From contig NZ_AGAV01000019.1 of the NCBI RefSeq assembly GCF_000224785.1, positions 1 to 64,000 on the forward strand: a stretch of DNA of 64,000 nt. Direction: 5' to 3'. Origin of the DNA: Lentibacillus jeotgali (lineage in GTDB: Bacteria > Bacillota > Bacilli > Bacillales > Amphibacillaceae). Below the pieces are notes generated by a model. The model made no database searches, was not told the origin of the DNA, and saw nothing but the letters and a program-made list of their open reading frames with translations. Positions 1 to 64,000 of the stretch are shown here, piece by piece. Position 1 is the first letter of the stretch. Each line of letters starts with the position of its first letter. Made by a program: the position numbers and the translations under genes.

Positions 1-188
1 CCATCGATAAACCGGAAGACATTGGTCCGGCAATTGAAGACGTTCTAAAACAGCGCAAGCCTGCCGTTTTGAACATTTATGTTGATGGCACACAGCTGGC
101 GCCGCCGTTCCGTAAAGATGCTTTGAAGATGCCGACTCGTCATTTGGATAAGTATAAGCATCTTGATTATAGTGAGTGGGGTCAATAG
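1..188 (+). CDS. xsc: Sulfoacetaldehyde acetyltransferase, C-terminal end (partial)
   Basis: Only the last 61 codons are present, read in frame from base 3 to the TAG at 186-188. The peptide ends with a PFRKDAL...RHLDKYK pattern, which I recognise from memory as the characteristic tail of Xsc. Xsc is a thiamine-diphosphate enzyme that turns sulfoacetaldehyde plus phosphate into acetyl phosphate and sulfite, the desulfonating step of taurine and other C2 sulfonate degradation. The preceding LNIYVDG fits the C-terminal TPP-binding fold. Another TPP enzyme of the acetolactate synthase superfamily is possible because so little is visible. A terminator follows directly, so this ends its own transcript. 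Confidence 0.6.
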
Positions 189-201
189 AATTGTATGGAA
201 G

Positions 202-236
202 CTCTCTGCTCGGGTGTCCGGGCAGGGAGTTTTTTT
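202..236 (+). terminator. Rho-independent terminator after xsc
   Basis: A 12-bp stem (202-213 with 218-229, three G-U pairs, loop GTGT) is followed by seven T residues. It lies 13 bases after the stop codon of the Xsc-like gene. Confidence 0.85.
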
Positions 237-386
237 AATCTGAGAATCTCAGTCTGGCTAAGATAGATATTAAAGTTATTAATAAACATTATTCTGATTT
301 TTGATTATATAAAATTCTCATAATTAATTGTTAAATTGTTTGGTTCCAGTTACCATGTAAGAAAGCAATATTGACATTACTGATAA

Positions 387-400
387 TGTAAGCGTTGACA
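387..400 (+). promoter_or_regulatory. CcpA cre site upstream of the APC permease
   Basis: TGTAAGCGTTGACA matches every fixed position of the cre consensus TGWAANCGNTNWCA. It lies about 115 bp before the permease start in the 189-516 gap, which otherwise holds only the xsc terminator and AT-rich sequence with no promoter I would commit to. By homology CcpA would repress the permease when a preferred sugar is present. Confidence 0.7.
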
Positions 401-516
401 TTGGGGGTGAAAGGTTAAATGGAAAACAACAGATGTTGACTATTCTATTAGGATTCATCCAGGAAGTACGTTAATCATAATATTTCCGAGTTATACTTAT
501 AGGAGGCTTACTGAAT

Positions 517-2004
517 ATGAAACAACGACAACAGCTGGAAAAAACGCTGAAGCCACATTGGGTTTGGGCAATCGCCCTTGGTTCGGCTATTGGGTGGGGT
601 GCGTTCGTTCAGCCTTCAGTCTGGATGAGTGGTTCTGGACCATTGGGAGCGATTATCGGGTTCGGGATTGGTGCTGCACTGATGATGGTCATTGCGGTCA
701 GCTATGGTTTTCTGATTGAAAAATACCCGGTTTCTGGTGGTGAGTTTGCTTACGCCTTCCTAGGGTTCAATCGTAACCATGCTTATGTGGCCGGTTGGTT
801 TTTGGTTTTAGGTTATATGTGTATTGTAGCATTGAATGCATCAGCGTTAGCGCTAATGGTCAGATATGTTTTTCCCTCGGTGGCGGAACAAGGATTTATG
901 TATAGTCTGGCAGGATGGGATGTTTACTTTGTGGAAGTGTTGATTGCCAGTGCTGCTTTAATTTTGTTTGCCTATATGAATATACGCGGGGCGACATTAT
1001 CGGGAAGATTACAATTTATATTCGTGATTTTTATGATCTGTGGAGTTTTATTTATGGGAGCAGGCGCCATTCTAAGTCCTGTTACCTCTTTTGAGAATCT
1101 GCAGCCGGTTTTTAATCCGGAAGTATCTGCTATTTCAAGTATTATTCTTATTGTTGCAATAGCACCATGGGCATTCGTTGGATTTGATAACATTCCCCAG
1201 GCGGCAGAGGAATTTAATTTCTCACCAAAAAAAGCGTTTATGCTGATTATTTTTTCACTGATATGTGCGGGGATACTGTACATGGTTATGATTACTGCAA
1301 CCGCGCTGTACATGCCATGGCAGCAGCTGACCAGTTCACAGCCGCAATGGGGAACAGGCGATGCTATGTCCGGCTTGTTCGGAAACATCGGCATATTAAT
1401 ATTGGCACTCGCTTTATCGATGGGTGTATTCACCGGATTAAATGGTTTTTTTGTATCGAGCAGCCGGCTGTTATTTGCAATGGCGCGTGCCCAAATCATA
1501 CCACAGGTTTTTACAAAGCTGCATCCGAAATATAATACACCTTATGCAGGCATTATCTTCACTTGTGTGGTTTGTTTAATTTCACCGTGGTTTGGAAGGC
1601 AAGTACTGACATGGATTGTTGATATGTCATCAGTTGGGGTAACAATCGCTTATATTTATACCTGTGTTGTTGCGTTTAAGTTGTTTAAATGGTCGGATAA
1701 GTCACTGGCCATTCATAAGAACAAACATATGCCTTCCGTAACAGCTCCTTTCAAGAAAAGCTTAAGTATAGCCGGTGCGCTGATTGGATTTGTGTTTTTA
1801 TGCTTATTGCTGATTCCAAACTCACCTGCATTTATGGGAGCAGCTTCTTTAATAGCTTTATTAATTTGGATTGGCTTGGGTATTACATTTTATCTCGTTA
1901 AAGGACCAGAATTCAGAAAAATACCGAGAGAACGGCTTGAATATCTTATTCTTGGAAAAGAGCCGGGAGATGATATAGAGAATAGTGATGAAATTCCTGG
2001 TTGA
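517..2004 (+). CDS. APC-superfamily amino acid permease
   Basis: A 495-residue polytopic membrane protein with about twelve hydrophobic segments. The N-terminal segment carries GSAIGWGAFV (residues 22-31), the glycine-rich unwound helix 1 of the amino acid-polyamine-organocation superfamily that binds the substrate backbone. AGGAGG at 501-506 sets the ATG at 517. The gene stands alone between the Xsc terminator and a GntR gene. Being directly downstream of xsc and under a cre box suggests an amino-compound substrate such as taurine or another small amine, but nothing in the sequence fixes the substrate. Length and topology are normal for the family. Confidence 0.75.
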   Translation: MKQRQQLEKTLKPHWVWAIALGSAIGWGAFVQPSVWMSGSGPLGAIIGFGIGAALMMVIAVSYGFLIEKYPVSGGEFAYAFLGFNRNHAYVAGWFLVLGYMCIVALNASALALMVRYVFPSVAEQGFMYSLAGWDVYFVEVLIASAALILFAYMNIRGATLSGRLQFIFVIFMICGVLFMGAGAILSPVTSFENLQPVFNPEVSAISSIILIVAIAPWAFVGFDNIPQAAEEFNFSPKKAFMLIIFSLICAGILYMVMITATALYMPWQQLTSSQPQWGTGDAMSGLFGNIGILILALALSMGVFTGLNGFFVSSSRLLFAMARAQIIPQVFTKLHPKYNTPYAGIIFTCVVCLISPWFGRQVLTWIVDMSSVGVTIAYIYTCVVAFKLFKWSDKSLAIHKNKHMPSVTAPFKKSLSIAGALIGFVFLCLLLIPNSPAFMGAASLIALLIWIGLGITFYLVKGPEFRKIPRERLEYLILGKEPGDDIENSDEIPG

Positions 2005-2423
2005 AAAGCAAGGTACGCTTCATAGGGCTTATTTAGTGCTTTATTAAAGCTTTAAATCTATTAAAAAGCATATCGAATTATAGATGAAGAATGTGAAGTC
2101 AACAACTGTTGCTGGCAGGTTAATTAAAAGGGCCTTCTATGCGGATCAAGTGATCATGCCGTGGGCCCCCTGCTAATCAACACCGAAACTTCCAATCCAG
2201 TCTGTTCGAAGGATCTTGGGATGGTAACTCATGTAGAACGGTATGAACCAACAGAGTAAATCTACTTCACTAAAAATGTAAAAGTTTAGCTGATTATTCG
2301 AAAAAGTCCATAATTTTTTTGGAATTATATTGACTTCAGCCAGCAAACACCCTATAATTTCAAGAAATTACAGATAATTTGAATTTTAATTAATAACAAT
2401 TGAATTAACAAAAGGAGAAGAAG
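2005..2423. other. Intergenic region between permease and GntR gene
   Basis: 419 bases without a credible ORF. I see a small inverted repeat (GATCA-AG-TGATC near 2143-2154) and, at the right end, the promoter listed separately. No clear terminator for the permease was found. Confidence 0.5.
2330..2358 (+). promoter_or_regulatory. Sigma-A promoter of the GntR gene
   Basis: TTGACT (2330-2335), a 17-bp spacer and a perfect TATAAT (2353-2358) lie about 65 bp before the start of the GntR/UTRA gene. Confidence 0.7.
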
Positions 2424-3146
2424 ATGAAAATTGACAAAAGCTTAACGACACCCTTGTATAATCAGATTAAGGCATATTTACAGGAAAAAATTGATTCGGG
2501 TAAATGGGAGGCAGGCTATCGATTAGCTGCGGAGAGAGAATTAGCTGAGCAATTCAATGTTAGTACCATTACCATAAAAAGAGCGATACATGAGCTTGTC
2601 CATGATGGCTATTTACATCGGCAAAGTGGCAAAGGGACGTTTGTCATTAAAAAAGAAGAGCAGGATATTTCAAAAATGGTATCACTCCATAATGAAAGGG
2701 AAGAATCAGCTAAACATCCTCACAAATTACTGAGCTTTAAAAAAGTAAGCGCGGGGTCCAAGCTTGCTAAGCATCTCGATATAAAACCTTCAGATCAGGT
2801 TTATAAAATCATCCGTTTAAAAATTGAAGATGGCAGCCCTGCAGTCATCGAATATTCGTTTGTACCGAGCATTACTTTTCCTGAATTATCGGTTGAGGAT
2901 ATTGATGATAACCTGCTTTATAATATTTTTACTAAGAAGTATGGAGTCGAACTGGACAAAGCAAAAATCTATTTTTCAACCGCATTGGCTTACGAGTACG
3001 AAAAAGAATTGTTGAACGTTCCAAAAGGTGAGCAGTTATTTGTACTCGAACGTTATACCAATTCCAAACAGCAAGATATCATTGAGTATTCAAAATTTAT
3101 ATTAAAAGAAAACCAGGCAAAGTATTATCTCGAAGTACAGCTTTAA
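2424..3146 (+). CDS. GntR-family regulator, UTRA (HutC) subfamily
   Basis: A 240-residue protein. Residues 1-75 form the GntR winged helix, with the recognition region RELAEQFNVSTITIKRAIHEL and the wing GKGTFV. Residues about 95-235 match the UTRA ligand-binding domain that senses small metabolites. GGAG precedes the ATG, and a consensus promoter lies upstream. It is followed on the same strand by the oxidase operon from 3429, with a palindromic candidate operator between them, so it probably controls that operon in response to its substrate. The ligand is unknown. Confidence 0.88.
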   Translation: MKIDKSLTTPLYNQIKAYLQEKIDSGKWEAGYRLAAERELAEQFNVSTITIKRAIHELVHDGYLHRQSGKGTFVIKKEEQDISKMVSLHNEREESAKHPHKLLSFKKVSAGSKLAKHLDIKPSDQVYKIIRLKIEDGSPAVIEYSFVPSITFPELSVEDIDDNLLYNIFTKKYGVELDKAKIYFSTALAYEYEKELLNVPKGEQLFVLERYTNSKQQDIIEYSKFILKENQAKYYLEVQL

Positions 3147-3180
3147 CATTATGAAGAAGTCTTAGCTAAATAATAAAGTT

Positions 3181-3210
3181 AATATTATAATCTTATAACA
3201 TTATAATATT
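3181..3210. promoter_or_regulatory. Palindromic candidate operator for the GntR regulator
   Basis: A perfect 11-bp inverted repeat (AATATTATAAT at 3181-3191 and its complement at 3200-3210) surrounds the self-complementary-like core CTTATAAC. It lies just after the GntR/UTRA gene and before the operon it probably regulates. Part of it, TTATAACATTATA, recurs at 3396-3408. Confidence 0.5.
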
Positions 3211-3408
3211 GAGAAAATGATGCTTATTTGTCAGACGTGATGATGTTAAACCAGGGGATGTCCATCTCAACGGGCAGTCTGGCGGAGCGAAAGTCGCTTG
3301 CGAAGGCGACACCGTATACTGTGAAGAGGGATCGATTCCTTGGCAAATCGATTAGTAGCAAATGAGCGGGACATACCATCGTTATTTCAAAAAAGTTATA
3401 ACATTATA
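3193..3408. repeat. 13-bp direct repeat flanking the structured element
   Basis: TTATAACATTATA occurs at 3193-3205 and again at 3396-3408, bracketing about 190 bp that includes the structured RNA. The copies could be two operator half-sites for the GntR protein or the mark of an insertion. Confidence 0.5.
3255..3377 (+). ncRNA. Structured leader-like RNA of unknown class
   Basis: The segment folds by eye into a closed multi-helix element. An outer helix pairs 3255-3263 with 3369-3377 (one G-A mismatch). Inside are CAGT (3275-3278) with ACTG (3318-3321) and CGG with CCG enclosing a 7-bp hairpin with a GCGA tetraloop (3293-3310), and a second 7-bp hairpin ATCGATT/AATCGAT (3331-3352). It lies about 50 bp before the oxidase operon. 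It matches no riboswitch I know. The stretch CAGUCU...ACUGUGAAG resembles domain I of bacterial group II introns, so a degenerate intron fragment is an alternative. Confidence 0.4.
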
Positions 3409-3428
3409 TTTTATGAAGGGGCGATTCG

Positions 3429-3752
3429 ATGCACATAACCCATCATCCAGTTTTAAAAAAGGATGAAAGGAAGGAAATAAAGTTCTTTTTTAACGATGAA
3501 CCTTTAAAAGCAAAAGTTGGGCAGTCGATTGCAGCGGCTTTGATGGCCAATGGAATTAAAAAGTTCGGGGTAAGCCGGAAATTGCATCAATCCAGAGGGC
3601 TGTTCTGTGCTAGTGGAAGATGTTACAGCTGCTTTTTGACGGTCGATGGACTTGATCATGTTCTTAGCTGTTCCACGCTTGTGGAAGAAGGAATGGAAGT
3701 CTATTCGAATCTATCGGATCCAGACGTCAGGAGGGGAAAGAATGAGAACTGA
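3429..3752 (+). CDS. 2Fe-2S subunit of an FAD-dependent dehydrogenase complex
   Basis: A 107-residue plant-type ferredoxin-like protein of the Fer2_4 family. The cluster ligands are C60, C65, C68 and C81 (C-x4-C-x2-C-x12-C) in GLFCASGRCYSC. Proteins of this type are the small subunit of HcnABC hydrogen cyanide synthase, opine oxidase and D-hydroxyproline dehydrogenase, where they pass electrons from the FAD subunits. The end overlaps the next gene by 11 bases, which implies translational coupling. The three following genes supply the other subunits. Confidence 0.82.
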   Translation: MHITHHPVLKKDERKEIKFFFNDEPLKAKVGQSIAAALMANGIKKFGVSRKLHQSRGLFCASGRCYSCFLTVDGLDHVLSCSTLVEEGMEVYSNLSDPDVRRGKNEN

Positions 3753-4854
3753 TTTATTAATCGTTGGCGGTGGACCTGCCGGATTGAATGCTGCCTATAA
3801 AGCTGCATCGTACGGGTTGAAAACAATCATTGTCGACAAGTGGTTTTCACTTGGCGGGCAATTGAGGCAGCAAACGCAATCTTATGATCATTTGCCACAA
3901 CATTTTGCCAAGCTAAGAGGCTACAAGCTTGCAGATTTTTTAATAGACCGATTGAAACCGTTGGATGTCACCATATTGGAAAAGCATACGTTGATTGGTG
4001 CTTATAGTGATGGGAGTGTGGGTGTCACGAATGAAAAGGATATCCTCCCAATTGATGCTAAAAACGTTTTAATCACAACAGGGGCTATGGAAGAGCCTGA
4101 TATATTTCCGGGATGGACTTTACCAGGGGTTATGACAGCTGGCGCCGCACAAATATTAATCAATCGTGAGCGTGTACTGCCCGGGAAACAGGCGCTTATT
4201 TTAGGATCCAATGAATTTGCATTAGAGGTTGCCGCTCAATTACATGATTGCGGTATTGCGATTAAAGGGATTGTCGAAAACAGAAGTGAATTGCTTTGCC
4301 AAAATGAAAAACTCATTGCAAGGATAAGCAATGCAGAGATCCCAATCGTATTAAATGGTGTAATAGAAAGTGCAATAGGTAAGGGCAAAGTGGAAGAGGC
4401 TTATGTTAATCATAATGGCAATAACGCCCTTTATGATGTTGATTTGATTTGTGTTGCGAAAGGTATAACCCCCATTCTTGAGCCCTTTGAAGTCATGAAC
4501 TGTGATCTAATTTATCGGGAACGGCTAGGAGGGTGGCTACCCGAATATTACGGTAATTTTGAGACGACAAACCCTTCAATTTATGTTGCGGGCAATGCAG
4601 CTGGTATCACAAATATGGGTGGTATATTACTCACTGGGGAGATTGCAGCAATAAGTGCAGTGGAATCATTAAATGCTGCAAGTACTGTACAAATTAAAGA
4701 GGAAAAAGAATACTTATGGAACGAGCTTTACCGTATAGAATACAATTCCGTATTGGAAGCCCGTCTAGATGTTATCAATGAGCTTCATAATGAAAAGGAT
4801 GCTCAATTGCCACCCTTAGTAGATTCTTTAAATGGGAGGTTAATCAATGGATAA
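3742..4854 (+). CDS. FAD/NAD(P)-binding subunit of the dehydrogenase complex
   Basis: A 370-residue flavoprotein with an N-terminal Rossmann GGGPAG (residues 9-14) and the overall two-dinucleotide-fold organisation of the HcnB/OoxA/LhpE type subunit. The open frame extends upstream, but ATG 3742 is preferred because GAGGGGAAAG directly precedes it and the Rossmann strand then starts at residue 4. It overlaps the ferredoxin gene by 11 bases and the BFD-like gene by 8. It should oxidise the amine or imino acid together with the DAO subunit, or mediate internal electron transfer. The substrate is not evident. Confidence 0.8.
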   Translation: MRTDLLIVGGGPAGLNAAYKAASYGLKTIIVDKWFSLGGQLRQQTQSYDHLPQHFAKLRGYKLADFLIDRLKPLDVTILEKHTLIGAYSDGSVGVTNEKDILPIDAKNVLITTGAMEEPDIFPGWTLPGVMTAGAAQILINRERVLPGKQALILGSNEFALEVAAQLHDCGIAIKGIVENRSELLCQNEKLIARISNAEIPIVLNGVIESAIGKGKVEEAYVNHNGNNALYDVDLICVAKGITPILEPFEVMNCDLIYRERLGGWLPEYYGNFETTNPSIYVAGNAAGITNMGGILLTGEIAAISAVESLNAASTVQIKEEKEYLWNELYRIEYNSVLEARLDVINELHNEKDAQLPPLVDSLNGRLING

Positions 4855-5182
4855 GTCAACAATTGTTTGTCGTTGCGAAGAAATTAATATAGATGAGATC
4901 GAATCAGCCATTAATATGGGAGCTCATACGTTTAATGATATTAAACGACTGACCAGATGTGGTATGGGTCCTTGTCAGGCCAAGTTTTGTATGAATCTTG
5001 TACGTAAAATTATCAGTGAGAAGACTGGCCAGTCATTAAAGGACATCAAGCCTCCCCGGATGCGTGTACCTTTAGGCGTTACCCGAATGAGTGCTTTGGC
5101 CAGCAATAAGGCATCATCCGTCGCATCAGTTTTTGGGGAATCAGCAGAGGAAGGTGAAACTGATCATGAAGAAGAGCTATGA
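4847..5182 (+). CDS. BFD-like 2Fe-2S protein of the dehydrogenase complex
   Basis: A 111-residue protein with a bacterioferritin-associated-ferredoxin-like cluster site: C8 and C10 in CRCEE, then C38 and C43 in TRCGMGPC, with an extra C48. In the HcnB/LhpE type proteins this domain is usually fused to the C-terminus of the preceding flavoprotein; here it is a separate gene overlapping both neighbours (8 bases upstream, 17 bases downstream). The C-terminal 40 residues are low-complexity and acidic. Confidence 0.78.
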   Translation: MDKSTIVCRCEEINIDEIESAINMGAHTFNDIKRLTRCGMGPCQAKFCMNLVRKIISEKTGQSLKDIKPPRMRVPLGVTRMSALASNKASSVASVFGESAEEGETDHEEEL

Positions 5183-6257
5183 TGTGATTGTAATTGGAAG
5201 CGGAGTAGTGGGAAGTAGTATTGCCTATCACCTTTCGGAAAGTAAAAGCAAGGAAATACTGACAATTGATAAGGACTTCCCATTATCAGGCACTTCTGGA
5301 TCGACGCAGGCATGGGTGTGGGTCCATAATAAAACGCCAGCTTGGTATGGTGAATTAAACATGTACAGTGCGGAGCTTTATCCTTTTTTAGAAAGAAAAA
5401 TAGGTGATGTTGAATATAAACGAACGGGTGGCATTGCGCCGTTCTTTTCCGAATCCGACAGGGAGAATGCGTTAAGACTTGCTGAAAAGCAGGCAGAAGT
5501 CGGTATCAAAGTCGAAGTCTTAAGCCGGGATGAAGTACTTGAAAAAGAGCCGGCACTTTCGCACAACATTGCTGGGGCAACGTATAGCAACATAGACGGC
5601 AATGTTAACCCTTTTCGCCTGATTGAATTATATGTCAGAGCAGCCCGAAAAAACGGGGCAGAATTCTCTTTTTATAATCAGGTTATTGATATCTCTAAAG
5701 AGAATGGGATGTTTAAAGTAACCACCCAGGATGGCGAGTATTTTTCAAATCAGCTGGTTTTGGCTGGCGGGCCATGGTCTAAAAGCATGGGTAAGCTTTT
5801 AGGGGTAGACGTACCGATTAAACAAGTACGCGGACAAATTATTGTAACGGAACCTTTGAGCCCTTTGTTGACACATACAATTGGCGGTATGCGTCAGGCA
5901 GACAATGGTGAGGTTTTGGTTGGATATTCTAAGGAAGAAGTCGGGTATGATCGCCGATCGACGCTGGATATTATTCAGGATACAGCCAGGATGGCGATTG
6001 ATTTTGTCCCCGCTTTGGAAAAGGCAAACGTTGTGAGGTGCTTCTCGGGGATCCGCGTGATGCCAGAAGACGGATTTCCAATCTTAGGGGAAATTCCGGG
6101 TATTGAAAATGGCTATATCGCTGCTATGCATAGTGGCATTACGTTATCCCCGTTAGTTGGGACATTAATGACTGAATTATTGGTGGATGGTGAAACCTCT
6201 ATTGATTTGGAAAGATACAGTTTAAAACGCTTTAATACCATTCAGTCAATAGGGTAG
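5166..6257 (+). CDS. DAO-family FAD oxidoreductase subunit
   Basis: A 363-residue D-amino-acid-oxidase fold protein with GSGVVG at residues 11-16. It resembles the catalytic subunit (HcnC, OoxB, LhpB, SoxB) that oxidises secondary amino acids such as sarcosine, D-hydroxyproline, glycine or opines. The open frame is longer upstream, but ATG 5166 has GGAAGGTG before it and begins directly at the Rossmann fold. Together with the three preceding genes it makes a four-polypeptide version of the heterotrimeric dehydrogenases. The C-terminal region (GIRVMPEDGFPILGEIPG) is the conserved FAD-contacting end. Confidence 0.83.
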   Translation: MKKSYDVIVIGSGVVGSSIAYHLSESKSKEILTIDKDFPLSGTSGSTQAWVWVHNKTPAWYGELNMYSAELYPFLERKIGDVEYKRTGGIAPFFSESDRENALRLAEKQAEVGIKVEVLSRDEVLEKEPALSHNIAGATYSNIDGNVNPFRLIELYVRAARKNGAEFSFYNQVIDISKENGMFKVTTQDGEYFSNQLVLAGGPWSKSMGKLLGVDVPIKQVRGQIIVTEPLSPLLTHTIGGMRQADNGEVLVGYSKEEVGYDRRSTLDIIQDTARMAIDFVPALEKANVVRCFSGIRVMPEDGFPILGEIPGIENGYIAAMHSGITLSPLVGTLMTELLVDGETSIDLERYSLKRFNTIQSIG

Positions 6258-6411
6258 CTATATAACATTTTCAGTAATAAAGGATGTGATTGATGGTATA
6301 AACGTCATTTTCCTGTGAGTTGGTGGTTCGTTTTCTCAATTCCAACTATCAGCATAGAATTGACGCAAAAGCGGGGTTGAGGTGAAAAAATTTAAAAATT
6401 GGAGGGGTAGA

Positions 6412-7839
6412 ATGGATCCTACGTTAACAATTGTTATTTGTTCAATTATTGTATTATCAGCCGCTTCTGCGTTTGCCTTCTGGGTGGGCAGAAGACGAAA
6501 TGACAGTGAAAACTGGATAGTTGGCGGTCGTTCTTTGCCGGTATATGTTGTGGCAGGAAGTCAGTTTGCAACTGGCATGGGTGGCGGAGTCCTGGTGGCT
6601 CATATCGGAATTGGTTATAGTGCGGGCTGGTCCGCCATCACGTATAACTTACTTTATTCGACTGGTATTGTGATGTTGGTTTTGTTAGCGGGATGGCTTA
6701 AAAAGCAAAAATTCTCAACGATGCCAGATATCTTTAGGAAATTGTATGGTGAGCACAAAATATTAATCAGTACGGTAACCATTATGGCGATTGTCGTGCC
6801 TTTTGGCTGGTTATGTACCCAGTTAGTGGCTTTTGGGAACCTTTTTTCTGAGATTTCCGGCATCCCATTTGCAGTACTGCTTATAGTATTTGCTGTCGTA
6901 AGCTTATTCTTTGTTCTGCCCGGAGGCTTAACTTCAGTTGCCTGGACCGATTTTTTGTTTGGTTGTATGATGCTGATTATGTCTATAGTTAGCGGATTTT
7001 ATGCTTTAAATCTTAGTGGAGGATGGGGCGAAATCACAAGGAAAGTGCCCGAATCCATGACGGGTTTCCCTGAAGGTTTGGGAGCTGTAGGTGGTCTTAC
7101 AATACTGCTATGGGTATTATCGATTTTCCCGGGTGCATTGACCAATCAAATGTCCTACCAACGCATATATGCTGCCAAAAGTGCCAGTATTGCCAAAAGA
7201 GGTTTTATCATCGCAGCTGTCGTAGGGGTTATTAGTGGTATTTGGGCTTCATTTATGGGGATATCCATATTCTCCATGAATCCTGGGCTGGAAAATGAAG
7301 AATTAGCCTCAGGCTGGTTTTTAACTCAAATACCAATCTGGTTTTTAGGGCTCTATTCGGCATTTATCATTGCAACTATCATGTCAACGGTAAGTAGTGC
7401 GATTCAATCAGTGGTTGTTAATATTACCAAGGATATTTATCAATCGTATATTAATCCAGACGTATCAGATGGAAAGTTATTAAGACTTTCAAGAATGATG
7501 TCAGTGGTTGTTGTAACACTTGCTGTTTTATTAGCTCTGGTCTATCCGAGAGCCTTGGATTGGTTAGTTGCCACATATGCCTATTCCGCATCCGGATTAT
7601 TGGTACCGATTTTTGCTGGTTTTCTTCTGAGAAAATCAAAGAAACTTACTAACAAAGGTGCAATCGGAAGTATTGTTCTAGGTATTGCGAGTGCTGCCAT
7701 AGCTCAAATAATCGATACGGCGATTCCGTATGCAGCCTTTGGCATATTAGGGTCGCTCATTGGTTTTGTGTTATTTAACTTTGTGTTTAATAATCAAAGC
7801 GGTGTAGGTGGCTCCGGAGAGGGAGAAGTAGGCGCATAA
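6412..7839 (+). CDS. Sodium:solute symporter (SSS family)
   Basis: A 475-residue membrane protein with about 13 hydrophobic segments, SSS type (GGRSLPVYVVAGSQFATGMGG in the first third, MSTVSSAIQSV in the Na+ site region). ATG 6412 is chosen over an upstream GTG at 6382 because GGAGGGG lies at 6401-6407. It probably imports the substrate of the adjacent oxidase operon. Unlike the other three symporters in the window it has no small membrane partner gene before it. Confidence 0.8.
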   Translation: MDPTLTIVICSIIVLSAASAFAFWVGRRRNDSENWIVGGRSLPVYVVAGSQFATGMGGGVLVAHIGIGYSAGWSAITYNLLYSTGIVMLVLLAGWLKKQKFSTMPDIFRKLYGEHKILISTVTIMAIVVPFGWLCTQLVAFGNLFSEISGIPFAVLLIVFAVVSLFFVLPGGLTSVAWTDFLFGCMMLIMSIVSGFYALNLSGGWGEITRKVPESMTGFPEGLGAVGGLTILLWVLSIFPGALTNQMSYQRIYAAKSASIAKRGFIIAAVVGVISGIWASFMGISIFSMNPGLENEELASGWFLTQIPIWFLGLYSAFIIATIMSTVSSAIQSVVVNITKDIYQSYINPDVSDGKLLRLSRMMSVVVVTLAVLLALVYPRALDWLVATYAYSASGLLVPIFAGFLLRKSKKLTNKGAIGSIVLGIASAAIAQIIDTAIPYAAFGILGSLIGFVLFNFVFNNQSGVGGSGEGEVGA

Positions 7840-7889
7840 TTTTCGGAATATATCAAATGTTTATAAAACGATATTGTGAGGTGGAATAT

Positions 7890-9020
7890 ATGAATGCTGA
7901 TGTGGCAGTTATAGGTGTTGGTACGATGGGAAGCATGGCAACGTGGCAGTTAGCAAAAAGAGGTATATCTGTTTTGGGTTTTGAACAATATGGAATCGGT
8001 AACGATAGAACCGCTGCTGGAGGGGAATCACGCTTATTTCGAACAGCCTACATGGAGGGAAAGGAATATGTACCGTTGTTGCTTGAAGCTAGAAAACTTT
8101 GGGAACAGCTCGAGTATGAAACAAATAGAAAACTTTTAACACTGAATGGTGGTCTCACAATAGGGGATCCAAATACTGATGTTATGAAAAGCTTATTAAA
8201 CAGTATAGATGAATTTGAATTGGACCATGAAATACTTCAGGGAAAAGAAGCATCGGAACGTTTTCCGCAACATCGGCTGTTTCCTGAAGATATTATGGTT
8301 TTAGATAAAAATGCAGGATTTCTGCGACCTGAATTAGCAGTAGTTTCAGCTGTCGAGAAAGCGGAATCTCTGGGAGCAAAAATTAAACGTTATACAACAG
8401 TAGAAGGTATTTATCCTGACAAAAATGGAGTTAAAATTATTGCAAACGGTTTAGCGTATCAAGTGGGCAAGGTTTTAATAACAACGGGTGCCTGGACTGG
8501 GAAATTATTACCGCAATTAAGGAAGCAATTAATTGCCAGACGTCTAGTGCTTACATGGTTTGCTCCAAAGAATGTCGAAGAATTTGAGCCTGATAAGTTT
8601 CCAATCTTTGCTCGCATGCGAAAGGGTTACCGGCTGACAGGGACACCTACCCTTGATGGAACAATGGTAAAGGCGTCAAATACCAAAAATCCAGAAGCAG
8701 TTTTAAAACCTGATAATCTTAACCGTGATGTGAGCAGTGAGGAACTTATAGAGGTTGGCGAGGCAGTAGAACAGCTTCTCCCGGGGCTAGTGCCGAATCC
8801 GGTTCGAGCCAGCGTTTATATGGATGCCTATACGGAAGATGACCATTCCATGGTAGGTCGATTACCTGAAATGGATAACACATTTCTCATAAGCGGTTTT
8901 TCTGGCCATGGTTTTAAAATGTCTCCTGTAATCGGAAAAGTTGCAGCAGATCTTATTGTGGAAGGGGAGACTAGGCATTCGATTGGACATCTTGATCCGC
9001 ATAGATATGCGAAAGCTTAG
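7890..9020 (+). CDS. Monomeric sarcosine / N-methyltryptophan oxidase-like FAD protein lacking the flavin-linking Cys
   Basis: A 376-residue protein of the MSOX/MTOX family: Rossmann GVGTMGSMA near the N-terminus, then FEQYGIGNDRTAAGGESRLFRTAY and the C-terminal SGFSGHGFKMSP. These enzymes oxidise N-methyl amino acids to the amine, formaldehyde and hydrogen peroxide. In the family FAD is bound covalently to a Cys in a V-C-M-Y-T motif; here the aligned residue is Tyr310 (ASVYMDAY), so flavin would be non-covalent. ATG 7890 follows GAGGTGG; an earlier ATG at 7857 lacks a site. It is the last gene of the oxidase operon. Confidence 0.78.
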   Translation: MNADVAVIGVGTMGSMATWQLAKRGISVLGFEQYGIGNDRTAAGGESRLFRTAYMEGKEYVPLLLEARKLWEQLEYETNRKLLTLNGGLTIGDPNTDVMKSLLNSIDEFELDHEILQGKEASERFPQHRLFPEDIMVLDKNAGFLRPELAVVSAVEKAESLGAKIKRYTTVEGIYPDKNGVKIIANGLAYQVGKVLITTGAWTGKLLPQLRKQLIARRLVLTWFAPKNVEEFEPDKFPIFARMRKGYRLTGTPTLDGTMVKASNTKNPEAVLKPDNLNRDVSSEELIEVGEAVEQLLPGLVPNPVRASVYMDAYTEDDHSMVGRLPEMDNTFLISGFSGHGFKMSPVIGKVAADLIVEGETRHSIGHLDPHRYAKA

Positions 9021-9191
9021 AACAGAAACGCTATGATGATAGACTTAATCAGCTATAAATGTTTTTAATGGGGTAATACGTTATCCCTCCCTTGTGGCTG
9101 ACTCTAGTATCCTTTGAACTTGAGACGGTTAAAGCCGGCGTAGAGATGTGGCAGGTTGAACTTCGATATATGCTTTGTTGACAGAGATGAT

Positions 9192-9229
9192 AAAACCACT
9201 TTCCATTAACGTATGGAAAGTGGTTTTTT
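9192..9229 (+). terminator. Strong terminator after the oxidase operon
   Basis: A perfect 15-bp stem (9192-9206 with 9213-9227), 6-base loop and run of T residues. The rest of the 414-base gap (9021-9434) holds no gene that I can support. Confidence 0.85.
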
Positions 9230-9434
9230 ACGTGTGTCTGTGAATGACCAAGGAGGGATGCACATTCGGGAGCTATATGTCATTATAGTCGCCCGCTGTC
9301 TGCTGTTCAGTCCGGTGATACGCCGCCTCCTTCTAGCTAATAAATCCTAATCATAAACTTTTTTATAGAGCATACTCCTTTAAATGTTAGTCACATTTTT
9401 TCATTGACTATAAATTAAATAATGGAGGGATTTT

Positions 9435-10418
9435 TTGTTACAAAGGAAGCTTACTGATATTGAAGGCATAAAAGTGGGACATGAACAAGATTATAATGGA
9501 GCTACGGGCAGTACTGTTATTTTATGTGAAGAGGGAGCAGTAGCTGGCGTCGATGTAGAAGGGGGTTCGCCAGGAACTCGTGAAACAGCGCTTCTCTCTC
9601 CTGTAAATAGAGTTGATAAGGCACACGGAATCCTACTGTCCGGAGGAAGCGCTTTTGGGCTAGATGCTGCGGCAGGCATTATGGAATATTTGGAAGACCA
9701 TAACTCAGGATTTGATGTCGGTGTAACTAAAGTTCCAATCGTACCAGGGGCAATACTGTTCGATTTAGGTTTAGGGGATTACAAAGCAAGGCCGGATAAA
9801 AAAATGGGGCTACAAGCGTGTAAAAATGCTGCTGAAGATTATTGTAAAGAAGGTACTATTGGTGCAGGTACGGGAGCAACAGTTGGAAAAGTCTTAGGAA
9901 TGGAAAGAGCTATGAAAGGTGGTTTAGGTACCTATTGTATTCAAGTGGGGGAATTAATGGTCGGTGCTATGGTTGCTGTGAATTGCTTTGGAGATGTCAT
10001 TAACCCGCAGACCGGCGAAATCATCGCTGGTGCATTCACGAAAGACGGACACTTTGTAAACACTGAGGAATTTATGATTAAAGAATTTGAAAATCAGCAA
10101 ATTAAAAATCAGGAAAATACGACGATTGGAGTAGTTGTTTCCAATGCAAAATTCAATAAAGCCGAGGCTAATAAACTTGCCTCCATGGCTCATGATGGCT
10201 TTGCGAGAACAATGCGTCCGTCTCATACTATGGTAGATGGGGACACAATTTTTGCACTAGCAACAGGAGAAGTTGAATGTGACCTTGATTTAGTCGGACT
10301 CTTAGCTGCAAATGTAATGGGAGAGGCTGTTGTAAGAGCAATAAAGAAGGCAACCTCGTTACATGGGGTGACCAGTTATTCTGATTTAAGCAGGAACAGT
10401 TATAATAGATGTTGGTAA
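9435..10418 (+). CDS. P1-family (S58) autoprocessing peptidase, DmpA/BapA/NylC type
   Basis: A 327-residue Ntn-type hydrolase. The family self-cleaves before a catalytic Ser/Thr to give alpha and beta chains; ENTTIGVVVSNA places the likely cut between N228 and T229, as in NylC. The substrate-side motif GILLSGGSAFGLDAAAG (65-81) and GTIGAGTGATVGK are typical. Members hydrolyse N-terminal L- or beta-amino acyl peptides, including beta-alanyl dipeptides, or nylon oligomers. The start is TTG 9435, set by GGAGGGA at 9424-9430. It stands alone between two terminator-like hairpins, beside the FadR-type regulator. Confidence 0.85.
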   Translation: MLQRKLTDIEGIKVGHEQDYNGATGSTVILCEEGAVAGVDVEGGSPGTRETALLSPVNRVDKAHGILLSGGSAFGLDAAAGIMEYLEDHNSGFDVGVTKVPIVPGAILFDLGLGDYKARPDKKMGLQACKNAAEDYCKEGTIGAGTGATVGKVLGMERAMKGGLGTYCIQVGELMVGAMVAVNCFGDVINPQTGEIIAGAFTKDGHFVNTEEFMIKEFENQQIKNQENTTIGVVVSNAKFNKAEANKLASMAHDGFARTMRPSHTMVDGDTIFALATGEVECDLDLVGLLAANVMGEAVVRAIKKATSLHGVTSYSDLSRNSYNRCW

Positions 10419-10591
10419 AATAGTTTATTATATGGCGTACATTGCGGAGCCTTAAATGCTCAAATTGAATAAGTAACCAACTGCACATAATAATTTTAGT
10501 AGTACCCCATGTACTTTTTGTTTTTATATTTGTATTCCGTGACTTTTTGAAGGGTTAGATATCAATAGAGACGGATTCGAAATTCGCCTTA

Positions 10592-10640
10592 AGGACAACC
10601 TCCAATGACTCGTCAGACATTTCCCATCTGAGGCTGTCCT
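10592..10640. terminator. Hairpin between convergent peptidase and GntR genes
   Basis: AGGACAACCTC (10592-10602) pairs with GAGGCTGTCCT (10630-10640) with one G-U, enclosing a smaller TGAC/GTCA hairpin. It has no clear T-run, but its position between convergent genes suits a bidirectional terminator. Confidence 0.4.
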
Positions 10641-10708
10641 GCGTCTTGTAGTTATTTATTCTGAGAAATTTGATAAGTAGAGAGGGAACAGGGACTATTC
10701 CTTCTCTT

Positions 10709-11407
10709 CTATTCATTCACCATTTCTTCATTATTTTTGATCATGTCTTGAACGATATCACTTGAATTAAATTCAAGGTTTCCCTTTATTAAGTCCAGAT
10801 AGAATTTATGTGTGGTTAATGTACGTTTAATGTTTTTAGAGTTTTTAAAGTGTATCATTTTTGGCTTTATTATTTCATAAATTGTTTTTCCGATTTCAAT
10901 AACAAAAGGATTATTAGTTGCTTCCAGTACTGCATAATGGAATTCCAAATCAATTTCGGCAAGTTCTTCAGGACTTAATTCCGGTTTCATTCTTTCAACT
11001 TGTGATTGATAGACTTTCTCTATGTAACTAATATCTCTGTCTTCCTTGGTGATAATCATATTCATGAGCAGTACCTCGAAATGTTGCCTGAATTTAATCA
11101 ATTCTTCCATGTTATTTCTGTGCATTATCAAACTGAAGATCAAAGGATTTAAGGTGAAATGCGATAAGTTATTTGTTATAAACATCCCCTCACCTCGTTT
11201 TATTTGTATAACACCAATAGCTTCTAATATCTTTATTGCTTCTCTAACGGGTGTTCTACTGACTCCTATTTGTTCCATTAATTCTTTTTCTGTAGGTAAT
11301 TTATCACCGGGTTTTAATTTTCCATTGAGAAGGTTATCTTTAATCATATTTACAATTTCAGATGAAATAGTGCGGCTTAAATTAATATTTCCAATTGATA
11401 ATTCCAT
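10709..11407 (-). CDS. GntR-family regulator, FadR/FCD subfamily
   Basis: A 232-residue regulator. The winged helix (about residues 10-75) contains LPTEKELMEQIGVSRTPVREAIKILEAIGV, and residues 80-225 form an all-helical FCD effector domain with the metal-site-like DLEFHYAVLEATNNP. GAGGGG lies before the ATG at 11407. It is transcribed away from the pantothenate-type operon, with a 26-bp perfect palindrome between the two, so it is probably the local repressor and also autoregulated. The FCD ligand is likely an organic acid (for example pantoate or a pathway intermediate), which is inference. Confidence 0.88.
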   Translation of the reverse strand: MELSIGNINLSRTISSEIVNMIKDNLLNGKLKPGDKLPTEKELMEQIGVSRTPVREAIKILEAIGVIQIKRGEGMFITNNLSHFTLNPLIFSLIMHRNNMEELIKFRQHFEVLLMNMIITKEDRDISYIEKVYQSQVERMKPELSPEELAEIDLEFHYAVLEATNNPFVIEIGKTIYEIIKPKMIHFKNSKNIKRTLTTHKFYLDLIKGNLEFNSSDIVQDMIKNNEEMVNE

Positions 11408-11496
11408 AACACCAACCCCTCGAGTTTTTATTTAATTTTCTGTAATCTATTGTTTACAAAGCATTCAGAATTTGCTAAAGTAAATAAACATAATAC

Positions 11497-11522
11497 TATT
11501 ACATCATACGTATGATGTAATA
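11497..11522. promoter_or_regulatory. 26-bp perfect palindrome, candidate FadR-type operator
   Basis: Every base from 11497 to 11522 is self-complementary around the centre ACGT (core ATCATACGTATGAT). It lies in the divergent region, 90 bp from the GntR start and 137 bp from the YhdT start, where a FadR-type dimer would bind. Confidence 0.7.
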
Positions 11523-11604
11523 CATTCTAAATTCAATATACTATGAATTATTGAAATTTGCAAATTTTATAGGTAACTAGGTATGTTTAATTCACTAAAT
11601 TTTA

Positions 11605-11618
11605 TGTAAGCGTTAACG
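11605..11618 (+). promoter_or_regulatory. cre-like site before the panF operon
   Basis: TGTAAGCGTTAACG matches the cre consensus at all but the last position. It is 40 bp before the YhdT start, a place suited to roadblock or promoter-proximal repression by CcpA. Confidence 0.6.
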
Positions 11619-11658
11619 CGGTTCGTATGAAATAACCTATATAAGGAAGGTGAGAAAC

Positions 11659-11955
11659 ATGAAGGACAACCATTTTAATGATTATTGGCGGTTGAAGGTA
11701 GCAAACCGTGAAGCTGTAGTAGGCTGTGTTCTTGCTGCCATCAATATTCTATGGTGGTTCGGTTTTGCTTATGGTTTGGGTTCTAAGCCTCCTGAAGAAT
11801 ACACATATGTATTAGGTTTCCCGGCTTGGTTCTTCTGGAGTTGTATAGTCGGATACCTTGTTATGGTGGCCTTAGTATTCATTGTTGTTAAATTTGTATT
11901 GAAAGAGGTTCCATTAGACGATGAAGTCGATGATGAAGAGGAGGAGTCGGCATGA
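11659..11955 (+). CDS. yhdT: YhdT-family (DUF997) small membrane protein
   Basis: A 98-residue protein with two hydrophobic helices (about 22-40 and 57-82), an aromatic-rich WWFGFAYGLG turn and an acidic tail. YhdT is the small neighbour of panF in Escherichia coli, and here too it sits directly before a PanF-like gene with an ATGA overlap, which supports a subunit or assembly role for the pantothenate symporter. ATG 11659 is chosen over GTG 11650 because AAGGAAGG (11643-11650) is then well spaced. Confidence 0.8.
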   Translation: MKDNHFNDYWRLKVANREAVVGCVLAAINILWWFGFAYGLGSKPPEEYTYVLGFPAWFFWSCIVGYLVMVALVFIVVKFVLKEVPLDDEVDDEEEESA

Positions 11956-13421
11956 ATTGGGGCGTTGTTACACCATTATTAATATTTCTCTTAATCATTT
12001 TTATGATAGGGATCTGGTCCAACCGGAAGATGAATTCATCAAAATCCTTCCTGGGTGACTATTTTTTAGGAAGCCGTGAATTCGGCGGGATGGTTCTTGC
12101 TATGACAATGGTTGCTACATACGGCAGTGCATCAAGTTTTCTGGGTGGTCCTGGAGCTGCGTACTCAATTGGTTTCGGCTGGGTACTCTTGGCAATGACC
12201 CAGGTGGCTACTGGCTATTTTGTACTGCTTGTTCTCGGCAAGAAGTTTGCAATTGTGACACGACGCTATAATGCAGTTACCCTTATTGATTTTTTGAAGG
12301 AAAGATATAAAAGTACGCCTGTCGTTTTATTGTCGGCACTAAGTATCATTATCTTTTTGTTCTCCGCAATGGCTGCACAGTGGGTTGGCGGTGCATACTT
12401 AATTCAATCGTTAACTGGCTTGTCATATACAGCAGCCCTGTTTATCTTTACGCTGTCCGTTTTAATCTATGTCACCATTGGCGGTTTCAGGGCTGTTGCG
12501 ATTACTGATACAGTACAGGGGATTGTGATGTTTTTGGGAACATTCGTGCTGTTGATCGCCGTTATTATGGCGGGTGGCGGTTTGTCCAATATCTTCTCTG
12601 AATTGGTTGCCGAAAATCCTAATTTTGTCACACCATATGGCCAGGACGGGCAGCTGTCGGCCGCTTACATTTCGTCTTACTGGATACTTGTTGGCGTCGG
12701 CGTCATCGCTTTGCCACAGGTTACAGTCCGGGCAATGTCATACAGAAATGCTAAATCAATGCACCGTGCCATTATGATAGGCACAGTGGTAGTTGGTTTC
12801 ATTATGCTCAATATGCACTTGATTGGTGTCTTTGCCAGACCCGTACTGCCGGGGATCGAGGTTGCAGATCAGGTCATACCATTAATCGCTTTGGATGTTC
12901 TACCTTCATGGCTGGCAGGGATTGTACTGGCAGCACCATTGGCCGCGATGATGTCAACGGTTGACTCGCTATTACTGCTTGTTAGTTCATCCATCGTTAA
13001 AGATGTTTATATTAATTATTTTAAACCTGAAGCGTCTTTTAAACACGTCAAAAAGGTCAGTATGGGCGTCACAGCTGTTATCGGAGTTATTGCCTTTCTG
13101 TTATCCATCGACCCGCCTGAACTGCTCATATTCTTGAATCTATTTGCGTTTGGCGGATTGGAAGCAGCGTTCATATGGCCGATTGTACTGGGACTATATT
13201 GGAAGCGTGCAAATAAATCTGGCGCCATCGCATCGATGATAACTGGTATTGTTTCTTATGTCGGCATCCATTTCTATAATGAAGCCTATGGTGATTTGTT
13301 TGGTGTTCACACAGTAACAGTGCCTGTTTTCCTGTCACTGCTAGCCTTTGTTGTATTTAGCCTTATTTTGAGAGAAACGGCATATGAATTCCCTGAATCT
13401 AAATTGAATAAAGAAGCATAA
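11952..13421 (+). CDS. panF: Sodium/pantothenate symporter
   Basis: A 489-residue SSS-family transporter that closely follows E. coli PanF as I remember it: FLGSREFGG-VLAMTM-ATY-SASSF-GGPGAAY near residues 35-75, GKKFAI-TRRYNAVTL, and FGGLEA-F-WP-VLGLYW-RAN-GA near the C-terminus. It would import pantothenate with Na+. It overlaps yhdT by 4 bases and leads a run of catabolic enzymes, which suggests uptake for degradation and not for coenzyme A synthesis only. Confidence 0.87.
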   Translation: MNWGVVTPLLIFLLIIFMIGIWSNRKMNSSKSFLGDYFLGSREFGGMVLAMTMVATYGSASSFLGGPGAAYSIGFGWVLLAMTQVATGYFVLLVLGKKFAIVTRRYNAVTLIDFLKERYKSTPVVLLSALSIIIFLFSAMAAQWVGGAYLIQSLTGLSYTAALFIFTLSVLIYVTIGGFRAVAITDTVQGIVMFLGTFVLLIAVIMAGGGLSNIFSELVAENPNFVTPYGQDGQLSAAYISSYWILVGVGVIALPQVTVRAMSYRNAKSMHRAIMIGTVVVGFIMLNMHLIGVFARPVLPGIEVADQVIPLIALDVLPSWLAGIVLAAPLAAMMSTVDSLLLLVSSSIVKDVYINYFKPEASFKHVKKVSMGVTAVIGVIAFLLSIDPPELLIFLNLFAFGGLEAAFIWPIVLGLYWKRANKSGAIASMITGIVSYVGIHFYNEAYGDLFGVHTVTVPVFLSLLAFVVFSLILRETAYEFPESKLNKEA

Positions 13422-13434
13422 GGAGTGGTAATGC

Positions 13435-14670
13435 ATGAATTTGACTAAAACAGACAGACTTAAAAGGGATTACGAGAGGGCTGTCTCACTGACGCAGCAG
13501 CTAGTTCAAATACCGAGTGTCTATCGCCCGGAAGAATCGGATGGCAATGAAGAAAAAGTAGCCAAGTTTGTAGCCGATTATTTGCGTGACTTAGGCATTG
13601 ATGTATATGTTGAAGAAGTTGAACCAGGAAGACCGAACGTTATTGGTGTTATTGATTCCGGCAAACCAGGGAAAACGCTTTTGTTTGAGGGTCATACTGA
13701 CGTTGTGACAGAAGGCGATCGGGAAAGCTGGCAATATGATCCGTTTGGAGCGGAGATAGTGGACGGTCTGATGTACGGTAGAGGCACAAATGATACGAAG
13801 GGTAATTTGGCCTGTATGATTACAGCTGTCCGTTCAATTCTGGAAGATAAAGAAGCATTCAGCGGTAAAATTATCTTGTGTATTCCGGTCGATGAAGAAA
13901 GCATGATGATCGGCATCAAACATTTCATCGAGCAGGGCTGGGCGGATGATGTTGACGGTGCAATCATTTGTGAACCGGAAGAAAATCAGATTTGTGTCGC
14001 ACAGCGCGGGGCACTGAGAATTCAAATCACTGTTAATGGAAAGATGGCTCATGGCGCCATTTCCTGGAGCGGCATCAATCCGAATTGGCGTATGGCTAAA
14101 ATAATCACTGCGCTTGAAGCATTGGAGAAGGAAGAACAAGAGACACATGGCGAACATCCTTATTTAAAATGGCCAAGCATAACGCCAACGATTGTAAAAG
14201 CACCTGTAAAAGGTGATGCACAGATTAATGTCATTCCGGAAAAGGCCATGACAACATTAGATATCAGAACGATCCCTTCTCAGGACCATGATAGATTAAT
14301 CCAAAAAATTGAAGCTATTTTCAAGAAGTTGGAAAAAGAAGATGAAGATTTTAATGTTACGTATAAGATTATTGAAAACCGCCCTGCCACAGAAACGGAT
14401 CAGGCAAACCCGGTTGTGGAGGCTGTTCATGATGCAGTGAAGACCACGTTGGATAAAGAACCGGAATATAATGGGGTTCCCGGTGCGACAGACGGCACCT
14501 TCCTGCATATTCATGGCGTGTCGATTGTCACAATAGGGGCGGGTGACAGAGAAGTACCGCATCACATTAACGAATATGTCGACATTAATGAACTGGGCGA
14601 GACGACGGAAATCTATCGTCAAGCCGCTTTAAACTTTTTAAATGAGGATGGTAAGAACCGTGGTAAGTAA
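13435..14670 (+). CDS. M20-family metalloamidohydrolase (candidate pantothenase)
   Basis: A 411-residue M20 (ArgE/DapE/CPG2) hydrolase. Visible metal and catalytic residues are H87 and D89 in GHTDV, D120 in GTNDTKG, the E154-E155 pair in PVDEES, E180, and a late HH in VPHHINEYV. The family cleaves amide bonds next to a carboxylate. In this operon the natural substrate would be pantothenate, giving pantoate and beta-alanine; that is inference from the neighbours. AGGAGTGG lies before ATG 13435, and the end overlaps the next gene. Confidence 0.8.
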   Translation: MNLTKTDRLKRDYERAVSLTQQLVQIPSVYRPEESDGNEEKVAKFVADYLRDLGIDVYVEEVEPGRPNVIGVIDSGKPGKTLLFEGHTDVVTEGDRESWQYDPFGAEIVDGLMYGRGTNDTKGNLACMITAVRSILEDKEAFSGKIILCIPVDEESMMIGIKHFIEQGWADDVDGAIICEPEENQICVAQRGALRIQITVNGKMAHGAISWSGINPNWRMAKIITALEALEKEEQETHGEHPYLKWPSITPTIVKAPVKGDAQINVIPEKAMTTLDIRTIPSQDHDRLIQKIEAIFKKLEKEDEDFNVTYKIIENRPATETDQANPVVEAVHDAVKTTLDKEPEYNGVPGATDGTFLHIHGVSIVTIGAGDREVPHHINEYVDINELGETTEIYRQAALNFLNEDGKNRGK

Positions 14671-15739
14671 AATTGCGATCATTCCAGGGGATGGAATCGG
14701 AAAAGAAGTTATGAAAGAAGCTATTAAAGTATTAAACGTGCTGGAATCTGACTACTATTTAAATGTTGCGTATGATGTATTCGATTGGGGCAGTGATTAC
14801 TATATCGAGAATAATCGCATGCTGCCGGACAATGGTCTTGAAAAACTGAAAAACTATGATGCTATTTTACTCGGGGCAGTTGGTGATAATCGGGTCCCGG
14901 ACGATATTCCGGTATGGGAATTAATCATGCCTATTCGAAAAACATTTCAGCAATATGTTAATTTCCGTCCAGTTAAGCAGTTAAAAGGCGTAGAAAGTCC
15001 GCTGAGCAGTTCACAAAGCGAGAAGATTGATTTTGTCATTATGCGTGAGAACTCGGAGGGCGAGTATTCTGATTCGGGCGGTTTGATGTTTCAGGGGCAG
15101 GACAAGGAGATGGCGATTCAAAATTCAATCTTCACGAAGCAGGGGATAAAAAATATTGCTGAGTTCGCCTTTGACTATGCCCGTAGACATGATTACAGAA
15201 AGGTGACCAGCGCGACAAAATCCAATGCGATTACTCATACGATGAAGTTTTGGGATAAAGAAGTCGGGGAAATAGCTGAATCTCATAGCGATATAGAATA
15301 TGAAAAAGTTTATGTTGATGCGTTAGCGGCAAAGTTTGTGCAACAGCCCGAGGAATTCCAAGTGGTATTGGCTTCAAATTTATTCGGAGATATTTTGTCA
15401 GACCTAGGTTCCTCAGTGGCAGGGGGACTCGGAATTTCCCCTTCTGCAAACATCAATCCGAGTGGCGAATTTCCGTCGATGTTTGAACCTGTTCATGGCT
15501 CAGCCCCTGATATAGCTGGAAAAGGATTAGCGAATCCAATTGCCCAAGTGTGGTCGCTTGCACTGCTGCTCGAACATATTGGAAGGAAAGATTTACATGA
15601 TCATATTTTAAAGGCCATTGAAAAACTATTATCCGACAAATCCAAAGTAACAAAGGATATTGGTGGATCAGCCAGCACCGAAGAAACTGGAGATGAATTA
15701 ATGAAAATTTTACGTGATAACAAGGTGGGAATAACATGA
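14642..15739 (+). CDS. Tartrate/D-malate-type decarboxylating dehydrogenase (candidate 3,3-dimethylmalate dehydrogenase)
   Basis: A 365-residue member of the isocitrate/isopropylmalate dehydrogenase family. N-terminal IPGDGIGKEV, DYYIENNRMLPDNGLEKLKNYDAILLGAVGD and PIRKTFQQYVNFRPV are most like TtuC/DmlA tartrate and D-malate dehydrogenases. MRENSEGEYSDSGG is the substrate loop and SNLFGDILSDLG the metal site. Such enzymes oxidise and decarboxylate 2-hydroxy acids; 3,3-dimethylmalate (a D-malate analogue) to 2-oxoisovalerate would complete pantoate breakdown. The start may be ATG 14642 or GTG 14660; the family usually begins just before the IAIIPGDG strand. Confidence 0.8.
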   Translation: MRMVRTVVSKIAIIPGDGIGKEVMKEAIKVLNVLESDYYLNVAYDVFDWGSDYYIENNRMLPDNGLEKLKNYDAILLGAVGDNRVPDDIPVWELIMPIRKTFQQYVNFRPVKQLKGVESPLSSSQSEKIDFVIMRENSEGEYSDSGGLMFQGQDKEMAIQNSIFTKQGIKNIAEFAFDYARRHDYRKVTSATKSNAITHTMKFWDKEVGEIAESHSDIEYEKVYVDALAAKFVQQPEEFQVVLASNLFGDILSDLGSSVAGGLGISPSANINPSGEFPSMFEPVHGSAPDIAGKGLANPIAQVWSLALLLEHIGRKDLHDHILKAIEKLLSDKSKVTKDIGGSASTEETGDELMKILRDNKVGIT

Positions 15740-16485
15740 CTTTTAAAGATAAAACCATTGTCGTTGCCGGGGCTGGCGGTGGAATGGGAAAAGCAGTCGT
15801 TGAAACACTCCTCAAGGAAAACGCAAATGTCGTGGGCTGTGACTTGAATATCGCATCGCTTGAGGAACTCGAGGGCGTTGACCGGTTCCTTGGAATAGAA
15901 GGTAATCTGCTTGAGGAAGAAAAAGTGAAATCAGTTTTCAGCAATGCAAAAGAAACATTTGGAGGAATTCACGGGCTTGTCAATGCAGCTGGCATCGCTC
16001 AAAGTTCAACACCGATTGAGCAAGTGGACTTGAAAGAATGGTACAAACTTATTGACATTAATTTAACGATGACATTTTTAACCTGTCGAGAAGCTGCCAG
16101 TTATATGAAAGAACAAGGTGGCGGTGCGATCGTCAACATCGGCTCTGTTTCAGTGACCAGGCCTAGGCCCGGCCTGCAGTCATATGTTGCTTCAAAAGGA
16201 GCAGTTGAATCGTTTACTAAGGCGTTGGCATTAGAGCTGTCAGACAACCAGATTAACGTGAATCTTCTTCACCCCGGTCCAAGTGATACAAACATGCTTG
16301 GTCAATTTGCTCAGAAGGGTGCAGACATTGAGAAAATGAAAGACACGGTATTCAAGGACAGCGTGCCGATGGGAAGACTTTTGGAGCCTCAGGATATCGC
16401 AAATTCAGTTAAATTTTTATTATCTGATGAGGCCAGCATGGTAACCGGAAGTGTATTTCACGTTGATGGCGGCAGAAACATTTGA
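15736..16485 (+). CDS. SDR-family dehydrogenase (candidate D-pantoate 4-dehydrogenase)
   Basis: A 249-residue classical short-chain dehydrogenase with the cofactor motif GAGGGMGKA, NAAG, a catalytic Ser in NIGSVS and the YVASK Tyr-Lys pair, and a C-terminal VTGSVFHVDGG. It overlaps the preceding gene by ATGA. In the operon it would oxidise an alcohol to the aldehyde used by the following ALDH; the hydroxymethyl group of pantoate is the obvious candidate given the PanF transporter. Confidence 0.78.
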   Translation: MTFKDKTIVVAGAGGGMGKAVVETLLKENANVVGCDLNIASLEELEGVDRFLGIEGNLLEEEKVKSVFSNAKETFGGIHGLVNAAGIAQSSTPIEQVDLKEWYKLIDINLTMTFLTCREAASYMKEQGGGAIVNIGSVSVTRPRPGLQSYVASKGAVESFTKALALELSDNQINVNLLHPGPSDTNMLGQFAQKGADIEKMKDTVFKDSVPMGRLLEPQDIANSVKFLLSDEASMVTGSVFHVDGGRNI

Positions 16486-16516
16486 CAGCAGTTAAGTAAC
16501 TTGAGGTGGTGGTTTG

Positions 16517-17959
16517 ATGGAAGCATTAAACATGTATATCAACGGCAAATGGGAAGACAGTCACGACAAAGAAACCATAAATGTCAATAATCCGTCCACG
16601 GGAGAGGTCATGACAACGATTCCTCGTGGCAAGAATGATGATGTTGATAAAGCGGTAAGAGCTGCTAAAGATTCATTCGTCAGTGAAGAATGGCGACGCG
16701 TCAAACCGTTTGAGCGAGGGAGAATCCTGTGCGAGGTAGTGGCGCAGCTTAAAGAAAATCGGGATGAGCTGGCAAGGCTGGAAACAATGGACGTCGGCAA
16801 ACCCTTAACACAGGGCTATGCTGATATCGATGCTGCCATAAGATATTTTGAATTTTATGGAGGTGCAGCAGATAAAGTAATGGGCGACACAATCCCGATT
16901 GAGGACGGTCTCATCGATTATGTGATCCGTGAACCAATTGGTGTGACAGCCCATATTGTACCATGGAATTATCCCATTCAAATATTATCGCGTAGCGTGG
17001 CTGCAGCGATAGCGATGGGCAATACGGTCGTCGTAAAAAGTGCAGAAGATACGCCCCTGACAGCCGCAAAAATAGCGGAATACTTTGATCAGACAGATTT
17101 GCCTGAAGGTGTCTTTAATCATGTGACGGGTTACGGGTATGAAGCAGGCGCTGCTTTATCGTCTCATCCGCTGATTAATCATTTAACATTTACAGGCTCG
17201 GTTGGAACAGGGACAGCTGTTGCGAATGCTGCCACGTCGAATGTCGTGCCTGTGACACTTGAATTAGGCGGCAAATCGCCTAACATCGTTTTCTCGGATT
17301 GTGATGTTGATAAGGCGGTCGAAGGTGTTGTAAAAGCGATTATTCAGAATGCCGGGCAAACATGTTCTGCCGGATCAAGATTATTGATTGAAGAATCGTT
17401 TAAGCAAACATTCTTGGATAAGTTGGTTAATAAATTTAAAACATTATCGGTCGGTCCAGCTATAGATGATCACAACCTTGGCCCGATATTAAACCAAAAA
17501 CAATTTGACCGGATTCTGGAATTTATTTCGTTGGCTGAGCAGGAAGGAACTGTACTGACTGGCGGCAAACGCGTGAAGTATGAACAATACGAGAATGCGT
17601 GCTATCTGGAGCCAACCATCATCGATAATCTCTCACTCAACAGCAAGGCTGCACAAGAAGAAATCTTTGGCCCGGTCCTGTCGGTGTTTACTTTTAAGAA
17701 TGAGCAGGAAGCGATTGACATTGCCAACAGCACTGACTATGGTCTTGTGACAGGCATTTGGACAAAGGACATTAATAAAGCGCATTTATTAATGAGCCGA
17801 ATCGATTCAGGCCAGGTTTTCATTAATAATTACGGTGCCGGCGGTGGGATACAAATGCCATTCGGCGGTTACAAGAAAAGCGGCTTTGGACGTGAAAAAG
17901 GCTGGATAGCTTTATACAATTATACGCAAGTGAAGAATGTGGCGATTAAGTTTGATTAG
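16517..17959 (+). CDS. NAD(P)-dependent aldehyde dehydrogenase (candidate 4-dehydropantoate dehydrogenase)
   Basis: A 480-residue ALDH of the betaine-aldehyde type: PWNYP near 155, E249 in LELGGKSP and the nucleophile C283 in GQTCSAGSR. ATG 16517 is preceded by GAGGTGGTGG; the codon before it is an in-frame TTG. Last gene of the operon, followed by a terminator. Its expected role is oxidation of the aldehyde made by the SDR, giving dimethylmalate if the pathway assignment is right. General betaine or succinate semialdehyde activity cannot be excluded. Confidence 0.82.
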   Translation: MEALNMYINGKWEDSHDKETINVNNPSTGEVMTTIPRGKNDDVDKAVRAAKDSFVSEEWRRVKPFERGRILCEVVAQLKENRDELARLETMDVGKPLTQGYADIDAAIRYFEFYGGAADKVMGDTIPIEDGLIDYVIREPIGVTAHIVPWNYPIQILSRSVAAAIAMGNTVVVKSAEDTPLTAAKIAEYFDQTDLPEGVFNHVTGYGYEAGAALSSHPLINHLTFTGSVGTGTAVANAATSNVVPVTLELGGKSPNIVFSDCDVDKAVEGVVKAIIQNAGQTCSAGSRLLIEESFKQTFLDKLVNKFKTLSVGPAIDDHNLGPILNQKQFDRILEFISLAEQEGTVLTGGKRVKYEQYENACYLEPTIIDNLSLNSKAAQEEIFGPVLSVFTFKNEQEAIDIANSTDYGLVTGIWTKDINKAHLLMSRIDSGQVFINNYGAGGGIQMPFGGYKKSGFGREKGWIALYNYTQVKNVAIKFD

Positions 17960-17969
17960 AATAAGTCGG

Positions 17970-18008
17970 TCCTGGAAGTCATAAATTGTGATTTCCGGGA
18001 TATTTTTT
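17970..18008 (+). terminator. Terminator of the panF operon
   Basis: A 13-bp stem (17970-17982 with 17988-18000, three G-U pairs) is followed by TATTTTTT, ten bases after the ALDH stop. Confidence 0.75.
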
Positions 18009-18284
18009 AGCAGTTAAGAAAAAGTATAAATATTTTCTTACTGCATAAGGGCAACTAAGGCTTTCGCCATAAAAGCTTGGCGATAAGCCAAGTTTTCTAA
18101 TGAATTGAAGCAACTTTAGATTTAACAACATGTCTAAAATAATAACAATATTTTTTACAGTATGATAAGTGTAATTTAGTTTTATACCACGTATTATTAA
18201 TGATATATAATATTCCCAATAATTATAAAAGTTTAACAAAGGAATAACAATCCATTTTGGAGTGATAAGATGATTTCGGAGAAA

Positions 18285-18298
18285 TGAAAGCGTATTCA
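18285..18298 (+). promoter_or_regulatory. cre-like site before hydA
   Basis: TGAAAGCGTATTCA matches cre at all but one fixed position. It lies 132 bp before hydA. The rest of the 18009-18429 gap is AT-rich with a TATAAT-like hexamer at 18206-18211 lacking a good -35 partner; no ORF there is convincing. Confidence 0.55.
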
Positions 18299-18429
18299 AT
18301 GAGGCGAATCTAATAGTGAAATGGGGTGGGTATAAATATGGAAATTAATTTTTAGCTAGCAAGAACGATGAAAATTAAATAATTGTCGTACTTTAGTGTG
18401 CCAAATTCACAATTCAGAGGAGGAAACGT

Positions 18430-19857
18430 ATGCGTACATTAATTAGAAACGGGATGATTGTAACAGCTGTTGACGAATTTGTTGGGGATGTACTTATAGA
18501 TGGCGAGAAAATAATTGCTGTCGGTGAAAATTTAGATTCGATGGCTGACCAAATAGTAGATGCGAAAGGGAAATATGTTCTTCCTGGCGGGGTAGATCAG
18601 CATGTCCATTATTCCTTTGAGTTTAAAGGCGAGCGCGTAAGAGGATTTGAAACCTCAAATGCTGCTGTTGCTGGGGGAACCACAACGGTTGTTGAATTTG
18701 TGAATCAAGAACAGGGCAAGGGGATGGCAGATACCATTTTTGATATGGATAAGAACGAAGTTGCGCATCAGGCCATGGCAGATTATTCGTACCATGCTGT
18801 CGTATGTGACCCAGTGGATACAACATTTGAGGAAATTGCGGATTTGCCTAATAGGGGAATTTCGACTGTAAAATTGTTCATGGCTTATAAGGGAATGCCG
18901 TTTCACAGTGATGATGAGGCCCTTTACAAAGCATTAAAGGCAGCAAAGGAAGCCGGCGTCACGGTCATGGTTCATTGTGAGAATGCCGATGTTATCGATC
19001 TTCTTCAAAAGAAACTGATCTCCGAAGGTAAGACTGATCCATATTACCATGCAGTATCAAGACCAGCAAGAGTGGAACTGGAGGCGACTCAGCGTGTAAT
19101 TAATCTTGCAGCTATGGCTGAAGCCCCAGTTTACATTGTTCATGTCACAGCCGAAAATGTGATGAAAGCCATTCGGAACGCCAAAAATGAAGGGCTCCCG
19201 GTTTATGGCGAAACATGTGTCCAATATCTGATGCTTGATGAAGATAATTTAGCTGAGCCTAATTTTGAAGGGGCTAAATATGTGATGTCGCCTGCACTCC
19301 GTACTAAAACGGACCAGGAGGCCTTGTGGCAAGCAGTTGATAATGGCTGGCTGAACGCTATCAGTACCGACCATTGCGGATTTGACTGGGCCTCACAAAA
19401 ACATATGGGCGTTGATGACTTTACCAATATCCCAAATGGTGCACCTGGTGTAGAAAATCGCCTAGGCATTCTTTGGACATATGGAGTAAACACTGGAAAG
19501 CTCTCCAGACAGCAGTTTGTTGACCTATTTGCAACGACACCTGCAAAGAATATGGGATTAGATCATTGCAAGGGACATATTGGTGTTGGTATGGATGCGG
19601 ATATTGTTTTATATGACCCTAATGAATCGTCGATTATATCGAATGAGAACAGTCTGCACGGTGTCGACTATAGTACGTTTGAGGGGTATAAACAGGAAGG
19701 GAAAGTGGATAAAGTATTCCTTCGCGGCAAACTCATGGTTAATGATGGAGAATTCATTGGTGAAAAAGGTGATGGAAGGTTTATCCACGGAGAACCGTTT
19801 GCCCTGTGCTTTGATGATACGAAAGAAACCACAGAGTTGGATAAATCGCGGAGTTAA
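18430..19857 (+). CDS. hydA: Dihydropyrimidinase / D-hydantoinase
   Basis: A 475-residue cyclic amidohydrolase. H58 and H60 in DQHVHYSFEF, the carboxylated lysine K148 in STVKLFMAYKG, VHCEN, VYIVHVTAEN and STDHCGFDW form the binuclear zinc site seen in the family. It opens dihydrouracil (and 5-monosubstituted hydantoins) to N-carbamoyl-beta-alanine in the cytosol. GGAGG precedes the ATG. It heads the pyrimidine operon with preT, preA, a nucleobase permease and an amidohydrolase, so dihydropyrimidinase is the natural assignment. Confidence 0.9.
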   Translation: MRTLIRNGMIVTAVDEFVGDVLIDGEKIIAVGENLDSMADQIVDAKGKYVLPGGVDQHVHYSFEFKGERVRGFETSNAAVAGGTTTVVEFVNQEQGKGMADTIFDMDKNEVAHQAMADYSYHAVVCDPVDTTFEEIADLPNRGISTVKLFMAYKGMPFHSDDEALYKALKAAKEAGVTVMVHCENADVIDLLQKKLISEGKTDPYYHAVSRPARVELEATQRVINLAAMAEAPVYIVHVTAENVMKAIRNAKNEGLPVYGETCVQYLMLDEDNLAEPNFEGAKYVMSPALRTKTDQEALWQAVDNGWLNAISTDHCGFDWASQKHMGVDDFTNIPNGAPGVENRLGILWTYGVNTGKLSRQQFVDLFATTPAKNMGLDHCKGHIGVGMDADIVLYDPNESSIISNENSLHGVDYSTFEGYKQEGKVDKVFLRGKLMVNDGEFIGEKGDGRFIHGEPFALCFDDTKETTELDKSRS

Positions 19858-19955
19858 TAACCTGGATAATGTTTTTTCCTATACGCTATTAATTATTCGA
19901 TACGAAGGAAATGATAATTTAAATTTCTATCATAAAGAAAAGGAGGGGCTTATTA

Positions 19956-21329
19956 TTGGGAAATCTACTACAAAATTTACTGTCGGATGAAGATCTGGCC
20001 CAAAATTTTGCGGAGTCGAAGCCAAGTTATAATGCGCAAGAAGCACTTGATGAGGCAAACCGCTGCCTATATTGTTACGATGCACCTTGTATAAAGGCCT
20101 GTCCAACTGGGATTGATATCCCTAGTTTTATTAAAAAGATTGCGTCCGGAAATTTAAAAGGCTCGGCAAAAACCATTATGGAAGAGAATCCCATCGGCGC
20201 AAGCTGTGCGCGTGTTTGTCCAACAGAGGAATTATGTGAAGGGGCATGTGTCCTTAATGATTCTACTAAGCCGATTATGATTGGTGACTTACAACGCTTT
20301 GCAACAGATTGGTCAATTAAGAATGAACAAGTCATGTTTAAAGTTGGAAAGAAGAACGGAAAGCGAATTGCGATTGTTGGCAGTGGTCCAGCAGGTTTAT
20401 CGGCGGCTCGCGAGCTAGGACGACTGGGTTATGAGGTGACGGTTTTTGAATCTAAGGGTGAAGCCGGTGGATTAGACACCCATGGTATTGTTCCATTTCG
20501 GCTTCCAAAGGACATTTCGTTATGGGAGGTGGAACAGGTTGAGAGCTTAGGTGTTGAGATTCGTACAAATGCCGAAGTTGGTAAAGATATTTTTGCAGCG
20601 GACCTTGTGAGTGATTATGATTCCGTCATACTTACTGCAGGAATGTCAAAGGTGCCGATGTTAGGTATTGATGGGGAAGATTTAGAAGGCGTTTACGACG
20701 CGATTGATTTGGTTGAAGAAACAAAGAATGAAAACTATTCGACTGAATTTATTGGGAAGCGAGCTGCTGTCATTGGGGCAGGAAATACAGCGATCGATGG
20801 TGCGACGACATCGGTAAGGCTTGGTGCCGATAATGTTAAAATTCTCTATCGGCGGACAGAAGCGGAAATGTCAGCGTACGATTTTGAATACGAATTTGCC
20901 AAACAGGACGGGGTTGAGTTCAGGTGGTTAATTGCACCTAAGCGTTTGATTGGTGACCGTAATGACCATGTAAAACAGATAGAATGTGTTCGCATGGAAT
21001 TAAAAGAAGCAGGATCTGATGGACGCATGCGACCGGTAGAAATAGAAGGATCCGAATTTTTAATGGATGTGGATATTGTCATCAAGGCGATTGGTCAAAC
21101 GCGACATCATCAATTAATCGATGAGTTTGGCTTGGAACATCATAATGGTGTTGTAAAGGTAGACAATGAAACATACTTGACTTCCCAACCGAAAGTCTAT
21201 GCTGCAGGCGATGTGGTCTTTGAAAAAGGTGTTGGCGAAGCAATGGCGGTATCTGCTGCACAGCAGGGAAAAGAGACAGCCTATGCCATACATCAGCAAT
21301 TTAAAGCTTCGGAATTAGGTAATGTGTAA
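19956..21329 (+). CDS. preT: NAD-dependent dihydropyrimidine dehydrogenase, PreT subunit
   Basis: A 457-residue glutamate-synthase-small-subunit-like flavoprotein. The N-terminal domain carries eight cysteines (C37, C40, C45, C49, C84, C88, C94, C98) for two 4Fe-4S clusters, then an FAD Rossmann GSGPAGLSAA near 142 and an NAD(P) site GAGNTAIDGA. With PreA it reduces uracil and thymine using NAD(P)H. The start is TTG 19956, spaced 7 bases from AGGAGGGG. PreA lies 30 bases downstream. Confidence 0.9.
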   Translation: MGNLLQNLLSDEDLAQNFAESKPSYNAQEALDEANRCLYCYDAPCIKACPTGIDIPSFIKKIASGNLKGSAKTIMEENPIGASCARVCPTEELCEGACVLNDSTKPIMIGDLQRFATDWSIKNEQVMFKVGKKNGKRIAIVGSGPAGLSAARELGRLGYEVTVFESKGEAGGLDTHGIVPFRLPKDISLWEVEQVESLGVEIRTNAEVGKDIFAADLVSDYDSVILTAGMSKVPMLGIDGEDLEGVYDAIDLVEETKNENYSTEFIGKRAAVIGAGNTAIDGATTSVRLGADNVKILYRRTEAEMSAYDFEYEFAKQDGVEFRWLIAPKRLIGDRNDHVKQIECVRMELKEAGSDGRMRPVEIEGSEFLMDVDIVIKAIGQTRHHQLIDEFGLEHHNGVVKVDNETYLTSQPKVYAAGDVVFEKGVGEAMAVSAAQQGKETAYAIHQQFKASELGNV

Positions 21330-21359
21330 AAAGGGACTACGAATGATTGGAGGATGAAT

Positions 21360-22628
21360 ATGGCTGATATTAGTATCAACTTTGCAGGGATTGAGTCCCC
21401 TAACCCCTATTGGCTCGCATCTGCACCACCAACAAATACAGGTTATCAAGTGCAACGTGCATTTGAAGCTGGATGGGGTGGAGCTGTATGGAAAACTCTT
21501 TGTGAACCGGTGTTGAATGTTACCTCGCGTTTTGGTGCGCATCACTTTAATGGCCAGCGGGTAGCAGGCTTTAACAACATTGAGTTAGTCTCCGATCGTC
21601 CCATTGAGGACAACTTAAAAGAGATCTATGAAACAAAGAAGCGTTTTCCGGATCATCCCATTATTGCTTCATTAATGGTGGAACCACAGCGGGATAAATG
21701 GCATGAAATTGTCAAGCGGGTTCAAGATGTAGGGGTAGATGGGTTTGAATTAAATCTAGGTTGTCCGCATGGCATGTCAGAACGAGGAATGGGATCAGCG
21801 GTAGGCCAGCATCCAGACTTAGTAGAAAAGTCAACACTGTATGCGAAGGAAGTCGCTGAGGTGCCAGTCATTACTAAACTAACACCGAACATTACAGATA
21901 TAACCGCCACGGCAAGAGCTGCAGAACGCGGTGGAGCTGATGCCGTAAGTATGATCAATACTATCAATAGTTTAATAGGCGTGGACCTCGATACATGGAA
22001 CCCAACACCTAATGTGAATGGAAAGGGCGCCCATGGCGGATACTGCGGGCCGGCTGTTAAACCGATTGCCTTAAATATGATTGGAGAATGTGCGCGGCAG
22101 CCGGACATTAATATTCCGATTTCGGGAATAGGTGGTATTTCAACTTGGCAGGATACCGTTGAATTTATGCTGATGGGGTCCGGGGGTGTACAGGTATGTA
22201 CAGCCGCCATGCATCATGGATTCAGTATTATTGATGATTTGACCGAGGGTTTAAGTAATTACTTGGATGATAAAGGGATTGCTTCTGTAAGTGAACTCGT
22301 TGGCAAATCAGTTGAAAAATATACTGACTGGAGCAACCTGGATTTAAATCATCGAATGGTTGCCCGTATTAATAATGATATTTGTATTAATTGTAATAAG
22401 TGTCATATTGCTTGTGAGGATACAGCCCATCAGTGTATCGATATGCTGATAGATGAAAATGGAAATGATTATTTAGAGGTCAGGGAAGACGAATGTGTCG
22501 GATGTAACCTTTGCTCAATCGTTTGTCCGGTTGAGGGGGCAATCGATATGGTAGATTTGGAGCCGACCGAACCGCCAATGTCCTGGAACAATCGAGAGTC
22601 CGCTTTAGAAATGCTGAATAATAAATAG
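21360..22628 (+). CDS. preA: NAD-dependent dihydropyrimidine dehydrogenase, PreA subunit
   Basis: A 422-residue dihydroorotate-dehydrogenase-like FMN barrel with a C-terminal two-cluster ferredoxin domain (CINCNKCHIACEDTAHQC and CVGCNLCSIVCP). It catalyses reduction of the pyrimidine ring using electrons from PreT. ATG 21360 is preferred over ATG 21354 because GGAGG ends at 21353. Gene order preT-preA matches E. coli. Confidence 0.92.
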   Translation: MADISINFAGIESPNPYWLASAPPTNTGYQVQRAFEAGWGGAVWKTLCEPVLNVTSRFGAHHFNGQRVAGFNNIELVSDRPIEDNLKEIYETKKRFPDHPIIASLMVEPQRDKWHEIVKRVQDVGVDGFELNLGCPHGMSERGMGSAVGQHPDLVEKSTLYAKEVAEVPVITKLTPNITDITATARAAERGGADAVSMINTINSLIGVDLDTWNPTPNVNGKGAHGGYCGPAVKPIALNMIGECARQPDINIPISGIGGISTWQDTVEFMLMGSGGVQVCTAAMHHGFSIIDDLTEGLSNYLDDKGIASVSELVGKSVEKYTDWSNLDLNHRMVARINNDICINCNKCHIACEDTAHQCIDMLIDENGNDYLEVREDECVGCNLCSIVCPVEGAIDMVDLEPTEPPMSWNNRESALEMLNNK

Positions 22629-22701
22629 TGGCCGGGGAATTTAATAGGGAAGAAAACAGAAAAGGTGGAGGATTTTGTTGAGTTAAGGTCATTAATCGAG
22701 G

Positions 22702-22740
22702 ATGAAGCTGTTTGATGGATTGAGAATCAAACAGCTTCAT
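22702..22740 (+). promoter_or_regulatory. Large hairpin between preA and the permease gene
   Basis: A perfect 15-bp stem (ATGAAGCTGTTTGAT at 22702-22716 with its complement at 22726-22740) and a 9-base loop, with no T-run after it. It may stabilise the 3' end of the preTA message or reduce expression of the downstream permease. Confidence 0.6.
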
Positions 22741-22770
22741 AATCCTTAATAAACTAAAAGGGGACGAACG

Positions 22771-24243
22771 ATGGGAAAGCCCAATAAAAACAACTCGTAT
22801 CTAAAGTCACCAGATTTACTTCCAATTGGTTATAATCAGCGGAAGATAGGAATCATGGGATTTTTTGCAATGTGGGTTGGGATGGCCATACTTTTAGCAA
22901 CCTTTGATATTGGAGCTTCTGGAGTACAGAGTATTTCCTTACCCTGGGTAGTACTGGCAACCTTGATAGGTTGTGTTGCTGTTGGTATATTTATTTCCCT
23001 GGTTGGAGATATCGGGGTTGAGCATGGATTATCATTTCCAGTCTATATGAGGGCTCCGTTTGGCATAGTTGGTACACATATACCCTCGGTAGCACGAGCA
23101 GTAACAGCTTCATTTTGGTTTGGGATAAATACGTATTTTGGTTCTACTGCGATCAATTCAATCATCCATACGATCAACTCGGGGTTTGATAACTGGCTAT
23201 TATGTTATATCGTGTTTGCCCTTGTACAGCTAATCAATACCGCTTCTGGTATTAAATGGGTAGAACGATTTGCGGACTTTGCCGCTCCAATCATTATTAT
23301 TCTATCTTTAGTCATCTATCATACCTTGACGACAGATATCGTTGAACAAGGGGGCGATGTCTGGGCTTGGGCAGCGAGTCCGGTTACGGGTGGCGCGGCA
23401 GTTACAGCGTTTATGGTTGTGATTTTTGCCAATATGGGCTTTTGGGCAACATTAGGTTGCGATATCCCGACAATATCACGCTTTTTTAAAGCACCCAAAT
23501 ATGAAAGAAATTGGTTTAAACGTAACAGAACGAATTTGATTGGCAGCCTGATCGCTATGCCATTGACGGAAACATTTATGATTATGATTGGTGCTGCAGC
23601 CTTTATGGTAGCAGGTAGCTCCAACCCGGTTATTGCCTTGCAGGAGACAGCTTCCGGATGGATGTTGGCTATACTGCTCCTAATGATCGTACTGACTCAG
23701 TGGTCTACTAATACTGCGGCAAATATTGTACCAGCTGCAGCTATTTTTTCAAACACGCTAGGACCTAAAGCATCCAATGCAATTGCGGTATTTGTTGTAG
23801 GCATTGTTGGGACGATTATTCAGCCTTGGAGTGTCTATGAAATATTGACTCAGGCGCTGTTATTTTTCGGGGCCGTGTTGTCAGCAATAAGCGGGATTCT
23901 CGTTGTCGATTATTATGTGTTGCGGAAGCGAAGGGTGAATGTACAGGAACTGTACCAGCATGGGGGACAGTTTAAGTTTCACGGCGGTGTAAATATTGCT
24001 GGTTTTATTGCCTGGGTGATTGGCGGAATTGTAGCCATTCTTCTCATGGATTATTCGTTTATCGTAGGTTTTGTTATAGCGGGAGCCATTTACTATGTGC
24101 TGGCTAAGTATTGGTACTTCAAAAGATTTCCACAGGCGGAAATAGAAGATCCAAATGACGAGAGATATCTGGGAATTACTGTAGGACGCGATTGGGTGAT
24201 TGATGAAGATAGTGAAAATAATCAGGATGAAGTGATAGGGTAA
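22771..24243 (+). CDS. NCS1-family nucleobase permease
   Basis: A 490-residue NCS1 symporter with about 12 membrane helices. The N-terminal SPDLLPIGYNQRKIGIMGFFAMWVG is the family signature, and VYMRAPFGIVGTHIPSVARAV plus WFGINTYFG mark the substrate region. NCS1 proteins import uracil, allantoin, hydantoins, cytosine or thiamine precursors with Na+ or H+. Within this operon uracil, thymine or a dihydropyrimidine/hydantoin is the likely cargo. A hairpin separates it from preA, but the strand and spacing support co-transcription. Confidence 0.87.
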   Translation: MGKPNKNNSYLKSPDLLPIGYNQRKIGIMGFFAMWVGMAILLATFDIGASGVQSISLPWVVLATLIGCVAVGIFISLVGDIGVEHGLSFPVYMRAPFGIVGTHIPSVARAVTASFWFGINTYFGSTAINSIIHTINSGFDNWLLCYIVFALVQLINTASGIKWVERFADFAAPIIIILSLVIYHTLTTDIVEQGGDVWAWAASPVTGGAAVTAFMVVIFANMGFWATLGCDIPTISRFFKAPKYERNWFKRNRTNLIGSLIAMPLTETFMIMIGAAAFMVAGSSNPVIALQETASGWMLAILLLMIVLTQWSTNTAANIVPAAAIFSNTLGPKASNAIAVFVVGIVGTIIQPWSVYEILTQALLFFGAVLSAISGILVVDYYVLRKRRVNVQELYQHGGQFKFHGGVNIAGFIAWVIGGIVAILLMDYSFIVGFVIAGAIYYVLAKYWYFKRFPQAEIEDPNDERYLGITVGRDWVIDEDSENNQDEVIG

Positions 24244-24262
24244 CGGAAGGAGGAATATATCA

Positions 24263-24484
24263 TTGTCAAACTATGACGATTTTTTATCGGAAAAACTTCA
24301 AATTGATGAATTGGTGCAAAATGGATATACCATGACAGGTTCAAGAGGGACACTTGATGGAGATGTGGTTGAATTTCAGAATAAAACAACGTCTGATAAA
24401 AAAACAATACTCTTAACCAACCCGGATAGCCGCAAGTATTTTACAACATTGTACATCAAGCAGCAAAAACAAATGGTAGAGTAA
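24263..24484 (+). CDS. Small conserved-looking protein of unknown function
   Basis: A 73-residue soluble, hydrophilic protein starting at TTG 24263, nine bases after GGAAGGAGG. The excellent ribosome site and its tight fit between the permease and the amidohydrolase show that it is a real gene. It has no Cys, no signal and no motif that I recognise; the predicted pattern is a short helix followed by beta strands. It may be a small accessory or regulator of pyrimidine degradation, but no function can be assigned. Confidence 0.65.
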   Translation: MSNYDDFLSEKLQIDELVQNGYTMTGSRGTLDGDVVEFQNKTTSDKKTILLTNPDSRKYFTTLYIKQQKQMVE

Positions 24485-24518
24485 CCATTAGAGAAAGATT
24501 GGATAGGAGGCAATAATA

Positions 24519-25754
24519 ATGGAAAAACAAAAGGTACTTATCAATGGTGAGCGGTTAAAAAATACCGTTGAAGAGTTCGCCGATTTTGGCAGAACCGAAA
24601 ACAATGGCGTTAACCGTTTAGCATTATCTGAAATGGACCTAAAAGTCAGAAAGCATTTCCAATCCGAGTGTGAAAAGCTGGGGATGATGGTCGTGTGGGA
24701 TGATATGGCCAATATGTACGCAACATTGTCAGGAACGAATAATGATCAGCCTCCATTAGTTGTCGGGTCGCATTTGGATTCTGTAAAAAAGGGAGGACGT
24801 TTTGACGGTGTGCTCGGTGTACTGACGGGACTGGAAGTAGTCCGAACGATTGTTGAAAATGGGATCAAGCCACAAGTACCGATCGTTGTTGCTAATATTA
24901 CCAATGAAGAAGGTGCACGATTTGAACCCGCAATGATGTCTTCCGGTGTGCTTTCCGGACATTTTGATAAAACGGCCATGCTGCGGTCAACGGATTCGGA
25001 AGGTGTTACATTTGGAGAAGCGCTTAAAAACAGTGGTTTTGAAGGAAAAGAAGAGAATCGCTTAAAAGATGCAGCTGCTTTTTTAGAGTTACACATTGAA
25101 CAGGGGCCTGTATTAGAAAGTGAATCACTGCAGATTGGTGTCGTTGAAGGCGTCGTTGGCATGGTCAACTATGAGATCGAGGTAAACGGTGATTCCGACC
25201 ATGCAGGTACAACGCCAATGCCAATACGACAAGATGCATTGTTTGCTGCCAATAACTTGATCACTGAAATACGTGAGAAAATGAATAAATTGGATGATAA
25301 ATTGGTATATACGATAGGCAGAATGAATGTAAGTCCAAACATTCATACCGTCATACCCAATAAAGTTGTGTTTACCTTGGAGGCAAGACATCAAGATGCC
25401 AACACTATCAGGCAAGTAGAGGAAATTATTCAAGGGCTCCCGGAATCTTCGGGTAAGGAAAAATGTAACGTGAAAACAACTAAACAATGGGACCGGAATA
25501 CAGTATGGTTTGATGAGCATATCGTCAATTCACTGGAACAATCGGCTAAAAATATCGGATATTCCTATAAGCGTATGGTAAGTGGTGCTGGACATGATGC
25601 ACAGTTTATTTCAACCTATAATCCAACTGCCATGATATTTGTACCGAGTGTAAATGGTAAAAGCCATGCGGAAGATGAACTGACACCATGGGAAGACTGT
25701 GAAAACGGGGTTAATGTTATGCTGCAAACAGTTTTGGGCCTAGCCACAAAGTAA
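24519..25754 (+). CDS. N-carbamoyl-beta-alanine amidohydrolase / hydantoinase-carbamoylase (M20 HyuC type)
   Basis: A 411-residue Zn-dependent amidase. Metal ligands are visible as H85 (GSHLDS), D96 (GRFDG), the E130-E131 pair (NEEGARF), H192 (LELHIEQG) and H383 (GKSHAEDE). The family contains beta-ureidopropionases, N-carbamoyl amino acid hydrolases and allantoate amidohydrolases. As the last enzyme of the pyrimidine operon it should split N-carbamoyl-beta-alanine to beta-alanine, CO2 and ammonia. Confidence 0.86.
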   Translation: MEKQKVLINGERLKNTVEEFADFGRTENNGVNRLALSEMDLKVRKHFQSECEKLGMMVVWDDMANMYATLSGTNNDQPPLVVGSHLDSVKKGGRFDGVLGVLTGLEVVRTIVENGIKPQVPIVVANITNEEGARFEPAMMSSGVLSGHFDKTAMLRSTDSEGVTFGEALKNSGFEGKEENRLKDAAAFLELHIEQGPVLESESLQIGVVEGVVGMVNYEIEVNGDSDHAGTTPMPIRQDALFAANNLITEIREKMNKLDDKLVYTIGRMNVSPNIHTVIPNKVVFTLEARHQDANTIRQVEEIIQGLPESSGKEKCNVKTTKQWDRNTVWFDEHIVNSLEQSAKNIGYSYKRMVSGAGHDAQFISTYNPTAMIFVPSVNGKSHAEDELTPWEDCENGVNVMLQTVLGLATK

Positions 25755-25777
25755 AGTTTTACATTGTGACTAGATGT

Positions 25778-25824
25778 CAAATGGTTGAAAGAAATCGATC
25801 ACTTAAATTTCTTTCAACCATTTG
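25778..25824 (+). terminator. Terminator-like hairpin of the pyrimidine operon
   Basis: An 18-bp perfect stem (25778-25795 with 25807-25824) and 11-base loop, 23 bases after the stop codon. The T-run is absent, so termination may be weak or processing may be involved. Confidence 0.55.
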
Positions 25825-26307
25825 TAAAAGATAACTATGCACTATCTCCAAACTAAGGGGAATTCTGTCCTCCTTTAGTACAGGTACCATACCGGAACCC
25901 AAGTGTCTACTCCTTTATTCTACCTTCCTAAATATAATATGCCTTAATAGCAATCTCCAAGGCAATTGCACGGTCGCTTCTTTTGTCGCTATTTCAATAT
26001 AATAGTACCAGCGTAAATCTACCATTTCCTTGTTTGCTGCCTGTAAAGCAGCAAAAGAAGTGTTGGCAAGCAACGAAGGAAATACTGTAGTTACGGCCAA
26101 ATCAATTGATATTAACATGTTGTTTAATAATAAGATGATATTCTGAACAATGTGTCTAATGATAAGGTGGATCAAAATGTTCATAATTAGCTAATAGAGA
26201 AAGCAAATTTGAAAGCGCTTAATAATGGATTTTTAGCTTACAAATTTTCAGACGAGTTATTAGTTCCATTACATATTAATAATGAATTTTTCGAAAGGAG
26301 ATAATCT
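25825..26307. other. Gene-free stretch between the pyrimidine operon and the DUF3311 symporter unit
   Basis: About 480 bases. A minus-strand open frame (25915-26184) is AT-rich, lacks a ribosome site and resembles nothing I know, so I do not call it. The right end holds a cre-like box. Confidence 0.5.
26210..26223 (+). promoter_or_regulatory. cre-like site overlapping a -10 element, first symporter unit
   Basis: TGAAAGCGCTTAAT matches cre at 12 of 14 positions and contains the start of TAATAA (26220-26225), a possible -10. The identical 14-mer occurs at 30049-30062 before the next symporter unit. Confidence 0.5.
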
Positions 26308-26526
26308 ATGAAAAATAAAAGAAGTACAGTTTTTTTCCATGCAGCAGTTATCTTTGGCTTGATTATGTTAGAGACACCAATTGTATTACTAGCCAACAAT
26401 ATTGAACCAATGATTTTTGGACTGCCTTTTTTAATTTTTTGGGTACTATTTTGGTGGCTATTTTGTACAATTATTTTCCTGATCGCTTATATAAAAAAAT
26501 GGGGAAAGAAAAAATCTATTCGATAG
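26308..26526 (+). CDS. DUF3311-type small membrane protein, symporter partner
   Basis: A 72-residue protein with two hydrophobic helices and a basic C-terminus (KKWGKKKSIR). It resembles DUF3311 proteins, which are regularly encoded directly before SSS transporters. AAAGGAG sets the ATG. The symporter gene begins 27 bases downstream. Confidence 0.72.
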   Translation: MKNKRSTVFFHAAVIFGLIMLETPIVLLANNIEPMIFGLPFLIFWVLFWWLFCTIIFLIAYIKKWGKKKSIR

Positions 26527-26553
26527 TTTAATCTTTTAATGGGAGGTACACTT

Positions 26554-28059
26554 ATGTCAGCCGGAGTATTTATTATTTTTCTATTTTTATTTATTCCATT
26601 GGTAGTGGGCTTTATAGCAGCTGCCAGATCAAATAATTCGAGCAGTGACTTTTTTATCCAAGGCAGAAATATGGGTTCTGTTGCTGCTTTTTTTACTGTT
26701 GCAGCTACATGGTGGAGTTCATTTGCTTTTTTAGGTTCGAATGCCTCTTTTTATACGGAAGGTCCAGTATATTTAACAGCCTTTGCATGGAACGTTCTTT
26801 TTGGGTATCTGTATTACATAGTTGGAAAAAGAGTATGGTATCTGGGGAAGAAATTTGATTATGTTACGCCTTCTGATTTTATGGGTGACTTTTACGATAG
26901 TGAAAAAGTTCGAATTATTGTCGGAGCAGTTGTCACTATTTTCACAATCCCTTATTTACAAATTCAATTAACTGGGGGTGCCTATCTGATAGAAGTTACT
27001 TCAGGAGGCGTTATTCCTTTTTGGTTGGCAGCATTTCTATTTTACGCAGTTATAATTGTATATGTTTGGGTTGGAGGTATTAGAGCGATAGCCTGGACCG
27101 ATATAATATATGGTGCTATTTTGTTCTTTGGTTTACTTTTAAGCGGCATCTATATATCTAACTTAGTTGGAGGCCCGATTTCTATGTTTAGTGAAATGCA
27201 GCGTATGCATCCGGAGTTCCTCACCCTGCCTGGCCCAGATGGAGCAGCTGGATTTTCATCGTGGATTTCTTTATGTATTGTTACTGCACTTGGTGCTCTT
27301 ATGGGACCTCAACTTTGGTTGCGTATGTACGCAGTCAAGGATGGCCAACTATTTAATTTAATGCCATTTTTAATAGCGCTCGTAGCTGTTACTTATTTAG
27401 GCTCTGTTTTAATAAGCTGGACAGGTGTTCTGGAAATGCCTGGAATTGAAAATGCGGACCAAGTTTTACCTATTATGGTTACGGAATTTATGCCATTGGC
27501 TTTGGGAGCATTGATTTTAGCTGGAGGAGCAGCGGCGGCAATGTCTACATCCAATAGTCAAATTCATGCAGTTTCAACCGTTATTACAAAGGATTTTTAT
27601 CAGAGATATAAAAACCCTAAAGCTTCAGATAAAAGGTTGACAAAAGTTTCGAGGTACGCCATCCTCATTTTCTCTATCGTTGCTTACTTCATGGCACTAT
27701 TTGTTCCAGGAGTTCTTGTTGCGATAGGTTTAGTCGCTTTTGGTGGGACAGCACAGCTCATTGTACCAACATTAGGAGCTCTTTTCTGGAAAAGGTCCAA
27801 TGCCAGTGGAGCAATCTCCGGATTAATTGGTGGCGTTGGTATAATGGTGATCTTAACTTTCATTCCTGGTCTGAACAGCCCATTGGGTCTTGATCCTGCA
27901 ATGTGGGGACTTGCACTTAATACCATACTGTTTATAGCGGTCAGTTTAGCAACTGCCCCAAGAAATGAGAAAGTAGTTGAAAGATTTGATAAAGCACTTG
28001 AAATGTTTAAAAATAATGAAGAAGAAACACAGGAAGTGAACGATGAGAAAGCCTTGTGA
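26554..28059 (+). CDS. Sodium:solute symporter (SSS family), DUF3311-associated
   Basis: A 501-residue SSS transporter with about 13 membrane segments (SSSDFFIQGRNMGSVAAFFTVAATWWSSFAFLGS near the N-terminus, AAMSTSNSQIHAVSTVITKDFYQRY at the Na+ site). ATG 26554 follows GGGAGGT at 26541-26547; the ATG at 26539 lies upstream of that site. Its cargo is unknown; the next gene, a YtcJ-like amidohydrolase, suggests an amide or N-acylated compound. Confidence 0.8.
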   Translation: MSAGVFIIFLFLFIPLVVGFIAAARSNNSSSDFFIQGRNMGSVAAFFTVAATWWSSFAFLGSNASFYTEGPVYLTAFAWNVLFGYLYYIVGKRVWYLGKKFDYVTPSDFMGDFYDSEKVRIIVGAVVTIFTIPYLQIQLTGGAYLIEVTSGGVIPFWLAAFLFYAVIIVYVWVGGIRAIAWTDIIYGAILFFGLLLSGIYISNLVGGPISMFSEMQRMHPEFLTLPGPDGAAGFSSWISLCIVTALGALMGPQLWLRMYAVKDGQLFNLMPFLIALVAVTYLGSVLISWTGVLEMPGIENADQVLPIMVTEFMPLALGALILAGGAAAAMSTSNSQIHAVSTVITKDFYQRYKNPKASDKRLTKVSRYAILIFSIVAYFMALFVPGVLVAIGLVAFGGTAQLIVPTLGALFWKRSNASGAISGLIGGVGIMVILTFIPGLNSPLGLDPAMWGLALNTILFIAVSLATAPRNEKVVERFDKALEMFKNNEEETQEVNDEKAL

Positions 28060-28161
28060 AATACTCAAAATAACGTTTTTGTATGATATATAAAGATATC
28101 TTCCAATGGAGGAAGGATGAAATTAATATAAAATGCCTGATAGGTAAGATATGGAGGGATA

Positions 28162-29769
28162 ATGTTGGGAAGGAAATTACTGTTCATCAATGGCGAAGTT
28201 ATATCTGTGAATAATAACAATGAAATTAAAGAAGCGGTTGCTGTATTAGATAATAAAATTATTAAGACGGGCAGAACAGAGGATATTTTACAACTGAAGG
28301 ATGCGGACAGTGAAGTTTTTGATTTGAATGGATGTACCTTAATGCCTGGTTTTATTGATCCTCATCTTCATATCACGATGTTCGGAACAAATCAGCTCTC
28401 TGTATCATGTAAAGATGATAATATAACGTCTATCGATGATTTGTTACAAAAATTAAGAGAAAGAGCAGAAAATACGCCAAAGGGTGAGTGGGTCAGAGCA
28501 TCGGGATTTAATGAACAACAAATGCAGGATAAACGTTTTCCAACCAAGGAAGAACTTGATAATATCTCTTCCGAACATCCCATATTTATTGGTAGGACTT
28601 GCAATCATATGTCAGTGGTAAATAGTTTTGCATATGAACTGGCTAATGTAGACAAAGACACACCGGATCCGGATGGAGGGGAGTATGAACGCGGGGAAAA
28701 TGGTGAACTTACTGGTCTATTAATTGAAAATGCACATATGAACATGTTCTCTGTCGCCTCTTTTACAGAGGAAGAAATGGAACAAGCCCATAGAATTTCC
28801 TCTCAGAAGTTTATAGAAAAGGGTATTACGTCTATTCATGAGGCTACAGGATATGGTTTTGAAAATCTGCATGCGCTTCAGGATCATAGTAATAGAGGCA
28901 TTATTCACCAACGGGTTTATGCAATGATTGGTGCATTAAATGGCTCGGAGAAAATTGTAAGGCACATGGTTGGATCAGGTATATTTACTGGGTTAGGGGA
29001 TAATAAATTCAAGATTGGCCCGGTTAAATTATTTCTTGATGGCAGCAGCAGCGGTCCGACTATATGGACAAGGGAACCTTATACAAGTGATTCCAATAAT
29101 TTTGGCGTTCACTATTTTGAGCAAGATGAAGTTGATGAATTACTTATACCTGCCCATCAAAAAGGTTGGCAAATTACGGCTCATGCACAAGGCGATGCAG
29201 CAATTGATATGTTACTTAATACAATTGAAAAAGCAAATCAATTGTATCCAAGACCTGATGTGCGTCATCGCATAGAGCATGCGGGGATAGCGACCCCTGA
29301 TTTAATTGAACGAATGAAAGAACAAAAGGTTGTTCCTATCCCAAACCCTGCATTTCATTATGAATTTGGTGATGGTTATATTGAAAATTATGGAGAACGT
29401 ACAGCACATATGTATCCTTTAAAAGAGTATTTGGATAAAGATATTCCAGCGGCCATTGCATCAGATACGCCAATAACGGATTTCTCACCAATGCGCGGAA
29501 TACACACAGCGATTAAAAGGAAATCACAATCAGGACAGCCGGTAGGCAAAAATCAAAGAATATCTTTGCTTGAAGCTATCCGCATGTATACCATCAACGG
29601 TGCATATGCATCATTCGAAGAACAATTAAAAGGAAGTATTGAATCTGGAAAGTTAGCTGATATGGTACTTTTTGATCGTTCTTTAATTAATGGAGATACA
29701 AATGACCTGTTTGAAGCACAAGTGGAATGGACAATGGTCGATGGAGAATTTGTTTATAAGAAAAAATAG
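28162..29769 (+). CDS. YtcJ-like metal-dependent amidohydrolase
   Basis: A 535-residue Amidohydro_3 protein. H68 and H70 in PGFIDPHLH are the first metal ligands, GPVKLFLDGS supplies the bridging lysine, HAQGDAAI and RHRIEHAG give the later histidines, and SDTPITDFSPM the catalytic Asp. Known relatives (YtcJ, AepA, NfdA) have poorly defined or diverse amidase substrates. GGAGGGA precedes ATG 28162. It probably forms a transport-and-hydrolysis unit with the symporter upstream, and a terminator follows. Confidence 0.83.
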   Translation: MLGRKLLFINGEVISVNNNNEIKEAVAVLDNKIIKTGRTEDILQLKDADSEVFDLNGCTLMPGFIDPHLHITMFGTNQLSVSCKDDNITSIDDLLQKLRERAENTPKGEWVRASGFNEQQMQDKRFPTKEELDNISSEHPIFIGRTCNHMSVVNSFAYELANVDKDTPDPDGGEYERGENGELTGLLIENAHMNMFSVASFTEEEMEQAHRISSQKFIEKGITSIHEATGYGFENLHALQDHSNRGIIHQRVYAMIGALNGSEKIVRHMVGSGIFTGLGDNKFKIGPVKLFLDGSSSGPTIWTREPYTSDSNNFGVHYFEQDEVDELLIPAHQKGWQITAHAQGDAAIDMLLNTIEKANQLYPRPDVRHRIEHAGIATPDLIERMKEQKVVPIPNPAFHYEFGDGYIENYGERTAHMYPLKEYLDKDIPAAIASDTPITDFSPMRGIHTAIKRKSQSGQPVGKNQRISLLEAIRMYTINGAYASFEEQLKGSIESGKLADMVLFDRSLINGDTNDLFEAQVEWTMVDGEFVYKKK

Positions 29770-29785
29770 CTGGAGATATATACTA

Positions 29786-29839
29786 AGCACTGACCCAAAG
29801 CACAGCTGAAAGGCTTCTTTTGGAGTCAATGCTTTTTTT
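29786..29839 (+). terminator. Terminator after the amidohydrolase
   Basis: A long imperfect stem (AGCACTGAC-CCAAAG from 29786 with CTTTTGGAGTCAATGCT ending at 29832, small bulge) followed by TTTTTTT. The remainder of the gap to 30133 contains the next promoter and no ORF. Confidence 0.7.
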
Positions 29840-30035
29840 CTAGAAGAGCTTTAACAAACTATTATTCACATATTTTTAGTTGCTTTTGGATCAGCTCTTA
29901 AATGAAATGTGTCTTACGTAAGCAGTCTGCCGTACACATTCCTTACACACTGTCTAACAATCTCCATAAGAAATTAACATTATGTCTAGTATCATCAAAT
30001 CTTTAACACAATAAAAATAACTAGTAGCAAAATAG

Positions 30036-30064
30036 TTGAAAAGCACTCTGAAAGCGCTTAATAA
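30036..30064 (+). promoter_or_regulatory. Promoter overlapped by a cre-like site, second symporter unit
   Basis: TTGAAA (30036-30041), 17-bp spacer, TAATAA (30059-30064). The 14-mer TGAAAGCGCTTAAT (30049-30062, 12 of 14 to cre) covers the spacer and -10, so CcpA binding would block RNA polymerase directly. Confidence 0.6.
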
Positions 30065-30133
30065 GAAATATATAACTAATTGACAATTTAGAGTCTTTGA
30101 TTGTTTTTAATTTTAGATCAAGGGGGTGAAACG

Positions 30134-30259
30134 ATGTTTAATTTACCTTGGGAGACCGCACTATTAATGCTGCCTTGGCCAGTTATTTGGGTAACCTTGG
30201 CTCTCGTCATGTATTTCAAAATGCGGCGGGATGAAAGAATTGGAGATACAGAAGAATAA
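30134..30259 (+). CDS. 41-residue single-helix membrane protein, symporter partner
   Basis: A tiny gene: ATG 30134 after AGGGGGTGAA, stop at 30257-30259. The product has a short amphipathic start, one tryptophan/proline-rich membrane helix (about residues 10-29) and a charged tail (KMRRDERIGDTEE). It is 33 bases before a symporter gene and parallels the YhdT and DUF3311 genes before the other symporters. It is not a family I can name. Confidence 0.65.
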   Translation: MFNLPWETALLMLPWPVIWVTLALVMYFKMRRDERIGDTEE

Positions 30260-30292
30260 CACAACCAATCACTGGAAAGGAAGAAATCGTCA

Positions 30293-31963
30293 ATGAACTT
30301 AGACATTATCGTGTTTTTCATTTATCTGCTAGCAATGCTGGGAATAGGATTATATTTTACCAGAAAAGCGTCAGCATCAGCGGACCACTATTTACTGGGC
30401 AATCGAAAGATCGGTGCGCCGGTTACAGCCATCAGTATGCAAAGTTCTTCTATGAGCGGTTTCATGTTTATGGGCGGTCCGGCCCAAGCATTCCAAGAGG
30501 GCTGGCATGCACTGTGGTATGCAATAGGTGATGCTGGCGGATCGATTGTGAACTTGTCGGTATTGGGAAAAAGAATGAGAAGAATGTCGCAGCTGTTAGG
30601 TGCTCTGTCACCAGTGGAATATTTGGAAAAGAGGTTTGAAAGTACAGCAGTCCGTGTATATGGAGCAGTTGTAGCGATCATATTTCTGTTTGCATATGCA
30701 TTTGCACAGTTTATTGCTGCTGGAAAGGCATTGGAAGCGATGTCAGGTTTTTCTTATGAATTGGCTCTGGTTATAGGTATAGGCGTTATAGTTGTTTATA
30801 CTGTGCTCGGAGGATTTCTGGCCGTTGCTTTCAGTGGCTTTGTGCAAGGGATTATCATGTTGATTGGTGTAAGTGTTATCGGGGTAATGGTATTGCCTCA
30901 AGTAGGCGGATTATCAGGATTGAATGCACAGCTTGCCGAGATTGATCCTACATATCTCAGCATTTGGGGCAAGGATTTAATCTATTATGGCCAATGGGGT
31001 GTCATCTTGGGTGCGGTGCTTATTTATGCTATCGGGTATATGGGCCTCCCGCACGTTTCCGTTAAACATATGTCGATGGAAGGCGGCGACACCACAAAAA
31101 ATGCCGTTCTTTGGTCAGCTGGATTCAATCAATTATTTACATTCACGCCTTATATATTAGGGTTGTCTGCTATTATAATTATGCCAACTGTTTCCGATCC
31201 GGAAATGGTTATCCCGGAGATGGTTTATATGGTATTTCCGGGTATATTAGCAGCGATTCTGCTTTCAGCTATTATGGCGGCCATTATGTCTACATGTGAT
31301 GCTTTGCTGATGCAAGCAGGGACGACACTTTCACGTGATGTTTACAGCCGGTTTATTAATAAAAATGCTAGCCATAAACAACAGTTATTGGTATCCAGAT
31401 TGTGTATTTTAGTTGGGGGCATTGTTGGCATCGTTGTGGCTGTATACGAGCCGCCAACCGTCTTTGCACTTGTCATATTTGCATTTGGTGTATTGGGGAA
31501 CACTTTTATGGTTCCTTACATTGCTTCAGTTTATTCAAAAAATGCGAATAAAATCGGTGTGTTGTGTGCCATGGTTGGTGGCTCAGTAACTAACATTGTG
31601 TGGGAAATGTTCACCTTCCAAAACGCGACAGGGATACACCCGTTCCTGGCCGGCGTGCTGGTTTCTTTGATTGCTATGCTGATTGGAAATAAATTTGGAA
31701 CACCGCCTTCAGACCCAATTTTAAATGCATTTGACTTAGCGAAACAGAATAAAAGAATCCCAAAAAAATTGGAAAAAGGGATTTTTGATGATTTAGCACC
31801 TGAAGCGCAGAATATTTCCCGTTTCCTTGAAACACAAGAAGCCCAGAAGGACTTAGTAGAAAGACCATCGGAATCAAGGGAAAGTCAACAGAAAACGTCG
31901 CTTGATAAAGCACATAGACGTACAGTTGGACAGCCAGAAGTTAGACTGAATTTAGAGGGGTAA
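30293..31963 (+). CDS. Sodium:solute symporter (SSS family) with long cytoplasmic tail
   Basis: A 556-residue SSS transporter, PutP-like in places (ADHYLLGNRKIGAPVTAISMQSSSMSGFMFMGGPAQAFQEGWHALWYAIGD; AIMSTCDALLMQAGTTLSRDVYSRF). The last ~80 residues form a charged hydrophilic extension (KRIPKKLEKGIFDDLAPEAQ...), longer than in most relatives. GGAAAGGAAG lies before the ATG. Substrate unknown; the neighbouring PucR and aminotransferase genes make an amino compound plausible. Confidence 0.8.
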   Translation: MNLDIIVFFIYLLAMLGIGLYFTRKASASADHYLLGNRKIGAPVTAISMQSSSMSGFMFMGGPAQAFQEGWHALWYAIGDAGGSIVNLSVLGKRMRRMSQLLGALSPVEYLEKRFESTAVRVYGAVVAIIFLFAYAFAQFIAAGKALEAMSGFSYELALVIGIGVIVVYTVLGGFLAVAFSGFVQGIIMLIGVSVIGVMVLPQVGGLSGLNAQLAEIDPTYLSIWGKDLIYYGQWGVILGAVLIYAIGYMGLPHVSVKHMSMEGGDTTKNAVLWSAGFNQLFTFTPYILGLSAIIIMPTVSDPEMVIPEMVYMVFPGILAAILLSAIMAAIMSTCDALLMQAGTTLSRDVYSRFINKNASHKQQLLVSRLCILVGGIVGIVVAVYEPPTVFALVIFAFGVLGNTFMVPYIASVYSKNANKIGVLCAMVGGSVTNIVWEMFTFQNATGIHPFLAGVLVSLIAMLIGNKFGTPPSDPILNAFDLAKQNKRIPKKLEKGIFDDLAPEAQNISRFLETQEAQKDLVERPSESRESQQKTSLDKAHRRTVGQPEVRLNLEG

Positions 31964-31967
31964 TGAC

Positions 31968-32453
31968 ATGGGAGAAAAGGTCTTAACACAATCAATTAAA
32001 TTTGGAAAGAAACAAATAGAAACAAGTCTCATGAAATTACAGCCTGGTGTAAAGTATCTGGCAGATAGAATTATCTATTATCCTTATTACTTTTTCGTCT
32101 ATAATGTAAAAGCTAAGAGACTTTTTTTACCGATGAACGAGAAAGTTGGTTGTGCGGTGGACGCTATAAGTGGAAGTGGCTCACTAGTGGATTATAACCC
32201 GAATTTTGAAGTAGTCGAAATATCGGAAAAGCAGCGGTTACACCAATATCAGGAGCTTGAAGATTGTTTGCCTATTTCCGAAAGTTTTATATTCCAATCG
32301 TTATCATTAAAAATGAGGATGTTTTCTTTTTCTCATGTACAGGTCGAAAAACGGCAATTGTTCTACAGGCCTTATTGGGTTGTTTACAATACAAAGGGGA
32401 ATGGACAGGATTTTATTGTGGATGGTGTAACTGGTCAGTATCATCCCTTATAG
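31968..32453 (+). CDS. Unknown protein with an internal sequence duplication
   Basis: A 161-residue soluble protein beginning four bases after the symporter stop, with GAGGGG before its ATG. Two segments resemble each other: residues ~36-70 (IYYPYYFFVYNVKAK...CAVDAISG) and ~130-160 (LFYRPYWVVYNTKGN...FIVDGVTG), that is a Y-x-P-Y-hydrophobic-V-Y-N unit followed by a V-D-x-(I/V)-(S/T)-G turn. No signal peptide or known catalytic motif is visible. It is probably co-transcribed with the symporter. Confidence 0.7.
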   Translation: MGEKVLTQSIKFGKKQIETSLMKLQPGVKYLADRIIYYPYYFFVYNVKAKRLFLPMNEKVGCAVDAISGSGSLVDYNPNFEVVEISEKQRLHQYQELEDCLPISESFIFQSLSLKMRMFSFSHVQVEKRQLFYRPYWVVYNTKGNGQDFIVDGVTGQYHPL

Positions 32454-32472
32454 ATTTAAAACGTATAAATTT

Positions 32473-32512
32473 AACCAAACTCCGTGCTGACTTTGAGACG
32501 TGGAGTTTGGTT
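32473..32512. terminator. Bidirectional terminator between the symporter unit and pucR
   Basis: An 11-bp perfect stem (AACCAAACTCC at 32473-32483 with its complement at 32502-32512) between convergent genes. T-rich sequence follows on both strands but is not an uninterrupted run. Confidence 0.6.
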
Positions 32513-32523
32513 ATTCTACTCCC

Positions 32524-34149
32524 TTAGAAAAGGGTAAGGTCCCTGGATTTGGAATCCTTTAATAAATGATAGGCCTTGATAGCTGTTTCAATCGCCAAAC
32601 GGTTGGTTGGTTCCAGGTAATCTTTCCCCAGGAGTTCTTCTATTTTTTCAAGGCGATGATAAAGCGTCTGACGTACAATGAATAAACGTTCTGCTGTTTC
32701 TTTCTTTGATTCGTTAAATTTCAAATACGTTTCAAGTGTCGTCAGCAGTTCTGCGTTCATTTCCTTATCATGATTAAACAATGGACCAATATAATCGTCA
32801 ATATATGATTCGAATAATTGGTTGTCCTGCAGTTGGAAAAGAAGCCGGTATATTCCGATGTTTTCGTAAAGAGCAATGTCTGAATCGTGATATTTGCTCA
32901 GATGAAGCACCTCATTGGCCTCCTTATAGGCACGCATGAACTTGGAGATATCCCGATGGCTGCCGCTGATTCCGGTGTTGTGGGATTGAATGTTCAGCAT
33001 CTGCGGGCATTCCGAAATTAATTCAGTGAATTGATTTGCAGCGAATTTGTCATGTTTGTCGGTATCAAAAAAACTAATAACGGCTATTTCAGTTTTCTTT
33101 ACAGAAACTGCTGGATAAAAACCATAACGTTCAAATAATGATCGGATAGTCATCGATCGATGCACTTTTATTTCATCCCATTCATCATGATTAATGGCTG
33201 AAGATGCGGTATCCGCCTGACAAATAAATACTCTGAAGTGTAAATGTTTCTTCGATGACGGCATTATCATTTTGAGTTCATCAGGATTATATGGTTTTCC
33301 AAGCAATAGATTTTGCACCAAATCATCTTCTACATTTAATTTTCGTTCTTCAATGGTCCTGTTTCTTAATAAAATTTGTGCTATTGATATGGCTGCTCTG
33401 TCCAGTACAGTAAATAAAAACTCGTTTGGAGATTCTTCAGTTACGTGAAGACATAAATACCCCCAAATCTGGCCGACAACATTGACAGGGGTCAGCGCAA
33501 ACTTTTTATCGTCAATGGTAATTATTTTTTCAAAAAGTTTTTCGGTACAATGATTTTGCACATATGAAGCGAGTAATTTATTAAAAGCCTTCCCTTCAGG
33601 AGGATAATAATACGCTTTGGCTTCATCAGTAATAAACAATGCGTACGATTGAAATTGATCATGTAATTTTTGCAGGATTTTTAGTATCCCATTTGGTGAG
33701 AGGGATAGTTCTGTGAACGCTTGGGTCAACTCACTAATTTCATACAGCATTTTATGATGCTGGTTAATAATATGTGTATGTAATTGTTGTGTGATCTCAA
33801 CAAATTTAACAACTTCTTCAAACACAATGATGGGAAAATTATGCTCATCTGCAAACTGCTTAATTTTAGTTGGGAGAATGCTAAAATGAGGCCCAATTTC
33901 AATACAGATGCCAGCAACATTTTTGTTAATTAACCTTTCATAAGTATTAAATGAAGACTCGAGGTCGAGTCGCGTCCCTGTTGTGAGAACCAGTTCGCCT
34001 CCGTTGAGTAAGGCATCAAAATCGTCTGTTTCAATAATATGCGTCCATTTTATGTTTTTGCTTAATCCTTTTTCGCCTGCTAAAACGTGCGCACTTTTAA
34101 ACAGATCACTGTTCAGCGCATCATTGATTGTCAAGTTAAAGCTGCTCAT
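32524..34149 (-). CDS. pucR: PucR-family transcriptional regulator
   Basis: A 541-residue regulator. Residues ~1-125 match the PucR N-terminal domain (LTINDALNSDLFKSAHVLAGEKGLSKNIKW), the middle is a CdaR/GGDEF-like region, and the C-terminus (NESKKETAERLFIVRQTLYHRLEKIEELLG) is the HTH_30 DNA-binding domain. GGAGGGCGG precedes the ATG. It is divergent from the aminotransferase-Ald-MmsA operon and close to the pyrimidine genes, so it probably activates nitrogen-compound catabolism here as PucR does for purines in Bacillus subtilis. The symbol denotes family only. Confidence 0.82.
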   Translation of the reverse strand: MSSFNLTINDALNSDLFKSAHVLAGEKGLSKNIKWTHIIETDDFDALLNGGELVLTTGTRLDLESSFNTYERLINKNVAGICIEIGPHFSILPTKIKQFADEHNFPIIVFEEVVKFVEITQQLHTHIINQHHKMLYEISELTQAFTELSLSPNGILKILQKLHDQFQSYALFITDEAKAYYYPPEGKAFNKLLASYVQNHCTEKLFEKIITIDDKKFALTPVNVVGQIWGYLCLHVTEESPNEFLFTVLDRAAISIAQILLRNRTIEERKLNVEDDLVQNLLLGKPYNPDELKMIMPSSKKHLHFRVFICQADTASSAINHDEWDEIKVHRSMTIRSLFERYGFYPAVSVKKTEIAVISFFDTDKHDKFAANQFTELISECPQMLNIQSHNTGISGSHRDISKFMRAYKEANEVLHLSKYHDSDIALYENIGIYRLLFQLQDNQLFESYIDDYIGPLFNHDKEMNAELLTTLETYLKFNESKKETAERLFIVRQTLYHRLEKIEELLGKDYLEPTNRLAIETAIKAYHLLKDSKSRDLTLF

Positions 34150-34250
34150 TATTCCGCCCTCCAGACCGTTAAAACAAAACGGGATTAATTTGACACATTG
34201 TAAAATGAAAATTTTAGGAATAATAGTTATAGTATGATTATGAAATTAAT

Positions 34251-34264
34251 TGTAATCGCTGTCA
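34251..34264 (+). promoter_or_regulatory. CcpA cre site before the aminotransferase operon
   Basis: TGTAATCGCTGTCA matches every fixed position of TGWAANCGNTNWCA. It lies in the 240-bp divergent region between pucR and the aminotransferase gene, 126 bp before the latter. Confidence 0.7.
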
Positions 34265-34389
34265 ATTGATTAAATCTTAATTTGGGAGTGATTGGGAGAA
34301 TTCAGTATATGGAATAGACTCCTGGACAGTTTGTAAAATGTTCTGTCACTATCAGCCGTCTATAAATTATTCCGGAAAGGAGTTTTTAA

Positions 34390-35751
34390 ATGAAAACCTC
34401 AAAGGAAACATCACAGGCACTGGTGGAAAAGGACCAGCGAAATATCTGGCATCATATGTCCAAATATGACTCTAAGAGAGAACCAATGATTACAACAAAG
34501 GCAAAAGGTTCCTGGATTACAGACCATAATGGGAACAAGTATCTTGATGGTATGTCTGGGTTATGGTGTGTGAATGTTGGTTATGGGCGTGAAGAACTTG
34601 CACAAGCAGCATATGACCAATTGAAAGAGATGTCTTATACATCAATGTCACAAAGTCATTTACCGGCCATAAAACTCGCTGAAAAATTGAATGAAATGCT
34701 GAATGATGAGTATATGATTTTTTACTCCAATAGTGGTTCGGATGCTAATGAAGTGGCTTTTAAGGTAGCCAGACAATATCACCAGCAAAATGGCGAGTCA
34801 TTACGATATAAATTTATATCACGTTATCGGGCTTATCATGGCGGTTCCCTAGGTGCATTAGCTGCTACGGGTCAATCAATTCGTAAATATAAATACGAAC
34901 CTCTCACTTCCGGTTTTTTACATGTTGCTCCTCCAGATAATTATCGGAGACCTGAAGGCCAATCGATTGAAGAATATAATTTGCAAAGAGCTCATGAGAT
35001 TGAGGAAAAAATTGTATGGGAACAGAAAGAGACCATTGCTGCTGTGATTATGGAACCAGTCATCACTGGAGGGGGTGTATTGATACCGCATCCAGTATAT
35101 GTAGAGAAAGTCCAGGAAATTTGTAATCGTCATGGTGTATTATTAATTATCGATGAAGTGATTTGCGGATTTGGCAGAACAGGAAGAACGTTTGGGCACA
35201 TGCACTACGATATAAAGCCAGATATAATTACGATGGCAAAGGGGTTAACGAGTGCTTATTTGCCCTTATCTGTTACGGCTGTTCGTAAGGATATATACGA
35301 ATCCTTCAATAATACCGAAGAAAATAGTCACTTTCGCCATGTAAATACATTTGGCGGTAACCCAGCGGCATGTGCTGTTGCTTTAAAAAATATTGAAATA
35401 ATGGAACGGGAGAATTTAACCAATAGGGCTGCTGTTTTAGGTGAAAAACTAAGAGATGGACTAAAGGAACTGGAAAGTCATCCATATGTTGGGGATATCC
35501 GTAATCAAGGGTTTGTCATGGGAATAGAAATGGTAGAGGATAAAACAACGAAGGAACCGGCAACCGAACAACGTGTAGGAAAAATTATAGCAGATTGTAA
35601 AGCAAATGGTTTGATTATTGGAAAAAACGGCGATACCGTAGCTGGATATAATAATATACTGGCACTTTGTCCGCCTCTTTCCAGTACAGATGAAGACTTA
35701 GATTTCATTGTATCCATTATCAAAAAGGTATTTAAGGAGAATGGTTCATAA
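34390..35751 (+). CDS. Class III omega-aminotransferase (beta-alanine or taurine:pyruvate)
   Basis: A 453-residue PLP enzyme of the omega-amino acid aminotransferase group. The PLP lysine is K284 in [33 protein letters not shown] and [11 protein letters not shown] are the cofactor phosphate region, and EPVITGGGV and [12 protein letters not shown] the ring-stacking and Asp sites. The sequence looks like taurine:pyruvate aminotransferase (Tpa), which also accepts beta-alanine. Alanine dehydrogenase follows at 44 bases, which would recycle alanine to pyruvate, and an MmsA-type dehydrogenase follows that. The MmsA favours beta-alanine to malonate semialdehyde; the Xsc tail at the window start favours taurine. 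Confidence 0.83.
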
Positions 35752-35795
35752 ACCTTATTTCTATTGGAATATTTCTGGATTATGGAGGGCTTGGA

Positions 35796-36932
35796 ATGAA
35801 GATAGGAATACCACGAGAAATAAAAAATAATGAGAATCGGGTGGCGGTTTCACCCTCAGGAGTCGATGCTTTAGTCAAAGCTGGACATGAAGTAGTTATT
35901 GAAAGCCAGGCAGGGGTTGGATCAGGCTTTTCAGATGAGGAATATAAACAAATGGGTGCCATCCTTGAACAAGGTCCTGAGGAAGTCTGGTCTCAGGGGA
36001 TGGTCATAAAAGTTAAAGAACCACTTCCACAGGAATATCCTTATTTTTATGAAGGTCTTATTTTACTCACATATCTACATTTAGCTGCAGAACCAGATCT
36101 GGCTAAGAAATTAACAGATTCAAAGGTTATTAGTATTGCATATGAAACAATTCAAGAAAAAGATGGATCGCTACCGTTACTTGCACCAATGAGTCAAGTG
36201 GCTGGTCGAATAGCAGCTCAAATTGGCGCCCAATTATTGGAGAAACCCAAGGGTGGCAAAGGGGTTCTGTTAAGTGGTATTCCAGGAGTGATGCCAGGTA
36301 GGGTAACGATTATTGGAGGAGGTGTTGTAGGAGAAAATGCTGCTCGAATTGCAGTTGGCTTAGGTGCTAATGTGACTGTTCTTGATCTCGACCCTAATAG
36401 ATTGCGAGAATTAGAAAATTTGTTTGGGGATCAAGTAAACACACTTATGTCAAATCCTCTTAATATAGCGGAATCTGTGGCACAATCTGACCTTGTTATT
36501 GGTGCAGTATTAATTCCTGGTACAAAAGCACCAAAACTTGTACGGGAAGAAACCGTTAAGAAAATGCAAGAGAATTCGGTTATTGTTGACGTGGCTATTG
36601 ATCAAGGGGGGATATTTGAAACTAGTGATAAAGTAACGACTCATGACGATTCTACTTTTACAAAACATGGAGTCGTTCATTATGCTGTAGCCAATATGCC
36701 AGGTGCGGTACCAAGAACAGCATCTTCAGGTTTAACAAACGTAACACTGCCATATGCATTAGAAATTGCTAATAAAGGATATGTTAAATCAAGTTTAGAA
36801 AATGAGTCAATCAAAAAGGGAATCAATACAATGCAAGGATTTATAACCTATAAGGCAGTTGCAGAAGCACATAAGATCCCATATAAGGATCCAAGTTTAT
36901 TATTAAATGATATGGAATTGACAACTCATTAA
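35796..36932 (+). CDS. ald: Alanine dehydrogenase
   Basis: A 378-residue enzyme with the family catalytic residues in canonical places: R15, K74 (IKVKEP) and H95 (TYLHLA), and the NAD-binding [24 protein letters not shown]. It deaminates L-alanine to pyruvate and ammonia with NAD+. GGAGGG precedes ATG 35796. Directly after a pyruvate-dependent aminotransferase it regenerates the amino acceptor and releases the nitrogen. Confidence 0.92.
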
Positions 36933-36954
36933 TATAGTTAAGGAGGTTTCAAAA

Positions 36955-38421
36955 ATGACACAACCACAAACAAAATCAGAGCAATTAAAAAACTATATAG
37001 GCGGCAAATGGATTGAAGCAAAAAGCGATAAGACGGAATCGGTCATTAATCCGGCGACAGGCGAGGTTATTGCTGAAGTTCCGATTTCATCCAATGAAGA
37101 TGTGGACCATGCTGTAGAGGTGGCACATGAGGCATTTCAGGACTGGAAAGAACTCGCTGTACCGAAGCGTGCACGCATTTTATTCAAATACCAACAGCTG
37201 TTGGTTGACCACTGGGATGAATTGGCTGAACTTATTACGATTGAAAACGGTAAAAACTTAAAGGAAGCCAAAGGGGAAGTACAGCGCGGGATTGAAAATG
37301 TTGAATTCGCTGCCGGTGCGCCGAATTTAATGATGGGCGATCAACTATCTTCCATCGCATCGGGACTTGAATCTGGTGTATATCGTTATCCTATCGGTGT
37401 TGTCGGTGGTATTACCCCGTTCAATTTTCCAATGATGGTACCTTGTTGGATGTTTCCAATGGCAATCGCGACAGGTAATACGTTTATTATGAAGCCATCT
37501 GAGCGTACTCCGTTGCTAGCAAATCGTTTGGCAGAACTTTTGGAAGAGGCAGGCCTTCCTGAAGGTGTCTTTAACATTGTACATGGCGCCCATGATGTTG
37601 TGAATGGCCTTCTGGACCACGATAAAGTTGCCGCGATTTCATTTGTTGGATCGCAGCCCGTAGCTGAGCATGTCTATAAACGCGGGACAGACAATCTGAA
37701 ACGAGTTCAGGCACTGTCCGGTGCCAAAAACCATACAATTGTTTTGAACGACGCCAATATGGATAATGCTTCTACTCAAATTTTGAATGCGGCTTTCGGC
37801 TCGGCGGGTGAACGCTGCATGGCGGCATCAGTAGTGGCAGTGGAAGAATCTGTAGCGGATGAATTTATTGATCAGCTCATCAAAAAAGCAAATGAGATTA
37901 ATATTGGAAATGGACTTGATGAAGACGTCTTTTTGGGACCGGTCATACGTGAACAGCATAAAGAACGTACCCTGGGTTATATTGAAACTGGTGAAAACGA
38001 GGGTGCTAAGTTAATCCGTGATGGCCGTGAAGATGGAAACGCACAAGAGAAAGGCTATTTCGTAGGGCCGACCATTTTTGATAACGTAACGACAGAAATG
38101 AAAATTTGGCAGGAAGAAATCTTTGCACCGGTGCTGTCGATTGTTCGTGTCAAGGATCTTGACGAAGCTATCGATGTTACCAACCAATCACCGTTTGCGA
38201 ATGGATCTTGCTTATTTACACGTGATGGCGGTAGTGTAAGACAATTTCGGGAAAACATCGACGCGGGCATGCTGGGGATTAATATTGGTGTACCAGCGCC
38301 AATGGCATTTTTCCCTTTCTCGGGATGGAAGGATTCCTTCTATGGTGATTTGCATGCAAACGGAAAGGACAGTGTTGAATTTTATACACGTAAAAAAGTT
38401 ATGACAACAAGATGGGTATAA
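36955..38421 (+). CDS. mmsA: CoA-acylating (methyl)malonate-semialdehyde dehydrogenase
   Basis: A 488-residue ALDH of the MmsA/IolA subgroup: [11 protein letters not shown] at the start, [31 protein letters not shown] instead of the usual LELGGK loop, and nucleophile C288 in SAGERCMA. The subgroup converts methylmalonate or malonate semialdehyde plus CoA to propionyl- or acetyl-CoA and CO2. Following an omega-aminotransferase and Ald it fits beta-alanine degradation to acetyl-CoA. AAGGAGG precedes the ATG, and a terminator follows. Myo-inositol genes are absent here, so iolA is less apt. Confidence 0.9.
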
Positions 38422-38430
38422 CATCCATTT

Positions 38431-38464
38431 AAGAGTGCAGTGTTGCAAACACTGTACTCTTTTT
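38431..38464 (+). terminator. Terminator of the aminotransferase-ald-mmsA operon
   Basis: A 14-bp stem (38431-38444 with 38448-38461, loop GCA) running into TTTTT, nine bases after the stop. Confidence 0.85.
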
Positions 38465-38710
38465 AGTGTGCCAGGCATGCACACATTCTATAGGGTTCAA
38501 GTGCCGAGTTATTAAGTAATAGTAGTGGTTATCCAAAGACAGGAGAGTCTAGGGTAATACGGAAGCTAAAGGAACTAGGGAGGTAATCTTTGCCCAAAGA
38601 ATAGGGAACTTAGATGACAGTAGTTCTGTTCTTAACTGATTCATCTAGCAACCAGAGAATGAAGAGTCGATTTAGTCGAAATTAGACGAATTCGTTGGAC
38701 TTAAATGAAA

Positions 38711-38739
38711 CCACCGCATACGAAACCGTAACGCGGTGG
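38711..38739 (-). terminator. Hairpin downstream of fba
   Basis: CCACCGC (38711-38717) pairs with GCGGTGG (38733-38739), with an inner TACG/CGTA helix. On the minus strand it is followed by a weak T-rich stretch, fitting the end of the aldolase transcript. The rest of 38465-38793 shows no gene. Confidence 0.5.
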
Positions 38740-38793
38740 CTTGAGAGGTTGGGGGGAGTAGTCACCCCTGCTACTCGAATTTAACTATTTGAC

Positions 38794-39681
38794 TCACGTA
38801 ATAGAAGCCTGATAAATACCTTCAACGGCTTTCTTCAGCTCGTTATTGAACTCTTCATCTGACTGATTAACGTTCAAATCCTGAGTCAATGCCCGGGAGA
38901 AGCTGGCGATCAGTTCGTTATTTTCTTTCAGTTTCTCGTTCGCTTCCTCTGTTGCGTAACCGCCTGAAAGTGCCACAACACGGACGACTTGAGGATGCTC
39001 AATCAGTTCTTTGTAGATGTTTGGAACGGTCGGGATGGTCAGCTTCAGCATGACATGTTCGTCTTGTCCCAATTTATCGAGGTGGCTTTGAATTTCTGCC
39101 TTTAACAGTTCCTCGCATTTTTCTTTTTCAGAACTATTGATGTCGACTTCCGGCTCAATAATCGGCACGAGCCCTGCATCAATGATCTTCTTGCCGATTT
39201 CGAATTGCTGATCGACAACTTCCTTGATGCCTTCAGGGTTGGCTTCTTTGATAACGGAACGCATTTTAGTTCCAAAAATGTGGCGTTCATTCGCACGTTT
39301 GAGCTTATCGTCGAGGTCATCAATCGGCTTCATCAGTTGTACGCCGTTCGATTCTTCAGCAAGTCCTTTATCCACTTTCAGGAATGGCACAACGCCTTTC
39401 TTTTCAGCCAAATAATCGCCTGTGTACATGCCCTCGATTTCACGATCCATTGTTTGTTCAAACAGGATGGCACCGATTATGTGACTATTGTCGAAAGCAG
39501 GCGCCGTGATGATACGCGTGCGCATATCGTGCACCAGATCAAACATTTCGTCTTCGTTGGAATATTGATCTTCTGTAACACCATACAGTGCCAGTGCTTT
39601 AGGTGTACTGCCGCCGCTCTGGTCAAGTGCAGCGATAAAACCTTTTCCGTTTCCCATTTGTTCCAAGTGTTTCTGGTTCAT
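38794..39681 (-). CDS. Class I fructose-bisphosphate aldolase
   Basis: A 295-residue aldolase of the Staphylococcus Fda-like class I type: [19 protein letters not shown] near the N-terminus, [21 protein letters not shown] and the lysine-bearing [10 protein letters not shown] with RVVALSGGY. It cleaves fructose 1,6-bisphosphate through a Schiff base in glycolysis and gluconeogenesis. ATG 39681 is chosen because AGGAG ends at 39690, overlapping the upstream GTG, and because relatives begin with MN. It is monocistronic. Confidence 0.88.
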
Positions 39682-39693
39682 CATTTCCACTCC

Positions 39694-39707
39694 TTTATCA
39701 TGATAAA
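39694..39707. promoter_or_regulatory. 14-bp palindrome abutting the fba ribosome site
   Basis: TTTATCATGATAAA is a perfect palindrome immediately upstream of the AGGAG of the aldolase gene. It could be an operator or an RNA hairpin that masks the ribosome site. Confidence 0.4.
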
Positions 39708-39890
39708 ATTACCTTTATCTGTTTAGGGTAATTTATTTATCTGGAGAAAAGCAATCTTCTGCTATATTATATCATGAAAAAAGGATTGATTATAGTCATG
39801 GGCGTGTTTTTGTATAGCAGAAGATTTAAGATTATATAAGGGAAATGAATTTTACAGTGTTTTGTTACTTTCTATTGAACAGGTATTCCT

Positions 39891-40949
39891 TCAAACAATA
39901 ATAAATGCAAAAACAGATAAAAGAACAGATGTTATGATCATTGCAATCAATGGCCTTACTGCTTTCGTGCGCAAATCATTGAAACTTACGCTGAGACCAA
40001 GGCCAACCATTGCAGCTGTCAACAGCCATGTTGTCAGTGAATAGACACCGTTCATTGTTCCTTCAGATACTGGGATATAATTTCCAAGTACATACGTACC
40101 AAAGATACTAAGCACAATAAATCCGAGCAAGAACCATGGGAAAGCGACTTTGGTTTTTGACTGATCTGTTCCTTTGTTTTTAACTTTCATAATGTAGATG
40201 AAGATAAAGCATAATGGAATGAGTAAAAATACACGCCCTAGTTTTGCCAGCAGGGCCATCGCCAGTGCGTCTCCTCCTGCAGGGTCAGCTGCGAGTGCAA
40301 CATGCGCGAGTTCATGCAGACTTATTCCTGACCATATACCATAATCGATAGCCGAAAGGGGGAGGATTGGGCGTAATAATATATAAACAATCGAAAAAAT
40401 CGTCCCCATTAAAGCGATGATGCCAACACCGATTGCTGTATCTTCATCCTTTGCCTTGACGATTGGTGCAACGGCAGCGATGGCAGCTGCTCCGCACACG
40501 CCGGTTCCCACACCCAACAACAACGAAATTGATGTGTCCGCTTTAAACACTTTCGCAAGCCAAACCATTAAAAGAATCGCAAATAATATCACTGCTGCAT
40601 CCCGCAGAAGCAATCCCAGCCCGTCACTGAGCACAGTATTAATATTTAATCTGAGTCCATATAGAATAATGGCTAATCGGAGCAGTTTTTTGGCTGAAAA
40701 TGTCACGCCGGCCCTTATAGCTTCCGGATAGCCGAAAATTTGCCGGTAAGCAATCGCAATTATAATAGCACAGGCGAGCTGGCCGACATATGCAAAGCCA
40801 GGGACAAGAGCAAGCAGATAGCCCAAGAGTGCGATAAAAAATGTAAAAGCAACACCGCCAATCCAGTATTTTTTTTGATTAGAGGGTTTTGGTTCCTCAG
40901 GCTCTTGAGTCGGCAGCTCCGTCTGAGTGGTTGCATTTTCTAAAGTCAT
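39891..40949 (-). CDS. YeiH/TauZ-family (PF03601) putative sulfate/sulfite exporter
   Basis: A 352-residue membrane protein with about ten helices. YWIGGVAFTFFIALLGYLL, AIRAGVTFSAKKLLRLAIILYGLRLN, GVGTGVCGAAAIAAVAPIVKAK and WSGISLHELAHVALAA are hallmarks of the family. The open frame continues upstream to 41156, but ATG 40949 follows GGAGGTGC and removes an unlikely Ile-rich leader. Members are linked to sulfonate degradation (TauZ) and are proposed to export sulfite or sulfate. The divergent LysR gene has the right type for a sulfur regulator. Confidence 0.85.
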   Translation of the reverse strand: MTLENATTQTELPTQEPEEPKPSNQKKYWIGGVAFTFFIALLGYLLALVPGFAYVGQLACAIIIAIAYRQIFGYPEAIRAGVTFSAKKLLRLAIILYGLRLNINTVLSDGLGLLLRDAAVILFAILLMVWLAKVFKADTSISLLLGVGTGVCGAAAIAAVAPIVKAKDEDTAIGVGIIALMGTIFSIVYILLRPILPLSAIDYGIWSGISLHELAHVALAADPAGGDALAMALLAKLGRVFLLIPLCFIFIYIMKVKNKGTDQSKTKVAFPWFLLGFIVLSIFGTYVLGNYIPVSEGTMNGVYSLTTWLLTAAMVGLGLSVSFNDLRTKAVRPLIAMIITSVLLSVFAFIIV

Positions 40950-41081
40950 AACAGCAGCACCTCCTATCTCCAGAATAAAGGAGGTTCTATGATAAGAGAA
41001 ATAAATTATTATAATGATGATGATAAAAAATCGTGATAATATGATCATAGAGTAAATGACGATAGTCGGGGTGATAGAAAA

Positions 41082-41978
41082 ATGGATCAATATCTGAAAG
41101 TGTTCGTTGTTACAGTCGAAAGAAAAAACTTTTCTCGTGCAGCTGAAGAGCTTCATATGACACAGCCTTCCGTCAGCCAGTACATTCGCACGCTTGAGGA
41201 AAAATTCGGTACCAAGTTGCTGGAAAGAACAAACAAATACGTTCGCTTAAATAAAGCCGGGGAAATTGTCTATCATCACGCCAAGGAAATTCTGGGGCTC
41301 TACGATAAAACGCAAAATCTGATCGATGACTTAATGAATCAGGCAAAAGGGCCACTTTCGATTGGGGCCAGTTACACGTTTGGTGAATATGTATTGCCGC
41401 GCATACTGGCGACTCTACAAAAAGCTTACCCTGAACTTCAGCCGGATTTGACGATCGGTAATACAGCCAAAATTGCCAGTTTAGTTACAAGCCATCAGCT
41501 TGATATCGGCATTGTAGAAGGTAATTTTAAAGATAAGCACTTGCTAATTGAAGATTTTGCAGAGGACTATATGGTTGTCGTTGCTTCACCGGCACTTGAA
41601 ATGGCCCAGCGTGAAGGTTATGTGGCTATAAGTGAGCTGGAGCAGGAAACATGGGTTGTCCGTGAACCGGGTTCGGGCACCCGTGAAGCAACTGAAAAAA
41701 TGTTTAAGCAAATCGGCATTGTGCCATCAAAGAAAATCAATTTTGGCAGCACGCAATCCATTAAGGAAGTCGTAGAAGCCGGGCTGGGCATCAGTCTGTT
41801 ATCCCAATGGGCCATTCAGAAGGAACTGAAGAACGGGGATCTAAAAATTATAAAGGTGAATGGTCTTCCGTTTTCAAGGCAATTTTCAATCATAACCCAA
41901 ACACCGTTTCGGACAAAGTCATTGGAAGTATTTATAGACTTATTGTATAGGGAAAAAAGCGCTGACGGCTGGATTTGA
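41082..41978 (+). CDS. LysR-family regulator, CysL/YeiE-like
   Basis: A 298-residue LysR regulator: helix-turn-helix in residues 1-60 (NFSRAAEELHMTQPSVSQYIRTLEEKFGTKLLERTNKYVRLNKAG), effector domain from about 90 (GPLSIGASYTFGEYVLPRIL, GTREATEKMF). It resembles CysL of B. subtilis, which activates sulfite reductase, and YeiE, the neighbour of yeiH. Divergent from the YeiH gene with 132 bp between starts, it probably controls the exporter in response to sulfite or a related signal. Confidence 0.85.
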   Translation: MDQYLKVFVVTVERKNFSRAAEELHMTQPSVSQYIRTLEEKFGTKLLERTNKYVRLNKAGEIVYHHAKEILGLYDKTQNLIDDLMNQAKGPLSIGASYTFGEYVLPRILATLQKAYPELQPDLTIGNTAKIASLVTSHQLDIGIVEGNFKDKHLLIEDFAEDYMVVVASPALEMAQREGYVAISELEQETWVVREPGSGTREATEKMFKQIGIVPSKKINFGSTQSIKEVVEAGLGISLLSQWAIQKELKNGDLKIIKVNGLPFSRQFSIITQTPFRTKSLEVFIDLLYREKSADGWI

Positions 41979-42130
41979 TTAATTCAAGCAGCGATCGGCT
42001 AAGCAAGTTCCTTTCAAATCTTGTGATTTTGTATTAGGATTGTTATCTGGTGCCGATATCGCCCCGGGTTACGGGAGTATGGGCATGAACGCCTTAATGA
42101 ATTACGTTTCACTAATTGGAGGAACAGCAG

Positions 42131-43021
42131 ATGTCTGATCGCAATAAAGGTATTCTATTATTATTGGTTTCTGCACTTGGTTTTTCCCTTATGGGGGCTC
42201 TCGTTAAGCTATCCGGTGATTTACCGACCGTGCAGAAAGCTTTTTTTCGTAATATAGTAGCAGCTATCATAACATTAGGCTTTGTTTTGCGTCATAATGA
42301 AAGGATATTCGGGAAAAAAGAGAACCAGAAGCTGCTGCTGTCCCGCTCAGCACTTGGGGCAGTTGGTATTGTGGCTAATTTCTATGCCATCGATCGTCTT
42401 GTTTTATCCGACGCTGAGATGCTGAATAAGCTTAGCCCGTTCATCCTGATTATTTTTTGTGCGATATTCCTGAAGGAGAAGGCGCGTAAATTTCAGGTTG
42501 TCGCTATCTTTGTAGCGTTTATCGGTGCACTGTTTATCATACAGCCGCAATTTTCCGTGGAAATTCTCCCTTATATCGTCGGGGTGATCGGAGCGATTTT
42601 CGCAGCTGGTGCCTACACGCTTCTCCGTGTTCTGGGCAATAAGGAAAAGTATTACACAGTCGTCTTTTATTTCTCGTTTTTCACAACAATTGTGCTTCTG
42701 CCGTTCACAGTTTTCCTTTATGAACCGATGAGCTGGCAGCAATGGGTATTGCTGCTATTGGCAGGAGCGTGTGCGACGGTGGGGCAATTTGGTATAACGC
42801 TTGCCTATAAGTTTGCGCCGGCCAATGAAATCTCGATTTTCTTTTATTCAACGGTCGTTTATTCGGCGCTATTAAGCATTGTACTGTTCGGGCAAATTCC
42901 GACACTGCTCAGTGTGATTGGCTATGTCATCATATTCGGCGCATCGTTCTACATGTTCTTGAAAAACAACCGGATGGATAAACAGGAAGCGCAAGAGGAA
43001 AAGCGATTGAAAACGTCATAG
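42131..43021 (+). CDS. DMT-superfamily (EamA) transporter
   Basis: A 296-residue protein with ten predicted helices arranged as two EamA halves (LLLVSALGFSLMGALVKLSG and AIFAAGAYTLLRVLG starting each). Such proteins export or exchange small metabolites. ATG 42131 is chosen over TTG 42116 because GGAGGAA (42118-42124) lies just upstream. No neighbour reveals the substrate. The C-terminus is charged and cytoplasmic. Confidence 0.8.
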   Translation: MSDRNKGILLLLVSALGFSLMGALVKLSGDLPTVQKAFFRNIVAAIITLGFVLRHNERIFGKKENQKLLLSRSALGAVGIVANFYAIDRLVLSDAEMLNKLSPFILIIFCAIFLKEKARKFQVVAIFVAFIGALFIIQPQFSVEILPYIVGVIGAIFAAGAYTLLRVLGNKEKYYTVVFYFSFFTTIVLLPFTVFLYEPMSWQQWVLLLLAGACATVGQFGITLAYKFAPANEISIFFYSTVVYSALLSIVLFGQIPTLLSVIGYVIIFGASFYMFLKNNRMDKQEAQEEKRLKTS

Positions 43022-43031
43022 GAATGAGAAG

Positions 43032-43073
43032 GCCCCGAACGTCAGCGAGTGTAGTGTTCGGGGCAAGTTTTTT
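43032..43073. terminator. Bidirectional terminator between the DMT gene and gldA
   Basis: GCCCCGAAC (43032-43040) pairs with GTTCGGGGC (43056-43064) and is followed on the plus strand by TTTTTT. The genes on either side converge. Confidence 0.8.
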
Positions 43074-43112
43074 GGACGACGTGTTGAACTCTCGTCTCAA
43101 TTACAACAAGCC

Positions 43113-44222
43113 TTATTCGGCATGTTTGTCTCTATAGGCCTTTGCATATTGATCGGCTGCATAGATAGCATCGGCCACGTCGTCTGCTGTGACGTCGAAG
43201 GCCTGGTGGATGGTTTCGCCTTCTGATGTTGCTGCTTCAGCCACTTTCATAATGTCATCGTGTGAAGCATCCTTTAACTTGATGTCTTCCAGGGTGATCG
43301 GCAGTCCAAGGCTGACGTACAATTCGATATAACGCTCAATTTCGTCAATACTGTGTTTTTCCAGAGTGAGCTGGACAAGTGTGCCGAATGCGACTTTCTC
43401 ACCGTGTGTCAAGTGGTGAATATCACCTTTTAGTGCTGTGAAGCCATTGTGGATGGCGTGCGCAGCTCCGAGGCCGCCGCTTTCAAAGCCTAAACCGCTG
43501 AGTAGGGTGTTGGCTTCTACAATTGATTCCAGTGCTGGTGTAACCGATTTTGCCTGGACCGATTCATAGGCAAGATGTGCATACTGGAATAGCGTTTCCT
43601 CACATCTTTCGGCAATCGCCTGTGCGGCAATTGATGTGCTTCCGCCTGCCATTGTATTGCCGTCTGCGTTGATGACACTGCGGGCTTCGACCCATGTGGC
43701 AAGGGCATCGGCTATCCCTGATGCAAGGAAACGAGGCGGGGCACCTGCAATAACTTTTGTATCAACAACGACCAAGTCCGGATTCTTGTTATAGAAGCGA
43801 TACCCTTCAAAGACGCCGTCATCAGAATAGACTACGGAAAGCGCGCTCGTTGGTGCATCTGTTGAGGCGGTTGTCGGAACGATCACGGCATATCCGTTCA
43901 CTTCATCCGATACGGCTTTGGCGGTATCGAGCGTTTTACCGCCCCCGACACCGATCACGACAGACGCACTCGCTTTATCTGCTAACTCCGTAATCCGATT
44001 AATTTCCTGTTTGGAAGCTTCGCCGTTAAAAACAACTTCTTCGGCTTTTATGTTTTCCTGTTTAAGCTGTTCGACAACATCGTTCCCGGCGATATCCCAA
44101 ACCGTTTCATCCGATATGACGACGGTCTGTTCACCGATATCTTTCACGTATTGTCCGATATTTTGTATGGCGTTTTTCCCCTGAACATACTTGGCAGGGC
44201 TTATAAATATTCTTTCACTCAT
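43113..44222 (-). CDS. gldA: Glycerol dehydrogenase (iron-type alcohol dehydrogenase)
   Basis: A 369-residue GldA-like enzyme: [14 protein letters not shown] binds [19 protein letters not shown] gives the first metal Asp, and [11 protein letters not shown] with [13 protein letters not shown] the two metal His. It oxidises glycerol to dihydroxyacetone or reduces dicarbonyls. The start 44222 follows AAGGAGTG; the longer open frame to 44285 lacks a site. No dihydroxyacetone kinase lies nearby. Confidence 0.9.
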
Positions 44223-44758
44223 GATGCAACACTCCTTTTTAGCTATGTCCCAGTTATTTATTCCCAAGTTGGCTGGTAAAAACACTTAATTATTTTATAA
44301 AATGTTGATGAGATTGCTGCTGGAATAGGCGTGTGTTTTCCATTAATAGATCAGTCAGTCTCCCAGTAAATAGATTTCCTTACCCTTATAATCGAAGAAA
44401 ATCTGAAAAAGGGGGGATCAGAGAGGAAATTTACATAAATATTTTTTAATCCTAAGCCCCCAAATGCATATTTAGTTCGATAATAGGTATAAGGAGATGG
44501 TCTGCTTAATACAGGACAAGATATTTGTCCTGCTGCTCATCGAAAATAGTCCCTTTTTCATATTCATTTTCAATTATATGAATGTTATCATTTATTAATA
44601 AATTCAAATAGAGTATACGTGACTGACGCAGTAAGGCATCGTGATAAATTGAAAGGGCTTTCTATCAATCCTTTGGCTGTATCACTATGTTTTTTATAGT
44701 TGATAGCGAACGTATTAAATAGAGTTATCAGCAAATAATAATCAGAGGAGGCGTCATT
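44223..44758. other. Long regulatory gap between gldA and the GH84 gene
   Basis: 536 bases with no credible ORF. A perfect 8-bp hairpin (CAGGACAA at 44512-44519 with TTGTCCTG at 44525-44532) is present. Both divergent promoters must lie here, but I cannot place them firmly. Confidence 0.5.
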
Positions 44759-47302
44759 TTGAATAATTGGAGTAAGTATTTGGTGCTGATACCCATTTTG
44801 TTGCTGTGTCTGTCAGCGTTAAATGGCATCAGCAATGTATCAGCAGCAGATGAAGAAGAACTTACGGTTAACCCTAAACCACAGGAAGTGAATAGAACGG
44901 GTAAAGGCTTTCCTTTGACACCCAAAGTTGGCGTTGTAGTAGGGGAAGGGACGGATGAACAGGCAGTCAATGAAGTCATTAGCGCTCTGGAAAACGCAGA
45001 TGTGAAATCGATCATCCAAAAAAATCCAGGTGAAAAAGTAAATACGCCTGTAACTATTTTTATAGGCGGCCCTTCCGAAAATCAAGGTTCTGTAAATGCT
45101 CTGGAACGGCATGGTGTACAAGGACCGGAAGAACTGGCGGACGAAGGCTACGTTCTGTATGCACATAAGAAAAATAAGCAAATCGTTCTTGCCGGGAAAG
45201 ATAAGACCGGAACCTATTATGCTGCTAAAACATTCAGCCAAATAATCAAGGAACGAACCGGCAGGGATTGGATACCTCAGGTGGAAATCCGTGACTGGCC
45301 GGAGATGCCGATTCGCGGGTCGATTGAAGGTTTTTACGGTCCGCCATGGACACATGAGGACAGATTGAGCCAGCTGGAATTTTACGGTGAGAATAAGATG
45401 AACACATATATTTACGCACCTAAAGATGACCCATATCACCGGGAAAACTGGCGCGAGCCTTATCCTGAGGGAGAATTGACACGTATAAAGGAACTGGTAG
45501 ATACGGCAAACGAAAATCATGTAAATTTCACTTTCTCTTTGTCACCCGGTCAATCAATCTGCTACTCAGGCGACGAGGATTTTGGATTGCTGAAGCAGAA
45601 AATGGAGCAAATGTGGGATCTGGGTGTCCGGTCTTATGCCATTTTCTTGGATGATATCAGTAAAAATCTGCACTGTGACAAGGATCAGGAGAAATTCGGT
45701 GACGAAGAGGCTCCGGTTGCTGCAGCCCATGCCTATCTGCTGAACCGGTTTTCCGAGGAATTTATCCAGACGCATGAAGGAGCGGAGCGATTGATCATGG
45801 TTCCGACAGATTACTCCGGTAATGGCACAACCGATTACCGTGAGCAATTTGCTGACATGCTTAATGATGACACCATAGTTATGTGGACTGGCCCGAAAGT
45901 GGTTTCCGAACAAATCACTTCAGAAGGAACGGAAAAGGTCTGGGATATTTTTCAGCATGACTTGTTGCTGTGGGATAATTATCCGGTAAACGATTTTGAC
46001 CGCAACAGTCTGTTCTTTGGCCCGCTCGTTAAACGGGATGCTGATATAGTGGAACACGGCGTTGTTGGTTTAACATCAAACCCAATGAATGAGGCAGAAG
46101 CTTCAAAAATACCACTGTATACAATTGCGGACTATACATGGAATCCTGCTGACTATGAACCTAAGCAATCATGGGAGCGCAGCATTCAGTCGTTTGGCGG
46201 TGATGCAGCAGACGTACTCAGAAAGTTTGCCGAGAATTCCTATTCCTCACCGCTTAATGAAAAAGAATCCCTGACATTGACACCATTAATCGAGGATTTC
46301 TGGCGGGCTTATGTATCTGATAATGCTGAAGAAGAAGCGGACGCACTTAGGGATGAATTCAGGAATCTGCAGAGTGTTCCGGGAAAACTTCGGCAGCAGA
46401 TGGATAATGACAAATTCATTGAGGAAATAGACCCTTACTTGGATAAATTGGAACTTTACGGTGAAGCCGGCGAGGCTGCAGTTAACTATCTTACGGAACA
46501 AAAAGAAGGTCAATCGGATAAGAGATACAGGGAAAAACTTATGACGTTATTTAACCAATTCGAAAAAATCCCGCAAAAAATGGGACAAGGCGTTATAAAG
46601 CCATTTTTGATTAAAAGCGTGCTGACATTGCCATCATTGGAAATGACATTGCAACCGCAAATTGATGCATTCTGGGAGCAATATAATGGTAATGATGCCG
46701 ACCAGGCTTCAGAGGAACTGATTGCTACGTTTGAAAATCTGCAGCAAGTCGCTGTAAATGCTCGCAAAAGTATTGATCATGAAGGTTTTCTTGAAGCGGC
46801 TAACCCATATTTAAATAATCTTGATGTCTATGGGAATGCAGGTGAAGTTGCTGTTAAGTATCTAATGGCAAAGAAAAACGGACAGGCAGATCAAGCAAAT
46901 GAATATCAGGCTCAACTGAGAGATTTAATGATCCAGGTTAATAAAATGCCGCAAAAGATTGGTGAGCAAGTGATTAAACCATTCCTGATCGATAGTATGT
47001 GGGGTGAGCTCAATGTTGTCGAGTACCGCGAGCTGGATGGTGTTAACACGTCCCGCGGGGGTGGAGAATTGATTCAATATACGCCTGAACATGGTGAATC
47101 CACCGGAACAAATCAGTGGGGCTACGAAGTAACGGTTGTTGATGGTACCGTTACAAAGCGTGGCGGCAACGATTCCGAAATCCCCGACAACGGCTATGTG
47201 CTGAGTATCCATGCGAATGACTGGCTTCGTGATTATGCAATGCCTGGAGCAACTATCCAAATAGAAGACGGTACTGTACTGATTACGAAGTCAGAGGAGT
47301 AG
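44759..47302 (+). CDS. Secreted GH84 beta-N-acetylglucosaminidase with a duplicated helical module
   Basis: An 847-residue exported enzyme. A Sec signal peptide covers residues 1-29 (cleavage near SNVSA-A). Residues ~36-175 are the GH20b-like domain, ~180-480 the GH84 barrel with IRGSIEGFYGPPW and catalytic Asp pair D298-D299 in FLDDIS, as in NagJ. Two copies of a ~110-residue helical module follow (about 511-621 and 636-745), then a ~100-residue beta-rich C-terminal domain. It removes GlcNAc from glycans outside the cell by substrate-assisted catalysis. The start is TTG 44759 after AGAGGAGGCG; earlier relatives are often called hyaluronidase. Confidence 0.86.
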   Translation: MNNWSKYLVLIPILLLCLSALNGISNVSAADEEELTVNPKPQEVNRTGKGFPLTPKVGVVVGEGTDEQAVNEVISALENADVKSIIQKNPGEKVNTPVTIFIGGPSENQGSVNALERHGVQGPEELADEGYVLYAHKKNKQIVLAGKDKTGTYYAAKTFSQIIKERTGRDWIPQVEIRDWPEMPIRGSIEGFYGPPWTHEDRLSQLEFYGENKMNTYIYAPKDDPYHRENWREPYPEGELTRIKELVDTANENHVNFTFSLSPGQSICYSGDEDFGLLKQKMEQMWDLGVRSYAIFLDDISKNLHCDKDQEKFGDEEAPVAAAHAYLLNRFSEEFIQTHEGAERLIMVPTDYSGNGTTDYREQFADMLNDDTIVMWTGPKVVSEQITSEGTEKVWDIFQHDLLLWDNYPVNDFDRNSLFFGPLVKRDADIVEHGVVGLTSNPMNEAEASKIPLYTIADYTWNPADYEPKQSWERSIQSFGGDAADVLRKFAENSYSSPLNEKESLTLTPLIEDFWRAYVSDNAEEEADALRDEFRNLQSVPGKLRQQMDNDKFIEEIDPYLDKLELYGEAGEAAVNYLTEQKEGQSDKRYREKLMTLFNQFEKIPQKMGQGVIKPFLIKSVLTLPSLEMTLQPQIDAFWEQYNGNDADQASEELIATFENLQQVAVNARKSIDHEGFLEAANPYLNNLDVYGNAGEVAVKYLMAKKNGQADQANEYQAQLRDLMIQVNKMPQKIGEQVIKPFLIDSMWGELNVVEYRELDGVNTSRGGGELIQYTPEHGESTGTNQWGYEVTVVDGTVTKRGGNDSEIPDNGYVLSIHANDWLRDYAMPGATIQIEDGTVLITKSEE

Positions 47303-47344
47303 ACAAAACCTCATCTGCCTGTGGTAAGGCAGATGGGGTTTTGT
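47303..47344 (+). terminator. Terminator of the GH84 gene
   Basis: An 18-bp stem (47303-47320 with 47327-47344) starting just after the stop codon, with the T-run forming its right arm and the A-run its left arm. Confidence 0.75.
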
Positions 47345-47415
47345 GGTGTTATTCAAAAACAGAGCAGTATACTGGTGGGCTGCTCTGTTAGCTTTGAAAG
47401 ATACTAGGAGTTCTG

Positions 47416-47489
47416 GACTTGTGCGACGACAGCCTAAACTCGTGCGGCGGAAGCCTAAAACTCGTGCGAGAGCAGACCCAAATCGCGCA
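47416..47489 (-). repeat. Short array of the 21-bp repeat family, reversed orientation
   Basis: Four degenerate copies of a (G/A)ACTYGTGCG box start at 47416, 47437, 47459 and 47480, spaced 21, 22 and 21 bp. It is the reverse complement of the CGCACAAGTT box of the larger array at 49652. The surrounding 47345-47564 has no gene. Confidence 0.7.
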
Positions 47490-47564
47490 TGAAACCTGTA
47501 TTTAAGTGAGCGCGCAAACACCTATCCTTAAGCAAGTCTCTGATATCAAATCAATGTGATTTCG

Positions 47565-47936
47565 TTAACGGTGCAATCTTCCCAGCTGTTTAAAATATCG
47601 CTCATCATACCCCATTCGTTCGGATGCTTCTTTTCCAGCTGCCATGACTTTTTTTTTGATGTGGGGGGTTTTGTTGTTTGTCATCCGCTGAAGCGGTCCG
47701 ACCACTGTGATCGCACTGATAACTTTTCCGGTATGGTCACGGATTGTTGCGGCAACTGATTTAATGCCTTCCCGAAATTCTTCTGTACTGATAGCGTAGC
47801 CGTCTTCGCGGACAGCTGCCAGACGGCTGCGCAATTCATCCGGGTTGGTAATGCTGTTTTCAGTGTGAGCTTCCAATCCTTTATTAATCACTTCCTCTAC
47901 GGCACCGCCTTCATCATAAGCAAGCATTACTTTCCC
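47565..47936 (-). pseudogene. IclR-family regulator remnant, C-terminal effector domain only
   Basis: The readable frame gives about 123 residues matching the second half of an IclR ligand-binding domain (GKVMLAYDEGG at its left edge, then ISTEEFREGIKSVAATIRDHTGKVISAITVVGP). A full IclR protein has about 250 residues and an N-terminal winged helix, both missing. Homology stops abruptly at 47936, with a stop codon immediately before GKVM, where the divergent MFS fragment begins. A deletion probably removed the 5' parts of both genes. Confidence 0.78.
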
Positions 47937-48322
47937 TTAACTTGTGGCATATGGGCATCTTTCTTATTGAGCGGTACCGGCCTGCTCCTCACGTATTATG
48001 AGGCATCACCGCTGGTCTGGCTGATGATCATCATGTCGATTCTTGGCATGAGCCAGGGGTTTAATAATATCACGACACAAACGGCACTTTTTGAGAATGT
48101 GCGTCCGGAAGAAACCGGATCGGCATCCGGGCTGTACCAGACAAGCCGTTATATTGGAGCCATACTATCTTCCAGTCTACTGGGTCTTACGTTTAACGAG
48201 CATATGGATACTGGCCACTTGCATCTGGTTGCGCTGATCTGTTTTGCTTTCTGTATCGGAGTGGTTTGCTGGTGATGAAACTACCGGCGAGGAAGGAAGC
48301 GAAACGTATTGGCTCAAATTAA
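47937..48322 (+). pseudogene. MFS (DHA2/EmrB-like) transporter remnant
   Basis: About 125 codons encode the last membrane helices of a drug:H+ antiporter (LTCGIWASFLLSGTG..., then NNITTQTALFENVRPEETGSASGLYQTSRYIGAILSSSLLG). The first ~350 residues and the start codon are missing. Near the end, frame 1 stops at TGA 48273, while the next frame continues as GLLVMKLPARKEAKRIGSN to 48322, so a frameshift has also occurred. The fragment begins exactly where the IclR remnant ends. Confidence 0.78.
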
Positions 48323-48606
48323 TAGCAACAGCATCGATGAGAAACGACTATTTTCATAGATAATGATAAAATTTCATAATCAGGCGGATTGCTGTATATC
48401 TAGGAGAAATTATTGAATAAAGCCATTTAGATTCTGTTATCGTGTGAATGATTTTTTATACTTGCAATATCTTTAAAATACTAATTAGGTCAAATGTACT
48501 ATCTTTGATATGATAACAAGAGTTGTCTTTTTCCAGGGGTGATTTACTCACGATTCTGAATTCCCTGGAGATGTACAAGTATAAAATCATTTAAGGGGGT
48601 ATTATT

Positions 48607-49569
48607 ATTTTTGGAGATCGTAAATTTAAATTTGGTTTGGCGGTCTTTGGCCTTGTCCTCATCATGTTTCTAGCTGCATGCGGTGGAGGTAGCGGGGAAG
48701 CAGAAAACTCCGGTTCTTCAAATGATGAAGGCTCAGAAGAAACAAGTGAAGGACCAGAAGTGGGGCAGAAAGAATTGACCCAGCCTTACGTGGCATGGGC
48801 AAGGGAGACGGTTAGTACACATATGCTTGGAGCACTGCTTGAAATGGTCGGCTACAATGTTGAGTTGAAACAGGTAGAGGCAGGGGCGATGTGGTCCAGT
48901 GTTGCCGATGGCTCAGCTGATTTCCATACATCCGCATGGCTGCCAGCAACACATGCTCCGTACTGGGAAAAATACAGCGAAGATATTGTTAAAGTCAAGC
49001 AAGTTCTTGATAAGGCACCATTGGCTCTGGGTGTCCCGAGCTACATGGAAGATATCAATTCAATTGAAGATTTGAAGGGTAATGAGGAACTTGGTAAGTC
49101 GGTCGACTGGACTGTTACTGGAATTGATCCAGGAGCCGGGATTATGCAAAATACCCAAGAGGCATTTGAGGCGTATGGTCTCGACAATTGGGAACTGACA
49201 TCAAGCTCAGAAGCGGCAATGCTTACGACACTGCAGTCAGCCGCTGAGAATAAAGAGCCGATTATTGTACCGCTTTGGAAGCCGCATTGGATTTTCGGAA
49301 CAATGGATTTGAAAATGCTTGAGGATCCAAAGGAAGTCTATGGCGGAGAAGGTGACCAGATCTATACGGTAGCACGCAAAGGTTTGAAAGAAGACGCTCC
49401 AAGAGCCTACAAAGTGCTCGAGCAATATAATGAAAACTATGATATGATTAACGAAATGATGCCGAAAGTTCATGCGGAAGATCAGGATCCTGCAAAAGTC
49501 GTTCAGGACTATATTGAGAATAACCCTGATCAAGTTGATAAATGGCTTGAAGGCATACCAAGAGAATAA
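48607..49569 (+). CDS. OpuAC-type glycine betaine-binding lipoprotein (orphan)
   Basis: A substrate-binding protein with a lipoprotein signal ending FLAAC followed by GGGSGEAENSGSS, then an OpuAC/ProX domain (WARETVSTHMLGALLEMVGYNVEL; SADFHTSAWLPATHAPYWEKY; LWKPHWIFG with several Trp for a betaine cage). It binds glycine betaine or a related osmolyte outside the membrane. A TTG at 48637 would lack the basic n-region; the AAGGGGG at 48593-48599 and the residues GDRKFKFG point to an ATT start at 48607. No ATPase or permease partner is adjacent, so it must serve a system elsewhere. Confidence 0.75.
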   Translation: MFGDRKFKFGLAVFGLVLIMFLAACGGGSGEAENSGSSNDEGSEETSEGPEVGQKELTQPYVAWARETVSTHMLGALLEMVGYNVELKQVEAGAMWSSVADGSADFHTSAWLPATHAPYWEKYSEDIVKVKQVLDKAPLALGVPSYMEDINSIEDLKGNEELGKSVDWTVTGIDPGAGIMQNTQEAFEAYGLDNWELTSSSEAAMLTTLQSAAENKEPIIVPLWKPHWIFGTMDLKMLEDPKEVYGGEGDQIYTVARKGLKEDAPRAYKVLEQYNENYDMINEMMPKVHAEDQDPAKVVQDYIENNPDQVDKWLEGIPRE

Positions 49570-49574
49570 TTAAG

Positions 49575-49611
49575 AAAAGGAACAGGGAGGTTGAAGCATT
49601 CCTGTTCCTTT
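49575..49611 (+). terminator. Terminator after the OpuAC-type gene
   Basis: AAAGGAACAGG (49576-49586) pairs with CCTGTTCCTTT (49601-49611), followed by a short T-rich stretch. Confidence 0.65.
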
Positions 49612-49651
49612 ATTGTTGTGATGAATTTAAGGCTGCGCGCCGGAATTTCCC

Positions 49652-49861
49652 CGCACAAGTTGTTACAGTCGTCGCACAAGTTTGGAAGACTGTCGCACAA
49701 GTTCTTGAGTTTCCTGCTCAAGTTAAGGCCATTCCCGCACAAGTTGATGGGGTTTTCGCATAAGTTTACGACGATTCCGCACAAGTTAGTTCCCGTCTCG
49801 CACATCTCTAAAGACGTCCCGCTCAACTCCACACGTTTTCTGCACAAGCCGGAGCTATCCT
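49652..49861 (+). repeat. Ten-copy 21-bp-period repeat array
   Basis: The box CGCACAAGTT or a close variant starts at 49652, 49673, 49694, 49715, 49736, 49757, 49778, 49799, 49820 and 49841, exactly 21 bp apart; the 11 bases between boxes vary. Degenerate outliers follow at 49884, 49915 and 49936. Both strands stay open over the array because 21 is seven codons (minus strand: repeated NLCG-like heptads; plus strand: SHKF-like heptads), but neither reading has a ribosome site. Together with its flanks it fills the 49612-49984 gap. Confidence 0.88.
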
Positions 49862-49984
49862 CCATTTAATTTGACGATTTTCCCGCACAAATTGGCGTAT
49901 TTGCTTTCTCCGGACGCATTTAGATCGGTCTTCTCCGCGTTCTAAAGCTCCTGCATGAGTTGAAGCAACACCCGTGCGCTTAAA

Positions 49985-50530
49985 TCATCCTTTATTCAGC
50001 ATCTCGCTGAAATTTTTCACAGCTTTTTCTACAACGGCTAAAGTTACTTCGTCCGTCAGCTTGCCGTCTTCATCAAATTTATCATGAGCCTGTGTGATGA
50101 GAACTTCACTTTGAGAAGGTGGCAGGACACTTGCAGATAAGCCTGGAGCGCTCAATATGCGCCGTAAGTCCATTTGGGCGCGGATTGTTCCCATCAGACT
50201 GATTGATGCGCCAACAACCATGACTGGTTTGCCGATCATCGGGCGTTCGCCGCGTGATAGCCAGTCCAGACTGTTCTTTAGGACACCTGGAACAGACCAG
50301 TTATATTCAGGTGTGGAAATAAGGACACCGTCACATTCGGCAATTTGATTTTTAAACGTTTTGACCACCTCGGGCGGATCGAGTTCTTCTACCTGATTAA
50401 ACAGTGGCAGCTTGCCGATTTTGACAATTTCCAAATCAAAGTCATTTGCGTAACGTTCCTTGATGTTTTCCAGCAGCAAATTGTTGTACGAATCCTCACG
50501 AATACTGCCGGAGATACCTGCAATTCGCAT
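49985..50530 (-). CDS. NAD(P)H-dependent FMN reductase
   Basis: A 181-residue flavodoxin-like reductase of the ChrR/azoreductase family. GISGSIREDSYN binds the FMN phosphate, TPEYNWSVPGVLKNSLDWLSR is the family signature and GASISLMGTIRAQMDLRRIL contacts the flavin. It reduces quinones, azo dyes or chromate, or supplies reduced FMN. GTGAGG precedes the ATG at 50530. Supplying FMNH2 to a sulfonate monooxygenase is one possibility, but no such enzyme is present here. Confidence 0.85.
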   Translation of the reverse strand: MRIAGISGSIREDSYNNLLLENIKERYANDFDLEIVKIGKLPLFNQVEELDPPEVVKTFKNQIAECDGVLISTPEYNWSVPGVLKNSLDWLSRGERPMIGKPVMVVGASISLMGTIRAQMDLRRILSAPGLSASVLPPSQSEVLITQAHDKFDEDGKLTDEVTLAVVEKAVKNFSEMLNKG

Positions 50531-50792
50531 TTATCCAGCCTCACTTTATACAAAAGTAATAATTATTATAATTTTTATCTTATCATATCCGTTTTAGGAC
50601 TAAAATACAAAGGGTTCAGGAGAAGTGAGTCTTAACATTGCAAAAGCTGAATTTTGTCATAAGAATCCTCCTCCCACCCCTCGCATATATTCAATAAGGG
50701 GCAGGTCAAATCGTTGCAATAATGTTTGAATTATGGAAAAATCAGAAATAGATACATAGACAAGTTGACCACTATTCAAGGAGTGAATGCTT

Positions 50793-51746
50793 ATGAAAAT
50801 ACTCGTGACTGAACTGATGTGGCAAGACGGCATTGAAGAACTCAGAAGGCTTGGTTATTCTGTTGATTACGATAGGGAGCTTAGCCGGAAAAGAGAAGAG
50901 TTGCTGAGACTGTTGCCGGATTATGATGCTCTGATTGTACGGAATGAAACGAGGGTCGATCCTGAATTTCTTGATGCTGCGAAAAACGCCAGAGTTATCG
51001 GACGGCTTGGTGTTGGTTTGGATAACATTGATCTGGAAGCGGCAAAAGAACGAAACATCCCGGTGATAGCTGCTAAAAATGCGAATGCCACTTCTGTTGC
51101 GGAATATGTGATGGCAGCAATGCTCGATGCATCCCGACCACTCTCTGATGCCGATGCTGATGTGCGCCGTGGAAACTGGGATCGCAAGTTTTTCACGGGC
51201 TATGAGTTGAATAAGCGGACACTTGGACTTGTCGGAATGGGCGAAATTGCAAACCGTGTAGCCAGGAGGGCAAAAGCGTTTGGCATGGATGTCATTGGCT
51301 ATGACCCGTTCGTTGCGCCTTTTGATCATGTCCTGGCGGAGACGGGAGTCCGTCCGGCGGAGACACTTGATGAACTGCTCAGCGAATCGGATTTTGTCTC
51401 AGTCCATGTTCCGTTGACCAAAGCAACTAAACATATGATCAACAAAGACAATTTTCCACTGATGAAATCGCATGCCTACGTGATCAATTCAGCCAGAGGC
51501 GGTATTGTCCATGAACAGGATCTGATTGAGGCGGTTCAGTCGGAACAGATTGCCGGTGCGTACCTTGACGTGCTTGAAAAGGAACCGGTTGAGAAGGATT
51601 CACCGCTTGCTCGTGAAGAATCCATCCGGTTATCCCCGCACATTGCCGGTTTGACCGATGAAGCGCAGTCCCGGACAGCCATGCTGATCGCACAGGAAGT
51701 TGACAGAGTGCTGAACGGCGGTAAATCGATTTGTGCCGTGGTGTGA
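50793..51746 (+). CDS. D-2-hydroxyacid dehydrogenase, (S)-sulfolactate dehydrogenase (SlcC)-like
   Basis: A 317-residue D-isomer-specific dehydrogenase lacking the ACT domain of SerA. Features are VIGRLGVGLDNIDL, the Rossmann GLVGMGEIANRVARRA, the arginine in NSARGGIVHEQDLIEA and the catalytic His in SPHIAGLT. The start region (KILVTELM...) and DALIVRNETRV resemble, from memory, SlcC of Chromohalobacter, which oxidises (S)-sulfolactate to sulfopyruvate. ATG 50793 is better spaced from AAGGAG than ATG 50787. A general phosphoglycerate or hydroxypyruvate role is also possible. Confidence 0.75.
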   Translation: MKILVTELMWQDGIEELRRLGYSVDYDRELSRKREELLRLLPDYDALIVRNETRVDPEFLDAAKNARVIGRLGVGLDNIDLEAAKERNIPVIAAKNANATSVAEYVMAAMLDASRPLSDADADVRRGNWDRKFFTGYELNKRTLGLVGMGEIANRVARRAKAFGMDVIGYDPFVAPFDHVLAETGVRPAETLDELLSESDFVSVHVPLTKATKHMINKDNFPLMKSHAYVINSARGGIVHEQDLIEAVQSEQIAGAYLDVLEKEPVEKDSPLAREESIRLSPHIAGLTDEAQSRTAMLIAQEVDRVLNGGKSICAVV

Positions 51747-51769
51747 AGTTAAAACAGTTGTAAAGCAGG

Positions 51770-51803
51770 AAATCCATCTGCCTTTCTAAGGGCGGATGGA
51801 TTT
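51770..51803. terminator. Terminator between convergent SlcC-like and RraA genes
   Basis: A 13-bp stem (51770-51782 with 51791-51803, one T-G pair, 8-base loop) whose right arm ends in TTT, with T/A-rich sequence on both sides. Confidence 0.6.
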
Positions 51804-51829
51804 ATAAATTTCGTGAATCAAACTACCGC

Positions 51830-52309
51830 TTAAATCAGCTTTCTCTCTGAAATAACAATTCCGTCTTCATCAGCATATGCAAAATTCCCAGGTTCCCACT
51901 CTACTTCTCCAAATGTCAGGGTGATATCCTTTTCACCTTCTCCATTTTTGTTGCTTTTTAGGGGGTTTGTTCCAAGCGCAAGGAGACCGACGTCCATTTG
52001 GGCAATATCTGCGGAGTCGCGGATGCATCCATAAATAATAACCCCCGCAAGATTGCGGTCTTTTATGATGCTGGCAAGGCGATCACCTAGTAATGCACAA
52101 TTCCTGGATGCTCCACCATCCACAATAAGGATATGACCTTCTGGAATTGTCTCAAGTGATTCTCTTACAAGTACATTATCCTCCCGCACTTTAACAGTGG
52201 AAATCGGGCCGGCGAATGCTTTTTTCATTCCATAGGAAATAAACGGTTGATTGCAGATAGCTAATTCTTTTGAATAGTCATCACATAAATCTGTCGTTTT
52301 AAAACGCAT
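51830..52309 (-). CDS. RraA-like protein / 4-hydroxy-4-methyl-2-oxoglutarate aldolase family
   Basis: A 159-residue RraA-fold protein: MRFKTTDLCDDY, HILIVDGGASRNCALLGDRLASIIKDRNLAGVIIYGCIRD and the C-terminal GNFAYADEDGIVIS. In Gram-positive bacteria lacking RNase E such proteins are usually metal-dependent class II pyruvate aldolases or oxaloacetate decarboxylases; the G-D-x19-R-D metal site is present. The start 52309 follows AAAGGATGG; the frame open to 52378 is longer than the family. Confidence 0.83.
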   Translation of the reverse strand: MRFKTTDLCDDYSKELAICNQPFISYGMKKAFAGPISTVKVREDNVLVRESLETIPEGHILIVDGGASRNCALLGDRLASIIKDRNLAGVIIYGCIRDSADIAQMDVGLLALGTNPLKSNKNGEGEKDITLTFGEVEWEPGNFAYADEDGIVISERKLI

Positions 52310-52471
52310 ATTCTGCCATCCTTTTAACGAATTATAATAGTGGATTACTTTTTTCAAACTTATCCGATATTTATACATCTGTCAAGACGGCTTGCTTATT
52401 CCTTTGAATAGACTCAATACTGGTGTAAGCGATTCGTTTCATCGGAAGGAAAAAGCCTAACGGCAGACTTT

Positions 52472-54016
52472 CTATCCCCGCCTATCCCTGTCAATCACAC
52501 TCATTGGACGCATCATGTCATAATCCTCATGCTCGAGTATATGGCAATGCCACACGTAGTCACCTGGAAATGGCCCGAATTTAGCGATAACGCGTGTGAA
52601 TTGCCCTGCTGGTGCTGCCACGGTGTCTTTCCAGCCTTTTTCATTTGCTTTTGGTGGTTCTTGCGGGCCTGTGAACATAATATTCCCATCTTTGTTATAA
52701 CGGTCAAGGTCGAATGGCTGCCGGTCCAGAACTTGGAATTGAATCAGATGAATATGAATGGGGTGGGTAAAGTTTGTGACATTGATGAATGACCAGACTT
52801 CGGTTGAGCCCAGTTTAGGCGTTTCTGTAACAGGGTCCACCCATTTTTTATTATTCAGCAGTAATAATGGCCGGCCGAGGCTGTCAGTCGAACCGACAAG
52901 TTTCAAGTTTCGAATACGCTGGATATTATTTTGCCTGAGTGAAGGGATACGTGTTAAATTCCGGGGGATTCTGCTTCTGTCTTCAGATGATAAAGGCAGA
53001 CTGACGTTAAATTGCATGACATCATCTGTTTCGTCTTCAGGGTCGGCATCTGGTCCAAGGTTATTTTTCAATGGAATGGTTTCCCCTTCATGATCGGAAA
53101 AATCGATGATCACATCAAACCGCTCGGCCGATTCAATGGCTAAATTATCTAGTTTGGCAGTTTTCTGTATTAAACCGCCATCTGACCCGATTTGATAAAA
53201 TGACTGGCCTGAATCAAGGTAAAGTTGATAAGCACGTGTGTTGGCGGCATTCAAGATACGGAAGCGGTATTTTCGCGGCTCCACCTCCAAATACGGCCAT
53301 ATCTTCCCATTTACGACGTTTGTTTCACCATTAAAGAATGGTCTAATGGACGGATTTGGCCAGTTTTCCTGAGGGTCATCCGGCTGTGACGGGTAGAACA
53401 GGTCGCCATTATCATGAAATGATCTATCCATGATAATAAGCGGGATTTCATAGTCGCCTGAAGGGAGCTTCATAAATCTTTCCTGTTCATCCCGGATAAT
53501 ATACATACCTGCCAGGCCGGCATAAACGTTCAGTCTGGTAATGCCCATCGCATGGTCGTGATACCATAGTGTGGCGCCGCGCTGGCTGTTGGGATAATGA
53601 TAGACCCCGGTTTTAAATTCAGGCCCTGTTTTCCGGAAGTCTCTCGTATACCATGCTTCAGGATATCCGTCACTTTCCGGTTTTGTCTCACTGCCATGCA
53701 AATGTGTAACGGTGCGGACTTCTGGGAGTTTATCAAGATGATGAAACGATTTGTCAATCGGCAAAATATGTTTGTCTGGAAGCTTGTTTTCCCACTTTAA
53801 CTGAATCGGTTCACCGTGATTGACATCGATGACAGGGCCGGGAAATTGACCATTGTAGCCCCACAGCCGTGTCGGTCTTAAATCACGGTGCATCTTGTGG
53901 CGGAATTCCCTCATCTGCACTTCATAATACGCCTCATTTTTGTCCTTGTGAACTGGTTTTAATGTTTTTGGTATCGGCAAGGCATCCACAAATTTTTTAA
54001 GCTTTTTGTTCAACAT
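52472..54016 (-). CDS. cotA: CotA-like multicopper oxidase (laccase)
   Basis: A 514-residue three-domain laccase matching CotA of B. subtilis in length. Copper ligands lie in THLHGSETKPESDG, WYHDHAMG, HPIHIHLIQF and HCHILEHEDYDMMRPM, with Met as the type 1 axial ligand. The N-terminus KKFVDALPIPKTLKP is typical of CotA. It has no signal peptide, as expected for a spore-coat protein. AAGGGG precedes ATG 54016; an upstream hydrophobic extension to 54115 is not part of the family. It oxidises phenols or bilirubin and makes spore pigment. Confidence 0.9.
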   Translation of the reverse strand: MLNKKLKKFVDALPIPKTLKPVHKDKNEAYYEVQMREFRHKMHRDLRPTRLWGYNGQFPGPVIDVNHGEPIQLKWENKLPDKHILPIDKSFHHLDKLPEVRTVTHLHGSETKPESDGYPEAWYTRDFRKTGPEFKTGVYHYPNSQRGATLWYHDHAMGITRLNVYAGLAGMYIIRDEQERFMKLPSGDYEIPLIIMDRSFHDNGDLFYPSQPDDPQENWPNPSIRPFFNGETNVVNGKIWPYLEVEPRKYRFRILNAANTRAYQLYLDSGQSFYQIGSDGGLIQKTAKLDNLAIESAERFDVIIDFSDHEGETIPLKNNLGPDADPEDETDDVMQFNVSLPLSSEDRSRIPRNLTRIPSLRQNNIQRIRNLKLVGSTDSLGRPLLLLNNKKWVDPVTETPKLGSTEVWSFINVTNFTHPIHIHLIQFQVLDRQPFDLDRYNKDGNIMFTGPQEPPKANEKGWKDTVAAPAGQFTRVIAKFGPFPGDYVWHCHILEHEDYDMMRPMSVIDRDRRG

Positions 54017-54131
54017 GTTCAACCCCTTCAAATGTGCATTTATAATAGTAAATGTTTGAAAGGGGAAAATTGCAATGGGCGAAAGAAGCAAAAAAAGAGA
54101 GAAGGCAACAGACACCTTGTCTCATGATTCA

Positions 54132-54998
54132 CTACGACGAAGTCCACGACCCGCCATTAATATGAATCGCCTGTCCGGTCATGTAGGAAGACTCATCTGC
54201 TGCAAGCATAACGTAGGCCCAGGCATGTTCGGAGGGCTGGCCGGGTCTTTCCATTAAACTGTCCTGTCCAAACGTTTCAACCCCATCCTCATTGAATGAA
54301 GACGGAATCAGCGGTGTCCATACCGGACCGGGAGCTACCGCGTTTGCTCGGATGCCTTTTTTGGCCAGGCTTTGCGCAATGCTTCGTGTGAACGCTGTGA
54401 CGGCACCTTTTGTTGCGGAATAATCCATAAAAATCGGGTTGCCGCGGTACGCATTAATGGATGATGTGCTGATGATCGCATCACCTTTTTGCATGTGACG
54501 GACTGCTGCTTTTGTTGTATAAAAATGGGAAAAGAAGTTGGTTCGGAAAACTTCCTCAAATTGCTCGGAAGAAATGTCCAGTAAATCTTCGCGTACTTAT
54601 TGAATGGCGGCGTTATTCACCAATATATTCAGCTTGCCGAATGCTTCCACAGTCTTTTCCACGATATCGATGCAATGTTGATCATCTTTAACATCACCGG
54701 GCAGCAAGAGACATTGCGCACCTTCTGCTTCAACCATCTCCTTTGTTTCTTCGGCATCGTTATGTTCATCCAAATAGGAAATTGCCACATTGGCGCCTTC
54801 TTTGGCGTATAGTATGGAAACGGCACGTCCGATGCCACTGTCACCGCCTGTTATTAAGGCACTTTTTCCTTGCAGTTTTCCCGTGCCCTGGTATTCTGTC
54901 GGCTGGGCGGGACGCGGAGTCATATCCGATTCAATCCCGGGCTGCTTGATCTGTTTTTGTCTCGGGGTGCTTCCATTCTGCATATTTCTTGGATCCAT
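54132..54998 (-). pseudogene. SDR-family oxidoreductase interrupted by one in-frame TAA
   Basis: The frame encodes a 289-codon YhdF/GsP39-like short-chain dehydrogenase: PRNMQNGSTPRQKQIKQPG tail, GGDSGIGRA cofactor site, LVNNAAIQ, then a TAA (plus-strand bases 54597-54599), after which the same frame continues without shift as VREDLLDISSEQFEEVFRTNFFSHFYTT..., the Ser of STSSINAY, YSATKGA and the terminal TGQAIHINGG. Only one codon is wrong, typically an aromatic residue or similar in relatives. It is either a recent nonsense mutation, a sequencing error or read-through. It sits beside cotA on the same strand. Confidence 0.85.
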
Positions 54999-55047
54999 AA
55001 ATGACAGCCTCCTTAATCTCGGTACTATATTATCCTGCCTTAACGGT

Positions 55048-55078
55048 CAGTAACCCGCCAAACAACGGCGGGTTACTG
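55048..55078. other. Strong hairpin in the 54999-55309 gap
   Basis: A perfect 12-bp GC-rich stem (CAGTAACCCGCC at 55048-55059 with 55067-55078) without a T-run. The gap also has TTGACA (55184-55189) with a weak TTAAAA (55207-55212) that may drive the LCP gene, and no ORF. Confidence 0.5.
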
Positions 55079-55309
55079 CTCGTAAATATCTGAAGGGAAA
55101 ATCATCCCACTGAATGAAGTTTTACTCTATATAAAGGATAACCGTTTTGTTTCATAAAAAAACATGAAGTTAGGACAGAGAGTTTGACACTGTCTTCAAT
55201 TTGCCCTTAAAAAATTAGTGATATTGTGAGATAATATGACAATGTACGACTAGATTTAAAGATTCGTTTAAAAAGATGCTAAACAGATAATCTATCGGGG
55301 GACGAGAAA

Positions 55310-56239
55310 GTGAATGAAAAGAGAATAGATCGAAAAAGACCAAAAAGACGCTGGCTGAAAATAACAATAGCTGCTATGGCTGTACTGGTTGCCGGCATTG
55401 GAGTTTACGCTGTTTCCATCTATGGCAATGCCAAGGACACGGTGAATGAGGAGATGCATGAACCGGTTGATTCGATTGACCGTAAGACCACACAGAAAAA
55501 AATGGAAGCATCCAAGCCGTTGAATATACTGTTGCTTGGTGTGGATGAGCGTGAACATGACAGTGGACGGTCGGATGCCATGATGGTGCTGTCATTGAAT
55601 CCAAAAGATGACTCGATGCAACTTGTCAGCATTCCGCGTGACACACGAACGACGATCGTAGGCAAGGGGTTCAAGGATAAAATCAATCATGCGTACGCAT
55701 TCGGCGGCAGTGATATGTCCGTTGCGACAGTCGAAAATTTCCTGGATATCGAGCTGGATCACTATGTCCGCATGAATATGGAAGGACTTAAGGAACTGGT
55801 CGATAAGCTTGGTACGATCACTGTCGATAACGAAATTGCCTGGAATGATGGAGAGTATAATTTTAGTCCGGGTTCTGTTGAGATGGACGGAGAGAAGACG
55901 ATGGCTTATGTCCGTATGCGTAAACAGGATCCAAATGGTGACTTTGGGCGGAACGAACGCCAGAGGAAAGTTATTCAGGGGATTATTGAGCGCGGTGCCT
56001 CAATTGGTTCGGTCACGAAAATTAATGATTACATCGATGTTCTCGGGAACAATATGAAAACCAATATGGATTTTGACGATATGAAAAAATTGTTTAACGG
56101 TTACCGTAATACCCGGAAAAATATTGCGAGCTATCAGATGAAAGGCAGCGGAACGAATATAGAGGGTATTTATTATCTGATGGTATCCGATGATGAAGTT
56201 GAAAAAGTCCATGGCATGATCAGTAAGGAGAAGTCATGA
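55310..56239 (+). CDS. LytR-CpsA-Psr family cell wall glycopolymer transferase
   Basis: A 309-residue protein with a basic cytoplasmic start (RIDRKRPKRRWLK), one membrane helix (about 15-36) and an extracellular LCP domain: LNILLLGVDERE, SGRSDAMMVLSLNP, SIPRDTRT, KINHAYAFGG and YVRMRKQDPNGDFGRNERQR with the active-site Arg/Asp cluster. LCP enzymes attach wall teichoic acid or other anionic polymers to peptidoglycan. The start codon is GTG 55310 after GGGGGACGAG. A terminator follows. Confidence 0.88.
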   Translation: MNEKRIDRKRPKRRWLKITIAAMAVLVAGIGVYAVSIYGNAKDTVNEEMHEPVDSIDRKTTQKKMEASKPLNILLLGVDEREHDSGRSDAMMVLSLNPKDDSMQLVSIPRDTRTTIVGKGFKDKINHAYAFGGSDMSVATVENFLDIELDHYVRMNMEGLKELVDKLGTITVDNEIAWNDGEYNFSPGSVEMDGEKTMAYVRMRKQDPNGDFGRNERQRKVIQGIIERGASIGSVTKINDYIDVLGNNMKTNMDFDDMKKLFNGYRNTRKNIASYQMKGSGTNIEGIYYLMVSDDEVEKVHGMISKEKS

Positions 56240-56252
56240 TATCTATGAAAAG

Positions 56253-56292
56253 ACGTATGTCGCAATTTTAGCGGCGTGCGTTTTTTTATTTT
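56253..56292 (+). terminator. Terminator of the LCP gene
   Basis: An 11-bp stem with three G-U pairs (56253-56263 with 56271-56281) followed by TTTTTTATTTTT. Confidence 0.8.
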
Positions 56293-56409
56293 TCTCGTCA
56301 GAATTAATGGAGAAAATCACCCTTCCCGATACAATTTTAAGCCGTTTAACATCATGCGCCACGGGAATAAATTAAAACACAGTTCTTATCGTGAAGTAGG
56401 TGGATTATA

Positions 56410-56829
56410 ATGAAGCGGGTATTGAAGTTGAGTATAATTGGAATTGTGGCCGGCATTATTCTTCTCGTTTTATTAAAAATTGTCCAGGTTGTTACAGGCA
56501 GTCAGGCTTATGTATTGTTGTTTAATACGGATTATATTCCTATGATGCCGGACTGGGGACCGGCGAATTTCGGTGGGGTTGCATTTCATTTTGTGTTTTG
56601 CATCGTCAGTGTTGTCGCGCTATTTTATATACTCAAACTATTTCGGCTTGAACGGTCGATGTTAGTTTATTTTGCTATTTACACGGGTGGCAGCGCGATT
56701 TTATATGCATTAACGGGGTTAACCGATCGCCCGCCAGTGGTAATGGATCTGATGGCTTGGACGTACTGGACAGTCGCACATGCTGTTTATGCTCTTACAG
56801 TTGGTTCGTTCATTAAGCATTGGGTTTAA
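56410..56829 (+). CDS. Unknown four-helix membrane protein
   Basis: A 139-residue protein with four hydrophobic segments (about 7-28, 53-74, 83-101 and 117-133). WGPANFGGVAFHFVFC and YWTVAHAVYALTVGSFIKH stand out, with conserved-looking His in two helices. AGGTGG precedes the ATG. It stands alone between terminators; I cannot assign a family or function. Confidence 0.7.
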   Translation: MKRVLKLSIIGIVAGIILLVLLKIVQVVTGSQAYVLLFNTDYIPMMPDWGPANFGGVAFHFVFCIVSVVALFYILKLFRLERSMLVYFAIYTGGSAILYALTGLTDRPPVVMDLMAWTYWTVAHAVYALTVGSFIKHWV

Positions 56830-56844
56830 CACTTAGGGGGGAAC

Positions 56845-56892
56845 ATATTAAAACCCTCAGACCCCAGAGCGAACGGCTGAGGCAGGAGGGTT
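56845..56892 (-). terminator. Terminator serving the small minus-strand gene
   Basis: AACCCTC (56852-56858) pairs with GAGGGTT (56886-56892), with an alternative inner CCTCAG/CTGAGG pairing. On the minus strand it is followed by TTTTAAT. Confidence 0.5.
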
Positions 56893-56910
56893 ATCAACTG
56901 TTGCGTTGAA

Positions 56911-57105
56911 CTATTTTGAATCGTTTTGGTCGTTTTTATGCTTTCGCTTATTCTTTGGCGGTTGCTTGGATTTGAATTTTTTCTTCTCATCTTTTAATTC
57001 CTCTTTTAAATCTTCGTCAGGCGGCTCGTCCATGAACTTTTTCTGCTCTTCAAACTCTTCACGAGCAGTTTTAGTCCTAGTCGAATCATCTGATTTCTTG
57101 TTCAC
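56911..57105 (-). CDS. Small highly charged protein of unknown function
   Basis: A 64-residue Lys/Asp/Glu-rich protein (EEFEEQKKFMDEPPDEDLKEELKDEKKKF then KSKQPPKNKRKHKNDQNDSK). The GTG at 57105 follows GGGGTG at a good distance; the longer open frame to 57267 runs into the 20-bp repeats and is not credible. It has no hydrophobic segment, looks disordered, and could be a DNA- or RNA-associated or sporulation-related small protein. A terminator-like hairpin follows. Confidence 0.5.
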   Translation of the reverse strand: MNKKSDDSTRTKTAREEFEEQKKFMDEPPDEDLKEELKDEKKKFKSKQPPKNKRKHKNDQNDSK

Positions 57106-57210
57106 ATTTTCACCCCGCACAAAGGTTTTATTTGTGTTTTGCCTGCTTTGAGCTTTTATAAACATGATGCGACTTTTGTGTAAATCGGAAACACTTTGAG
57201 AAAATACAAG

Positions 57211-57330
57211 CAGAAGAAGGTGAACATTGTCAGAAGGGCGAAAACATCGGCAGAAGAACGAAAACATCAGCAGAAGAGCGAGAACATCGACAGAAGAACA
57301 AAGACATCAGCAGAAGAACCAAAACATCAT
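57211..57330 (+). repeat. Six-copy 20-bp tandem repeat
   Basis: Units start at 57211, 57231, 57251, 57271, 57291 and 57311; the consensus is CAGAAGAACGAAAACATCAG. Copies three to six differ by a few bases each and the first is most divergent. The array lies between two minus-strand genes. A plus-strand open frame across it (57196-57438) has no ribosome site and runs into the ABC gene. Confidence 0.88.
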
Positions 57331-57388
57331 CGACAAAAGCAAACAGCTGTCCCAGCAAGGCTAGGAGCAGCTGTTATTTTTCAAAACA

Positions 57389-58174
57389 TCATTCATCCAG
57401 CGACACCCATGGCCGCTGATGGCGCCATTCAACGTTAACCGGCATTCCGAAAAACTGTGAAAGGCTGTCGCCGGTCAGAATGTCCTTGCTTGTCCCTTTT
57501 GCAAAAACTGCCCCATCACGAAGCAGCAGGGTACGAGAAAATTCAGGCAGCACTTCTTCAATATGATGGGTGACAAAAATAATCGTCGGTGAATCGGCCT
57601 GTTTGATCAGCTCCTGAATGGCAGAAAGGAGTTCCTCGCGTGCGATGAAGTCAAGGCCGCTCGTTGATTCGTCCAATAGCAGCAGGTCAGGTGATGCCAT
57701 CAGCCCTCTGGCGATGAGAAGTTTTTGCCGTTCGCCCTGTGAGCACGTCTTGTAAGTCCGGCCGATCAAATGATTGCACCGCATCTGATCCATTATCTGG
57801 AATGCTTTTTCAAAATCCGCTTCGGCTGGTTCCTCATATGCCAGCCCAATCGATGCGTATTTGCCGCTGACGACTATATCTTCAGCACGTTCAGTCTCCT
57901 TGATTCGCTCTTGAAGCGATGAGCTAACCCAGCCAATTGATTTGCGAAGTTCGCGGATGTCAATTTTTCCAAAAGGCTGGTCTAAAACACGGACGTGACC
58001 GGCTGTTGGCCAGGAATAGCCGGTCACGATATTTAACAATGATGTTTTTCCGGAACCGTTTAACCCTAAAACGGCCCAGTGCTCGCCTTTTTCAACACAC
58101 CAATTGATATCGGATAAAATATTTTCCTGTTCTCGTCTCCAGGAAACATCCTGCAAATCAATAACATTTGTCAA
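57389..58174 (-). CDS. ylmA: ABC transporter ATPase, YlmA-like
   Basis: A 261-residue ATPase with Walker A GLNGSGKTSLL, Q-loop SSSLQER, a slightly altered signature CSQGERQK, Walker B LLLLDEST and a switch His in FVTHHIEEV. It resembles YlmA of B. subtilis, an ATPase without a cognate permease nearby. None is found here either. It begins three bases after the aminotransferase stop, so the two are co-transcribed. Transport or a regulatory, ModF-like role remains open. Confidence 0.82.
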   Translation of the reverse strand: MTNVIDLQDVSWRREQENILSDINWCVEKGEHWAVLGLNGSGKTSLLNIVTGYSWPTAGHVRVLDQPFGKIDIRELRKSIGWVSSSLQERIKETERAEDIVVSGKYASIGLAYEEPAEADFEKAFQIMDQMRCNHLIGRTYKTCSQGERQKLLIARGLMASPDLLLLDESTSGLDFIAREELLSAIQELIKQADSPTIIFVTHHIEEVLPEFSRTLLLRDGAVFAKGTSKDILTGDSLSQFFGMPVNVEWRHQRPWVSLDE

Positions 58175-58177
58175 TTC

Positions 58178-59365
58178 CTATTCCCCCTTTCTAAAAATCC
58201 CCAGTCGTCCGATTCGGGCTGCCGCTTCTTCAAGACGCTCTGCTGATTCGAGTAACCCGACCCGCACGTAGCCGTCTCCATACTTGCCAAAACCCCGTCC
58301 CGGTGCGACAACGACATGTGCGTTTTCCAATAATAGGTTGGAGAATTCCTCGGATGTATAGTTTGACGGGACGGGGAGCCATGCGAAAAATGATCCCTCC
58401 GGTGTGTCCACGTCCCATCCGATTTCACGGATTGCACGGATGAACCGATCACGACGCTCAGTATATGTATCGATCAGCCGCTGAACCGCGCTTTGGTCAC
58501 TGTTCAGTGCTTTGGCAGCAGCGCTCTGTATAGCACCAAACAAACTGACATACATATGATCCTGAATTTTATTAAGCGCTTCTATGACAGAAGGATTTCC
58601 AGCAGCAAAAGCCACGCGCCATCCGGCCATGTTGTACGTTTTGGATAATGTATAGATTTCGATGCCGATATCTTTTGCCCCCTCAGACTGGAGGAAGCTT
58701 TGCGGTTTTTGACCATCAAAACCCAACGCACCGTATGCAAAATCTTGCACGACACAAATGTGATGATCTTTGGCGAGTTTAACCGTTTCATCGTAGAAAT
58801 CTTTATTGGCGGTGACAGCGGTCGGGTTGTTCGGGTAATTTAAAAACATCAGTTTCGCCTGGTTCAGCGTCTCTCCAGGAATCGTGCTGTAATCCGGCAG
58901 AAAGTGATTGTCCTTTTGCAATGGCATGAAATATGGGTCGGCATCCGCCATAGCAATACCTGACATATAATCCGGGTATCCCGGATCTGGTAAAAGTGCT
59001 GTGTCATTCGGGTTCAAGAGGCATTGGCTTATCTCCACCAAACCGGCTTTGCCCCCGAACAAAACAGCAATTTCCGTTTCCGGATCGAGGGAGACGCCAT
59101 ATTCGCGCTTATAATAATTGGCTGCGGCTTCTTTAAAGTAGTGGAATCCCCGAAAAGGCGCATATTTATGATTAGCTGGATTTTTGGCAGCTTCCTGCAC
59201 CTCTTGAATGATGTGATCCGGTGTCGGCAAATCGGGGTTGCCCTGACCAAGGTTAATGACATCATGTCCCTGCTGTTTGAATTCCTGTGTTCTGCCAACA
59301 AGCTTGGCAAAAAATTGCTCGGGTAATCGTTTCAGCATGTCAGATTGTTCGAAATTCTGTGTCAT
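58178..59365 (-). CDS. mtnE: PLP-dependent aminotransferase, MtnE-like
   Basis: A 395-residue class I aminotransferase. INLGQGNPDLPTPDHI, AVLFGGKAGLVEISQCLLNP, PDPGYPDYMSG, NYPNNPTA and the PLP lysine in TLSKTYNMAGWR follow B. subtilis MtnE closely as I remember it. MtnE aminates 2-oxo-4-methylthiobutyrate to methionine in the salvage pathway. ATG 59365 follows GGGGGGAG; the longer frame to 59539 is unsupported. The other mtn genes and an S-box leader are absent here, so another amino acid could be the substrate. Confidence 0.8.
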   Translation of the reverse strand: MTQNFEQSDMLKRLPEQFFAKLVGRTQEFKQQGHDVINLGQGNPDLPTPDHIIQEVQEAAKNPANHKYAPFRGFHYFKEAAANYYKREYGVSLDPETEIAVLFGGKAGLVEISQCLLNPNDTALLPDPGYPDYMSGIAMADADPYFMPLQKDNHFLPDYSTIPGETLNQAKLMFLNYPNNPTAVTANKDFYDETVKLAKDHHICVVQDFAYGALGFDGQKPQSFLQSEGAKDIGIEIYTLSKTYNMAGWRVAFAAGNPSVIEALNKIQDHMYVSLFGAIQSAAAKALNSDQSAVQRLIDTYTERRDRFIRAIREIGWDVDTPEGSFFAWLPVPSNYTSEEFSNLLLENAHVVVAPGRGFGKYGDGYVRVGLLESAERLEEAAARIGRLGIFRKGE

Positions 59366-59505
59366 GTACACTCCCCCCTTAGGACTGAATGGCAGGTTAC
59401 TGACGCCTATCACTCTAATAAGCGACAGGACACCTGAAACTCTACGAAATGAATTGAGTTTATGATAGCTTTGTTTGAGGCGATTGTAAAGAAAAGCGTA
59501 TTTGG

Positions 59506-59541
59506 GTATGCAGAGGAGGGGGGAGGGGGCCTTCTGCATAC
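59506..59541 (-). other. Inverted repeat with a G-rich loop between lacI and mtnE
   Basis: GTATGCAGA (59506-59514) pairs with TCTGCATAC (59533-59541), and the plus-strand loop is very G-rich (GGAGGGGGGAGGGGG). It lies after the LacI gene stop and may help end its transcript. Confidence 0.4.
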
Positions 59542-59601
59542 TTGTAGAGAAATTGAAGAACAGGTTTAGTACTTTCTTTTAAACTATTAAGCTGTTTCTT
59601 T

Positions 59602-60600
59602 CTAACATCCGCACGATTTTCTTAAAATCATGGATGGCGGGAGTTCAATATGCTTCATGTATTCAGAGTTATTGATTTTATTCAGTAGTGCGTCAAAAGC
59701 AGTTTTTCCAATGGTATCCGCCGGGAGTGCAATATTTGTTACCGGCGGGGCGATAATGCCTGCTGATGCAAAGTCTCCAAATCCTATGATCGCCACGTCT
59801 TCCGGTATTTTTATCATCAATTCTTTCAGTTTAGAAATGGCACCTATTGTCATAAGGTCATTAAGTATAAAAACAGCTGTAATATCTTCTTCGCGTTCCA
59901 GCAGCGAGTTGACAGCAATTTCTCCTCCATCTACCGTGGCGTAACCGAGTTCCAAATAATGCTCGTTGAACGGTAAATGATACTTTTTTAAGGCGTCTTT
60001 ATATCCTCTGATTCGTTCGTTCGTTGTTGAAACATTTGGAACGGCATAGATAACACCAATTTTTTGATGACCGTGATCCAGCAAATGGAGTGTTGCATCG
60101 AACCCTGTCTGATAGTCGTCACCGGTCACTTTAGGCGTATTCTCAGCAACAGGATCATAGCGATTCACAAGTACAGTGGGAAAATCATTTTTTGTATATT
60201 TGTTCAGGTAACCAATATCACTCGAAGTTGGTGAAAGAATGACCCCATCAACCATTCTGGCATGCAGTGAACTGATGACTTCTTCCTCATAATTCCTATC
60301 TTCATTTGTATTTACAAGCAGAATCTGATAGCCATGCTCTCTTGCCCGCTCCTCAACGCCATAGACCATTTGGGATATGAAAGAATCCCGGAAACTGGAT
60401 ACGACCAGACCAGCAGTTATGGTCTTATTTTTCCTGAGATTTTTGGCTGTGGAATTCGGCACATAATTGTATTTGTTTATGATAGCTTTAATTTTTCTGT
60501 GTTTTTCTTCCGATATTTGCTTTGTACCGTTAATGACGTGCGAGACAGTGGCTGTCGATACATTTGCTTCTTTTGCGATATCTTTCATTGTAACTTTCAT
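59602..60600 (-). CDS. LacI-family transcriptional regulator
   Basis: A 332-residue LacI regulator. The N-terminal helix-turn-helix MKVTMKDIAKEANVSTATVSHVINGT is complete, followed by a periplasmic-binding-protein-like sugar domain (GLVVSSFRDSFISQMVYGVEERA; GVIYAVPNVSTTNERIRGY; VFILNDLMTIGA). ATG 60600 follows GGGAGG. It is divergent from the transketolase-SDR-TRAP locus, with a matching palindromic operator in the gap, so it is the local repressor sensing the sugar or a phosphorylated intermediate. Confidence 0.9.
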   Translation of the reverse strand: MKVTMKDIAKEANVSTATVSHVINGTKQISEEKHRKIKAIINKYNYVPNSTAKNLRKNKTITAGLVVSSFRDSFISQMVYGVEERAREHGYQILLVNTNEDRNYEEEVISSLHARMVDGVILSPTSSDIGYLNKYTKNDFPTVLVNRYDPVAENTPKVTGDDYQTGFDATLHLLDHGHQKIGVIYAVPNVSTTNERIRGYKDALKKYHLPFNEHYLELGYATVDGGEIAVNSLLEREEDITAVFILNDLMTIGAISKLKELMIKIPEDVAIIGFGDFASAGIIAPPVTNIALPADTIGKTAFDALLNKINNSEYMKHIELPPSMILRKSCGC

Positions 60601-60732
60601 AGGTTCCTCCCAAAAGTTAAACCTTTTACCGGATGGTAGCATAACCCCATTTTAGCTCAGTTGAACTCATTTATCAATAAGATCGAGAAAGGGCTATTAA
60701 TCTCGAATTAAATAAAAGTTTTAGAATTTTTG

Positions 60733-60761
60733 TTGACAAAAAATCGCTTTCATACTAACAT
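60733..60761 (+). promoter_or_regulatory. Promoter of the transketolase operon with a cre-like spacer
   Basis: TTGACA (60733-60738), a 17-bp spacer and TAACAT (60756-60761). The reverse strand of 60739-60752 reads TGAAAGCGATTTTT, 12 of 14 to cre, so CcpA could bind between the two promoter elements. Confidence 0.72.
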
Positions 60762-60774
60762 AAGCTTTAAGTAA

Positions 60775-60788
60775 GTTAATCGATTAAC
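60775..60788. promoter_or_regulatory. LacI-family operator
   Basis: GTTAATCGATTAAC is a perfect 14-bp palindrome with the central CG typical of LacI operators, placed just downstream of the predicted transcription start and 20 bp before the transketolase gene. Confidence 0.75.
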
Positions 60789-60808
60789 CAAACTTCAGGA
60801 GGGATAAG

Positions 60809-61657
60809 ATGGTTAAGAAAACCTCAGTTTCCAAGGAAAAGATAGATTTAATCAAAGAAAAAGCAAAAATGTCCAGACTTGAAACCATTAACTTGATTGC
60901 TAAGGCAAAAAGTGGTCATTATGGATCGTCTTTTTCAAGCTCTGAAATATTTGCCACGTTATATTATCACGTTATGAATTATGATCCGAAAAACCCGCAG
61001 TGGGCAGATCGAGACCGCTTCGTTATGGGAAAAGGTCATTCGGCCGTCGGTATGTATCCGATTTTGGCTGATGTTGGATTCTTCCCAAAAGAGGAATTAG
61101 AGACTTATACAGATGTGGGAAGTCCATTCGGCGATCATCCTGACATGAACAAAATTAAAGGTATCGACTTCAGCTCAGGTTCTATCGGGCACGGGTTATC
61201 TGTAGGTGTCGGAATGTCACTTGGCGCCCGGGTAGATGGCAAAAATTATAGATCCTATATCCTGATGGGGGATGGCGAACTGCAGGAAGGACAAGTCTGG
61301 GAAGCGGCAATGAGTGCACCTAATCACAAGTTAGGTAACCTTATTGCGATTATCGACAATAATAAAGTGACCGTTGACGGCGTGACAGAAGAATTAATGA
61401 ATGTTAATCCGATTAAAGAAAAATGGCAGAGTTTTGGCTGGAATGTAGTGGAAGTTGACGGTCATGATGTTGAGGCTTTAATTGAGACATTTGACAATTT
61501 GCCTTCTCCGGATTCCGAGATTCCAACCGTCATCATTTGTGATACTGTAGCCGGTAAAGGGGTTTCATTTATGGAACACGGTTATGAATGGCACGTTGCG
61601 AATCTAGGTGAAGATGATATGAAAAAAGCTATCAAAGAAATAAAAGGAGGCTTCTAA
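60809..61657 (+). CDS. Transketolase, N-terminal subunit
   Basis: A 282-residue TPP-binding half of a split transketolase: LIAKAKSGHYGSSFSSSEIFATLY, GKGHSAVGMYPILAD, GSIGHGLSVGVGMSLG and the TPP-Mg motif GDGELQEGQVWEA...IIDNNKVTVDG. GGAGGG precedes ATG 60809. With the next gene it transfers a two-carbon ketol unit. Split transketolases in catabolic loci act in unusual sugar pathways (for example apulose 4-phosphate or sulfo-sugar cleavage), and this locus is LacI-controlled with a TRAP importer, so a dedicated substrate is likely. Confidence 0.88.
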   Translation: MVKKTSVSKEKIDLIKEKAKMSRLETINLIAKAKSGHYGSSFSSSEIFATLYYHVMNYDPKNPQWADRDRFVMGKGHSAVGMYPILADVGFFPKEELETYTDVGSPFGDHPDMNKIKGIDFSSGSIGHGLSVGVGMSLGARVDGKNYRSYILMGDGELQEGQVWEAAMSAPNHKLGNLIAIIDNNKVTVDGVTEELMNVNPIKEKWQSFGWNVVEVDGHDVEALIETFDNLPSPDSEIPTVIICDTVAGKGVSFMEHGYEWHVANLGEDDMKKAIKEIKGGF

Positions 61658-61660
61658 AGT

Positions 61661-62653
61661 ATGGCTGCAACAACTTTTCATAAAGATACCTGGGAATTAT
61701 ATAAGAGTATGGAATCATCCAAGCAATTGACGGTCGGTGAAAAACTGGCAAAATTGGGTGACGATCATCCTGAGGTTGTCGCGCTTTGTGCCGATCTCGG
61801 AAAACCGACTAGACTCTGGGATTTCGGCAAGGAATTTCCGGACCGCTTTTTTAACTTCGGTCTTGCTGAAAAAAACATGGTTACAGCAGCAGCAGGTTTG
61901 GCCAGTACTGGAAAAACACCTTTTGTTGCGACCTACGCCTCTTTTTTAGGGGTGCTTGCAGCTGAAAATATCCGTACAGCTGTCGCTTATACCAATCAGA
62001 ATGTGCGCTTGGTTGGTACACATACAGGTATTGCAATGGGCTTTTACGGCTCATCTCACCATGCGACAGAGGATATTTCCATCACACGTGCTATGGCAAA
62101 TATGACTGTCATATCCCCAGCTGATGGAGCAGCTTTGGCGGAGATGGTAGAAGAGTCGGTTAAATCATACCAAGGTCCGATTTACTTCAGGGTCAGCCGC
62201 GGACGTGAAGAGCCGGTTTATCAAAAAGAAGCAAGTGATGTGCAAAATAAAATTGGAAAAGCAAACATTCTCAGAGATGGAACAGATTTAACCATCATTG
62301 CTTGCGGAATTGAAGTTAATGAAGCGTTAAAAGCTGCTGAAGAGCTTTCTGAAGAGAACATTTCAGTTCGGGTTATTGATATGCACACGATAAAACCAAT
62401 GGATACGGAAGCTGTTTACAATGCAGCCAGAGAAACAGGTGCCATATTGACAGTGGAAGAACACAATATTCAAGGAGGACTGGGCAGCGCCGTATCTGAA
62501 GTGCTTATGGAATCAGGAATCAACTGTAAATTCAAACGCCATGGTTTCTACGATGAATATTCTTTGATAGGAAAACCTTATTATTTATATAAACATTATA
62601 AGCTGAATGGTGAAGGAATTGGGTCAGTTGCACAGGAATTTCTGAATCAATAA
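61661..62653 (+). CDS. Transketolase, C-terminal subunit
   Basis: A 330-residue protein with the pyrimidine-binding domain (FGLAEKNMVTAAAGLASTGKTPFVATYASFLG) and the transketolase C-terminal domain (GTDLTIIACGIEVNEALKAA; VEEHNIQGGLGSAVSEVL). ATG 61661 follows AGGAGG with a 3-base intergenic gap from the N-terminal subunit, so the two are translated together as a heteromer. Confidence 0.9.
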   Translation: MAATTFHKDTWELYKSMESSKQLTVGEKLAKLGDDHPEVVALCADLGKPTRLWDFGKEFPDRFFNFGLAEKNMVTAAAGLASTGKTPFVATYASFLGVLAAENIRTAVAYTNQNVRLVGTHTGIAMGFYGSSHHATEDISITRAMANMTVISPADGAALAEMVEESVKSYQGPIYFRVSRGREEPVYQKEASDVQNKIGKANILRDGTDLTIIACGIEVNEALKAAEELSEENISVRVIDMHTIKPMDTEAVYNAARETGAILTVEEHNIQGGLGSAVSEVLMESGINCKFKRHGFYDEYSLIGKPYYLYKHYKLNGEGIGSVAQEFLNQ

Positions 62654-62745
62654 TTCAAAATAATAGCGGAAGGTGCTGTTTTTAAAAGCAGCCGCTTTCC
62701 TCTTAAGCTAAATATTGAAGTTAGACAACAGGAAATAGGAGATGG

Positions 62746-63513
62746 ATGAAAATGAACTTTGAAGGTCGTGTTGCAATCATAACCGGTGCTGGTTCTGAAA
62801 CTGGTATCGGAAGAGAGATTGCCAGACAACTAAGTAAGAGAGGCGCTAAAGTTGTATTGGCAGATATAAATGAGAGCGGTTTAGAATCAGGTGTCCGTGA
62901 AATTGAAAGGAACGGAGGAACAGCATCCTCTATTACAGTGGATGTCACAAGCAGAGACAATGTTCAACAAAGTATTAAAGAAGTGACTGAACGGTTTGGA
63001 AGAATAGATATACTTGTAAATAATGCTGGCGTCTCACGTCCAACCGGTGTTACAGAGATTCCAGAAGACGAATGGGATCTTGTTTTCAATGTTAATATGA
63101 AAGGTGTATTTTTCCTTACTCAGGCTGTCTTGCCCTATATGAAGGAAAACAATTACGGCCGAATTGTAAGCATGAGCTCAGTTTCCGGTAAACGCGGCGG
63201 CGGCATATTCGGCGGTTCACATTATTCAGCGGCTAAAGCCGGGGTAACAGGCTTTTCGAAAGCGGTAGCAAGAGAAGTTGCCAAATATGAGATAACTTGC
63301 AATACTGTGGCTCCCGGAATGATAGGTGGCACTGATATTACCAGTGGCTTGCTGACAGAAGAAAAGAAGGCCGAAATTCAAAATGGCATTCCGCTTGGCA
63401 GAGTTGGTAAAGTTGAAGATGTCGCTTACTCAATTGCCTTTTTGGTATCAGAAGGTGCGGGTTATATAACTGGTGAAGAACTGGATATTAATGGTGGTTC
63501 TCATATAGATTAA
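62746..63513 (+). CDS. SDR-family dehydrogenase of the transketolase locus
   Basis: A 255-residue FabG-like short-chain dehydrogenase: GAGSETGIGREIA, NNAGVSRP, SMSSVSGKRGGG, catalytic YSAAKAG and the end YITGEELDINGGSHID. ATG 62746 or 62752 could be the start, both close to AGGAG. In this context it should oxidise or reduce a sugar, polyol or sugar acid feeding the transketolase step. A 92-base gap with small inverted repeats separates it from the transketolase. Confidence 0.82.
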   Translation: MKMNFEGRVAIITGAGSETGIGREIARQLSKRGAKVVLADINESGLESGVREIERNGGTASSITVDVTSRDNVQQSIKEVTERFGRIDILVNNAGVSRPTGVTEIPEDEWDLVFNVNMKGVFFLTQAVLPYMKENNYGRIVSMSSVSGKRGGGIFGGSHYSAAKAGVTGFSKAVAREVAKYEITCNTVAPGMIGGTDITSGLLTEEKKAEIQNGIPLGRVGKVEDVAYSIAFLVSEGAGYITGEELDINGGSHID

Positions 63514-63546
63514 TAGACACATTCCTTAAAACGGTTGTTGGTGTCC

Positions 63547-63579
63547 AGTCTTTTCTCTGTACCATCCAGAGAAAAGACT
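63547..63579 (+). terminator. Hairpin between the SDR and TRAP genes
   Basis: A perfect 13-bp stem (AGTCTTTTCTCTG at 63547-63559 with 63567-63579) without a T-run. It may attenuate or process the message before the transporter gene. Confidence 0.5.
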
Positions 63580-63619
63580 CCCTTAGGAAAAGTAACTCAG
63601 AATGAAAACTGGATACATT

Positions 63620-63633
63620 TGTAAACGCTAACA
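63620..63633 (+). promoter_or_regulatory. CcpA cre site before the TRAP transporter gene
   Basis: TGTAAACGCTAACA matches every fixed position of the cre consensus and lies 40 bp before the TTG start of dctP. Confidence 0.72.
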
Positions 63634-63672
63634 CCCAAAATTACTTTGTCATCATCAGGAGGGAGGGTAACT

Positions 63673-64000
63673 TTGAAAAAACTGCGTAACTTTATAATTC
63701 TATTGATAGTCGCTATGGCAGGCAGTTTAATGTTTGCATTTGTTTCATCTGCAAATGTTGTCGAATCCAAAAATGTCATAACACTGCGAATCGGGCATGG
63801 TTCTCCTGAAACAAATGAAAGGCATGCAGCCGTCATGCGTTTCAAGGAACTTGTAGAAGAAAAATCAGATGGAAAAATAGAAGTATTGGTTTATCCTAAC
63901 GAACAGTTGGGCTCTGAGGCTGAAATGATTGAGAGTGTGACGTTAAATGATCTTCAAATGGTTGCTGCAAGTGCCTTCAGTCAATATGACCAAAGGATAA
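63673..64000 (+). CDS. dctP: TRAP transporter solute-binding protein, DctP family (5' part)
   Basis: The first 109 codons of a gene that runs off the window. TTG 63673 follows AGGAGGGAGGG. A signal sequence (KKLRNFIILLIVAMAGSLMFAFVSS) is followed by the DctP start ITLRIGHGSPETNERHAAVMRFKELVEEKSDGKIEVLVYPNEQLGSEAEMIE. It binds a sugar acid or other carboxylate for a TRAP importer whose membrane subunits should follow outside the window. It is probably the uptake system for the transketolase-SDR pathway. Confidence 0.85.
   Translation, partial: MKKLRNFIILLIVAMAGSLMFAFVSSANVVESKNVITLRIGHGSPETNERHAAVMRFKELVEEKSDGKIEVLVYPNEQLGSEAEMIESVTLNDLQMVAASAFSQYDQRI

Follow-up and report, generated by a model that had tools for sequence, protein, structure and literature searches.

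The Pseudomonas pathway of pantothenate degradation, which starts with pantothenase (EC 3.5.1.22), has pantoate, 4-dehydropantoate, 3,3-dimethylmalate and 2-oxoisovalerate as its intermediates. The pantothenase of P. fluorescens reportedly forms an acyl-enzyme, and we know of no genes assigned to the three steps that follow it. Importers of the PanF and PanT-like kinds are known for pantothenate itself. Biochemical work on how bacteria degrade pantothenate dates from the 1960s, as titles of papers from 1966 indicate, and PMC10393543 describes pantothenase as having no known protein or sequence as of 2023. An operon in a 64,000-nucleotide stretch of Lentibacillus jeotgali (NZ_AGAV01000019.1, positions 1 to 64,000; the window) supplies candidate genes for all four steps in cultivable species, with the same intermediates proposed as in Pseudomonas. 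Although we infer all of its substrates, this operon very probably encodes the uptake of pantothenate and its degradation to 2-oxoisovalerate and beta-alanine.

Gene content and regulation of the operon

An ORF check confirmed that the six genes named in the initial annotation (YhdT, PanF, M20, dehydrogenase, SDR and ALDH) are real, lie in that order on the plus strand and are tightly packed (Table 1), with intergenic distances of -4, +13, -29, -4 and +28 bp. PanF, which had been recognized from similarity by eye, proved to be a full match to the curated equivalog (694 bits against a cut-off of 328). The region 11497–18008 looks like a single transcription unit because of the close gene spacing, the 5′ palindrome and the 3′ hairpin. 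Taken alone, the terminator scan is weak evidence, since 10 terminator-like sites were found in the scanned region against 5.2 expected; the consensus scan for promoters returned 25 sites in 11350–18500 against 18.6 expected. For YhdT, an alternative ATG start at 11659 is better positioned after AAGGAAGG.

Table 1. Features of the pantothenate locus and of the downstream beta-alanine branch (window coordinates)
Feature	Position	Strand	Basis and remarks
S58 (DmpA/ThnT-like) amidohydrolase, possible pantetheine hydrolase	9435-10418	+	PF03576; outside operon, membership uncertain
GntR/FCD-type regulator	10709-11407	-	PF00392 and PF07729; divergent from operon
Promoter-like TTTACA-17-TAAAGT, extended TG	11453-11481	+	Weak, consensus scan only; immediately upstream of operator
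Predicted palindromic operator ACATCATACGTATGATGT	11501-11518	.	Perfect palindrome in divergent promoter region
DUF997/YhdT, small membrane protein	11650-11955	+	PF06196, 105 bits; GTG start
PanF sodium/pantothenate symporter	11952-13421	+	TIGR02119
M20 metallohydrolase, proposed pantothenate hydrolase (pantothenase)	13435-14670	+	PF01546/PF07687, neighbourhood counts
Iso_dh-superfamily decarboxylating dehydrogenase (tartrate/D-malate type), proposed 3,3-dimethylmalate dehydrogenase	14642-15739	+	TIGR02089 near cut-off; nearest PDB 3flk
SDR, proposed pantoate 4-dehydrogenase	15736-16485	+	PF13561/PF00106
Aldehyde dehydrogenase, proposed 4-dehydropantoate dehydrogenase	16514-17959	+	PF00171, 542 bits
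Intrinsic-terminator-like hairpin	17969-18001	+	15-pair stem, then T-rich tail ATTTTTT
Probable beta-alanine branch: class III aminotransferase, alanine dehydrogenase, CoA-acylating MMSDH-type dehydrogenase	34390-38421	+	Separate unit about 16 kb downstream

The divergent GntR/FCD-type regulator belongs with the operon. Homologues that are 64–85% identical lie beside the same genes in 7 of 48 compared loci (Lentibacillus, Halobacillus and Thalassobacillus), and the half-site ACATCATAC is common to all eight GntR-linked intergenic regions, window included. The palindrome matches once within the window at up to three mismatches (0.03 expected), and in the genome the next-best sites, besides the duplicated contig copy, carry three mismatches. 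The protein is a probable local repressor that would act on the unit through this palindrome and respond to pantothenate or pantoate; the sequence data establish operator conservation, operon structure and gene identity at the family level, and both the sign of the regulation and the inducing compound are proposed.

Proposed pathway and its enzymes

PanF, together with YhdT, would import pantothenate, and the di-metal M20 hydrolase would cleave its amide to give D-pantoate and beta-alanine. The SDR may then oxidize the 4-hydroxyl group of pantoate to 4-dehydropantoate, which the ALDH would convert into 3,3-dimethylmalate for decarboxylation by the Iso_dh enzyme to 2-oxoisovalerate, an intermediate of the valine pathway. 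A step-for-step match to the classical route had been claimed at the outset; the gene content fits the pathway steps, but the gene order does not. Beta-alanine could be processed by the downstream branch, through its aminotransferase and its acylating aldehyde dehydrogenase; all genes of this branch score over cut-off (NF005812, 779; TIGR00518, 538; TIGR01722, 610 bits). A search of the window genome matched neither panB nor panC, and the organism would therefore destroy a vitamin that it needs to import. This counts against the degradation reading, although the genome also carries a second YhdT–PanF pair away from M20.

Both the catalytic (PF01546) and dimerization (PF07687) domains of the M20 protein score over cut-off. 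Residues H87, D120, E154, E155 and E180 (window numbering) are invariant across 19 alignment rows, and H376 nearly so, with one row ending early; these residues, which we take to be the M20 metal ligands and catalytic Glu, include metal-site positions that align with those of DapE. The predicted model (pLDDT 91.3) likewise has DapE as its closest fold. The protein thus resembles the DapE/ArgE deacylases in fold (7uoi, TM-scores 0.80/0.85), metal ligands and dimerization domain, but is only 29% identical to the best structure, and among the 25 models listed it falls below the DapE/ArgE equivalog cut-offs (for example, TIGR01892, 183 versus 297.7; NF009557, 189.4 versus 284) and exceeds that of the broad subfamily TIGR01910 alone. 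Its family is sharply separated, with members at 407 bits or more (at least 568 in one 24-genome set) and paralogues at 308 or less. That it is a pantothenate hydrolase is the most economical reading, with the substrate deduced from the association counts given below. In a separate search, M20 matched 17 plasmid records at 37–42% identity.

The dehydrogenase falls just under its equivalog cut-off (TIGR02089, 468.8 versus 470.4 bits), and its nearest PDB entry, 3flk, is a tartrate dehydrogenase/decarboxylase. It shares with the tartrate/D-malate dehydrogenases the Iso_dh superfamily and conserved Tyr, Lys and Asp positions, presumably the catalytic residues. The motif W[ED][LFM][IL][ML]PIR is carried by 40 of the 45 M20-linked copies, whereas 3flk has WGSLLKFR. 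What is characteristic is PIR in combination with an acidic position following the Trp; the non-cluster copy at locus L028 is acidic without PIR. PIR alone was dropped as a dehydrogenase-specific motif because it occurs in other homologues. In the dehydrogenase tree, the window enzyme groups with other operon copies, and the Bacilli cluster copies form two clades apart from 9 of 11 sampled plasmid homologues and from the L028 copy; since copies L209, L210 and L215 were placed elsewhere on long branches, a single origin cannot be read from the tree. Degradation of tartrate or D-malate was considered for this gene and rejected in view of the adjoining PanF and M20 genes, the sub-cut-off TIGR02089 score and the tree. 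Scores for the SDR and ALDH are generic: among the 25 NCBIfam models listed, only a broad subfamily passes cut-off for the SDR, and none does for the ALDH.

Neighbourhoods of the M20 family

Neighbours within 8.5 kb were compared across 109 non-redundant M20-family loci, the window excluded. These remained from 131 after 22 that were more than 97% identical to another had been removed; L055 and L056 (30% and 27% identity; the L055 genome had no match at 1e-60) and L120 (a second PanF, no M20) were also dropped, and short copies L067–L099 and L150–L184, except L161 and L163, were replaced by wider stretches. Controls were 30 of 32 lower-scoring M20 paralogue matches, of which L241 lies about 20 kb from an M20-family member and three come from stretches no longer than about 11 kb.

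At least one gene for PanF, a PanT-like ECF S component, PanB, PanE or CoaX was found near M20 in 93 of the 109 loci versus none of the 30 controls, counts that are conditional on M20, by which the loci were collected, that ignore relatedness, and that use gene labels mostly from BLAST and thresholds chosen after the data had been viewed. Individually, PanF was found at 33 loci, the S component at 37, PanE at 26, PanB at 18 and CoaX at 2, and none of them at a control. At least two of the dehydrogenase, SDR and ALDH genes occur at 52 loci (all three at 40) versus no control; other neighbours do occur among the controls (Opp at L235, ALDH at L238). In 95 of the 109, M20 has one or more of eight listed partners on its own strand at a distance of up to 300 bp. 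Counting against the pantothenate reading, sixteen loci have no pantothenate-specific gene within 8.5 kb, and 29, some of them at contig ends, have neither downstream set (this trio or PanE/PanB). Together with the shared end point of both downstream sets, 2-oxoisovalerate, the association counts support the pantothenate-degradation reading first put forward for the operon. Geobacillus thermodenitrificans DSM 465 (L050) carries the complete set of genes; across loci, the trio recurs with M20 in varying gene orders.

PanF and the S component never occur at the same locus. YhdT accompanies PanF at all 33 PanF-bearing loci and is its likely partner. For four of the 37 S components, comparison with solved structures gave 4rfs_S and 6zg3_C, from the two solved pantothenate transporters ECF-PanT, as the two best PDB matches in each (L038, 7.7e-13 and 2.9e-4; L117, 2.5e-8 and 2.7e-5; L104, 2e-7 and 0.025; L211, 3.9e-6 and 5.8e-8, respectively). 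Both kinds of importer point to pantothenate and, known for uptake, are tied to degradation genes in the M20 loci.

Homologues of the pantetheine hydrolase ThnT, an S58 enzyme, lie near M20 in 54 of the 109 loci. PMC6097109 places ThnT in thienamycin biosynthesis, unlike the M20-linked setting. S58 is near none of the 33 PanF-type but 31 of the 37 ECF-type loci, a distribution that suggests an upstream add-on. The window, which is not counted here, has an S58 gene near its PanF-type operon; the protein shares about 38–62% identity with S58 enzymes that neighbour M20 at other loci, has ThnT among its PDB matches and, judged from sequence, is a possible pantetheine hydrolase.

Alternative readings and a second route

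The trio might handle another acid beside an M20 pantothenate hydrolase, so that the operon would be only partly pantothenate-directed. In its favour, the SDR, ALDH and Iso_dh families are promiscuous and score generically here; at five of the 33 PanF loci (L018, L022, L023, L026 and L028), no more than one trio gene and neither PanB nor PanE were found within 8.5 kb, and PanF locus L106 has two of the three. Against this, the trio joins M20 whether the transporter is of the PanF, ECF or Opp type, in varied orders and at some loci with a different type of ALDH. Moreover, none of the 109 loci combines at least two of the trio with PanE/PanB, which is found near 28; such mutual exclusion is expected if both sets serve pantoate, and we regard a separate acid as unlikely.

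A cluster directed at a conjugate or analogue of pantothenate, be it pantetheine, panthenol or an N-acyl-beta-alanine, with pantothenate itself incidental, would account for the S58 genes and the Opp-type transporters at 11 loci, but is very improbable given the add-on distribution of S58 and the association with importers of pantothenate itself. We give least credence to salvage, whereby cleavage would supply beta-alanine or pantoate for CoA synthesis. Labelling described in PMC10393543 indicates that pantothenate is cleaved and then rebuilt in E. coli and various isolates, and CoaX adjoins M20 at its two loci; the window genome, lacking a panB or panC match, nevertheless has no evident way to rebuild pantothenate, and oxidizing and decarboxylating enzymes are ill-suited to this purpose. 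Catabolism of pantothenate is therefore the reading that we retain for the operon.

Both downstream sets would take pantoate to 2-oxoisovalerate. In the Bacilli studied, released pantoate would be oxidized by the SDR, ALDH and dimethylmalate dehydrogenase of the classical route. Elsewhere, PanE run in reverse may convert pantoate into ketopantoate, and PanB, also reversed, could catalyze its retro-aldol cleavage to 2-oxoisovalerate and methylene-tetrahydrofolate, the one-carbon unit of which might be recovered via formate-tetrahydrofolate ligase (found near 6 of the 109 M20 loci). The PanE equilibrium favours pantoate, and to our knowledge a catabolic use of PanE/PanB has not been described. 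We propose this route for organisms in the classes to which a Eubacteriales MAG, a Spirochaetales MAG and the UBA3576 MAG belong. PanB exceeds the TIGR00222 cut-off (207.55) at L045, L052, L190, L193 and L207 (303.6–346.6 bits), and PanE exceeds that of TIGR00745 (141.35), a broad subfamily model, at the same loci and at L100, L101 and L104 (255.7–310.2 bits); PanB and PanE at the remaining loci are BLAST-labelled, save for genome-wide PanB matches, and the CoaX label was also confirmed in further loci.

Genome searches showed that in G173 the PanB beside M20 differs from the PanB beside PanC, and that in G159 and G003 the sole PanB found adjoins M20 and PanC was not found. Two genomes argue the other way: in G001 the sole PanB found lies within the M20 cluster but could be biosynthetic, because PanC is present elsewhere in the genome, and G007 has PanE beside M20 and no PanB match. 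On balance, we favour a scheme in which a single family of M20 pantothenate hydrolases is the common anchor of two degradation pathways, through the oxidative trio or reversed PanE/PanB, with S58 feeding pantetheine in. If true, this suggests that a gene annotated as PanB, PanE, PanF, tartrate dehydrogenase or DapE can point to the breakdown of a vitamin and not to its synthesis, which bears on predictions of vitamin auxotrophy, on metabolic models and on which microbes destroy vitamin B5.

The initial annotation had cautioned that an acyl-enzyme, as reported for the old Pseudomonas pantothenase, does not fit an M20 metallohydrolase. This caution stands: the M20 family was found in 0 of 274 sampled gammaproteobacterial genomes, a sample of which the pseudomonad share is unstated, and the old Pseudomonas pantothenase is therefore probably a different enzyme. 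When a Pseudomonas-type pantothenase was sought through plasmid homologues of the dehydrogenase, ten inspected records (three unannotated) of 470 matching contained no clear pantothenate cluster. On a Paenarthrobacter plasmid, genes for an MFS transporter, a penicillin acylase family protein and a dehydrogenase lie in a row, which we record as a lead only.

Gene neighbourhoods of the M20 hydrolase

Genes within 8.5 kb of the M20 gene, the proposed pantothenate hydrolase, were labelled by their BLAST matches to reference proteins; the identity cut-offs were set by eye after inspection of the data. In all, 131 loci were fetched and 109 kept once those more than 97% identical had been dropped. 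The loci were entered through M20 and come from related genomes, so that the counts are conditional on both, and Fisher values ignore relatedness. At least one of PanF, an ECF S component (EcfS), PanB, PanE and CoaX was found near M20 in 93/109 loci, versus 0/30 control M20 paralogues (Opp and ALDH genes each lay near one control), and 16/109 loci have no pantothenate-specific gene within 8.5 kb. In 95/109, M20 has one or more of eight listed partner genes within 300 bp and in the same orientation. The individual counts (n=109) are 46 for the dehydrogenase, 51 for SDR, 53 for ALDH, 26 for PanE, 18 for PanB, 6 for FTHFS, 2 for CoaX, 54 for S58 and 11 for Opp; the Opp-type transporters are the less specific evidence.

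PanF lies near 33 of the 109 M20 genes, and YhdT stands beside it in all 33 loci, which suggests that YhdT/DUF997 is a regular partner of the PanF symporter. YhdT/DUF997 is also present at the second PanF locus of the window genome (L120). Many Bacilli carry an ECF transporter in place of PanF: an S component was found near 37/109, with no overlap with the PanF loci. Four of these S components (L038, L117, L104 and L211) were matched to solved structures, and each had 4rfs and 6zg3, both ECF-PanT according to PMC11521937 and PMC7755397, as its two best matches. S58 genes occur near 31/37 EcfS loci versus 0/33 PanF loci. Their products are homologous to ThnT and to nylon-oligomer hydrolases, with 9cxr (nylon type) a better match than ThnT, and may convert pantetheine into pantothenate. 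In the accessible text of two papers, ThnT is termed a pantetheine hydrolase (PMC13062082) and turns the pantetheinyl group into cysteamine in thienamycin biosynthesis (PMC6097109). The structure-database matches of the window S58 are nylon hydrolases and ThnT, from which one might speculate that nylonase is a side activity of pantetheine hydrolases.

Two downstream gene sets and the proposed pathway

At least two of the dehydrogenase, SDR and ALDH genes accompany M20 in 52/109 loci (all three in 40); PanB or PanE accompanies it in 28, of which 16 have the two genes together; the two sets never occur together (0/109), and 29/109 have neither. Both would yield 2-oxoisovalerate, the first by taking up pantothenate, hydrolysing it, oxidising the 4-hydroxyl and then the aldehyde, and ending with an oxidative decarboxylation, the second by PanE and PanB running backwards. 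This exchange, next to one hydrolase, of two unrelated sets whose only link to each other is pantoate argues most strongly for pantothenate as the M20 substrate. The equilibrium of PanE lies on the pantoate side; the reverse route would therefore need a pull from the next step, which is its main weakness.

Checked against model cut-offs, the PanB label was over in five loci and the PanE label in eight, and all three M20 members found in the Eubacteriales class adjoin PanB. Genome G173 has three PanB genes, the PanC-adjacent copy (C8:703191) being distinct from the M20-adjacent one (C8:1043735). In G159 and G003 the sole PanB found adjoins M20 and PanC was not found; G004 has two PanB, again with PanC not found. 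Two genomes point the other way: the sole PanB found in G001 lies within the M20 cluster, with PanC located elsewhere, and so may also serve synthesis, and a search of G007 found PanE beside M20 but not PanB. Completeness is not stated for these genomes. At L100, in G173, the decarboxylase- and dehydrogenase-type genes could possibly process beta-alanine further and conserve energy; this locus also has homologues of the pyrimidine-degradation genes that adjoin the window operon. Two loci carry a CoaX gene over the model cut-off after M20, which places degrading and CoA-forming enzymes side by side.

Positions and gene order in the window and in loci of relatives (L-numbers)
Feature	Positions	Strand	Genes
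Operon (six ORFs)	11650-17959	+	DUF997/YhdT, PanF, M20 hydrolase, Iso_dh-family decarboxylating dehydrogenase, SDR, ALDH; gaps -4, +13, -29, -4, +28 bp
S58	9435-10418		outside operon; connection uncertain
Reductive pyrimidine degradation cluster	18430-25754		dihydropyrimidinase, PreT-like, PreA, transporter-like ORF, carbamoylase-type M20
L045			FTHFS-PanB-PanE-AOR, then YhdT-PanF-M20-aminotransferase
L052			IclR-PanB-PanE-M20
L207			PanE-PanB-M20-PanF-YhdT
L206			aminotransferase-PanB-M20-S58-ECF
Many spirochaete loci			S58-PanE-M20; PanB and FTHFS nearby in some (L195, L199, L203, L205)
L100	10801-17923		PanE-M20-PanB; sodium-pump decarboxylase, methylmalonyl-CoA decarboxylase alpha-type and acylating aldehyde dehydrogenase-type genes
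L047	144-2295		M20, type III pantothenate kinase (CoaX)
L196	10033-10809		M20, type III pantothenate kinase (CoaX)
L059 (Paenarthrobacter plasmid pADNL1)	4107-9059		consecutive MFS transporter, penicillin acylase family gene, homologous dehydrogenase

Operon layout and candidate operator

The six-gene order, read in the initial annotation as a candidate complete pantothenate-degradation operon, recurs in the closest named relatives, Lentibacillus kapialis and L. persicus (L009, L010), whose proteins are 81-93% identical. PanF passes the TIGR02119 equivalog cut-off of 328 by a wide margin (694 bits), and the dehydrogenase falls 1.6 bits below that for tartrate dehydrogenase. Among the 25 NCBIfam models listed per protein, one broad subfamily model each is over its cut-off for M20 and SDR, and none for ALDH. 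Gene identities are established at family level, and the enzyme substrates are predicted.

A GntR/FCD regulator gene is divergent from the operon, and the perfect palindrome ACATCATACGTATGATGT lies between them, occurring once in the window versus 0.03 expected; genome-wide, the next-best sites have three mismatches, a duplicated contig copy being set aside. Its half-site is common to 8/8 GntR-linked intergenic regions compared, among them Halobacillus loci with another gene of the set in first place. A terminator-like hairpin lies 3' of ALDH. In contig C14, four SSS-family transporter genes reappear together with M20 and the operator, each shifted by the same 216,676 bases relative to the window (contig C13), so that this stretch is seemingly duplicated in the assembly or the genome.

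A search of the window genome matched neither panB nor panC; the organism thus appears dependent on external pantothenate, and the GntR protein would be expected to repress the operon tightly. The second YhdT-PanF, located elsewhere in the genome, may serve CoA synthesis. The pyrimidine cluster stands directly downstream of the operon and would likewise end in beta-alanine, so that the region resembles an island for beta-alanine-yielding compounds.

Enzymes, family spread and literature

The metal-site residues of M20 are conserved, and its confidently predicted structure has DapE and ArgE as best fold matches, followed by carnosinases. Carnosinases and beta-ureidopropionase are precedents for activity of the M20 family on amides of beta-alanine. 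Active-site residues are conserved in 12 aligned dehydrogenase copies, including the non-cluster copy of L028. In the 57-row dehydrogenase tree, Bacilli cluster copies form two well-supported clades, one mostly PanF-type (24/25 rows) and the other mostly ECF-type (13/17); one PanF-type copy, from L051, sits in the latter. A separate group holds nine of the eleven plasmid homologues and the L028 copy, and three UBA3576-class copies lie far off on long branches. This split placement indicates that the set probably came together on more than one occasion. Penicillin acylases form acyl-enzymes, and the pADNL1 row might thus be a non-M20 counterpart.

Judged by title and abstract opening, no paper found in searches of an open-access library links a gene with pantothenase or with the steps that oxidise pantoate; subscription papers, mostly outside this scope, could hold an earlier assignment. 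As far as the available portions of these papers go, pantothenate is cleaved in E. coli and other isolates, with the pantothenase protein still unidentified (PMC10393543); a Lactobacillus casei flux model contains EC 3.5.1.22, PanE and PanB reactions in the synthesis direction, gene names being absent (PMC4231531); pantothenate is spoken of as being degraded to CoA (PMC9320016); 4-dehydropantoate is a serum metabolite (PMC10569423); and bacterial degradation is no more than mentioned (PMC13415447).

A pattern-based scan of 84,980 species, one genome each, gave 48 loci, 46 of them 44-90% identical. Whole-genome searches with a 19-row alignment found the M20 family in 34/299 genomes of the window's class (16/119 genera) and, in the classes of four MAGs, in 3/341 (Eubacteriales), 24/248 (Spirochaetales), 14/154 (UBA3576) and 1/37 (Thermoanaerobacteraceae, the MAG itself being the sole positive); the window genome and the MAGs are counted. 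The 0/274 for Gammaproteobacteria (class of Rahnella rivi) is an empty result without a positive control and carries no weight alone. The family border is sharp: in 24 genomes members score at least 568 bits each and the next M20 match at most 308 bits, while eight UBA3576-class members score lower, at 407-433 bits.
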